From contig OX359247.1 of assembly GCA_947179485.1 (NCBI GenBank), forward strand, positions 14,298,588 through 14,362,587: 64,000 nt of DNA, written 5' to 3'. Origin of the DNA: Allacma fusca. Its lineage: Eukaryota; Arthropoda; Collembola; Symphypleona; Sminthuridae. A program made the position numbers and the translations under genes. Shown piece by piece: positions 1 to 64,000 of the stretch (its first letter is position 1; every line of letters begins with the position of its first letter). The notes below the pieces were generated by a model. That model ran no database searches. It was not told where the DNA came from and saw only the letters and a list, made by a program, of their open reading frames with translations.

Positions 1-3000
1 TCAACTGTTCACAAACAGAACACATTACATATTGACGCGATTAATTTTTCAAAAAATGTCTCTCCATTCCTTCAAGGTGCACGAAAATCTAACATGTAAT
101 TCCCGCAAATCCGGACTTAAACACGTGCAGAGCACCGAAAACTCCCGGCATCTGAACATCATACATAATTAGGTATCTATTGTATCTATCTATTTGCTAG
201 CTACCAGCATACTATTTACGTTCAAGATACTTTTTAGCCACACAAAACAAATTACAAATGTTGTATAAAAAAGAGCAAAAAATGTGCCGCCTACGGATTT
301 ACTACACTCCTGTTCTACATACATGCCCCAGTAAAATAAATTCGAACCAAAAGCCTTGATGGCAAAGGTTTTCTCCGAAAAAGGCCTTCACAAGAGGCAC
401 ACAACAGGTCGATTAAATGAGAAACGGAATTCGCCATAAGTCCAGTCAGTGCAGAGGCAATTTCCGGCGCTGTTCGGCCCGTATGCACATAGTAATATAA
501 AGAGGCCGTAGTCATACAACTTCCCAAACCTCTCTGACGTCATGGACTCAAGCCTTGGGTAACAAACAACCTCGGAGTATCAAACATAAAACGGTACATG
601 AATGTACATACAGACCACCAATTGACAGCTCAAGTCCAGAGAATTACACCTCAATGGGGAAATTTCATTTACAGATTTGAGAGATTTAATAACACATAAC
701 TACAGGGAAGGGGAATGTTTCTTTTCTATACCCCTTCAAGCTTACGGGAATATTTCCTCTATATGCCCCTTCAAGTCTAGGGGAATGTTTCTTTTATACG
801 TCCCTTCAACTCTTTTTCCTTGTCCATTAATAAATAAAATTAAAAGTGTACATACAATGAAAACAGAACACGTGGAGCTGAAAATAGAAGATAATCACAG
901 AAGGCATCTAAACCTTTGAGCAATTCCAACTCCAAAATCAATTTGTTCTTCTCAGATGTGATTATAGATACAAAACTTGCAGAGTGTAGACCAGTAATCG
1001 CAATTTTCTATTACAAATTCGTCCTGTGTCCTGTCTGTGAGAGCATGCATGAGCTCATTTAATCACGTATATATTACTACATGCGCCTAAGTGTTCGACT
1101 GATCCGGCACACTGATTAAACCTTGTGAAAGAAAATGTAATTCCTAATTTGCACCAAATCACCTCTCTTTCAGCCTAATTTGATCCAAGCGGAAGCCCAG
1201 CATTTCACCGGAAGGAAACTCTCTGAAATTTGTTATTGTGTGAGTGTGAAGTAAAACTATTTCCATCGGAAACCAAAAACAGTTTTTGTCCAAATTACAT
1301 GAATGCACCAGAGTGAGCAGAAACAGTAATACCATAATATCCTGACTCGATAGAGTTGTTCCAGTTGAGCATACACACCAAATAGAGAAAGTTTTTTCAT
1401 GCCAAATCAAATAAAAGCCCTCTAACATTCTTTCCTTTGTACTTTAACGGCCCGAAACAAAATATTGCAATAGCCATTGCAATTTTCTAGAGAATTTGCT
1501 TCATCAAATTGTAACATTGTATTACAAATCTAACCAGACAGCCTAGCTTCATCATCAACTAATAACCGTACAAATAGAAACGTAATGTGATACTTATTTA
1601 CAACATCGCATAAATTCTAAAACGCACTTAAAATGATCGACCACACAGGTGATCCAAATGCATCCTCATGAGTCAACTAAATGAACGGTAAAGCAACAAC
1701 CTTTAGGGACTATTTCGATTTTTACACAATAATTCAACATTCATCTCAAAAAAGTAATCTCAATGAGATAATGCTTAACAATAAGTACGTATGTAGCTCA
1801 ACCAAGTCTACAGAATTTTACGCAAAAACTTCCTTAAAAGGAGAGAGTATCCTTGGGAATAGTCTATTCCGAATATGTTAAGCTTCATGGAGAATTGATT
1901 TTCGAAGAATTCAGAAAAAAGTCCTAATGTGTCACTACAACATATACCATGGATGCGCATAGCTATTATGTGAACACATACATGACAAACCTTGCAACAC
2001 TGAAAATCACATTTTCATGTAATAAAGAAATTCTTTCCTCTTAAGATACCATCTCATCTCATGGTTCATGCTTTTACAATGGTAAAAAAGTGAGCAAACA
2101 GTCGATAGAATTCTCTCATTAAATTGTTTGCAAGTGTACATAAAAGTACATACTCTGACTTATAAGCAATAAGATAGTTACAAATAACTCCAAGGGTATT
2201 TGTGTTTGCCACACTGTGCAAAGAAAAGATACTCCAAGTCTATGTACGTGCTTAACGCTTACATCATGAATGCCTGAACAGGTTATTCCTTATCCGATTC
2301 AGTACTGACGTTCTCGCAAATCAAGTCATATTCGCTGTGGGTCGGTGAACAAAAGCTAGTGCAAGTACTACATATAAGTATACTTCACAAGGATTATCAA
2401 CCATTTCAAATATCAAGTTCTGTTCTCCTTCTCAAAACTTAAGATTAAGCGTGATAGTAGCACGGTACTACTCGAATTAGGTCACACAATTGGCTAGAGT
2501 CTTAACCTTCAGCCAGTGCAGTGCTTGAATAAAATCATTAGGTTTCAAATATACAAATTCATAAGTAAGTAGTACACATGTATCGGCACTTTTTAGTGCT
2601 ATAGCAAAAGAAATTACATGAGATTACACAAGAGCTAGCACAGGATTTAATTCTCAACAGCACAAAGGCAGGATAAGCTCGTACATTGAGCCTTATAGGA
2701 CCTAGATGATTCATATCCATCAAATAAGCTCAACCAGCCGGGAAGTGCAGTGCAGCATGCGTGAATAGAGTACAAGCCATGTATACTGCATGGTAATAGA
2801 AAGCTAGTTCCATGTATGAAATACAGGGATAGAGATCCAGAAAATTCGGAGAAAATAAGCTTCAAAACCTATGTAGATTCTTCGCCACACCCGATAAAAT
2901 GAGAGATTCCTGCAGAATCATTCACATCGACCAGGGATGGATGCAGACCCAGAGAATCCGTTAAAACGTCTTTTGGGTTTCAGACTTTACGTAACCGCAG

Positions 3001-3834
3001 GCAGTTCACTTGAAGCCTAGAGCTTATCTTTTCTCTCCTATACGGATGGAACACCAAGGTATCCTTCATATCCTACGTTGTCATAACTTCGGGTTTTGAA
3101 GCCCCGATTTTCAGACGGAAAGGAGTGTATACATACCGGTCATAGGATAAAAAGCATTTAAATTTTTAATGTTCTGCTGCAAAGTGTACCGAAAACAGCG
3201 TGAAACATTCCTCAAAATATACGAAAAACTGACATTTACAACGTCTCCATCTCAAATCAGCCCGAGTTTCCAGGGATCTGATAAACTTATTATGCAGAAA
3301 ATAAAAACTAGATATTCTCAGAAAAAGCAGCCCTTCAGAATCGTAGAGAGAATTTGCGGTGAGGAGTATTACAGAAATAGAAAACAGATGCTCTTGCTAC
3401 AGAGGATAGATGCAATTAAACATTTAAAACAGACTTAAATTAGGTTTCACACTCAACCTGAGATTCTGAAAGCATCTCTCTAAAAGCTAGCAGAGTTGCT
3501 TTAGCTGCATTAATGCTCAGGGAAAATGCTATTTCGGACTTCCATTAAGTTTTTACAAGCACAAGGAGAATTACATGAAAATATCAGAGGATGTCAACAG
3601 TCTCATAAAGAATCCAATTAGGAAGTCATGAGGAGGGTAGCTGTGACAAGTTAGTTACACTTGGGAGTTAGAAATTACGACAGGTTAATACAGTATGACA
3701 ACTCTTCTACAATGTTAATTTAGATGCACAAACATGATAAACACTCGTTAATAAGTAAAGTTGTAAGTATCGTTAGTTCAAGTATGAAGTATTATTAAAG
3801 TGTTAATAAAAAAGAGAGTAGGAAAGCAATTCAG
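1..3834. other. No gene recognised; probable downstream part of par-1
   Basis: I see no exon with a recognisable protein here on either strand; open frames are short and compositionally random. It lies just downstream of the last recognised par-1 exon (minus strand). I found no AATAAA hexamer on the minus strand in this stretch, so the par-1 transcript may continue past the left edge of the window. A short three-copy direct repeat at 711-812 is listed separately. Confidence 0.5.
711..812. repeat. Three-copy ~35 bp tandem repeat
   Basis: Three adjacent degenerate units begin at 711, about 745 and 781. Each starts GGGAAT(G/A)TTTC and continues through a pyrimidine-rich centre to a (C)CCCTTCAA core. 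Units are 32-36 bp. No coding potential is evident. Confidence 0.7.
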
Positions 3835-12872
<9,038 letters not shown>

Positions 12873-14495
12873 TTTCTTGTTCAATTGTTAAAAACAAGCT
12901 GACTCCTTGAATGGGTGGCCTTGATGTTTTTCAGGAAAAAAAAAATTGGTAAACAATCCGACGAGAAGTCCAAGTGAGGTGTTGGTGTAGTACACAGTAT
13001 AGTAGTGTAAGTAGAGTAGATGTTATAAACTATTAGCACAGTACTGGCATTTAAAAAAAATCAAAAGTTCATACTACAGCAAGTAACATTCTATTTTATA
13101 AACACACCTTTTGTAAAAACTAACAATTGGTGTAGGTTCATAACCCAAGTACAGATACGTATATCTACAGTTATATTGGTTGTCGTGCAATTAATTATCC
13201 TTATAGAAAGTGTGTATGATTTCACAGAGATTACAAAATCATTAGATCCAACAGCTTTTTGTTATCATTGATACTGGCTTTCAAATCGGAGTCTTCTGAT
13301 GCATCTCTCCCTCACTTGTTTCTCAAGAGTATCCTATTCCTCTATAAATGGAACGATCACCCAAAACAATCCGGATTTTCGTAATTTTTTCTTGTGTTTT
13401 TGTTTTGTTTTTTTTCTCTCTCTCTCTTCCAAAGCGACTAAAATGGAGCGGGCGGTAAAGGCAAAGTGTGAAGTATAATGGAAACCAAAAGGATTGTTAT
13501 TTTCTGTTCGCAACTTCTCACATTTTTCGTCACCTCGAGTCTTCAATCGCGCTGCCACACTTCTCAATCCCAAGTCAAGTGATTAATTAATATTCAAAAT
13601 TCTGAAGTAACACAGAATGGAATTTCAATAAACCTACACCCACACGCGTAAACATTACTTTAACTTTTCCTCAAAACTATATTATTTCACAGCCCATCAC
13701 ATGTGAGAGAGGAATAATTTCTTGCAGATTGATATCAACCTCCGGGAAGTTCCTATGTAGGACTTGGTTTTTTAATTATTTTTATTTTTGCACTTTAAAT
13801 TCTGTACACCCAGTTTTTTGCAGATTTTAATAATATCTCTTCTCTCACCACAAATGCATACGTAAGTATATGAAATGAGATGAGTTTCAAAGAGCAGCTT
13901 ACTAACATTGAGACTAATGAGAGTAGTCAGAGAGAATACATTTTTGACGTCAGAGACCCAAGTGTGGACCAAGTGAATACATAAAAAATGGGTAGAGCTT
14001 TCCAAAATCTCTCCATGGACATCTACCGGCCTCTCTCTCAAGTCCAGCCCAAAGCAAGCTCTGAACGCATGCTTAACGGCTCTAAAGTTCCTTGAATTGA
14101 TTTATCAGCGCCAGAATTCAAAACCTTGGATCTTCGGTTCGGCGATTTTTTTAACTTCAACAACTCTCGTTCGGCTCCGCCCACACAATGCTAGATGCAT
14201 ATTAAAGTGTACATCATCATACCCTCTGCAAGCATACCTGAATTGCAAGTATACTTGATCATGCTTCATTGTGACTATCTGCGGAGCATACCTCGCGGGT
14301 CTATACTTCCAAATGTATCACATAGTGCTTCTGCAGAATATACATTGATCAGCTACACAATGCATATGCAAAATTGTAACGGTCTCACAATCAGCCTCAC
14401 GAATGAATCAGCTTTTCAACATGGCCACTTAATTCAACGCACGCTTTGGTTGTGTAGTACAGTACTAATTTTTGTCTTACCATCATCACGGTATA
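12873..14495. promoter_or_regulatory. Divergent intergenic region, par-1 and the 14.5 kb locus
   Basis: The interval lies between the par-1 start (minus) and the ATG at 14496 (plus), so it must hold 5' UTR and promoter sequence for at least one gene. I see no decisive core-promoter motif. Short open frames here look like chance. Confidence 0.35.
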
Positions 14496-15495
14496 ATGGC
14501 TGAAAACAACAAGCTATTTGCTTTTACAGACGAAAACGAAAGGACCAATTATTTAGGTCCAATAATTTTATCATCGGAGTTGGAGAAATTACTAGCTGAT
14601 AAGGTTTCACAATTTTATTTTGCTCTCATTAAATAATATGCATTAGGAAATAATATGTACATATATTACCATCTTCACGGGTGGTTGTTAAAGTTATCCT
14701 ATACACTATTTTCTATTTCAGCTCAATGATAACCATCTGGATCCTCCTTCCACAGTCACTCCACCCAATTCTGTTACTGTTTAGCAACAATCCCGGGAGG
14801 TAATGTAAAATAATTTCGAATCAATACAGTATCATCTTATCAACTCCCAGCGGAGCGACCTATTATACTAGATGGCACCTGACAAGAGCAGTGTATGAAA
14901 ATAATGTACACATTACTCTTTTAAGTTGACATTTAAAATGATAATTGTTCCTAAATTATTTTTGTTGTGTTAATCATTGTTGTTGTAAATGATAGTTGTA
15001 ATGGAGGGTCTTTGAACTGAATTGAGGAATCGAGAGAGTTCACTCTTAGTGGAAAGAGATTAATGACAAGGTCAGCCAGTTAATATTATCTGTATAATAA
15101 CAGGCATGCTCAGGATTTAACATTCTTTCCTACGCAGGTTAAAAGAAATCGACACTGCTGGTTCCGACAATGTTTGTTGTGAGATCAACCCTAGGAAAGC
15201 AATTCCCCAGAATCGATTGGAATTGCACTCGGTAAAAATATTGTGATAATCCACTATTAAATTAAATTACTTCGCCTTCCGCGTTTAAATCATTCTGACC
15301 AATCTCTTTCCTGATCTCAGCTCATTTAAGGTATATATTTTCTAGCGGTTGTAGCAAAAGTCACGAATAAGTCTTCGTAGAAAATACGAGGACAAAGTCA
15401 ATGAAGGGTACAATCCATACCTTGATCAACTTAAGGGATTCAAATCAACCCATCGGGCCATCCGCAGTATCCTGCAAGCATTTAGGAACGACTAA
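14496..15495 (+). CDS. Unrecognised small multi-exon locus with frame conflict
   Basis: Not recognised. Exon-like blocks: 14496-14603 (36 codons from ATG, beginning MAENNKLFAFTDENE), 14722-14799, 15138-15231 and 15355-15495 (ending QAFRND and TAA). Block 1 (phase 0) runs into block 2 and meets TAG at 14782-14784, giving 56 aa. Blocks 3 and 4 are open only in a different frame. That frame is continuous with block 2 from an ATG at 14726, giving a 102-residue product with a hydrophobic start (MITIWILLPQ) and a basic carboxyl part (LRRKYEDK). Either the true gene structure differs from mine, the locus has a frameshift, or two frames are used. Borders match GT-AG, though the first donor (AAG|GTTTCA) is weak. 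Confidence 0.3.
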
Positions 15496-16438
15496 GACTC
15501 CAACGAAGTACGGATTACTTCCCCATTTGAGGTTTCTGTAGATAATACTTTGGTAAAGTAACAATTGTATACAATTTACTTTTGTGTGTGTAATAAAATT
15601 CTGAGTAATGAACAAATTGAATACGTGGTTTTAGTAAGCTATCTTATTATTGCCAGTGAGCCTCTAAAAGTGCATTCATACATACCGTTGGAACGTATAA
15701 TTACGTATACCACAGTCGAATATGCTCTCCGGTGTACATCTTAGAAGCATGTCTAGGTATGAATTCAGGAGTTATGTTGCGGTACATTACATCATGCGTT
15801 TAGGAAGTACATGTGTGAAAGCGGAGACAGCGTGAATATAACTCATCGAGGTATGCTTATATGCCGCGAATCTTGCCGTTTGGTATACATTCTCAGCACT
15901 CTCAGAGTTACACTTTTGGATCTACATCCACAAACGTGTGGGCGGCGGTTTTTATTTTTACAGCATCTAGTAGTATATTTAAGGCTAGCGGCAGATACTG
16001 TGTGTCAAAAAAAAAATCAACGGACTAAACAATCAAATTCAAGTAATTAATCTAGTCTATTCTGTAATAAATAATTTATGTAAATCCATGTGATTATAAA
16101 CACCGACGTTGCCGTTTGTTTCGTTTGATATTATACGGGTAACTGGTAATTCTGAAAAAAAGACCAGTTAAATGTGAGTAATGAATTTCGCTTTATATTT
16201 TGTGTGCTGTTGTTTTTGGTCAGTTTTGTTCTTAATTTTGGAGGTACTGTCAGTTGATGGGAACTTTATTAATGGTGATGGTAGTTGCTTTTTGTGGTGA
16301 CGTTTGAATTGAAGAACTGGTTTAATTCTTGCGTAATTGTTTCCTTTCAGAGGCTTGTATGTATATACCTCTGGAGCCTCTGGAAATTGTTCTTAAGGTC
16401 TTGTTAAAAATAAGGAATTCTTTTTAAGGTTGAGAAAA
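15496..16438. other. Intergenic, presumed promoter and 5' UTR of macrodomain gene
   Basis: No coding exon is recognised. The AGAAA-AATG context at 16434-16441 opens the next gene, and a pyrimidine tract plus CAG near 16350 could end a 5' UTR intron. Confidence 0.35.
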
Positions 16439-17829
16439 ATGTCGTTCGAGACGGCCAAGCAGAAGTTTTTGGCGATGTCATTTGTGGAGAAAAGAGCTCA
16501 TTATAAAAATGAGGGGTTTGTGGAGTTGGACAAGATTGCTAAGTTTCAGACGGGACCACGAACAATGCAGGAGTTTCGTAAGTTTGTGTGGTAGTATAGT
16601 TGTTGTAATAAATTATTTTAGAGAGGAAGGACATTTGTGTAGTTTTGTTGGAAATTAAATTGTGAATGTTTTTTTTTTTTTTTGCTACAGCCGAAACTTA
16701 TGAGAGGGTGTACCTTTGGAGGGGTGACATTACGAAGCTGGAGATTGATGCAATTGTCAATGCTGCGAACTCTCAGTTGGCTGCTGGAGGAGGAGGTACA
16801 GTACATGAAACGTTATTGTTTTTAAAAATGTGTGTGAATGTTAAATGTTTATGAGTTACTTGAAAGATAAGTAAATAGTAGGTTATTATGAAGAGCTGTG
16901 TTATTATTTTTTAATTGTTTGTTGAATAGTGTGCGGATCAATTTTCAACGCAGCGGGAAGGACAGAGTTGCAAACTGAGTGTAACACTTTGGGCGGTTGT
17001 CAGACAGGAAGTGCAGTCATCACGGGTGGATATCGTCTTCCAGCAAGATGTGAGGTTTACATTTTTGTTTGATGGTAATTATAATGAGTGAGTGAGTGGG
17101 TTTTGGGGGCTTATGTTTTATGTGAGCAGTTTGAGCGGATACTGAAAGTGAAATTATTATTTGAATATCTAGATGTCATACATGCTGTTGGACCCATGGG
17201 GGAGAAACCTCAACAGCTACAAGATACATATAAGTCAATTTTGAAACTTTGCGAGGAGAAAAATATTTCCAGTGTTGTAAGTGACAAGATATGTATATAT
17301 CTGAGTGTGAGAATGTGTTCAAAGAAGAAAATGATATTATTGTCTTGCTTTCGTACGCGTTTAGGCTAATTAGCATATTGATTCTAACTTGTTGTCATTA
17401 AGGATGCTTAATTAATTGCCTGGGGTTGTACTTCCTTGCGACTAATTTGTAAGTATTTTTGGAGGAAGTGTTGCAGGGCTTGGATTGGTGACTGCATCGC
17501 ATTTTAATGAGTTGTTTGTTTGCTCTACTTTCCAGGCTATTCCTTGTATTTCTACTGGTATTTACGGGTACCCTCCGGATCGAGCTGCTTCGGTGGCTGT
17601 TAATACAGTTCTTGAGAACTTACCTGCAAGTGTAAGCCTTTCAGTTGTTTATTTGACTTATGGTAACCTCGTATTATTCATGAAATTTACTTTCTTTGGC
17701 GTACATAGGTTTATTCACACTGAAACTAACACTCTTTCATCCTGTTTATTTTTTTAGGTGGAACGATGCATCTTATGTACCTTCTTGGAGCAAGACTATA
17801 ACTTTTACAAGACATTATTGAGCCAGTGA
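16439..17829 (+). CDS. MACROD1: MACROD-type macrodomain protein, catalytic residues substituted
   Basis: Macrodomains of this class bind ADP-ribose and normally remove mono-ADP-ribose from acidic residues or deacetylate O-acetyl-ADP-ribose. Six exons: 16439-16577, 16691-16795, 16930-17049, 17173-17276, 17536-17631, 17758-17829, for 211 aa with all phases consistent. The amino-terminal helix and domain follow the family: LWRGDIT 55-61, DAIVNAANS 66-74, GGG 79-81, [16 protein letters not shown], then the STGIYGYP phosphate-binding loop. The usual GGGGVDGxIHxAAG segment reads [13 protein letters not shown] here. The Asp equivalent to human MACROD1 D184 is Cys83, and the His equivalent to H188 is Phe87. 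The Asn equivalent to N174 is kept (Asn73). ADP-ribose binding looks intact, but catalysis may be lost or changed. No targeting peptide is evident. Confidence 0.9.
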
Positions 17830-18003
17830 AATAGTATATGGATAAATGACTGAATAGATGATAGCGTGAATCTTGTCTCAATCATCTTATTTTTCCTTTT
17901 GTTGCAACTATATGTAAAGTATAAATTGTATGTATACGTATATGCGCTTTCAGAAATATTTAGGATTTTACGCATATATAAGTATCTGTACTTTATCCAA
18001 GTG

Positions 18004-18009
18004 AATAAA
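18004..18009 (+). terminator. Polyadenylation signal of macrodomain gene
   Basis: An AATAAA hexamer lies 175 bp past the stop at 17829 on the coding strand. Confidence 0.45.
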
Positions 18010-18573
18010 ATTGCACTACATGTGTCATTTCCCAAACCTTTGTTTTTACGTCTATAGTCAAGCTAAATGAATGCTAATCACAACTATTATAAGTGTATGC
18101 TGTCTATATACATATACATATCCAACGAAGCATCCGCATTCACTCCCTTGTATGAATGTGTATATAATTGTATACATACCTTCTCACCTAGCCCCATAGC
18201 GTCGAAATTTTTACTTTATAAGTATGTACGCGCATGTACAGAAGTCCAATGTAGCTCTGGAGTAAATCGATAATAGTGAAACTCTTTGAGAATCATACAA
18301 ATCTTGCACGTTGCTATTTTTTCGCAAATATAATTTGCGCCTTCAATTAAAGTAGGTAATAATTGAATTCATATTCTCTTGTCAATGTACACGTGAGATT
18401 TGGAAAACTTCCTCTGTAGTTTCCATACTGTTTAGGTCCACAAAATAAGAAGTTAACTTACAGATTGTGGAGTGAGTACTTCCCTCAAGAATCTTCACAT
18501 CTTGTGTCCTGGGCTAACAGCTCACAGCGAAAGTTTCATAGTAGGAAAAGTCAGACAGAATAAATATTTAATA

Positions 18574-20435
18574 ATGAATTACTCCTGGAATATTGGTGCC
18601 ATAATTTATGCATTCATTGTATGCACACTAGCAATATCAAGTAATGCACAGGTGAGCTGAACATCATTAATATAAACCACTTGAACTTTACAACCATGCA
18701 TTTTCACACTGCATTTACAGAGAATGGGCGGGTGCATTCGTGATCATTTCCTACATTAATGTATTTTCTTATTTTTTTTACAGTCGGACGACGAAGACAA
18801 CGAGGAAGCTGAAGTCTTTCGAAATGAAGGTAAAGTACTTAGAAGAAAAAATATTCCGACTAAATTAGATTAAGTATAAAGGATTCACTTCATCTCAACC
18901 ATCTTGTATTTCTGACGACTTATTGCTGTCTCTATTGTAAAGATCATCATTGTAAGATAATTTAATTCGGACTTTTAACCTGTTACCTTGTCAGACGGTA
19001 CATCAAAGCCCGTTCCTTTTTTTCGAATTTACGAAAACAACGACAAAAATAATGGCCTCCCGTGCGTTTTGGTCAGTATGGACGTAGATATCACCATAGA
19101 GCCAAAAAGACAGCAAAATAAGGTTTACACTCTATCATTAAAGCGAATTATTGTAAAAGGAGCTTTGTCCATTTAAATGACAGCAGTAACCAATTTTTAC
19201 ATGTGAATTTATACTAGAAGACAACGGTCAGTTTGCCCATGGCAGCGCATGCAAAGGGCAACTGTGGTCATGGGTTCGACTCGCGAATTACGATTTCCTG
19301 GAGTTCTTTTCATTTGAGCTGGCATTTCCAGAAGGTACTTACACTGTCGATATTGAATTCATTGTCCCTAGATCTATCTCTACATGGAAGATTCCAGGGT
19401 TTCTTATGCACTTATTGGAATGATTTCATGCTCCATTTTATCTTTGGTTAGTCTCGCGTCTCTGATGCCTGGTACGTGGATGTGATCGAATTGAGTTTCA
19501 ATACTTCCGATAAACTACTTGGCGATTTATACAGTAAGAAAATTTTATTTCCCCTCTTTTAATGATTTTAATTTTTACTTTTCAAATTTACTCCGAGGGA
19601 AAAAAAATCCCGAATTACTGTACGTAATATTAATGGGCAAAATAACTGGAAAAAGTTCTCGAAGTAATTTTTGTTGGCTGAAAATTTTAAATGCTCTTTT
19701 TTTTATTGGTAATAGGCGAGGCCCCTTCGAAAGAATTCACACCAAATTCAATCGTTTCCATCAGAACCGACGACCCGTTAACACTCTTCTTAACGCCTAT
19801 CGGACGAAGCTATAGCTGTTCTTACCCAGCAGAAGTTAAAATCTTAGATAGCAAAAAAGTCAGCAGAGTTACCTTCCAGCTGCGAAACGTGCGAATTCAA
19901 CCTTTCGCTTCTATGACCCAACGACAATTCGGAGATGGTAATGATTATATTTTGCACACTGAATAATTATCGCTACATTCATAATTGAGCTATTAAATAT
20001 GAGTTAATATTTGACTTTCATAGAGTAGCTCCTAACAATGTCCAACTTAAATACCTATTATATTATGATTATGAGTTGTAATTAATTTTTAGGGTTTTGT
20101 AATTTTTTATAATGACTATATAAGTAATTGTGTATCATACAGACTAGCAAATTTGCAGATTTAAGCTGCATTTGGTTTTGGGGGAAAGTGTGTTAAGAGT
20201 ATAAGACAGGAACAGTGGAGGAGAGAGAGAGAGAGAGAGAAAGTAAGCGCTAATAAATGTTGACATTTTATTTCTCATAGCATTTCGTTGCCCATCGGAG
20301 GCTGGAAGAAGAGATGACACTGTACCCTTTGCAGTGGGAATGACCCTGGCCGTGGTTGTAGTTGGCACCGTCGGTGGCTATGCTGGTTATCGCTACTTCA
20401 AGATAAAGAAAATTGAATATGACACCATGGAATAA
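18574..20435 (+). CDS. LAMP5: LAMP5/UNC-46-like single LAMP-domain membrane protein
   Basis: LAMP5 (BAD-LAMP) and nematode UNC-46 are sorting factors of endosomal and synaptic-vesicle membranes. Exons: 18574-18651, 18784-18829, 18995-19122, 19218-19334, 19452-19533, 19716-19937, 20281-20435, for 275 aa with phases consistent. A cleavable signal peptide (1 to ~25) is followed by an acidic stretch and one LAMP luminal domain. Four cysteines (65, 100, 185, 228) fit the two LAMP disulfides. KGNCGH around 97-101, GRSYSC at 180-185 and IQPF in the last strand match the LAMP5 pattern more closely than LAMP1/2. A transmembrane helix spans ~240-261, with a short basic tail ending EYDTME. The tyrosine motif YDTM sits one residue from the end, as in LAMP5, rather than the GYxx end of LAMP1. 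The GTG upstream of the ATG at 18574 is not the start, because the signal peptide begins at 18574. Confidence 0.85.
20221..20240. repeat. (GA)10 microsatellite
   Basis: A perfect GA tract in the last intron of the LAMP5-like gene, about 40 bp upstream of the final acceptor. Confidence 0.95.
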
Positions 20436-20559
20436 ATCTGTTCGCACATGTACTCAGTTTACTCATCACAATTTTGAGAGGAGAGGACGGAGAGAAGGAA
20501 CGCAAAGGAATTACCAATCCTATATCAACAATGTCTTCCACTAAAATAGCATTACCAGA

Positions 20560-20565
20560 AATAAA
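20560..20565 (+). terminator. Polyadenylation signal of LAMP5-like gene
   Basis: An AATAAA hexamer lies 125 bp after the stop. Confidence 0.5.
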
Positions 20566-23500
20566 TAATTAATACTAACACTTAAATTGGTGTGTGTGTG
20601 TCTACTCTATACTCAATGATGTTGATGTTACTAACGCTACAGTGTGTTACTGTATGGATATACACAGCCTGATTCAGTGTTAAATGTTGTGATCGTCCCT
20701 TATAATATGTAAATAACGAAGTATACTTGAGTTAATAATAAGATAATATGATTGGAAAAAGTGCATAGCGTAAATAAATACTGGGGTTGATGCAGTTAGC
20801 AAGTTAACTCGTGCCAAAATAATCAATTTCGATTATAATGATAATAATTGAATGAATCAACTGGGCCATGAACATGACATCAATGTATAGAATTATCAAC
20901 TTATCCCTCTATAAATAATTCCCATACATGGACACACATAAATACCTATTGTTGTACAGCTCTCAACCACTTGTTGTTAAACTGAATCAATCTTCAAACA
21001 CCCACGTTTATTATTATGGCTGAGCCAGTATACACAATCATATAACTCTTACCCTGATATTGTCCCTCTACTCCTTCTTGTGTACATAGTAAATCACACT
21101 AGTGACTATATAATCAATCTAATAACATTCCATTAGGTATACTTACTGTATTCCATCTTATTAATTTTAAATCAGTAGCACATAATGTTCAGCACCCTAC
21201 TCCATAAGCGAGTAACTTCACTGCACTGTAAATATATACATACACAATAATAACTCAATCTCAATTCAATAAAAAATATTACAGTTATCAATTTTTCCTC
21301 CTATGTAATGTATCTGCCTGTGCAACTCTGCATGCAAAGAATATCATTATCATGAATTTTAGCCCAGCCACGGGGCTCCTTAATCTGCTTTCCTATCACA
21401 TCTAACGCTTCTTTTTCAAAAAACTTGAGCCATTATTTAGGCTCAAAAATGCTGGGACTCTCGACTCATAATAATTAAACTCATCAGGAAACTTTCAGAA
21501 ATCCCTTGATAAAGTTATTATATACTTTGCATCTCACCAAAATGGCTTCATGTCACGGTTTGTCTACTTCATACACACAAATTCACTCCGAGAGGTAAAC
21601 AACCCTTGCTGCTCCATTATCCAAACAGTTTTATACACCCCTATATACGGTCTAGTCATACATACATACATCACCCCCACATATTAAGTCTACCTTAATG
21701 ACATTTTAATTTCCAATGGAAACGAAAAAATGGTATGCGTACACTTGAACCTTCACAGGCAAAACCACTGACAAGACTACTACCGTTTAGAGATTCCCAA
21801 GAAGCAACGCTTCACAAATCATAACCATCATTAAAATCCACTTTATCTGACAAACTTTGAAATCCGCAAGTTTTATGTTATCCTGATTAAAAAATTCTCT
21901 GCATTCTGCAGAGAAGCAAAAGCCCAACAATAGCTTGTCCCTTTCCAAGGACCATACTATGTTAGTAGTACCATGCAGTTACCGTACCAAAGGCTGCAAT
22001 ATGTTTCTCTTGTTTCCGCTCAAAATATTTTATTTTTGCTTGTTTGTCTTATACTTGTATTAACAATATCAATTCCAATTTACTATTATGGCTGCAGTTT
22101 TGTTTTCAGACGTCACATATAGTATATTTGTTTACACATACTTCCATAAATTTATTTTGTCTTGTTTCCTTTCAATAATTTTTTTCTTCTTTGTTGTATC
22201 ATTGCTCAATTATTGTTTGAGCCATTTTTAAATATGTATCCCAAAAAACAGCTTTGGAAATCTCAAGTAAGTATGTCAGATGCCAACACAGAGCTTTCCT
22301 CTCCGTAAGTAATGGTATTACAATGGTCTATAATAGTATGATATTTAATGGTATTTTGCAGTTGTCCCAAACCAACAGCGTTCATATCTGTATGTACATT
22401 TCACTTGAACCCACAGCTATGTAAGTACAGTTGACAATGAGACGCACAAGAGTATATGGGGATCCCGCAGATTATTTATTTTAACATTTTGTGGTAAAAA
22501 AAATGTGCAGATATAGCAAGCAATCGCAATATACCCCTTTCCTTTTTTGGCTCCTCAACAAATATATAATTACCCTTAAAGATAATGAGAATAAATACGA
22601 AGGAGGATCCTGGGGTGACATCATCCCCAAAGCTATAAATGTGAGACAAGCAGTAATAAGTTAACGGCATGAGCGGAAGCAGAGCATGACTAAAAATGTA
22701 CAAAATCATGTACAAAAGAGAGAATTACTAAATCTTCCCATGAAGAAACCCAAAACTCTGACCAAACTCCTATGAAGGATATGGTCTTGGTATTTAAAGT
22801 ATAAACTGTATATAAAGGGTTTCAGCAGCTTGAGAGTAACTATATGAAGTTGATAACGCATAAAAAAAAGTAAATGCAATGCCACCGTCCGTCCCTGTGT
22901 GCACTGTCGTGTGCACGTGCATACATACATAAAATGAGTGAGTTTTTAAGTACAAGAAGGGGAGACATATCCAAAACAAAAATATATGCTTATACATGCA
23001 AAGTTTTACATGCACCTTTAAAATCTATAGGTATCGTTTTAAAATATACAGCTTCTGTTACTCCTAGTGCTTTGACAGATACATAGGGCTGCCGTTTAGA
23101 ACAAACGTTGAAAAAGACATGGGACCAGAAGTGTAGGTACCTATACTTACGTTAAAACTCATTCATTTCTCATCTTCGCCTTGAGAGTCATAGAGAAAAA
23201 GAGACGTAACGCTCAATTGACTACTCAATGTTGCATGTATAAAAATATCTCCCAACACCTGTTAACATATATACAAACATTCATTTATCATTTGAGTTTA
23301 CACGAGAGTCAACATTGATAATTTTAAATTTTAGGAATAATTAACGTATTAGAGCCATGGCGTGTGCAGACTCACTTTCACTCCCACTTTAGTTTTAATT
23401 ATTTATTCCCCTTTTTTTTTTTAATTTACCTTAGTTGAGGTTACAAAGTATTCGGACTCACACCTTCACTCGCATACTCTCTCTCTCTCTCCCATAATAG

Positions 23501-24111
23501 ACAGGATCTGTATTTTGTAGTGTTTGGTTATTTAATAAATTAATTATATATGTACGAAATAACCCAGTGGAGTAGTTAATGTAGGAATTATAAGGACGAG
23601 TAAGTCAGTACTGTCGAACTCATCCTGATCCTTGGGAGAGAAGGTAATTTTGAATGGTGGGGAAGGAGTTTGAACGGGAAAGTATAGGAATTAAATAAGA
23701 ATAACCATTCAGTGATAATCGTCTGTAATGACCATTTGTAATTTCATATTTTTGAATTTATAATTCATTTTGCCTTGAGTGTGACCTAGATTTAAGGGAG
23801 TTGAAAAAACTCGAATGACGCAAAGAATGAAATTCACGCTAATGTCCTGAGTGAAGACGACAGACTATTTTTGCATTTGTCAGAAGAGGAAAAAACATGT
23901 GTCCTTGAACTCCTGCCAAAAAACCTACATTTGCGAAAGGAACGTTTTTCTGCGGATTTTTTTAAATGGGAGAATTCAGCGGATGAAAGTATTGTGTGTT
24001 GTGGAGGAACGTGTTTGTTTGTTTAAACTTGGGTGTTATTTTGGGTCCGTGGTGTTTAATTGTATGTATCATTTAGAGTAGGATAAAAATCGGATATATT
24101 GGGACTAAAGA
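20566..24111. other. Intergenic region, no gene recognised
   Basis: This 3.5 kb AT-rich stretch has only short, non-conserved open frames and a small CT tract near 23478-23492. I searched the translated frames for FHA-domain motifs (GREDC-like, SLNGTFVN-like) that would extend the downstream CEP170-like gene, and saw none. The 5' UTR of that gene presumably lies at the right end. Confidence 0.5.
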
Positions 24112-27100
24112 ATGAATAATCATGATGCACCTCAAGCTTTTCAACAAAATAAGTCTCATCAGAGACTCGGAACGATGGGAACTTCATCATCCATGGCTGT
24201 GAGTTGGAAAAGGATTATGATTATAGAGTCGCTGAACTTGATTTAACTGTGACAATTAGAGTGCTAATGATGGAGGATTTGTAAATTTAAATTAGGTTGT
24301 AATTAAGTGATTTGAATGTTTCTTTCTAGAAACGAAAACAACAGCTTCATGAATATTCATCGGCTTCCCCACCTTTAACTGAGGATAGTGGACAGTGGTC
24401 TTGCTCGTTTCCATCAAGTCCCATTAAAGAACAGAGTCCACATGGTAGTGGTAATCATAATGTCAAATCGTCGTCTGGATCTACCTCGTCTTGCAGTAAG
24501 GGTTTATATTTTATGTTTTATTTATGGGTTATTAGGTGTGTGCTTTTGTTGGAATTTATTTTATGGGGTGCTTTAATTTTATATATGCTGATTATTTAGG
24601 TGAGTACAACAATAATTCCCGGAAGAGTGAATTATATGGAACTCCTCATTGGTGGCCAGTGGCACAGGGAGCAGGAGAGACGAAAGATGGGCGTAAAATA
24701 CCAAAATATAATGATTTATTAGGTAAGGACAACTTTTGATGGGGTATTTATTTGGGCTTTGTGTACCTATTGATGTTTTTATGGATTGTGATGTCATGGT
24801 TTGCTTTTACGGGGAAATTTGTGCAGTATTGCATTATAGCTTCTTTATGGGTGGTCATAGTTATATGTTTCATTAATAATTTTATATTTTGTATGCGTTG
24901 GTTTAAAGGAAGCAATCCCACCGCAGCTGGAGCTGTTGTTGAAACCAAAGATACCAGTTTAGAATCCACCTCATCCTCTTCAACTACACCAGGTGTTAAA
25001 TACTGTAAACCGCTCGCATTTACAATTAACTTCCATGACGCCCCTGGGGAAGACATAATACATCCTGAGGAAGACAGTACTAGTTGTTGCAACGATAATC
25101 CTGAAGAAATTCTACCTCCTCCGGTCGAAATTATTCCGGAAAAAATAGATGTAGTTACGGAGGAGCCTGAACCTGAGCCTGAGCCTGAGCCTGTTGTCGA
25201 CCAAACAACAAGTGATGTCAAAAGTGATAATGGAACATATACATTAGATGATGATGACAGTAGTTTCGTCCAAGAGGATAGAACTAGTAGTATTCAATTA
25301 AGCCAGATTGATAATAATGACTGGATACAAAAATGGGCAACGGAGGCTTCAGCTCACGTTCCAGGTTATACATATTCGAATAGATCTATAGATATTATAT
25401 ACGGTGTGTTACAGCAGTTCTAACTTTTTCCCATGATACTTTTATACTTTTACAGACATTCAACCTATTCCACCTTATGATGAAACTTTCAAAATTCTTG
25501 ATGAGACTAGATCCATAGTGAATGCTATGCAAAGTCGGGTCACCACGACGGATAGTACCAAAAAGAATGCAAAATTAAAGCCGGAACACCCATCATCAAT
25601 CAAATTCAACCGGGCATTCAAGTAAGCGTGCTAACTGGAAAATCTGACAATTTAGTAATGTACGCACATATGGTAGAGGAATTAATTTATTTAAAATGAT
25701 TGCCCTGTTCCTAAACTTTCCAGCATTCGAAGAAATATCAATACCCAACAAGCACCGGTTGCTCCACCGTCCTACGATTCTGATAACACCATGTCAAGGT
25801 CTTCCATGTCGGATAAGTTTCAAGCGAAGCAAAGCTTTGTTAGAGCAGATGGCGGAAGGTTTAGTCTTAGGGTTAAAAAAGGTCTTCCTGGATCATTGAG
25901 TGATACTGAAGTACGAAATTTCCCTTACGTAAGTGTCTTCTGATTACTAATAGCTACAAACGTGTTTAGCTTTCTACTGTTTGTTATGTTTAGCTCCAAT
26001 CATAATAACAACTTGTTGAAAATACTCTGAAAAAAAAATCTTTTTGAACTCCCGTCGCTGTCAACTCAACGCTGTTAGCTGTGCTGTGTAGTGTAACTCT
26101 AATGAGTTTTGTTGAATGATTTAGGCTGCTGCGAGTTTACCCAAGCCTCAAAAATCAACACCTATTCCTCCAATCGCTTCCTCAAGACCATTAACAACAT
26201 CGCCAGTTCGAAGTAAAAGTATTCTTGGTCCAAATTCAAACATACGACATCAAGGTTCCTCTGTTACGAATAACAACAACGCCAAATCGCACACAAGATC
26301 AAATTCTACCATCACCAGTCGAGATATAGAAATGGAAAACTGGAAAAGAAGGAAATCGTATGATCCCTTAAAATCAGCTGGGATGGGAATTTCAAGTAAA
26401 AGAGTAGAGGAAATCAAAAGGAAGGGAATAGAAACCGGTGGTTCTACGAGGTAAATATTATGATTACTATTATTTATTATTTGATTAACATATTTACTAC
26501 ATACGTAATGAAAAGCTTGAGATTCTTAATTTACTGATATATTGTGCACTGATGGTTACTCTGACCCTGAACGAGAATATTCCTACTTGTCTTCTTACTC
26601 TTTCTTGAATGTCATCAGCATTCATCATCGCAAGTGACGAGAATATCATTGTGGGATTTTTGTTTAGTTAATTGTAAGCTATACTCTACATTAATGATAG
26701 TTAGTGAACGATACTGAAAGCCTCGTTTGTTTTGTTTCAGCAGTAGTACAAAGCCTACACCTGCAGTCGCAACTAAATCTCCTTCAGTAGCATCAATGGC
26801 TCGTCAACTAAGAGCTAGTCCTGCACAATTTGAAGCAGCAGAGTCGACAACTCCAGCTTCATCAATCCATTCACACTCTCCCACGCCGTATGATCATTGT
26901 TGCGGAAGTGATTATGTTCGTGTTCATGACTGGTTACAGTTGCAGCAACAGCTCACTCGCAGCTCCTGTGAAACAACTTCAAGTCCAAGGAAGTTTGAAG
27001 CACTGGATACATTAGTTATTTCAACGATTTTCAGCTTATCGAACAAAGTCCGGAATCTAAGCTTAGGCTTGCTGAAAAAAATACAGTTGAGTTTTTTGTC

Positions 27101-27557
27101 AATTCGTCTTATATTGTGTAAAAATAAGCTCACTCGATATTAATTTAGTACAAGTTGGAAGGAGTGGATTCATTTAATTTTTGAAAGTGTATTAATCTGC
27201 CGATCGATATTTTAGCCCAGCTCAACAAGATGACGAGAATAGTGCACTGATTGAAGAGATGATAACGCAGCTGAGTGAGATGACTACAGGACATACTGAT
27301 AAACAAGGACAGAAGTCCAGCTCAAAAGAATTGTCTGGTATTTTAAAGAATGTCAAAAAAATCGAACAAGTCATTTTAGGTAATTACTTACTTTATTATT
27401 CCTTTGTACTCTTAAACGCCATGCTTTACTCATACTTAATCAATCTGTACTGATGACGCGGCATGTGCTCTTGGAGTTACTAATTCAGTGTTCTTACATT
27501 TTAGTCCTGGATCGTGTCCTTTGTGATCAAGATGATGAATCTAGTTCGGATTGTTAA
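24112..27557 (+). CDS. CEP170: CEP170-like centrosomal protein lacking FHA domain
   Basis: CEP170 proteins sit at centriole subdistal appendages and on spindle microtubules. Ten exons: 24112-24198, 24330-24495, 24600-24722, 24909-25403, 25456-25621, 25724-25928, 26125-26450, 26741-27085, 27216-27379, 27505-27557, for 709 aa with all phases consistent. Family hallmarks: LYGTPHWW at 96-103 (the LYGxPxWW block), an AFTINFHD segment, an acidic EPEPEP run, a WxxWATEAS-type segment, WKRRKSYDPLKSA, and a carboxyl part with LDTLVISTIFSLSNKV followed by a short coiled coil (LSGILKNVKKIEQVI). The middle is Ser/Thr/Asn-rich and probably disordered. The usual amino-terminal FHA domain is absent from the model and not visible upstream. 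It may lie in missed exons, or the ATG at 24112 may mark a short isoform. The exon 8 donor is the unusual CA|GTTGAG, chosen because it is the one that keeps frame. Confidence 0.78.
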
Positions 27558-29943
27558 AAAATTCAGTTAAGATACAAGTGAATCGAGAAGAAAAATGTTT
27601 TTTTAAAAGCACACATTTATTCACACTATTGCACTGTTTGTTTTATGAATTTTGCCTCAATAATAGTGTTCGTATATTGTTAACGTGATCAATTAAATCG
27701 TGAGGTCTTTATCATGGAAAGTTTTATTTTGTATGTACGGCATTAACATGGCTTTTCAAGCGTTGTCTGCTTTTGACATGTAATGTTCAAATTGTCAGTA
27801 GCAGTTTCAGTTCCTCTCAGCAAACCGGTTTTGTAATTTATGCACTACTCCTATGCATGCAGGAGTCTGTATAAAAACTTATGAGCAGATTTTCTGTCAT
27901 TTAGTACGTGATGATCTTGTTACTACAATTCTTTTCCATCAATTAATCTTTTAAAAGGTTTTCTGATCCAGCATTAATTCTCAATCTTATTTCATATGTG
28001 TAATAATAGTTGCGTCTGAGATCACTTCCATCAAACTTCTAATCGCCTACTTGTATTCTTGCCACTTGCCACTATTCTTACGGAACTGTACTGACATGAT
28101 AATCAATAATCTATTGAGATGTTACTAATTTTCATAAAGCAAATGAATAAACTAAAAACTTTTTACCACTTTTATCTTGCAATGTCATCTACATTCTGAC
28201 CTGACACAATGGAGCAAAACCGCATAAAAAACTAGAATATCATAGAGTAGAGTTATAATTACCGTATTGTCGTATTCAATTACACATAAGTATGCATCCG
28301 TATGAAATAGCGAATGTGCTTCAGTTGTCCCAAAGTGTATCAAAATGTTCTCATTAAACATATATAACTTTACGATTGATGATTTATACACAAAGCATTT
28401 AACACGTGCACTTTATCTCGCCAGCAATTATATAGAAAGTTTTGCAACTCCCGATGCTACCCAAACTTAATTATTATCATGCTACAAAAGCAATTAACAC
28501 ATGAAGTGAATTACAAAAATACAACATACATGCTTTTGGTCATTGATAGTGTAGTTACATTGCTTTCATGCCGGACATAATAAAATTGTGCTGCAAGAAA
28601 ATTAATTTAAATGTCAGAAGAACCTCCTAAAATGACACGGTACTTCCAATGACGTCGGAATAATATATATCCCCAACAATGAGACCAGTTGGTAAACATA
28701 AGAAAAATGTTCCACCTATTAAAATTGTTGATTTTTAAGTTGTAGCTACTTAAATAGGTCAAAGCTCTTATCCAATCCGGCTTTCTTTGTCCTATTTCTG
28801 AACTTAAGATGTTACATATATTAGAAATGCATATTTGTAATTAATTTCCAACATATTGCACTTGTTAATTACATTACTACTCACTAATTACTACGGAATA
28901 TTTTTCCGCAGCTACCCATGTAATTAAAAAAATATTGTAGTTTTTAGGAACACATCCAACAGGGAAAACCCTGTCAAAAATGATATATCACAAGAATATG
29001 AAAGGTATTCCTGCTAATTTAAGGGTTACATTAAAAAATTACATACACAAATGGACATAATGGCTTACTCATTGGGGCAATAGAAGATAGCAACGCCCTC
29101 TGACTTCGTTCCAGACTCTTTGGCTATCATAACAACATGGCTGTGATTCAGAATCAATACTTGAGTCATCCTAAACCCACTACAAATTCTCGGTTCTGCA
29201 GTATTGGAACTGGGTCAGAGGATTTTCATAAAAACAAACTACTGAAAAGGGTATGATGGAAACTGTGAAGGCTTTCTCCCAAATTGTGAAAGACAAAATG
29301 ATAGGATTCAGGAAAACAAGGCATTAAAAATTATGGAGCCCCATTAATAAGTGTAGAAAAACAAGGTTATAGCAATTAATACATGATGCTAGTATGTCCT
29401 ACTAAATGTTAATTACCCATGGCTGAAACTAAACATCCATGTACAGAGGCTGGGTCTAGCACATGATTAAAGTCATTGACTTTTATCCTGAGAGCCATAA
29501 ATTTTATTGATTTCCTACCTGAGCTCTGGCCTGACTTGCCTGTGTGTAAACTGTACTTCTCCCCACAACCAAGTGAGGTCTACAATGTAGAATCCGAACC
29601 GACACCGAGCATGATCAACATGGTTCTATAGTAGTACAAGCAGGAGTCAAAGCCTGTACGCTTTAAGAAATGACGGGATTTGGTGGAAAAAAATTATCTT
29701 TAAGGTAAATTAAGAGGACAAAATAACATAAAAGTATGGATTAAACAATTAAAATCCACCATGTAGTGTCCTGCTGGCTCATTGCTACCGTGCATTGTGA
29801 TATAGTGTTTTTTATTCCTTATTTCTCCCGGAGTCCGACGGTGTTCTTGGGTGCTACTTATTCTTCTGTACAGTGCTTTACATAGGAAAATAAAAGTAAA
29901 TTCCCTTCTAAACGCAGGCCGACGAAAAGAAGGCTAGTGAGTA
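27558..29943. other. Intergenic region, no gene recognised
   Basis: This should contain the 3' UTR of the CEP170-like gene (AATAAA at 28145-28150 is a candidate) and the promoter of the next transcript. No convincing coding exon was seen on either strand. Confidence 0.45.
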
Positions 29944-30021
29944 ATGTCTTATCCTACTAAACCAGTATTTATATCGGGTGGTGGTGGTGGAACCATGGAT
30001 CATCAAGATTTCGATGAATAT
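29944..30021 (+). CDS. Possible alternative first coding exon of first SLC16 gene
   Basis: An ATG opens 26 codons (MSYPTKPVFISGGGGGT...FDEY) ending exactly at TAT|GTAAGC, a good donor in phase 0. The first SLC16 exon at 33537-33599 also ends in phase 0, and both could join the phase-0 acceptor before 35989. That would give two alternative amino termini for the transporter. It could instead belong to an unseen gene. The 3.5 kb downstream contains no other compatible exon that I recognise. Confidence 0.4.
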
Positions 30022-31088
30022 GTAAGCGCTAACACTAGCTCTAATAAAAATATTAAAAGCTTCTGTAGTAATTACCTGTAGTTGTATAATAATTTTTTTC
30101 TTGCATTAGTAATATTTCTTTAACTATATTAATACTTGGAGTGTATAGCTCAATACCTACTCTGTATAATTGCTTGGGAGGATAAGAAACCCATTAAAAA
30201 TTCCGTGTTAAAAATCCTTTATGGAAATGCATTCAGCCATATAGAATCCAGGTGAATAAATAATACCTCCAACAAAATCCCACTCCACAGACTTAATCTG
30301 GAGTGTTTCCTCACTCAGTCTCTCACCTATGCTTGACTCCAAACTTGATCCATCTCATTTATTCTCAATCCCCTATACTCATTCTCCTTCAGTCACTGAC
30401 GGCTGAGCTAATGAATAAATATGAAGATGACTTCTGATTTATCCCTGTGCACAGCTCCCAACTTATAGTAAACAAGTCTTTAGGTTGCATTGGAACATAA
30501 AAATGAGAGTAAATAAATTTAGAAAAAAAACATGTTTACGGTTTGGAGCTGATGCTTCATCTGCACTGGGAAACGGCTCTATAGCAAATAGTTGTCGTAC
30601 AGCTCATCTGTTGCAGTAAAGTAAATTGTAAGAACCCTCATGTAGTTGGCTTAAATTACAATCCTATAGTATCAATAGTTTGCAAAACCATAGTAGAATG
30701 ACTACTACAAACTCTACCAACTCTACAAACAAAATATATACCACACGCACGCCAGCCCCCATATCCTATGCCATTTTTACGAAACATTAAAAACTCTCGG
30801 CACATGTGTTCCTAATGAATTTCGAATGAGTAACTCATCATGATTAAAAATAAAATTAATGAATAAACACATGAGAGACTCTCTTTGCCCTTACTCCATG
30901 AGTTATTGAATGAAATAATAATTATTATTATTTTCAAAAAAACAACCAGACTCGTTCATTCCAGTTTTATTATTAAATACCGAGTTCAAAGTGTACAGTT
31001 CTATGTACACACTTCCTCCAAACCCTTCCGTCAGCTTCATCCCATAAGTATTTGTATCTCTCACTATTGACTATTGGCTTTACCCTCA

Positions 31089-31104
31089 CTCTCTCTCTCT
31101 CTCC

Positions 31105-31142
<38 letters not shown>
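31089..31142. repeat. (CT)n microsatellite
   Basis: A CT tract of about 54 bp with one CCGT interruption. Confidence 0.95.
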
Positions 31143-31143
<1 letters not shown>

Positions 31144-32078
31144 GCAGAAAAAACACGCGAAATGAACTATAAATATCCCACATTATAAAATGACTAACAG
31201 CCCAACAACAAGTTAACTAAATAACAACACTTACACAACTACTCACTCAGTCAATTCCAAAACTATACAACACCACAAACAAAACTATACTGATAATTTG
31301 TAAACGATTTCCGCAGAAATGTATCCATAATAAAGCTCGCAGTTAATGAAATAATTACATTTCTTTTACTATAGATTTATAAGTCCCTGTCAAAATACCC
31401 ATACATACTTTCCCTTCATTTTAACTATCAATCTATATACATGGGAGGAACTAATTAATGGAATACTTGAAAATACAAGTCTCAGACACTTCATACTACG
31501 CTACTCATTTATTGTATCCATTCTCTCTTTTAAGCATTTATACTTGAAAGACTACAATATACAAATACATATTTATATATAGTTCGTTCAAAGTGAAAAA
31601 CATCAGATTCAGGGGCCATCAGAGAGGGGCACGTCAAAAACATTGGTGTTGAAGGTTCATTTATAATAAATGCCAATAATATATATATATCTATATATAA
31701 GTACAAGTAATTTAACTTGAATTAGCTTTTAGCCTTTTGCAACCCTTTCATAATTTCTATTTGTTCACGGAACTCACATACTATATCCTCTCAACTGACA
31801 ATTCCTAAGTAAATACATACTATGTTTGCGACGATTATGAGCGATTGCATATAAATAACGTAAGTAGACTCCCTTTCAGAATGTTTAAAGTTTCTTCTCC
31901 CGTTTAACTTATTCTAAACGATCCTTTTTAATTTCCTTCTCCCTGCCTCATCATCATCATCATAGACATTTGAAGGAAAGGAATCATAGGAGCATGTGAG
32001 GAAAAGACAGGGGGAAATATTATATATAGGTACTACTGTATGCACACGCTCTTATTCTCTGGTCTTCTAGTATTTTCG

Positions 32079-32111
<33 letters not shown>

Positions 32112-32112
32112 A
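32079..32112. repeat. (GT)n microsatellite
   Basis: A GT tract of about 34 bp with one TTT interruption. Confidence 0.95.
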
Positions 32113-33536
32113 TACAAAAATTTAAGTGCACACTAACAAAAACTAGCTGAACGCAAGCAGCAACTATTCCATCTCATAGGAGAGCTAAAGAGCTATACAA
32201 AAACACTACATCCACAAATCCACACCACAGAGTCCTACTCTATTACTAAACTCCATACATTATAGCTAATAGCTCCTGTATCTGACTCCTACTGACTGAG
32301 AGTTTTAAATACTAAAAAGTACTTGCTCTTGCTTAAACTGCTCCTAACAGCTAATACTTAAATTACCTCTCACCATATCTATATATATTTAACTCCAACT
32401 CTGGTGTGCACTATAATAGAGGAATAGATCCCTCCGTCTAAATTCCGTCACTCTACACTCTGGACGTGTGATTTGTGATATTTTCTATGTCTCTCGTTGT
32501 GAAATCTTTTATTTGAACAAGAATCAAAAGGTGTAGGCATTACTGGCTGTGGATTCAAAAATATACTACATCATTCTGTACATAAGAAGAGACAGGGAAC
32601 AAGTGCGGTGCGGATTTTGAAATCCTACCTATCTTTTGGTATTATTATAGTTTATCGTGTATTTATACACCTATTCATTATAGAAAGACGCTTGCAAAAA
32701 AAAAATTATTGAGTCACATATTATATCTACTAAAATTATTGCGGCGTCCTGGACCTATAATATAACTTTTTTTGGACGGGTGTACTGTACACTGTACAGA
32801 TACACGTTAGGAGTGGACTCATATAATTTAAAGTGTATATTTATAAATAAATTTGACGGGCATAGATAAATTTTTCCAGTGCTCAATTTCAAAATTAATA
32901 AGTATAGACTATATTAGTATTATATTTTAAGGGATCAAGATTTTGAGGAAGGATTTTTTTTTTTTGACAGGCAGTGTGTGTGTGTATCTCATGCAAGTGT
33001 ATGGACACGCATGTTGTAACTATTAACGGTGGGGACCTGTGGGGACTGTAAATAATTGGAGGTTGTTTAGCAACCCAATGTGTATCTCATGTATAGAAGA
33101 GAACTCTGAGCCAGTGAAGTAATTTGATATTAATTATGCATTTTCAAATTGGTAGCCTCCTGTGAATTTTTTTTATGACGGCCACTCCTTGCCTTTCATT
33201 AGGTGCGGATTGATCTAGTGCAAAAAAAAAGTATTTATAATTAAGTAATTTATTAGGTGTATACTATTGTCCTTTACAATTTGCTCTTCTTCATTTCTGT
33301 ATAGAGCAAAAAAGTACGTCGAGGGGATTATTTTTCTGATTTATGTAATTACTACACTGGATAAGGTTTTAAATTTGCACATAACGTCGAACTATTATTA
33401 CAGCAGCCACTCCGGAGTTGTGACATAGACACGCGCTTAATATATAATTTGTATATTTAGCGTGATTATTTAACAAGAACCTCGAGGTTTTAATTCGACT
33501 GACATTTAGGAGACTTAATTTTAGTATATTACAAAA

Positions 33537-36500
33537 ATGCAACGAAATAACAGCAATCAGAGTTTTAACCGAATGAAACGGAACAGCAGTCGGGTCAGTG
33601 TAAGTACAATTGATTTTGTTAATATGTTTTTCTTTATAGGTTATTTTTGAGTTATGTGTATCTAGTATTGTGTGTACTCTATGTACGTTTTAATTGAGTT
33701 ATTTTGTTTGTGGAAGAGTGGGTGACTTGACTTGATTTAGGGTTTGTTATGCATGACAGGATTTGATTTACGTACGTACGTTCAAGAGGGATTTTGTTGA
33801 GGAAGAGCTAATTAAATTGTGTGATTAGCTGTTACAGGGATATTTAGCGGTTATATTGTGACGGCAATGGAATTTTTATTCATTATCATTCTTTTTGGTT
33901 GGAGTTACAAATGAGTACATTTTGATACAGGAGTCATTTATTATTTCTCAAGGTTTGACTGTTTGTGGGACTTGTGTCCCACCGCACACAGGTCATGATT
34001 GGTCGGTGGAGCTCTGGAAGCATGCCTGTTCGAATATCATATTTCGGGACTGCGCTGTGTCAGTTTTTTGACTTTGGCTTAAGAATTAGGATTTGTTCTT
34101 AGATTGTGGGGTTGATTGTAATTTGTTGTAATTGAAATATTTAATGTATGTATGTAAGGAGAGGGAGCTTTTTTAAGTATGTAATTGTATGTAAGAGTGG
34201 AGGTGTACTATGGAGTAGATGACTTTTGATAACTTGGGGTTGTAATCTGTGGGGTGGAATTTTTGCCTTGTTCTGGGTGCTATGAGCTTAATTTACTTTT
34301 GGGAGTTGGTTCAAATTAATTTATGGGATCAGGAATAATTGCTCGACGTGTGTGTCCACTATAGGTCATGTATTTTACGAAAGGGAAGACTTTTACATAG
34401 CATTGTGGTTAGTATATGAGGTGTTAAGGATCTGAGATGGTGAGGGAATGTAATGACGTGAATCGAAAGTATTTTGACATTTTGGTCTTTCCATTATCAC
34501 TTGTTACACACACCTGTGTCCGTGGTGTAGTTATTTGGAAGAGGCTTTACTCTCAAAACTATGTAGGTACTAAGCTACCCACAACGAAGTGAAAATATTA
34601 CTTATGCAGTTATGTTTCTGATGGGCTAACAAACACCTGCACTCAAGCGTAACCAGTTACATAGGGAAAACTGGTTTTGAAATTGTTCTTTGGAAGGGAT
34701 ACCGCATGTGTGTATTTTCAAAGGCAGTGATGTAGAGCCACAGAGAAATGATTAATCTGACTATTTACCCGTCTAACTTGTCGTCATTTTATAGGTTTAT
34801 AATTGCTAATAGCATGTTCGACAACCTTTCCCCATGTGATAGTTGTCATTGCGTGCATCCACAATAATTTATAAGTTGCTCTAATCTTGTAATCTGATTA
34901 AAGGCAAATCTGCTTACAATTGAATTAGAGATGATGCTGGGTAGTTAGCTGAAAGAGATCCTTGCAAACATTAAATTGAGAAAGCAGTGTGATGTCAATT
35001 GAGCTATTTAGTCTGTTTCAAGTGCAAGTAGCCTAATAATTGAAAAGATTTAGCTGGGAATTCATTTGCTTGAAAAGTATATATGCTCAAACACCGGAAA
35101 AGAATTGAATGATTGTGGTGTAGTGGCAGAAATGAGTTATCTGTACAGCTGGAAAAACTCACAACTGAGTATTATATTCATATGTATAGGTCAATAAATG
35201 ACTAATGAAATAATTTTAATTGTTATAAACTTACTCACTCTTTATCACAGTACAATTATTGTACACAAGCGAATCATCACTAAATCCAAATAAAATTTAA
35301 GTGCATACACGTGCGTTGTTTCCGCGAGTATACATACTACATGATGTTCTTGTTAATTGAGAGTGTTAGGAAGATTAGAATCTTGTACACGTTTACGTTC
35401 AATTTTTATTCTGGTTCTGGTATGATGTCATGCTCTTTGCGCCCTTGTTTGTTTAGTACATTTGCGTTTTATATAAATTACTTTATGAAGTACGCTTTGT
35501 TGGAAGCGGCTACTCTGTCTGATCTTTGATCATCTGCTTACCATTTGACCGACTGTGTAGCTCACTCAGAGAGAGCCGCAGTCTCGTTATAGTTTTAATC
35601 AGTGAAATTGTAAGCGTCTGTGTGACTCCTTGTACGTAAGTATACATATGGGGAAGGCGTGATTCTGTTGATGAGAGAGATTCATGCTATTTTACAATGT
35701 CATGACTATTGGTAGTAAAAGTAGTGATGATCTCCGCTGAGTAGGCTGATATTCAGGACAGAGTACATAATTTTATTTTGGGTACTCAAAAGTATTCCCT
35801 GTAATTTCTGGGTAGTGCTAATAAATAGTAATATACTGGCGCTAATGGCAGAGTTAGTGTACATTATTAAATTAGAGATGTAGTCGTGTTGGAACAATAC
35901 ATTAGGTTGATGTAGTATTATTACCCTTTGCGAATGTGAACATAATCAGTAAAGCAAACTTTTTGATGATTTTTTTTAATATTTGAAGAACGACTCAACG
36001 GGTGATGGCCCGAATGCGGGTGGAGATGACCAGCAGGAGAAGATGCCGCTAAATGACGAGTACATGATGGATGATGATATAGATGACGATGAATTACTAT
36101 ATGATATGATGGAAACCGGTGTTCCGGCACCACCGGATGGTGGCTGGGGTTGGGTTATTGTGTTTGCATCCTTCATGTGTAATTTAATTGTCGATGGAAT
36201 CGCTTATTCCTTTGGTGTTTTCTTGGCCACTTTTGCGGAAAGTTTTGGAGAGGAAAAGGGAAATGTAGCCTGGGTCGGCAGTTTGCTGTCTGGAGTATAT
36301 TTGTTAGTTGGTGAGTCGGTTTTATTTATGTATTGATGGATTGTAAAAATTTTGAAGTGCAAATATAAACCGATTTGATTTAGAAAATATGTGTGTAGAA
36401 AGTATTTGGATTGGAATTTTTCGGATGGAAATTCTAAATCGCTTTTGATAATTAAATAATTCTGCTTTTATAGGTCCCGTCGTTTCGGCACTAACGAATA

Positions 36501-39500
36501 AATTTGGTTGTCGGATTATTTGCATTGCTGGATCAATTGTGGCGTGTATTGGTTTCGCACTATCATCATTGTCTGGAGACCTCGCTACGATGATTGTAAC
36601 TTATGGAATAATTGGAGGTAAATGGTTTAAATTATAGTGCAGCTGATGATACTAGTATGCATCAGCACTGTTGGGAAATAATGCGTCTGTGGAACCCTGG
36701 TATAATTAGTTTTATGATAGTGAATGATTATTTAATTCAGGAATTGGATTTGGAATGATTTACCTTCCCGCCGTAGTATGCGTCAGTTATTATTTTGAAT
36801 CGAAACGAGCTCTTGCCACGGGTCTTGCAGTTTGTGGATCTGGCGTCGGCACATTTTTGTTTGCCCCGATCTCCTCCTATCTACTCAGCGTTACAACCTG
36901 GCAAAATGCCAACTTAATATTCGCTGGTCTCTGCTTTTGTTGTGGTGTAAGTTTATTTCAGAAGGTTGCACTTCATGAGTAATTTCCTTGTGACAAAGGA
37001 GGCTGTTAGAAGTTATAATAATTTATTTGACAGATTTTCGGTATGCTGATGCGGCCACTAGAAATAACTAGAATGGAGGATGATGGAGATTATGATAATG
37101 AAGAAGACATTGAAAATGGACCAGAATCTAATCAAGTTCATATTCCGAGACGAGGAAAGAACTTGCTTCAAAGGATGGCTGAAGAAAAGAGGAATTACTT
37201 GGAGAAAGGCTCTATTGCTGGTGGGTTCCTTATGTTTTGACGACTTTAGGATTGTACGGAGGGTGAAGAATCATTATTGATTCTCGGCTATATCTTACGG
37301 TTGATGCCAAAACCATTTTATGAAAACCATTTGTTACATTGAAATTTTTATGAGAACCATTATTTACATTGGATGAATCTAAACTGCCGCTAACTTATGT
37401 CGTTGTTTTGATGTAGGCTCATCGTATTTTATGGTTCAGCTTCCTGATGGAACCATGGAAAGGAGAATGAAACTACCATTGAATGTGGATCCGGGTGTGC
37501 ACTCATCCTTCAATCTAGATCAGCTTGTACCTGGCACGCCCATTACACCAGTACCAACCTTGGCTACGCTACCGACCATTACTGAAGCTGATCAGAAATC
37601 CACGACTGTCACCGATAGTTTAAACGCGAACGTTCCCACGAGTGTAAAAATTGATGACCCAATTATTGAGGAGGAACTAATTGTAAGCATTCCCGAACCT
37701 ATTGCTGAGGAAGAGGAGGAAGCCAATACAAGCACCAAGTCTGACGATGAAGATGTTACTAATTCAAAGTAGGAAATCACAACTTCAGTTTTTCCTTTTG
37801 CAGTCAATACGTAATTTTATGAATTCAACGCGACGAACAAGATTTATTTGTTTTGTACATTTCAGCTCGTCTCGACCTGTGCCGATTAACTCCCAGAGAA
37901 GGAACAGTGATGTTTCAAACTCAAATGGAACAACGCCTTCCAGTTCATTCAGAGCCAATGAACTGTCACTGTCAAAATCTCCTACGAAACCAATTCCAGT
38001 TCGGGTCGGGTCTTTAGTTGGTTCAGGATCAGGTCGTGGAATGACTAGGAATGGATCAGCTCCTCAGTTCAACGCTGGAAGAAGCATCCCTAAAAATGGA
38101 AGTGTTCCTTTCTTCGATCGTATGCCCAGGAGACAAAGTTACAAGGCAGTGCCATTGGGGTCCAGTGTTAAAGAAAATCAGTTGGAACCTCCTACTGCTG
38201 CGACCAAAAGAGTTTTAAGGTGATTTACGAATGCTGCGATTGCTTATTTATTTCACACATCCAGTTAAGAACTTATTATCAATTAAGATTTTTATATTTG
38301 TAGCAAATCCAACCTATCTGAATCCAACAGACGTGGTTCGTCGAACTTCAAAAGCTCAATGACATCATTTGTTAGTTCGAAAATGAATAATCTTGGTGAG
38401 ATAACTTATTTAAAAACTACATAACATATTCTTTTAATACTTTTTAATGTCTACACATGAACGACCGTTTTTCCCAAAATTTTTATTATTCATAATATAA
38501 TACCTCATAGCAAGGGAAAATTGATTAAATCCTCAAAGTCACGGTCAAAGGTAACATAGCTGAAAATGGGTACAATAATAAACGTATTGTACTGTATAGC
38601 AGCTTTCTTATTATAGACAATTAAATTTCATTATTATAAGATGCAACATTAACATTTTATTATTGTTAATATTTGGATATTTTATATACCTACATTTGAG
38701 CAAAGGGTAGTTAGTTTTAAATAGTCAAAGGTAATGAAAGGGTTACTTGTTCATTGCGTAAATAGGATTTTTTAGTTTAATCCAGGTTTGGCCGAAACAC
38801 ACGCTGAATGAGCTAGTTTCCAAGATGTCCCTCCATCTATTTTTCTATTAACTATTAAAAACTAATTTTCCTCAAATTTAACGGGTAATGGGATCACCTG
38901 TTTTATCACATGTTTCCCCTTTTCCTTTTAAAATCAAATCGTCTTTTATAAATCACCGAACCCAATCTATCAAATATCATGGTGTTCAAATATGTAATGG
39001 GCTTACGTCGTGCAGCATCAGATAGTTTGAATCGGTATGGAACCCTCTCGAATCTATTACCAGTCTCAAAGGGTTAAGAACTTACCACCTAATTTTCCAC
39101 CGTTTGGAATTGCGAAGTTTTTCGTTACTCTTGTAAAATGCCAAATTAGTTTCGGTTTTTCTAGTTCTGTGATATCTTATTATTAATTAATTTTTTGCTA
39201 CTATAGGTGTTCCACAGGAAGATGACTATACCAGCTTGTGGTCAAAGGGCGAACTGTCCGAAGGGTTGGTATTCAGTTCATCCCGAAAGGACTCTGAACA
39301 ATATAACCCACCTCCTCGCATCATACGTCCACTGTCAAGAAAAGATATTTTCTTCACTGGTTCAATTGTTCACCTTCCAGAATTTCAGTCGCAGAAAAGT
39401 ATCTCTTCGTACCGTCAATCAATTTTAAATCTCCCAAAGGCTGCCGGCAGCATGGCAGGTTCAGCTATGGTTGGTCCGGGGGAGAAAGGATTTGATGGGG

Positions 39501-40569
39501 CAGACGGGGTAGGTCCACCTGGAAGCACCTGTTGTTCTTGCTTGTCGAGTGGAGCATTCAAAGCAGCACTAGGCCAGTTGATGGATTTCGGGCTGCTCAA
39601 AAATCCAGTGTTTCTCTTTGTGGCGGTCAGCAATATATTTGGAATGTTGGGATTCTACGTTCCTTTTGTATACTTAATTGACTCCGCCCAGAATAAGGTG
39701 GTTCTTGTTTTAATTTTAAAACAATTTCTTTGTAATTATTTTATTTGTAACTTGAAGGCTTGTATTTAATTTGTATTTGCACTCATAAATATTTATATAA
39801 TGATTCATTTTGAACTGCAGGGTATTGATAAAGATCAGGCGGCATATTTACTATCTATTATTGGAATCACGAATACAGTTGGTCGTGTTCTCTCTGGTGT
39901 GATTTCGGATTTACCTCAAGTCAGCGCACTTCTCATGAACAATTTATGCTTGCTTCTATCTGGAATTTGTATCGCACTTGTCCCTTTCTGTGCATCATTC
40001 AACGCATACGTAGCAATCGCGGTTTTCTTCGGACTTTTCGTTTCAGGCTACGTTTCCCTTACAAGTATTATGCTTGTGGAATTACTTGGATTAGAGAACC
40101 TTACCAACGCTTTCGGGCTTCTTATTCTATTTCGTGGCGCAGCCTCAATTGTAGGATCGCCTCTTGCTGGTATGTTATATTATTTTCTTCAAATGTACAA
40201 CGCCAATTATTGTTGTGATAAACTGTGTTCTTGTTTTCAATTTCGTCGTAAATTAAAGGTTGATATGTGTTTACACTGGAATAATATATAACATTTTTAG
40301 GCGCTGTGCTAACCGCTGTTGGTAACTACGAGGTCCCTTTCTTTCTTGCCGGAGGGTTTCTTATTATTTCTTCAATCATCAGCTTTATGGTACCATTTGT
40401 AACACGATGTGCACCCCCGAAGCCGGTCCTTGAACCAAGAACCTTCGTAGGCACTGCTCTGGAAGATATCCCAGAGGATGAAGATGAAAGCTGCCGTGAT
40501 TCTGCAGAGCAATCAGTAAATGAAGAAAATGAGAAAAATGTTGTTGACAATGTTGAATCCTGCTTATAA
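33537..40569 (+). CDS. SLC16 monocarboxylate transporter, copy 1, long cytoplasmic loop
   Basis: A 12-helix major facilitator of the SLC16 family, whose members move lactate, ketone bodies or related solutes. Exons: 33537-33599, 35989-36310, 36474-36617, 36741-36946, 37034-37220, 37417-37768, 37866-38219, 38304-38395, 39207-39697, 39821-40169, 40301-40569, for 942 aa with phases consistent. After an acidic amino terminus comes the TM1 signature DGGWGW (71-76). The second MCT signature is FESKRALATG (195-204). A cytoplasmic loop of roughly 445 residues separates TM6 from TM7, against some tens to ~200 in vertebrate MCTs. The loop includes QLPDGTMERR, a Pro/Thr-rich block, Ser/Arg-rich segments and RKDIFFTGS before TM7. 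The carboxyl tail is acidic. Donor AA|GTAGGA after 37768 is weak but keeps frame; retaining that intron would end the protein at the TAG there. It is the most diverged of the three copies, with its own intron positions. Confidence 0.92.
33600..35988 (+). other. Intron 1 of first SLC16 gene
   Basis: A 2.4 kb intron between the short MQRNNS... exon (donor AGT|GTAAGT) and the exon carrying TM1. No embedded gene was recognised. The open frame at 35311-35529 lacks family features. Confidence 0.6.
38396..39206 (+). other. Intron within loop region of first SLC16 gene
   Basis: An 811 bp intron from CTT G|GTGAGA to CTATAG|GTGTT. No coding content was seen. Confidence 0.7.
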
Positions 40570-40717
40570 AAAACAATTATTATAAAGTCTTCACTGCTAC
40601 TCTTGTCCATTTGTTTTATTTTGCCTATGTATATGGAATATACATGAGAAAAAAAGGATTTGGAAAAATTTACTCTGTGATACTGCTATGAATGGAAAAA
40701 ATGTAAACGCAGAAAAT

Positions 40718-40723
40718 AATAAA
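40718..40723 (+). terminator. Polyadenylation signal of first SLC16 gene
   Basis: An AATAAA hexamer lies about 150 bp past the stop. Confidence 0.45.
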
Positions 40724-43700
40724 AATCATTGTGTCATTTGGTAAATACCTCTTATGTACTTACAGGTTAGGTCTCTGTAGGTAAGTTACCTCCAATTTTT
40801 CCAGTCGATAATCCTCCACAATATACACAATGTTTGAAAGTATGTATGTAATAACTGCATATATTGCAATGGAAATATGATTAATTGTTACACTGCTAAG
40901 CGATAAAAAGATTTTTCAATATTTCCAAAATAATGAATAGAATACAGAAGTGAAACGAATGCAATGCACTCATTACTACAAAGCAACTTATATATATATA
41001 TAAGTATATATACAGATAATTATACACATATAAAAACCACCAGATACTTCTACCCAGTACTTATACATGTGTGGTACTTATGTAATCCTAGTGAACAATA
41101 CTCTTGTATTTTATTTATTTAGTATATTACTTAGTGCATTTGAATTCAGTCCTTGCAACTTGTCCCCCGTGTCACTTTTACTGTAATTATTACACAACAA
41201 CCAACAGCTAAACATGTGCTTGCCGGTATACTAATCAATTTTTTAAAACCGTTTAGACAAATCTTTTAATGTGTATGTATTTGTATTGTTTAGTGAAAAT
41301 ATGTAACATGCAACATTGTTTTATTTATTTATCGTTTTCATTTTTTAGAAAACAGACAGAAAATCTAAATAAAAAGACATTACCTGCTTTCTCAATTTAT
41401 GCATTTTTCGATCGTGTTCCCTGTGTATGTAGGTAGACTTGCGAAGCTTCACTCATGTATGTTTGTTTGTTTGTATGTATCTGATAAGAATAACTCCTGA
41501 CACTGCTGCTCGTGCAGTATACGTGAGTTTTCATAATTTCATGTGCACTACTGCTTATGTACATATGTACATCCTGTTTAGTTATGAAGGCTTTTCAAAA
41601 CAAAAATGAATAAAACAGTTTTGATGGAACCTTGATACCACACACAAACTTTAAATACTTCCACCTAATAATGCAACGTTTTATACACTCCATGGCCGAA
41701 TTGGATGATATCAATTAATTTTAAGAGTCAATCCAAGCATGTTAGATACGTAACTTTTAAGTAAACAAAGGAATCGTACCAACAGAATCAGTACATATGA
41801 CAAACTACTTGCACTGTAGCATTACTACTAACTACTACTCACCGAAGTTCTTCTCTTTCTTGATGGGAAGCTGGGCGAGCGTGTCAATAAGTGTATTTTT
41901 CTGATATTCTCTTTCCCAACTATTCTGAACTGAAAGTGTTTTCAAGATCAAGGAAACTCCGTAATGCCTGTTGAATTTTATAAATAACTTTCTGGGTTTT
42001 ATTTGTAAACAGCAAACTTTATTCAACTTTTGTACGCCTCTCACAATCCGTGTGCCTGAAACTTAACACTTTATTTTGCGGAAATCTCTCCAATAATAAT
42101 TATTTCGCACTAATATTTGTGCAACGAGCTGCAACCATTTCTAAGGTTCGCTTGTCCCCACAGTAATTTGCACATTTAATTCAAACGGTGTTTACGGCTG
42201 AATTTGGGGGTCCACCTCCTTTAAAAAATTAAAAAGTAATATCATAGCATACATACAATAATTGTCTTGATCAGTGCAATAGTGTAGAAGTGATAAAATT
42301 TGAAAATTGTTTCCACATCAGTACTGGAACAGCAATGCAGAATTCTACAAAAATGAAAAGTAACAGTAACTGCACTTAAGAAGCTATATGTACATACATA
42401 TGTTCAGTGAGCAATTCAATACAAATTCCATTTGAAATTTTTGCAGTTCACCTGTGCTTAATTAATAGGGAAAAACTTCTCTGCAAACGCATTGCATTTA
42501 CATTTATACTTATGATCACAGCCACGAGAAAGTACGATAGTTGCGCTACTGGGAATTCTACCAGTTTTTCTCCAAACATATCAGAGAGGTGAGTCACATG
42601 TAAGAATTGAGATTTAGCTTAAATCCATCACCGACAAGTTAATCGTCGGATTTATGGCGAAGTTAAATATATCTATAACTGGGTTCAACATGTCTTGCAG
42701 TGATGGTATGTATACCCATAGGTTACTCATAAGTAGTGAGAAATCTTATCTCAATGGTTAAACCATACTCTTTTTGTGTTTATAGCCAGATTATATGACC
42801 ATCAATATTTTCCTTATCCCCAGACTTTATGAAACCAAAGAACAGAGATTTTTGACCTGCAGTAATCCCTTGATTCAAGTCGAGAAATAATTCTCAGGTA
42901 TGAATCCAGCAATACATTACCACCAGTATGCGACACATTAATGAGACAATATTGTTTTCTAGTCGGTCAAAAGTAATCAACTTGGGGAGATAACTTCATG
43001 GTAAACTTGGGAATTCATTTCATTGGGAATTTCTATCCCCAATGACTGAGAACACTTTCATTCACTTGTCCTCACTTGCAGTTCCTATTATCGATTATAT
43101 AAATATTATTTTATTGGAATTAATTTTACTGGTAACCTTACAGTTCCCTTCGCTAGTACTAAAATAATGATGCAAGATTAAAATTATGTACTAACATGCT
43201 TCGTTGAGCCTTTATAAAGAGTGTGTATGGTAATACCGTATTAAAACAATTTCATGAAATGCCACATTGTGATGAGAATTCAATAACTCTTGGTATTAAT
43301 AATCATATTCGTATTATCGTCTCGTTCAAGTTCTTTTGTATTCTAGTCTAGCTTATGATTAAATCTGATATGACTCAAACAGGTAAAGCGAAATCTGTTG
43401 TATATATAAATATTGTAAAAATAAAAAATATAGCATTTTGACCAATCAATGATAAATACTACTCTTGAATGCATTTGCTTCTTCTATTTCTATGTCGGTG
43501 AATAATTGACAGAATTGATTAGCAATTGTACAATCAATAACCTCCACTCATATCTATCATAATTGAGTAGATCCAAGAGACAATTAAAGTTCAAAACGAA
43601 TAATGACCACTTAAACATCAATACTACGGCATTGAAATAACTCATTATTATTTATTGTTGTCGCGTGCTTGCAACACTAGCCCCCTTTTATGCCAGACAG

Positions 43701-43853
43701 TTTTGACCTCATGGGCTACTTTAAAGACACGTTAAACCTTGTTCTCACCGGATTGCAAAAGGCGTTTAGAAGTGCCTCATTCTAACTTGTTTTTTTTTCA
43801 ATTTTTTGTGGGAAAGATAACAAAATCTGAGATTCTGTGAAATCCATGACAAG
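40724..43853. other. Intergenic region between SLC16 copies 1 and 2
   Basis: This 3.1 kb AT-rich stretch has no recognised coding exon and no transposon with defined ends. It should contain the promoter and 5' UTR of copy 2. Confidence 0.5.
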
Positions 43854-46800
43854 ATGAGTAGCGAAATCCCAGAGAAAACAGAACAATTGAAAGAGGTGGA
43901 GCCTTTTAAGAGAAAGAAAAGTTTGCCTACGGACGTGGAAAAAGGAGGTTCGAGGAAAGCAAGTTTCTTCATTGGGGATGACAAGGACGCTCCAGTCAAG
44001 GTACATTACAAACTCTTAAAGCCTCGGGTAACAGGTGTTTTCAACCATGTGCTTTTCCCGTTAAATCCACGTGTTTCTTTCAATTAAATTTTTAAAGTTT
44101 TTCAAATATGTTCAATTTCGAATTTCTAAACCTCCTTTATACCTTAACTGAAAAAAGTTACCTTATTCAAATTATATTATAGAACTTTAGCTTACGTTTT
44201 TAATATACGAATCCCAATTAGATTTTGCTTACAAATGTAATGATTCTTCAAGTGTAAGCCAGTACAAAGTATAAAGGTACAAGCAATTATAATTTCCAAT
44301 TACGTACGTAGATACAGGTGACAGGGTTGTTAGAGAGCTTTGTTGATCTATAGAATCTGTATGTCCAGGTTATACTTTACTACAGACACGTGCTAATTTG
44401 CTGGTAGGTATGTTCATATGCGGGGGTTAGATAACTTAACTTTTATTATAGGGCACATTTTTACCTAGATTTAATGTGATTGATCATTACAATGAAACAT
44501 GACAACTTGACATGTGTAAACAGAAAAAAAGGAATACTTATTATGCACAGAATTCATCATGGGTGTAATTTTAAAAATCTCATTTCTTATGTGACACCTA
44601 TTTACAGATAGTAGGCCCAGATGATGAAGAAATTCACCCGGATGAAATCATCGTTGCTCCAGATGGTGGATGGGGTTGGGTAGTAGCATTTGCATCTTTC
44701 TTGTCAAATGTAGTAGTGGACGGAATCATTTTTTCTTTTGGACTGATGTCTGAGCCTATAAGATTAAGTTTTGAGGAGGCTGGAATACAAAATGTCACTG
44801 TGTCAAATATTGCATGGATTAGTAGCTTGCTTAATGGCTTTTACTTATTGGGAGGTGAGAAAAAGTGAAGGTTATATGAACTACGATAATTATGGGCTTC
44901 AGGTTCCAATCTCTGAAACTGAAGCACGGAACGGTCCTTCGTTGGAAAAATAAAATAGACATACATATGAATGTATCTATGTATGAGATCTGAGAATAAA
45001 CTGACGCTCTGGTTTTTTTCTATTTGTCTTTTAGGACCATTTGTGTCCGCCCTTGCCAATAAGTTTGGGTTTCGAGTGGTTGCAATACTAGGATCAGTGG
45101 TCGGATGTTTGGGATTTATGGCTGCCTATATTATGTGCCGTGATACTCCCAATTTATATAGTTTGCTTATATTCTATGGAATCATCGGGGGCATCGGATT
45201 CAATCTTCTCTATGTACCCTCTGTCATTGCTGTTGGGTTTTATTTTGAGAAGTATCGAGCTTTGGCTACTGGAATTGCCATTTGTGGATCTGGTGTAGGA
45301 ACTTTTATTTTTGCACCTTTAACTTATTACCTTGTCAGCAATTACGGATGGAGAGTCACTATTACAGTTCATGCTGCCCTGGTTTTGAGTTGCAGTATTT
45401 GTGGGGCTATGTACCGCCCGGTGAAGGCATTGAAAGAGAGAAAGTCTACGACAGGTAATTTCAGTTTGTTTATACTGAAGTGTATTTTCTCATGTAACAC
45501 ATGCTATTTTTATCTGTAGCAGCGATAGCGAATGACCCAGATCAGGAGAAAAAAAAGATAACACCATTCCAGACACCAGAGGGAACACCATTATTGATGA
45601 GGATAAAGCGTGCTCGCGAGATGGAGAAATGGGATTCAATTAATTCTGTGGAAAATGACACACCCGACGCCCTAACATCGCAAAACAGGAAAGCCTCTAC
45701 CCATTCCCTCAATAACCCTCTCCCAATACATAAACAAGCCAAACGAATGTCTGTACCGTCATCCATGGTAATGATCGGTGACTTGCCCCTTGTAAGAACA
45801 AATACGCAGTCATCCGTCCGGGGCAAAGGAGTAATAGGAGATCTTGTGGAGATTCAGGAGGAAAATGAAATTAATGAAGGTTATTTTAAAGGCATATATT
45901 GATGGATTGTATTTAATTTTGCAAATACCAAAGTCTAAAATTTGACATTACGTTAATGAACAGATGATCCACTGTACGAGCACTCTAACAAGGAAAATAC
46001 CAATCAAATGAACCAGTCAGGACCTATATTACAGACCAAAATAGGAAATTCAACCTACCTCGTGGATGAAATGACTCGTTCGCGAATACTTCGAGTCAGC
46101 TCTAAAAATATTATAAACAAGGCACTCTACAGAGACGATATCTTCTACAGTGGAAGTATGAGAAGGATCCCTGAATATGCCGAGACTGTAAGCGGAAATT
46201 GTAAATTGGTGTGAAAATATTATATGTAGGTAAAATAGGTCACAGATGAGATATTTTTATTAGGTCGATAAAGGACACTTCTCCAGTGTTGAGTGGTCTG
46301 CTATTGTTGCCAACAAACCACAAGAACCTTCATCAGAATCGTTAAAACCAGCTACACCGGATGGGAAAAAGAGGAAACGTTGTTGCACTTTAAGCGTTGT
46401 TAAAAAAATGCTGGACTTTAGCTTGCTGGCCAGCCCGACATTTGTACTGCTTGCTGTGGCGGGTGCGTTTACCATGGCAGGGTTCTTCGTTCCATTTATC
46501 TTCCTTAAAGGTTGGTAAAGCTTTGATGAAATAACAGTCGTCTTAAGAGAAACTTCGGGAGGCAGAAAATACTTTCACTTGTATAACTATCACTCAAAGA
46601 CATTATTTAAACCTTATTTGGAAACAATTTCATATAAAAATTATTGTTAATTCTTTCAGGGATTTCTATGCAGGCTGGAGTTGAAGAGTCTGATGCTCCG
46701 ATGTTAATATCCGTTATTGGAATCGCCAACACTGTCGGCCGAGTATTCTGTAAGTGCTAATAAGATAAGCTGAATAACTCTTTCTTATAACAGATTGTTG

Positions 46801-47497
46801 AAAATAATTTAAGGAATTAAAATATTGTGGTAAATACAGCGGTGCTTATTTCGTTTCGCAGGTGGTTGGCTGGCGGACAGGCCACAAGTGAAAGCAGTTG
46901 TGATGAATAATGCAGCACTGACGATAGGTGGAATCTCCACTATCCTGGTTCCATTCCTGACTAACTATTGGCTATTTATTGGATACTCTTCCGTTTTTGG
47001 CCTAGCCATGGGTAATCCATAAAATCAATACATAACATATAAGACTATTTGTAGCTATTTACACTAAAATGTTTATATTAATTTGTTTTTATTTTAAACA
47101 GCCTGCTACGTTAGTCTTCGTTCAATTCTGTTGGTGGATCTTCTAGGATTAAATAAACTTACAAATGCTTTTGGCCTTTTGTGTTTATTTCAAGGAGCAG
47201 CAGCAATGTTTGGAGCACCTTTAGCAGGTACTGGATTGTTTTGAAATGATTTGTCGGTACAAATTGATTTTGTAATTAAATTGTTTTTGCAGTTACTAAT
47301 GCTAATTAGTCAAATAATCGCATAGTTTCTATAAGTAGATTTTTAATTTATTTCCAGGGTTCCTGTTTGATTTTACTGGAAATTTTGATATGACATTTTA
47401 CGTAGCTGGTGGCCTTATACTAATGTCAGGTGTGATGGTTTATCCCATAGAATATGTAAATCGCTGGGAATTGAGTAGAAATTTATCAGAAAAATAA
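43854..47497 (+). CDS. SLC16 monocarboxylate transporter, copy 2
   Basis: Exons: 43854-44000, 44608-44854, 45035-45454, 45520-45879, 45964-46187, 46264-46510, 46660-46749, 46862-47011, 47102-47227, 47358-47497, for 716 aa with all phases consistent. The amino terminus is basic and acidic, followed by DGGWGW at 68-73. TM5 signature is [12 protein letters not shown] loop of about 250 residues contains [15 protein letters not shown]-type phosphosite candidates and [17 protein letters not shown] just before TM7. TM8 region reads GRVFCGWLADRP, and [16 protein letters not shown] matches the conserved TM10 block. It shares nine intron positions with copy 3, and exons 7-9 are identical in length (90, 150, 126), so the two arose by tandem duplication. 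Likely a plasma-membrane solute carrier; the substrate cannot be told from sequence. Confidence 0.93.
44001..44607 (+). other. Intron 1 of second SLC16 gene
   Basis: A 607 bp intron from GTC AAG|GTACAT to TTACAG|ATAGTA. Nothing further was seen in it. Confidence 0.7.
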
Positions 47498-47661
47498 AAG
47501 AACTATTTTTTTTACCGCTCAGTTTGCTTATTTACAACATAATCTGAATTACATGTACCTAGTTACAACGTTTAGGTTAGGGCAAGAATCAAGGGCCACC
47601 TTTCTCCGTTATTTTACGTCAAAATTTGGACTAGGACATCAAAATTTCAATTAACCTTGCA

Positions 47662-47667
47662 AATAAA
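47662..47667 (+). terminator. Polyadenylation signal of second SLC16 gene
   Basis: An AATAAA hexamer lies 165 bp after the stop. Confidence 0.45.
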
Positions 47668-48878
47668 ATGCTTTCATATAAACACGGCTGCCTTAGTCAC
47701 TATTTTTTAAATTTTGAACCCTAGCCAATAATTTTTTTGTAAATTTTCAATTAAGTTAAAAAATACATCAAATGCCAAATAACCCTGAGGAGGCAGTACA
47801 TGGTATCGATAGAGTCCCTTTTGTGGCCAAAAAAGTGGAAAAGATACCTTTGTTTAGACACCCAAAGTTTTTGCTACGATTTCGAAATTTTACTCCTGAT
47901 GATTATTTGATGTAGATCAAAATTAACAAAGCTTTTCAATCAGAAGCAGTGGTGTCTGTTCATCTACATGGACGATATCCGCCGAACCAATGACAACAGG
48001 CAATTCAAATGTTTTGCAGGGGCGGATAAGTAAAAGTAAAATGCATAATGTTATCAAAGCAGACCGTCTCATCCGTCTAACCTCAGAAAATTAAATGAAA
48101 CTATGTATAAACACATTCCACTGCACACAAAATCATTTGCGACCAGTACTACGTGTTAAGTCACTAATGGGCGAAACAGCACAACAGCATGGGTGTACAT
48201 GTACATAGCATGAGCTATAAGTAAAGAGTATTAAAATGTATGTGAAACTCATTTCGCATTAATACGTTTATGTAAACTCATCAACGTATGAACTCAACCT
48301 TTTTGCACGGTTGGTATTAATTATAATTTTAATTCATTCCCACGCGTGTGGTTGTATTCAGTATGCCAAAACTTAAATTTTAAAAACGTTTACATTGAAT
48401 TTAAAACGAGTTTGTACGAGCTGTACGTTCAGTGCACGAAAAAAGTATTCACACCCTTTACCTCTCTGTTACGTGATTTCACGTAACTTAGTTTAGGTAG
48501 CCATAGAGAAACAAAAATTGCTAGAGTTGTAGATAATTAAGTGGGGAATCGATGGGTTGCCATGATTAAAGAGTAAGACTCAACCCACCAAAACTAGAGC
48601 CCCCGCTACCCAATTATATCAATCATCTTCCACTCTTTTTCATGACGCGTATTGTCATTTGAGTATAGTGCAAATCTCTCAATTTTTAATAATTAAGGTA
48701 TTTAATATTTTAATTCCTGGAATCAAACATTTGGGCAGGCAAAAGTGTCTGCTCTTTGCAGACTTGCCCATTTCGACCCACTTGGTTCTCGTCCGTGCAG
48801 AGCAACTGGTTCGATGATGTGGGAATGGGAACAAGCTTATCGTTTACCGATTGAAGATAGTAATGGAGTCTGTTTTTA
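47668..48878. other. Intergenic, no gene recognised
   Basis: No coding exon or defined repeat was recognised. The sequence leads into a block of mobile-element remnants. Confidence 0.4.
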
Positions 48879-49292
48879 AGGTGGCGTCCGCCCCCTAGTA
48901 AAATAGCCTTGTCCGTACGTGTGTGCGTCCCTCCACACGATTACGCAAAAACTACTGAACCGATTTCAATGAAATTTTTTATGGACATTACTTGTATCAA
49001 AAGTAAGGATGAGTTGGTTGAAATCGGAAGGGTAGTTTTTTAGATTTTTTTTTTGAAATGTTGGACTTTATGTCAAACGACTGTTATATCTAAAATTACT
49101 GAATCGATTTCAATGAAACTTTGTGTGAATATTGCTTATGTAAATAGTAATGGCTACTGTATATGTGGTTGAAATCGGCCCGATAGTTTTTTCGAAAAAA
49201 AATCTGAAAATTCGAAAAAAAAACTAAAATTTATCCTAGTTTGACATCGGTAGCTGACGCCACCCTACGCGAAGCCTCAAATTATCGCGTAG
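48879..49292 (+). mobile_element. Non-autonomous repeat element, copy A, two internal units
   Basis: It begins AGGTGGCGTC and ends with the inverse GACGCCACC at 49256-49264, then an 8 bp perfect stem (CTACGCGA 49265-49272 with TCGCGTAG 49285-49292). Between them are CCCCCTAGTAAAATAGCC and two copies of a ~158 bp unit built on CTGAAYCGATTTCAATGAAA and GGTTGAAATCGG. A reverse-oriented copy with three units lies at 57889-58460. No protein is encoded. The short inverted ends suggest a MITE; the terminal hairpin could also suit a Helitron-like end. Confidence 0.75.
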
Positions 49293-49570
49293 CGATGATT
49301 TTTTTGAGAACGGCCACCCTTGATGGTCACTATTCCAGAAAACACTTTGATTTATGACCTGAGATGCATAATGTAGAGAAAAAAATCTCCCAAAAAATAT
49401 TTTCCCCAAAAACCGAATAGGAAGGCAAATAAACCGAGAAAGCCCAAAATCTTCATAATCTCAAATTTACTATCTACTACAGTGATGATTTTTTCCCGGG
49501 CCCTAAAGTGAAAAATTCGGATTTTTGTAAAAAATTACATGGGAAATTTTAAAATTTCGCCAATTTGTTA

Positions 49571-49680
49571 GACTGCCGGCACTCCCAAGTAAACGCTTTA
49601 TTTTGCTGGAAAATGTGGGGATTAATAAAATCTTCATTTTAAAATTTTAAAAAAGCGTTTATTTGGGGGTGTCGGCAGTC
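49571..49680. mobile_element. 110 bp hairpin MITE
   Basis: The first 28 bp, starting GACTGCCGGCACTCCC, and the last 28 bp are inverted repeats matching at about 25 positions. The spacer is ~54 bp and AT-rich. The element could fold into one long hairpin. A target duplication is not evident. Confidence 0.75.
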
Positions 49681-50039
49681 AAATCGAGTTACATCCGAAA
49701 CGGGTAATTTATATACGTATCTAGTTAAGGCTCAGTGCACATATTACTACCACGCATGGATTATATGCGTACATGTAAGTACATGCAGCCAGCATGCAAG
49801 CATTGCTTGCTTGATGTTGTAGACGAGGAGAGGTGGTTCCTGGGAACGTAATACACGGGCAGCGCCTTCGCTGTAAGCCAAAAGCCCTATCCGCTCCATT
49901 CCTTGGGACTGTGTCGCAGCTCAACTAGTCCCAAATTATTTTTTTAATAATTTTGGATTGGTTGGCTGTAGACTAATTATATTTGGCCTCAATATTATCC
50001 ACAGTATTTAAAATGTGTGTATGTACATTATATGTAGGG

Positions 50040-50140
50040 ATTGTCGATTTGAAAATGCCATGGCATGGCATTTTGGGCATTTTCAACTTTGGGCAAATAC
50101 GTAGATTTTGGGCATATTTGGCATTATGGGCATATTTAAC
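50040..50140. repeat. TTTGGGCAT short-repeat cluster
   Basis: Several copies of GGGCATTTT, GGGCATATTT and TTTGGGCA in direct orientation, with a palindromic TGCCATGGCATGGCA at the start. Possibly the subterminal region of a degraded DNA transposon. Confidence 0.5.
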
Positions 50141-50343
50141 TCAAATTTTCCGGCCGATTACCTTTTTAAGACGTTATAGGTCGCTGCCAGACATGTGTAA
50201 CCTCGTGTAGGATTCCCATAAGAGACGTCCCGGGATGACCCTGTGACGTCACAACAGTGTCCCTTCAGGCTATATTTCTGAAATACTTGTGGCTTTACTG
50301 TATAACACAAATATCCGGCGGGTACTGTAACCGGGTAATACAA

Positions 50344-50470
50344 TTCGATTAAAACTTGAACTTGTTTAAAACCTGAACAGTGATTAAAACTTAAACTTCG
50401 ATTCGTTGAAATTTGACTCTCAAACCTGAATTTCTATTCAAACCCGAATTTCGATGTAAATTTTAGTTTA
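50344..50470. repeat. Degenerate ~18 bp tandem repeat tract
   Basis: About six units vary around GATTAAAACTTGAACTTC and AAACCTGAATTTCTATTC with spacing of 17-22 bp. Weaker relatives continue to about 50600. Confidence 0.55.
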
Positions 50471-50952
50471 GATGAATATGGGAACTTAAATTCAAATTTG
50501 AATTAAGTTCCAAAGTTGAACTTAAATTTGCATGAAAAGTGAAAGTTGATACTAACTTCGCTATAAATTCAAACCTGAATATATATACAAACTTCAGTAC
50601 ATCAGTTTAATTGGTCACTACTTACATATGGTTGTGCCGGTATGTTGTAATTGGCAATCATAACCACAATAACAAAATGCTGCCCAGAAAACACTACAAT
50701 ATTACAAATCCAGACGTGGTAAAAGCAACAAACACAAACAAAACGTACGACATTACAGCATATACCAAACGCAATATACTATTAGATGGTGATGAATCGA
50801 GAAAATGCCATTCTCGGCCATTATAGTCACGGCACAGCTTTCCAACTTAAACTAATAGCCTAACTGGAACGTTCCAAACGACGGGTTAGGTTTCAAACAT
50901 GGCAGCTGGAAATGGGTTGTATTACGAAGTGCCAATTTTAAACTAGGTCACA

Positions 50953-51146
50953 TATCGTAGTTTGGAAAGTTGCATTTACGTCCCACGAATCCCCACCATT
51001 CCACCAAAGGGCCATCATTTCCCCCGGCCCTTAGGTTTGTTCACTGCGAGTTGGGTCACTTACCGAACTTCGGGTCACACATCGGAGTTCGCGGTATACT
51101 TATCGTAGTTCGGAAAGTTCAACTTTTGAGCCAATTATCGTAGTTG
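50953..51146. repeat. Scattered TATCGTAGTT motif repeats
   Basis: TATCGTAGTTTGGAAAGTT at 50953-50971 recurs with one change at 51101-51119, and its first 11 bases recur at 51136-51146. Function is unknown. Confidence 0.5.
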
Positions 51147-52097
51147 TACCCTACCAGTACCCCAACATGTTCTAAAAGAAGATGCAAGGTGGAAATTACC
51201 TCTATAAAATATTATCTTGGTATTTAACATTTATGTATTTATCTTGGTAGACATCAAACATGCGAACAGCCAGTAGAAATATTCAATATTTCACCACCAG
51301 TGACGATATGGATACACAGAAAAAAAACAATTGAAACATTGAGAAAACGACTAAAACAATTTTTGCAAAGGCTAAAGGGATGACAAAAATCATAGAAACA
51401 ATATCTATTATTTTGAAGTTACACAAATATTCATCAAGCTTTTCTTGTTAAAGCAAGTAGATGGTTTCTGTTAATAATGCTCAAAATTCTGGTAGTGATA
51501 TAATACAGACAATAAATTGTTACGTAGATATTCAACTAACAAAGTCTTCAGAAATAATTCATAGAATAAAGACACTCATATTATATTTATTGAATGTTCT
51601 ACCCTCTGGTGTTGAAATATTTAATTAAAAGTGACCAATCATTTGGTAATTAGGTTAGTACACTCCTCATCCAATTATCCATTCCAGCTAGAATATTTCT
51701 GCGACCCTAAAAGCGGATTTATTTTCTCAGAATAAATTACCCGTCTGAAATACCAATTTAAATCAATGAATTTAATAAAGTTTTACTTAGATTAAAACGT
51801 GTTCAAATTATCAACAGACTGGCCAATTGTCGATTTCCAAATTTGACTCCCGGATGCAGACTTACACCATAAGCTATTGGACGCAACAAATAGACGAAGC
51901 TGAAATTAGCCGGAAAGAAATCTTAACAGAGTAATGAACCTGCTGCAAAACAATTACATGCAATTACGTGATTTCATAAAAGTTCATGGAATAACATGAT
52001 AACCAAGATGGAGTAACTTTGAACCCGACGAAAGGACGCAATACTGAAACCAGACCAACAGGACATCATTTTTGTACGACAGATAAAATAAATCGAT
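51147..52097. other. Upstream region of third SLC16 gene
   Basis: No gene was recognised. It presumably carries the promoter and 5' UTR of the gene starting at 52098. Confidence 0.4.
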
Positions 52098-55000
52098 ATG
52101 AGGTTTGTGCAACATGTTGCCAAACGGATGTCCGGCCAAATTAATTCTGCTCAAGACAACAAAGCAGATGGAACTCATTCCGGAAATTTTCTTGAACACC
52201 TTTCAAGACGAATGTCAGGTCATCCTGATCCAACGGAGGAAAATAGACCAACTGATGACTTCCTTCAAACGGTTTCTAGGCGAATGTCTGGCCATCGTAA
52301 AATCACTAGAGATAGCTATGACTTTACTCCAGAAGACGCAAAAATACTGGGCATGGGTACAGGTCCAGTTATGGTATTCACCAAGAGATTTTAAAACAAA
52401 TATCTATCAAGCCTTTATTGAGATTTCTACAAAATTATATTTGCATGAAGTTTCAGTGGGAAAAATACTAAGTAGGCCATAAATATTGTTTCAATTTAAA
52501 ATTAGATACACGGAGCAGATGCAGAGGAAATTCTCCCGGAGGATATCATTGTTGCCCCAGATGGAGGGTGGGGTTGGATGATAGTTTTAGGTTCCTTCCT
52601 TTCAAATTTTATTGTTGATGGTATTGTTTTTTCTTATGGAATAACCTTGGACTACATAGGGACAAGTTTTGCAGAAGCTGGTATAACCGTTAGTCCTTCG
52701 AATATTGGATGGATTATGAGTCTTTTAAATGGTTTCTATGCCTTAGGAGGTAATTTCTTCCTCCATTTTTTGAAAATACATTTTATTAATAGTTTCTCTT
52801 TTCTAGCCTAAAATCCATATTATTAAAGCTGGTTGCTCAATTTACATATATTTTGAAATGAACAGGTCCTGTTGCGGCGACTTTAGCGAATAGGTACGGG
52901 TTCAGAGTGGCTGCAACCATCGGATCAGTATTGGCAAGCTCTGGATTTGTTTTAACCTATTTATTTTGTCTCTCCAAGCCCAACTTGATTGCTTTGTATC
53001 TATGCAATGGTATAATGGGAGGGCTTGGTTGCTCGTTGCTGTACGTCTCCTCTGTTATATCTGTGGGCTTTTACTTTGAAAAACACCGAGCCATGTCCAC
53101 AGGGATATGTGTTTGTGGAGCTGGATTAGGTCAAACAGTCTTTGGAACAGTGTTCTTCTACTTCTTGAATACTTTTGGGTGGAAAGTTTCCCTTCTGATT
53201 GAAGCTGGATTATTTTTATCGTGTTCATTTTGTGCCTCACTTTACAGGCCGTTGGAAGTTCATCATTTTCCAATATCAGGAGGCATCGAAGAATTCAAGG
53301 GTTAGTTAAAATCATATTTTGTACATTTTTATTTTTTAAGCACTTTCCTCCTTCTCTCTAAACTAGGAAGTGACAAACTAGATTTTGAAAATTCTAATGG
53401 TTTTTATTCTTAATAGAAACAACGCCCTTGGAAACTGTGAAAAGTTCAATGACTGCAGCTAATCTGCTGGCTTCTTCAACAGCTACGCTTCCAGGAACAG
53501 CGAAAGAGGGACTACAAAATGATGGTATGTTAAATCGTACTTTGAACTTCATGCTAGGCAGTTTGCAACCATGTTCGTGAAAATGTAAAGGTAAAATGAG
53601 TTAACCACTAATTTTAAAAAAAGGCGACAGTCGAAATTCAGTTTGGGAGGCTCGGGTGGGTCACACTCTAATGACCGTTGATGAGTTTACTGGAAAGAGA
53701 GAAATCTACAACATCTCAGATATTAAGACTATCAACAGCCCTCTCTTCCGAGATGACATCTTTCTGCGTGGAACTATGCGAAGAATTCCTGCATATGCTG
53801 AAACAGTACGATTAGTAGATACATAAGATTACATTTTACGCAAAACTAGAAAGTGTGCAGCCAAAACAGTCCGAAGGTTAAAAAGTGTACCTCCCGACTT
53901 GTGTTTATTTTTTTATGCATTACAGTTTTTATGTATGCCTGCAATTGAATTTTAAAATTCAATATTTGTTTAAAGAAACCATCCCTTTACAGTTAATTAC
54001 TCTTACGTAAAAGTATTGTAATTTTTTATTTCAGGTAGAAACGGGTGCTATAACTTCCGCGGAATGGTCTGTAATTGTTACCACTGATAAAGAAGAACCC
54101 GGAGCGGGCAAGAAGAAATGCGGTGGAACTTATATGAAATCATTACATTTACTCCTGGGTGGAAGCATAATTGCCAGTCCCAGTTTCCTTATAATTCTTA
54201 CGGCTTGCTCTTTAATTGGAATGGGACTCTACATTCCGTTCGCTTACTTGGGAGGTTCGTCGTTTTAAATGTTTCCAAAATATTCGAACTCTCGAGTTAA
54301 TGTTTACATTTGTTTGTTCCAGTATTATTCCCATCCTTTGAAAAATTACTTGTAAAAAGTTTCATAAATGCATAATAACAGGCAGTAGGAAATGAATGAC
54401 AGAAATATCATGAAAATGAAAATAAATAGACGTTGTTCCAAACGAGAGGGAGAAGGGAAACTTGATAGAATCAGTATCAACAACAGTGCTTTAATATTTT
54501 TCAGGGATTGCGTTAGAGAAAGGTTTGCAAGAAACGGACATTCCAGTGTTGTTTACAGTAATGGGAGCTGCAAATACAGCAGGGCGTGTAATGTGTAAGT
54601 TTCGTAAATATTAATAAACTGTCTACAGTCTATTCAAATTCTTTGTCCAGTTAAGATTATACCTGTCATTAATTAATTATTAAGTTTTGGATTTAAAATC
54701 GCTGTGATTCTAATTCTGCAGGTGGAGTTGTTGCTGACCTGCCCAAGGTTCGAGCTGAACTTTTACTGGCCATTGCATTGTGTATAGGTGGCGCTGCTTG
54801 TGTCGTCTTACCTCTGTTTCAGTCTTACTGGTTATTTATCTTTTACACGGTAGTCTTCGGATTTTGTATTGGTACGTTGAGCTGTTAGAGAAAATAGTAC
54901 CCATAAATATAGAAGCTCGATTCTACTCTATACTATATGTCTGTTAACGGATCTAAGAATCCCGCTTTTTGTAAGTTCAGTGGACTCAACAAAAAAGCTC

Positions 55001-55605
55001 CTTTATTAAAATCATTTGGTAGTTAGCAGCAACTTATACAAATAGTACCAGTGCTGAGAAAATGAATGATATTTTGCTTTTGGTAAATTAGCAAAACATC
55101 AGATTGTAGAGATAATAATAACAACAACTTGTATGACCACAGCGTTTTTCTTCAGCCTTTTATCTGTTGTGCTTGCGGATTTAATGGGATTGGACAACTT
55201 AACAAATGCTTTTGGGATCATGGGCATGTTCCTGGGGATTTTTACTCTTGTTGGAACTCCTTTTGCAGGTAATTTATATCCTTAAAATCTTTCTCGTATA
55301 ATAAAGGGATTGGGGGTTCTTAGTGCTGCGCTGAGGCTACATATCAAAAAAAAAATTATACTCAATACATTGTAAATTGTGATGGAAAAGTAAGTATTTC
55401 TACGTTGGATTTTATGAAATGCGATTGAGTTTAATTCATAGCTAACTTTTTATACGAACCAGGCTTTCTCTATGAAGCCACGACGAACTATGATCTTTCA
55501 TTTCACGTGGCCGGTTCAATGATAACATTATCGGGAGCTGTGATGTTTCCTGTGCGTTTGGTCAATCGCTGGGAGAAGAAGAGAAAGGCGCCACACAGAC
55601 AGTAA
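52098..55605 (+). CDS. SLC16 monocarboxylate transporter, copy 3, RRMSG repeats
   Basis: Exons: 52098-52373, 52506-52749, 52866-53300, 53417-53524, 53624-53805, 54035-54254, 54505-54594, 54722-54871, 55143-55268, 55463-55605, for 657 aa with all phases consistent. The amino terminus has three copies of a short motif F-(V/L)-x-x-x-(A/S)-(K/R)-RMSG-(Q/H), with serines at 12, 40 and 64, each in a basic-directed kinase context. TM1 signature DGGWGW is at 111-116. The TM5 block reads YFEKHRAMSTG, diverged from ALATG. The loop is shorter than in copies 1 and 2 and ends FRDDIFLRGTMRRIPAY. TM8 block is GRVMCGVVADLP, and GLDNLTNAFG follows. Exon 1 donor is set at ATG|GTATTC for phase. For exon 9 the acceptor CCACAG before 55143 is used; the CAG 13 bp later gives stops. 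Confidence 0.92.
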
Positions 55606-55746
55606 AAAATTCATTATTAATCATTAGAGCTACTGTGCGTGCACATAATCGCTTCCCTGTTGAATTTATTGGATGGATACCCCTGAAATCTTACATATAT
55701 CTATTATCACGATTTTTGTTTCAAAGTTTCCAAAACTAATTTTTTA

Positions 55747-55752
55747 AATAAA
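55747..55752 (+). terminator. Polyadenylation signal of third SLC16 gene
   Basis: An AATAAA hexamer lies about 140 bp after the stop. Confidence 0.5.
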
Positions 55753-56638
55753 GGGAAAAACTGAAATGTATTTATTCCTCATACTTCAACTATTTAGTCG
55801 CAAAAAAGCTAAAAACGAGAAGTTGCTTTTACGCCCTCAAAAGTTGAAAATGAGTTTTCTGGTAGACACTGTCAAAAGAATTCCCAATATGTTCATGAAA
55901 ATGAAGAAAACTCTTGAAATGATGAAACACAAATGCATAAATAGCTACCACACATGGTAGGTTCTCAATGTCTTTGAATGAATTCTGAATTTCAATAATT
56001 CGTTTACGTCCATATTACTTTTACATTTGATTTGATCGCACATTGACCTTAAGCTTTAGATGATAGAATTACATCAAGATATTCAGGAGATATCAGGGAA
56101 AGTCATTTTTACGAAAATGCTTTTTTACTGATTCGCAAAAATTAGAATTTTCAACTTTTGAAAAAAATTCGTTTCGTAAAAAACGCAAAGCGTAGATATG
56201 CACTTACCCCCCCTTGAAAACAAAAAAAAATTGAGGATAACTTGACACCCCTTTACACCCTTTGACCAGACCAAATCCGAATATTAAGGGCTTAAAGTCA
56301 ATGTCAGAATTTGTACGAAGTTATGTTTTGAATATTGAAGGTTGCGATTATGGCAACCATAATTTGCATTTTTAAACAATTAATTTTTAAGGACCCAAGC
56401 CCTTGGTTGTACATCATAAGATTTTGCACACTAGCTTGAAATAATTCTATTCAATTCAAAATTTACATTTCTTTTCAGGCGGCGCCTATATCATCCGTAC
56501 ATTGCGGGTACATGCATTTACTTGAAAATAATTATAGTAACTTATAAAAAGAGTGTTGAAATATGTGCGTAGATGTAATTATATGCTTGTACAACAAGAA
56601 CGAGTAGCTTGGTTAACCTTGGTGGAGGGGTCTCTATT
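55753..56638. other. Intergenic, no gene recognised
   Basis: AT-rich sequence with no recognised gene or ordered repeat. Confidence 0.4.
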
Positions 56639-57130
56639 CTAGAAGTCTATGATAGTTTGGAGAAAGTTATTCCTACTTGTACAGTTTTGATTAAAATTAA
56701 AGATATCACATATAAAATCCCGGGGAAGGAATTCTAAATAGACTGAAAAGAAATGTATCCGTGGTGAATTGATTGGTGTAGTATTTTCCCAGCATATAGT
56801 GTCTTGGGTGGTCATACAAACGGCATTTTGCCACAATGTGGAGGAGATCGTCCTGTTCTTGGTTACAGCATACACGAATATCAGGGAATGTGAACTTGAG
56901 CTTAAAACCGGGTGTGTTCAACGTTGTAGAATTTAGTCTAATATTAGCAAATATATGTTAATATTTGAAAAGGATAGTATGAGTAAGATATGTAGAAAAA
57001 TGGCCCTTAATTAGTTTATAATTGGGTAGACCAGACGAGACACAGACTCTGTATAAGTTCTGTTGTACAAAAGAGTCATAGATAGCTACCATGATATATG
57101 GGAAAATCAACGCTACGTGTACGGACGTAC
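56639..57130 (-). pseudogene. Degraded non-LTR retrotransposon carboxyl-terminal fragment
   Basis: On the minus strand a reading with at least one stop gives a block resembling the region after reverse transcriptase in jockey-like elements: a LPNYKLIKGH segment, RLNSTTLNT, then C-C-x(4)-DDLLHI-x(3)-C-x-x-Y-x-x-P-R. That is the usual zinc-like CxxC...H...C pattern with one spacing altered. It is interrupted between these blocks. No reverse transcriptase core is recognisable in frame upstream (57130-57600). This is an inference from a short motif. Confidence 0.45.
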
Positions 57131-57888
57131 GGGTTGTGGTACTAGCAGCCTAAGTGAAATGTGAATGTTAGGATGCTTATGGGCAGATGGTAACAATAAT
57201 AATAGCAAAGGCTGATAACACTGTAATTGATCTCTGCAATAGCTAAGCGAACTAGTGTTTATTTACGTCAATTAAAAGAATTAAAACGTCAAAGCAAATA
57301 ATAAAAGGGTTTAAGAATGAATTGACAAAGATAAAGGCAGAGTCAAGTATTTTGACAAGAGCAAAATCAAGCAGTGTAACAGACTTCTGGGTTCCGTTCC
57401 AAGTGACACAGATTTTTGGGAGCGTAGTCATATTTATACATTTCATAAGATAGCCCAAATCACAGGTAGAAATTCTAGCCTGGAACTTGAGCAACACAAG
57501 ATAAGCAAATGATTGTAGTGGGTACAGTGGAAGGACGGCATTCACATAAGAAGACATTGTAATACATACTATCTGCCACACTTAATGCTGACAAGTAAGT
57601 TACATGATATGCACATAATGGACCTGACCTTAAGTTATCATAACTTTTGACCCATTTGAGTGAACTTAACTAAAGTACACTCTAACATCATCTACTTACT
57701 CCAGGCTACCCGATGGTAACATAAAAACTCTACGATATTATGGTAGGAAAGAAGTTACAAGGCAAAATATGGAAATCATGTCCTTTCATACCTTTCCATA
57801 GGGAGTACATAATGGTGGATGACAAAAATAAGAAAACTAAAGTCATTATTGAAATTACGACAGTAATAAAGCAATATACGCCTAAACA

Positions 57889-58460
57889 CTACGCGATAAT
57901 TTGAGGCTTTGCGAAGGGTGGCGTCAGCCACCGCCGTCAAAGTAGGACGAGTTTCGAGCTTTCTCAAAATTTCAGAATTTTTTTCAAAAAACTATCGGGC
58001 CGATTTCAACCACATAAGCAATAATCATTCCGATTTACATAAGCAATATTCACAAAAAATTTCGTTGAAATCGATTCAGTAATTTTAGAGATAGCTCTGT
58101 CATTTAACTTGAAGTTCAAAATTTCAAGATTTTTTTTTAAATCTATAAGGCCGATTTCAACAACATAACCAACAACTATTACTATTTACATAAGCAATAT
58201 TCACAAAAAATTGCATTGAAATACATTCAGTAGTTTTTCAGATAAATGTCATTGGACTTGAAGTCCAAAATTTCAATATTTTTTTTCTCAAAAACTATCC
58301 GGCCGATTTTAACCAAATGCGAACTCAGACTTACTTTTGACACAAATAATATCCATAAAAAATTTCATTGAGATCGGATCAGTAGTTTTTGCGTAATCGT
58401 GCGGAGGGACACACGGACGTACGGACAAGGCTATTTTACTAGGGGGATGACGCCACCCTA
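57889..58460 (-). mobile_element. Non-autonomous repeat element, copy B, three internal units
   Basis: The inverted relative of the element at 48879-49292. On the minus strand it runs from GGTGGCGTC at its start (58457) through three ~158 bp units to GACGCCACC at 57925-57917 and the GCCTCAAATTATCGCGTAG end. It is about 158 bp longer than copy A, equal to one unit. The terminal hairpin is imperfect in this copy. Confidence 0.75.
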
Positions 58461-59266
58461 AAAAAATCGTAAATTGCAATAGGTTGACCGACAGCTCAAC
58501 GAGTGAAGCGATGGGAGTCGTTTGTGTTTCACATGAGTATAAATGATAATTAATTTTGCAGTTTGTTGTGGTAGCTCAATTTGTTTTTTTATGAGCAAAA
58601 TTTTCCCGAAGTTCTCAGAAACTGAAATATTTGAACTGGTTTGCATACAGATATGCTGAAATGTTTCAGTGAAGTTTAAAACCCAATGATTTTACTTTAA
58701 AAATTAACAATGCAGAATTGACAATGAAAATGTATGTTCAAGTCACCTTATCAAAATTTGCTTCCGAAACGTTTTAGATATAGTTTAGCAATTTTTTATA
58801 TGTGCTACTCATTAAAAATCAATTTCTGCTTCGTGATTTATAATTCACTAATTTATACAATAAATTTACACACTGGTTCTCCAGTTGAATTAACTTTTCA
58901 CTTTGCACGGTAACACGTTGTTTCGGATATGGCATCAAGACTTACTTGCGTCAATGCAAACGAATTGAAATTGTTTGCACTTCAGCAAGTAAACAAAAGT
59001 AACAAAACATCTAGATGAAGCTTTCATTCAGCACCTTCAAGGTTCGAACATGAATACCGACGTTGTAACGTTATTACCTAACTTTTGTTTTGTATATACA
59101 TACTGATTATTCTCAGCATACATAAATTGCAGAATTTCTTTCCCGAAATAAAATTACCTACACAATATTAGAAAAATTGAGCATAACCTACAATTTTGCC
59201 TACTTCTGGGCATACATGTAGGGTCAGCACACAGCTTCGCCCTGCAGGAATGTCTTCGATGACCGT
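58461..59266. other. Intergenic, no gene recognised
   Basis: No gene or ordered repeat was recognised between the repeat element and the transposon flank. Confidence 0.4.
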
Positions 59267-59336
59267 CAAGGGAAAGTGCAAGACAAATTTGAAGAGTAAA
59301 TAGCGGAAAACTGGGAAATTTTAGGTTACATGTCTA

Positions 59337-59486
59337 CTGCCACCCAAGCAACTGCCACAAGCACAACTGCCACGCGGAGAACTGCCACAAGTACAACTGC
59401 CACAATAATTTTTGCCCCGCACTCCAAAAACCCAAGATGAACCAACTGCCACAATACCAACTGCCACATGACCATCTGCCACCGGT
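59337..59486. repeat. Left subterminal CTGCCAC array
   Basis: Eight copies of CTGCCAC, five of them spaced 14-15 bp apart (units such as AACTGCCACAAGTAC), then a gap and three more. It is the inverted counterpart of the array at 63751-63892. Confidence 0.85.
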
Positions 59487-59535
59487 AACCATATGTATAC
59501 TTAAGCGGAGATATTTACGAAAAACCACACTAATT

Positions 59536-59635
59536 GTAAGCTTCGGAAATCAGCGGTAAGCTTCGGAAATGAACGCTAAGCTTCGGAAAGTAACGCTTAG
59601 CTATGAAATTGTACGGTAAGCTTCGGAAATCGAAA
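59536..59635. repeat. Five 20 bp repeats, left end only
   Basis: Five units of exactly 20 bp with consensus GTAAGCTTCGGAAATSAACG; the fourth is the most diverged. They lie between the CTGCCAC array and the long inverted repeat. The right end has a single GTAAGCTC at the matching place. Confidence 0.9.
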
Positions 59636-59638
59636 CTA

Positions 59639-59965
59639 ACAAGTAAACATTTTTTGGTGTCCCCTCCAGATTTTCGAAATTCCATCAAAACTAGTTTACT
59701 CATACCCCAAGTACTTCTTTAAGTCATATCTGCCACCTGAAAAATCCTTGGCAGATTTTTTAAAAAAAATCGCGCGAAGTCAATTTGCCCCGAAATTCGA
59801 AACTTCAATTTTTAAATGGCATTTAACATGGAGATTTGCAAGTTTCACGTACCCCCTTCAAAAAGTTGAATTTTCTGTGCACTGGTTTTTCAGTACTGTA
59901 ACTTCTTCTGCCAACGTTATAATCGGCTAGATGTTTACAGAAGGGCATAAACGCTAACAATGGAC
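59639..59965. repeat. Left long inverted repeat of transposon
   Basis: Near-identical, inverted, to 63315-63650. Both translate to the same ~60-residue chance open frame, which reflects the repeat rather than a gene. Confidence 0.9.
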
Positions 59966-60444
59966 AACAACAATGTGTGAACAATATTTGGTATCCCGTT
60001 TTTGTCGTAGGATGAATTTTCACAACTTTGGTTGAGATTTACTTTTTAAAGCTTTAAATGTGTTAGTACAATTAGAAGAGTAGATTTTTTAAAGCATTAC
60101 TTGAACTACTAAAAACTTGCGAGGTAAGATTAAGTAAATTATCAAAATTTAGAAATTAACCCTGTACAAAATACGAGACTCAAATAAAGTTTTTAAGTCA
60201 GCATATGACAGCTACAAATGAGTAGAGCATTTGACAGGAAATTTTTACATCTAGTTTCTTTAATCTAACATAGCACGTATAATGCCCACGACATATATAA
60301 TACAGTCTAGCATTATATCAGATATTAACATAAGAGCAATTTATCCTTCAACAAAAATATAATGGTTTTGACTTATATTAATTAGAAACTTTTTGCAACT
60401 TTAGATTAACGATAGTGAAAATCACAAATTAATTGGGTGACGCA
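59966..60444. other. Transposon interior, non-coding
   Basis: AT-rich sequence between the left inverted repeat and the transposase stop. Nothing else was seen. Confidence 0.5.
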
Positions 60445-62290
60445 CTAAAAACAATTTGCTAGGTGAGCATGAAAAGCTACAAAAAAATGATGGAAACAAA
60501 GATCAATTTTGCAATGGCTACATCTCAAAAAGGGAATGTTTGGACATTCTGCAGATAACAGACAGTCCTGTCCAAGATCATTGAAGCAAACTTGAATAAC
60601 GTTCAAGAATGGCCCGGGGTGATCAAAACTATATGTTGACTTGTACCAAGCATACTTATGCATAGCTTCAAACACTGGCGACATCAGCTGATCCTGAATT
60701 AACGAATGCATTGTGATAATACTTTGCCTTGTAGTAAGATCCACGTCCAGCCCATCTAGTAGTATTCTTTGTTGTATCCTCTTACGGAAAATCTTTCTTT
60801 GGCGGAAAAGGTATACGTCCAATGGCTGAATAATAGAAGTAGTTCCAGGCGGAATAGTCATTCTCTGGCACATTCTATAAATATCTATTGATTCATAATT
60901 TTACATAAATTTCTGGTATATAAAAAAAATCTTTCGATGAACATCCAGTATCCAATATTACACTATTTGAGTGTCATTATTCAGTTGCATGGGACCGAAG
61001 GAATTAAATAAATTAAATCAATACTCTATAAAATGTGAATACCATGATTTACTATCACTTTTATACGGGCTAGTTGGGAGACAAATGATTATGGTCATCA
61101 TTTGCATAGAAATGTATAATACCTTTGTACAAATTATCGTCTTTATGACCTGACCAAGAATCCAAAAGAAGAAGGCTATTAGGGCTTAAAACCGGCTGAA
61201 GACAGTTATTGATCCAATTATTCATTAGCGTTTTATCCAATTTACCCGATTTTGAAGCTACCAACTGAACATTTGTTGGGACCTTGAGGGAATTTCTCAC
61301 CCTGGGACCGAATGTTCCATTTTTCTCTTGGCAACATATAAAAACCTCTGGCATCAATTTTCCATCCATTGTCATCCCCACCATGATTGTATAGCTATGA
61401 GACACAGCGTTAGCATGTAAAACTGACAAATAGGGTTGACGTGTTCCTTTTAAGCACAGCGTGCGCTTCGAAGCGAACTCATACTCGAATCCGGATTGGT
61501 CTGCATTATATACATTTGCTGGCTGAATTTCTTCTTCGGAAATAAGGTTTCTGACGGCGTGTACGAAAACTGCAGCATCAACTTCTATTTCTTCTGCATT
61601 TTCTAGATTCTTGGCTGTAATATATTTTGTAATTTTTCTTGCTACTACACGAAACCGTTCTTTCCAAGCTAGCACCCAGGATGTACTGGCCTTAAAATCC
61701 ACTTTTAGTTCCCTTGCTTTCTGCAGTCCCCAGCGACGAATGTCGTACTCTTGTACCGGTAGAAATTGTACACGCGCCTCAATAAATTTTGTAATAACAT
61801 ATTTGTTGACTTGGTTCATTTTTTGCCAGTAAGTCCCGCCAGAATGAATGTAATTTCGGAATCGGCACAAGTAATTTTTATCCTTCAATGAGGCCCATTT
61901 ACGCAAAGCGGCAGTATTTCCATACTTATCAGCGTACTCCGTGACTTTTAACATAAATGCTGGAGTAAAGTTTTGCAACTCACAATCCAATCTCTGATCG
62001 CTGCGAATTTGATTTGGTTTACACTTCTTTTCATCGGGCTCCCAGTTTTCTTCGTCTCCCTCTGTTTCAACTGAAGTTACATGGCTAAACATCTCGTCAT
62101 CGTCTTCAAATTCTAAATTTACTGCTTCAAAATAGTCCGAATCATTTAATTTTGCCTCGATTTGCTGTAGCATATCTTGTGCAAGTGCCTTTTCTGCTTC
62201 TGAAACAAATTCCCTGGAAGTTTCGATTCTCCGGTATTTGCCTTGCGCAAGCCGTAGTAACTGTTGACAGACAGTTGTAATTCTTGGCTT
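60445..62290 (-). CDS. pogo/Tigger-like transposase in two segments
   Basis: A Tc1/mariner-superfamily transposase with CENP-B-type DNA binding. The upstream segment, on the minus strand, runs from an acceptor (CTAG|AAG) at 62290 to about 61131; an ATG is at 62173. It holds a helix-turn-helix region (EYADKYGNTAALRKWA, then ASTSWVLAWKERF) and two catalytic acidic positions, YNADQSGFEYE and LLLLDSWSGH. The downstream segment 60873-60445 begins MCQRMTIPPGTTSIIQPLDV, which supplies the third Asp and the PPxTTxxIQPLDV hallmark. The ~200-260 bp gap may be an intron: AAT TT|GTACAA to TTATAG|A ATG keeps frame and brings the second and third acids to the ~30 residue spacing of DDD pogo enzymes. The start exon upstream of 62290 was not found. 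There are no internal stops within the segments, so it may have been active recently. Confidence 0.82.
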
Positions 62291-63314
62291 CTAGATTTGA
62301 CCAGAATGAATATTAATAATATTAATTAATACACTATATTTTTCACCAATTGCTTCACCCTTCTGACTTTTGTAAAGACAAATACAGACTCGACACAATT
62401 TACTTGTTAGCAAACTCAAAATTAGGCCAAATATATTTTCCTAATTTCAATATATCGTCTTTTTGGAAAATATAAAATAAATAAATATCAATGTTCTGAA
62501 GTTGGTGAAATCGCAAAAATGGTTTTATCTACCGATACTTCATAAGTTGTAACCCAAACACTAACATTATTACCATATGGTTATAGGGTTTTTGATACAA
62601 GACACACTGGAATTATTATTGAAGGCACTGACATAAATAAATACATTTGAAACCGTTGATTTGACTCCGATCCTATCGGAACATAAAGGTTAGATAAACA
62701 TTTTTGGTGTTGTTATTTTATTATTTCAAAACAATATTTATTGAATGCAGTAACTTTAATATCTAACCAATTCCATTTGTAGTCCCATGTATTTGGTAAT
62801 TTCCCCGTTGAAGAAAAACAGCCAGCTACAGCAACTTTCGAATCAATAAATGAACTTTTGCCCTAAAAACACAATTTACACAAATGTCACTATCTCATGT
62901 TAATTTAACTGCAATTCTGATTTGACTACAAAATATTTACTTAATTACCTCATAATGTTCAGAAAGATTATTGATAATAAAATGGTCGCATGGTTTTGAA
63001 CTAATACTTACCAAGTTTTTAATTTGTGACACGGTTTTTTTCTCGTTTTCTTATATAAACTAGCTTACAGTTTGTAGCTGCTGGAGATTGTTGTAAGCTA
63101 AATATTCCGACCACTTGGTTGTTGTAAAGCGTACGTACACACTAGTACAGAATTTTTAACCACAAAATGAATACATAAGCATGACACAAACAAGTGAAAA
63201 TAAAGTATAAAAGTACTTTCCATTTATATTTGTACACCCGGTTGTTTGAATGCTTAAAATAGGAAATTATTTCAACTGTTAAATAATTAGCAGCAGCATT
63301 GATTAACCCTACAA
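62291..63314. other. Transposon interior upstream of transposase
   Basis: A 1 kb stretch that should hold the transposase promoter and perhaps a first exon, since the acceptor at 62290 implies one. I could not identify that exon. Confidence 0.4.
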
Positions 63315-63650
63315 TTGTCCATTGTTAGCGTTAATGCCCTTCTGTAAACATTTAGCCGATTATAATGTTGGCAGAAGAAGTTACAGTACTGAAAAACCAG
63401 TGCACAGAAAATTCAACTTTTTGAAGGTGGGGGTACGTGAAACTTGCAAATCTCCATGTTAAATGCCATTTAAAAATTGAAGTTTCGAATTTCGGGGCAA
63501 ATTGACTTCGCGCGATTTTTTTTAAAAAATCTGCCAAGGATTTTTCAGGTGGCAGATATGACTTAAAGAAGTACTTGGGGTATGAGTAAACTAGTTTTGA
63601 TGGAATTTCGAAAATCTGGAGGGGACACCAAAAAATGTTTACTTGTAAGC
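63315..63650. repeat. Right long inverted repeat of transposon
   Basis: Inverse of 59639-59965, with small indels in a homopolymer and in a G run. Confidence 0.9.
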
Positions 63651-63750
63651 TCTGACATGTGCTAAGTTATCAGGGTGCAGGATTGCGAACTGCGCATGTT
63701 GTCGTCCCCTAGCTGCGTACAATGTGCATCGCTTACTGACACCTTCAGAT

Positions 63751-63892
63751 GTGGCAGTGTGCTATTGCGGCAGTAGTCCGCGTGGCAGTGTGTCATTGTG
63801 GCAGTAGTCCAAGTGGCAGTTTTTTGTGGCAGCTGTACATGTGGCAGTTCTCCGCGTGGCAGTTGGGCTTGTGGCAGTTGTTGGGGTGGCAA
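63751..63892. repeat. Right subterminal GTGGCAG array
   Basis: Nine copies of (G/C)GGCAG or GTGGCA with mostly 15 bp spacing, inverse of the left array and somewhat more regular. Confidence 0.85.
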
Positions 63893-64000
63893 TAGACCGG
63901 ACACGAAATTTTAAGTGGTTGTTTGATCATTCACAAGGTCAGGGGAACGTTTAAACCAAATTTGAAGCGTAAATATCAATTTTGAATTTTTTCGTTTCGA
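63893..64000. other. Right flank of the transposon
   Basis: A short flank with no gene. The motif AAATTTGAAGCGTAAATA at about 63959-63976 resembles AAATTTGAAGAGTAAATA on the left flank (59285-59302), in direct orientation. Confidence 0.4.

What the first reader, a model, noticed from the sequence alone, without database searches (positions are those of the whole stretch)
16930..17049. MACROD-like macrodomain with catalytic Asp and His replaced by Cys and Phe
Seen: the loop usually reading GVDGxIHxAAG reads [11 protein letters not shown], with Cys83 and Phe87. Known: in human MACROD1, N174, D184 and H188 are the residues tied to ADP-ribose hydrolysis, and two of the three are changed here while the Asn and phosphate-binding loops are kept. 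Inference: the protein may be an ADP-ribose reader, or may use Cys83 in an altered reaction. The substitution sits in a well-formed exon with clean borders, and no alternative acceptor restores Asp.
Basis: partly seen in the sequence, partly recalled or inferred. Interest (0 to 1): 0.75.

Follow-up and report, generated by a model that had tools for sequence, protein, structure and literature searches.

The report
Springtail MacroD gene with cysteine-type loop
A springtail enzyme gene of the human MACROD1/MACROD2 family has swapped its textbook Asp/His catalytic pair for the cysteine-type loop known from alphaviruses and some bacteria, so it is probably a differently built ADP-ribose eraser and not a dead one.

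Summary
A six-exon gene (16439-17829, +) encodes a 211-aa MacroD protein; exon 3 gives [13 protein letters not shown], with Cys83 and Phe87 at the MACROD1 D184 and H188 positions and N73 (N174) kept. The genome matches the springtail Allacma fusca, chromosome 3. The change does not look like random decay. Cys with Phe and one extra residue in the following helix is a common bacterial MacroD form: 102 of 119 Cys-type matches carry Phe (15 His, 2 Tyr), and Phe goes with the longer spacing in 100 of 101 measurable rows. Alphaviruses and rubella virus also have Cys at the Asp position, and the rubella domain is an active de-MARylase. With the loop removed the protein still groups with eukaryotic MACRODs (82/76, below the tool's support mark), and grouping with the bacterial class is weakly rejected (AU p 0.039). 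So the loop probably arose independently in an animal. I found no Asp/His MACROD in the genome; the second MACROD-like gene has Gly/His and neither macroD signature. Best reading: a Cys-type mono-ADP-ribosylhydrolase. Activity and spread among arthropods are untested.

The parts
16439..16577 (+). exon 1, residues 1-46 plus one base; N-terminal part alignable with MACROD1 upstream of the macrodomain
   Evidence: phmmer alignment to 2x47 starts at residue 6
16691..16795 (+). exon 2; RGDIT, NAAN and start of the catalytic loop
16768..16770 (+). Asn73 (AAC), position of MACROD1 N174; start of macroD signature Nx(6)GGV ([10 protein letters not shown])
16930..17049 (+). exon 3 with the Cys/Phe catalytic loop ([18 protein letters not shown])
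16932..16934 (+). Cys83 (TGC), position of MACROD1 D184
16944..16946 (+). Phe87 (TTC), position of MACROD1 H188
16959..16964 (+). Arg92-Thr93 in place of the single Pro of AAGP; one residue more than MACROD1/2, as in the bacterial Cys/Phe form
   Evidence: alignment; spacing table
17173..17276 (+). exon 4 (VIHAVGP...)
17536..17631 (+). exon 5; diphosphate-binding loop STGIYGYP
17557..17568 (+). macroD signature 2, GIYG (residues 164-167)
17758..17829 (+). exon 6 with stop; FLEQD (197-201) aligns with FLEVD of MACROD2, taken as hMacroD2 Phe224/Asp228
   Evidence: residue roles from PMC7729036

Best explanation
The gene is an intact animal MACROD1/2-family gene of the springtail Allacma fusca whose catalytic loop has switched from the classic Asp...His dyad to the Cys...Phe form. 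Shown: the gene model, the substitutions, both macroD signatures, family placement without the loop (moderate support), and a matching bacterial loop form. Inferred: it still binds ADP-ribose in the MACROD cleft and removes mono-ADP-ribose (or the acetyl group of O-acetyl-ADP-ribose) by the substrate-assisted water mechanism of the MacroD class. In that reading Asn73 and the GGG backbone hold the distal ribose, and Cys83 takes over the Asp contact to it and may trap an intermediate covalently, as proposed for Getah virus. Phe87 would fill the space of the histidine, which is not needed once the dyad partner is gone, and the one-residue-longer helix start would accommodate Phe. I found no other MACROD with the dyad in this genome, so it may be the animal's main MacroD-type eraser.
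For: Signatures Nx(6)GGV at 73 and GIYG at 164 present, which PMC10878246 gives as the macroD active-site signatures. Of 119 Cys-type genome contigs matches, +4 is Phe 102, His 15, Tyr 2. Spacing 11 goes with Phe in 100 of 101 measurable rows (one is 10) and spacing 10 with His in 15 of 15; the window is Phe/11, MACROD1 His/10. In 70 tree rows with both traits, 32 aromatic/11 and 38 His/10, none mixed (the one mixed row, L033, was not in that sample). Rubella macrodomain with this Cys is active; C49A alters its kinetics. Getah Cys34-ADPr adduct. OiMacroD D40A keeps activity. Animal pocket residues kept. The genome has PARP-domain exons, but no dyad MACROD was found.
Against: No activity has been measured for this protein, and I saw none for the bacterial Cys/Phe form. 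Cys is not tied to Phe: 15 of 119 Cys-type bacterial matches keep His, and over 78 tree rows the independent pairs for Phe with Cys are too few to test (2 on starred branches). Rubella C49A lowered the extent of de-MARylation by only 11% at 1 uM, so Cys need not be a true nucleophile; the Getah authors could not exclude an abortive adduct. The other changes near the site (AAGP lost, GGGG to AGGG) could also mark relaxed constraint. With 5 independent pairs on the best tree, 2 on starred branches, the Phe/spacing coupling cannot reach significance by sign test. No branch holding the window reaches the tool's support mark once the loop is left out.
Confidence: 0.58

Rival explanations
1. A pseudo-enzyme: the dyad was lost and the protein only reads (binds) ADP-ribose, as proposed for other inactive macrodomains.
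For: Two of three residues tied to catalysis are changed; recurrent loss of macrodomain activity is documented in macroPARPs and alphaviruses (PMC10221186, passages). The second springtail MACROD-like gene has plainly degenerate signatures.
Against: Both macroD signatures, Asn73 and the diphosphate loop are intact; the loop matches an ordered bacterial form, not a random state; Asp is not strictly required.
Confidence: 0.28
2. Horizontal gain: the gene, or the loop segment, came from a bacterial Cys/Phe macrodomain (springtails are recalled to hold many acquired genes).
For: VCGxIFxAAG and the xLQ helix start resemble bacterial loops (Gln 67 of 107, Leu 87 of 107 at those columns).
Against: Whole protein: best hits MACROD2 169 and MACROD1 166 bits; best bacterial 156 (a Cys/His row), best Cys/Phe 155. 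With the loop masked 136 and 130 against 114 (Cys/His) and 107 (Cys/Phe). Five introns, four shared in position and phase with the second MACROD-like gene (read by eye). N-terminal MACROD1 similarity. Forced clade with bacterial Cys/Phe rows rejected, AU p 0.0389, only weakly.
Confidence: 0.08
3. Neither a one-off convergence nor decay but an old arthropod or invertebrate MACROD form that is simply absent from the human-centred literature; ordinary once orthologues are seen. (This can be true together with the best explanation.)
For: Only one hexapod genome could be searched; the collections I could search hold prokaryotes, viruses and plasmids. PMC4245714 reports MacroD kept in honey bee and lost in flies, with no residue data in the passages seen.
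Against: PMC7729036 states that the dyad is conserved among Eukarya, though its arthropod sampling was not visible to me: 'arthropod' occurs 0 times in its main text.
Confidence: 0.35
4. Artefact: sequencing error, wrong splice border or pseudogene.
For: None found; no RNA data were available.
Against: Assembly QV 58.7; four base differences in five codons if the ancestor had GAC and CAC; no alternative in-frame acceptor; intact spliced ORF.
Confidence: 0.02

Closest known systems
Human MACROD2 / MACROD1 (4iqy, 2x47)
   Same: Whole domain, N-terminal stretch (MACROD1), NAAN, diphosphate loop and the Phe224/Asp228 pair; 56% and 49% identity in alignment A1
   Different: Asp/His dyad replaced by Cys/Phe; AAGP replaced by AAGRT with one extra residue; LLGGGG to LAAGGG
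Bacterial Cys/Phe MacroD form (for example L063, L057, L039 Bifidobacterium)
   Same: GGGVCGxIFxAAG and the longer helix start
   Different: Rest of the protein is further from the window than MACROD1/2. 61 of 102 Phe-type ORFs, stop to stop, are 300 aa or longer; in the 8 proteins scanned, Macro was the only Pfam family over its cut-off
Alphavirus / rubivirus macrodomains (Getah Cys34, rubella Cys49)
   Same: Cys at the MACROD1 Asp184 position
   Different: Viral chains score about 60 bits or less against 168.6 for MACROD2; proximal-ribose residues differ (PMC7729036)
GDAP2 macrodomain (4uml)
   Same: A MacroD-type clade member cited as a binding module (PMC6397177, passage)
   Different: GDAP2 has its own gene in this genome (L172, PDB best hit 4uml 1.6e-11); the window gene matches MACROD2 at 168.6 against 81.9 bits for 4uml

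Membership tests
MacroD-type macrodomains (PMC10878246 signatures) | Nx(6)GG[V/L/I] in the catalytic loop | tested here: met
   [10 protein letters not shown] at residue 73
MacroD-type macrodomains (PMC10878246 signatures) | G[V/I/A][Y/F]G in the diphosphate loop | tested here: met
   GIYG at residue 164
MACROD1/2 group (eukaryotic) | Closest relatives and tree position with the loop left out | tested here: met
   Best BLAST and PDB hits are MACROD2 and MACROD1. Window + MACROD1/2 + the 5fsu and 5fsz chains + L174 are one side of a branch at 82/76; window + MACROD1/2 + L174 at 92/42. Neither reaches the tool's mark, so support is moderate
MACROD1/2 classic enzymes | Catalytic dyad Asp and His (Dx3H) | tested here: not met
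   Cys83 and Phe87
Bacterial Cys/Phe loop form | Cys at Asp position, Phe at +4, spacing 11 to the next Cys | tested here: met
   the class was drawn up here matches
Bacterial Cys/Phe loop form | Common descent with those proteins | tested here: not met
   AU p 0.0389 against it with the loop left out; a weak rejection
Zn-dependent macrodomains | Cx(4)HxC zinc loop replacing the Gly loop (PMC11490716) | tested here: not met
   loop is [18 protein letters not shown] kept
De-MARylase activity | Hydrolysis of mono-ADP-ribose | not testable with these tools
   needs protein

The most novel reading that the evidence does not exclude
An animal MACROD has independently evolved the cysteine-centred catalytic loop known from togaviruses and bacteria (Cys, Phe and longer helix together), works through Cys83 and serves as the species' only MacroD-type eraser, perhaps with a shifted substrate range. 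This would contradict the published view that the Asp/His dyad is conserved among Eukarya.
Probability: 0.3. Interest if true: 0.65.

Novelty: new variant of a known kind. Interest (0 to 1): 0.5.

Why it matters
How MacroD enzymes cut is still argued: neither the Asp/His dyad nor the viral cysteine has a settled role in the papers seen. A cellular animal protein that carries the cysteine loop on an otherwise human-like MACROD scaffold is a natural exchange experiment: it allows the cysteine mechanism to be tested, and inhibitors compared, without working on a virus. If active, it also shows that 'catalytic residues missing' is not a safe sign of an inactive macrodomain.

Tried and rejected
Artefact and alternative splicing: rejected. 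Conventional MACROD elsewhere in the genome: searched by Pfam family, by the window protein and by human MACROD2; only three macro genes turned up (window, L174, L172). The search is exon by exon, so a weakly matching gene could be missed. Horizontal transfer of the whole gene: disfavoured. Zinc macrodomain: loop motif absent. Relatives in IMG/VR with the window protein alone: 4 stretches matched a pattern, none encodes a relative; that search reaches close relatives only. Plasmid records: 125 with a match, all under 60% identity, and residues not read. A solved structure of the bacterial Cys/Phe form: phmmer with L063 gave 69 sequences at 1e-10; the five alignments printed read Asp/His in four and Ala/His in one; the other 64 were not seen as alignments. 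PARG in the genome: not completed. Structure prediction was not run, because the tool asks for proteins read letter for letter from the DNA and this one is spliced. Pfam on an upstream 56-aa candidate and four window ORFs gave nothing over cut-off. Rfam and tRNA scans of the window gave nothing. A first attempt at the tree test stopped on a script error and was repeated; the support of the six-row eukaryotic group was read separately, since the group table leaves 45 rows uncounted. The published microbiome figure is 241 of 1706 (PMC7729036).

Full report
What is there. The finding's exon is one of six in an intact gene on the + strand (16439-17829). The spliced product is 211 aa, all five introns are GT-AG, and the reading frame is open to a TGA at 17827-17829. 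Pfam finds one Macro domain, E 2e-38. phmmer against the PDB puts MACROD2 first (4iqy, 168.6 bits) and MACROD1 third (2x47, 160.9 bits), the latter aligned from residue 6 and so including the stretch before the macrodomain. In the alignment, N73 lies under MACROD1 N174, Cys83 under D184 and Phe87 under H188.

It is not a splice or base artefact as far as can be tested. Reading back from exon 3 in frame there is one codon and then a TGA at 16923, so no upstream acceptor can supply an Asp. Six-frame scans of the whole window for a MACROD-type loop returned only this exon and one strict-pattern chance hit at 34005. The own genome has 392,743,791 bases in 91 contigs, with C1 of 81,893,619 and C10 of 66,084,411. 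These match the published Allacma fusca assembly: 392.8 Mb in 95 scaffolds, chromosome 1 81.9 Mb, chromosome 3 66.08 Mb, QV 58.7 (PMC10427803, abstract and passages). The species is inferred from these lengths and is not given by a tool.

What the loop is. In all 119 the residue four after the Cys was tabulated: Phe 102, His 15, Tyr 2. The spacing from that residue to the next Cys is 11 in 100 of the 102 Phe rows; one is 10 and one is cut off. It is 10 in 15 of 15 His rows; of the 2 Tyr rows one is 11 and one has no Cys there. The window has Phe and 11; MACROD1 and 5fsu have His and 10. MACROD2 scores 5 by the script only because it has an extra Cys; its aligned Cys is at 10. Among 12 viral-collection matches with Cys, +4 is Phe in 6, His 2, Tyr 2, Thr 1 and cut off 1; the Thr row and the cut-off row do not look like macrodomains. 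Among 40 with Asp, +4 is His in 30. So Phe and the longer helix start go together almost without exception, nearly always on a Cys; Cys itself also occurs with His. The springtail protein has Cys, Phe and the longer start, a combination that random decay is unlikely to give.

Literature on the cysteine. In Getah virus, Cys34 is isosteric with MacroD1 Asp184 and was seen covalently bound to ADP-ribose; the authors leave open whether the adduct is a true intermediate (PMC7468284, passages). Rubella virus has Cys49 there and is an active de-MARylase; N39A cuts activity five-fold, while C49A lowers the extent by 11% and gives a lag (PMC10878246, passages and section 7). PMC7729036 (passages) says the classic dyad is conserved among Eukarya, Iridoviridae and some bacteria, that Togaviridae have an absolutely conserved Cys in its place, and that 241 of 1706 microbiome sequences carry the Cys. 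In OiMacroD, D40A retains 331 of 2412 M-1 s-1 (PMC5413906, passages). My searches for springtail with macrodomain (0 papers), for insect/hemiptera terms (41 papers, 12 listed) and for catalytic cysteine with arthropod or invertebrate terms (351 papers, 12 listed) showed, in the listings seen, no report of a Cys-type animal MACROD; this is a limited open-access library.

Where the gene comes from. BLAST against the collected ORFs: MACROD2 169, MACROD1 166, best bacterial 156 (a Cys/His row), best Cys/Phe 155 bits. With residues 74-100 masked: 136, 130, 114 and 107. A tree of 84 rows (30 sampled of 99 Cys/Phe, all 16 Cys/His, 26 Asp/His, 6 others, 4 eukaryotic chains, L174 and the window; shorter rows and odd labels were left out) puts the window with the eukaryotic rows at 97 with the loop and 82 without it (SH-aLRT). 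A careful tree of 80 rows (four rows removed: three with long branches and one identical copy of one of them), loop removed, keeps the six eukaryotic rows as one side of a branch at 82/76 and window + MACROD1 + MACROD2 + L174 at 92/42. Neither reaches the tool's mark. Forcing the window into the bacterial Cys/Phe group costs 70.8 log units, AU p 0.0389; but the Cys/Phe rows alone as one clade also cost 31.2, p 0.072, so part of the cost is theirs. The rejection is weak and the supports are moderate, but all point the same way: the Cys/Phe loop was most likely acquired inside the animal MACROD line. In 70 rows with both traits, aromatic and spacing 11 agree without exception (32 and 38), but only five independent pairs exist on the best tree, two on starred branches, too few for a sign test; for Phe with Cys (78 rows) the starred pairs are two and mixed.

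The rest of the genome. A Pfam Macro search found three loci. L174, 5.4 Mb away on the same chromosome, is a second MACROD-like gene with an open spliced frame; the 5' end was not traced. It reads NATN...KGSVGSAIHNEAGP and ATGACG, that is Gly at the Asp position, His kept, and neither macroD signature. Its best PDB hit is MACROD2, 151.5 bits. Read by eye, four of the window gene's five introns have the same position and phase there, and L174 has one more. L172 on chromosome 1 is GDAP2-like (4uml, 1.6e-11). Searches with the window protein and with human MACROD2 added no further gene. PARP-domain and ADP-ribosylglycohydrolase-domain exons are present; PARG did not complete. So the window gene is the only MACROD found here that keeps both signatures, which favours a working enzyme over a reader.

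Most likely mechanism. Shown: scaffold by sequence, signatures, loop type. Inferred: ADP-ribose sits as in MACROD2, Asn73 and the glycine backbone hold the distal ribose, and a substrate-bound water attacks. Cys83 makes the contact that Asp makes in MACROD1 and may trap the ribose; Phe87 replaces the His that served only the dyad. I put 0.58 on an active Cys-type hydrolase and 0.28 on a binder. Whether this is an oddity of one springtail or common in hexapods cannot be said: no other arthropod sequence was available. That is the main reason for a middling score.

Noticed in passing
L174 (G000:C10:19678763-19681876, minus strand): Second MACROD-like gene of the same genome with an open spliced frame, Gly at the Asp position, His kept, NATN instead of NAAN and ATGACG instead of STGVFG; probably a true binder or degenerate paralogue.
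   Followed up: partly
L172 (G000:C1:23081331-23084543): GDAP2-like macrodomain exons (PDB best hit 4uml).
   Followed up: partly
whole window, G000:C10:14298588-14362587: If contig C10 runs in the published orientation, the window lies inside the heterozygous inversion reported on Allacma fusca chromosome 3 (about 5-45 Mb), as would L174 at 19.68 Mb.
   Followed up: no
18577-20436 (+): LAMP-like gene just downstream by hand-joined exons: Lamp2-like luminal domain 27.8 bits against a cut-off of 27.2; signal peptide and transmembrane tail judged by eye.
   Followed up: partly
35980-53302 (+): Monocarboxylate-transporter-like (by recall) exons at 35980, 39770, 44971 and 52862; MFS_1 hits in the last three, none in the first; possibly a tandem cluster.
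   Followed up: no
60448-62290 (-): Two ORFs of what looks like a Tc5/Tigger-type transposon; Pfam Transp_Tc5_C in one (60448-60900), no family in the other.
   Followed up: no
G000: Nine ADP-ribosylglycohydrolase-domain matches at four or more loci, two of them about 10 kb apart on C1 (51.5 Mb), some frames with stops, which suggests expansion of ARH-type erasers in this springtail.
   Followed up: no
L057, L063, L039, L031, L121 and others: 61 of 102 bacterial Phe-type ORFs, read stop to stop and some cut by locus ends, are 300 aa or longer, with the macrodomain near the N-terminus in the seven of that length scanned; the C-terminal half reached no Pfam cut-off (one weak HTH_19 hit in L057); function unknown.
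   Followed up: partly
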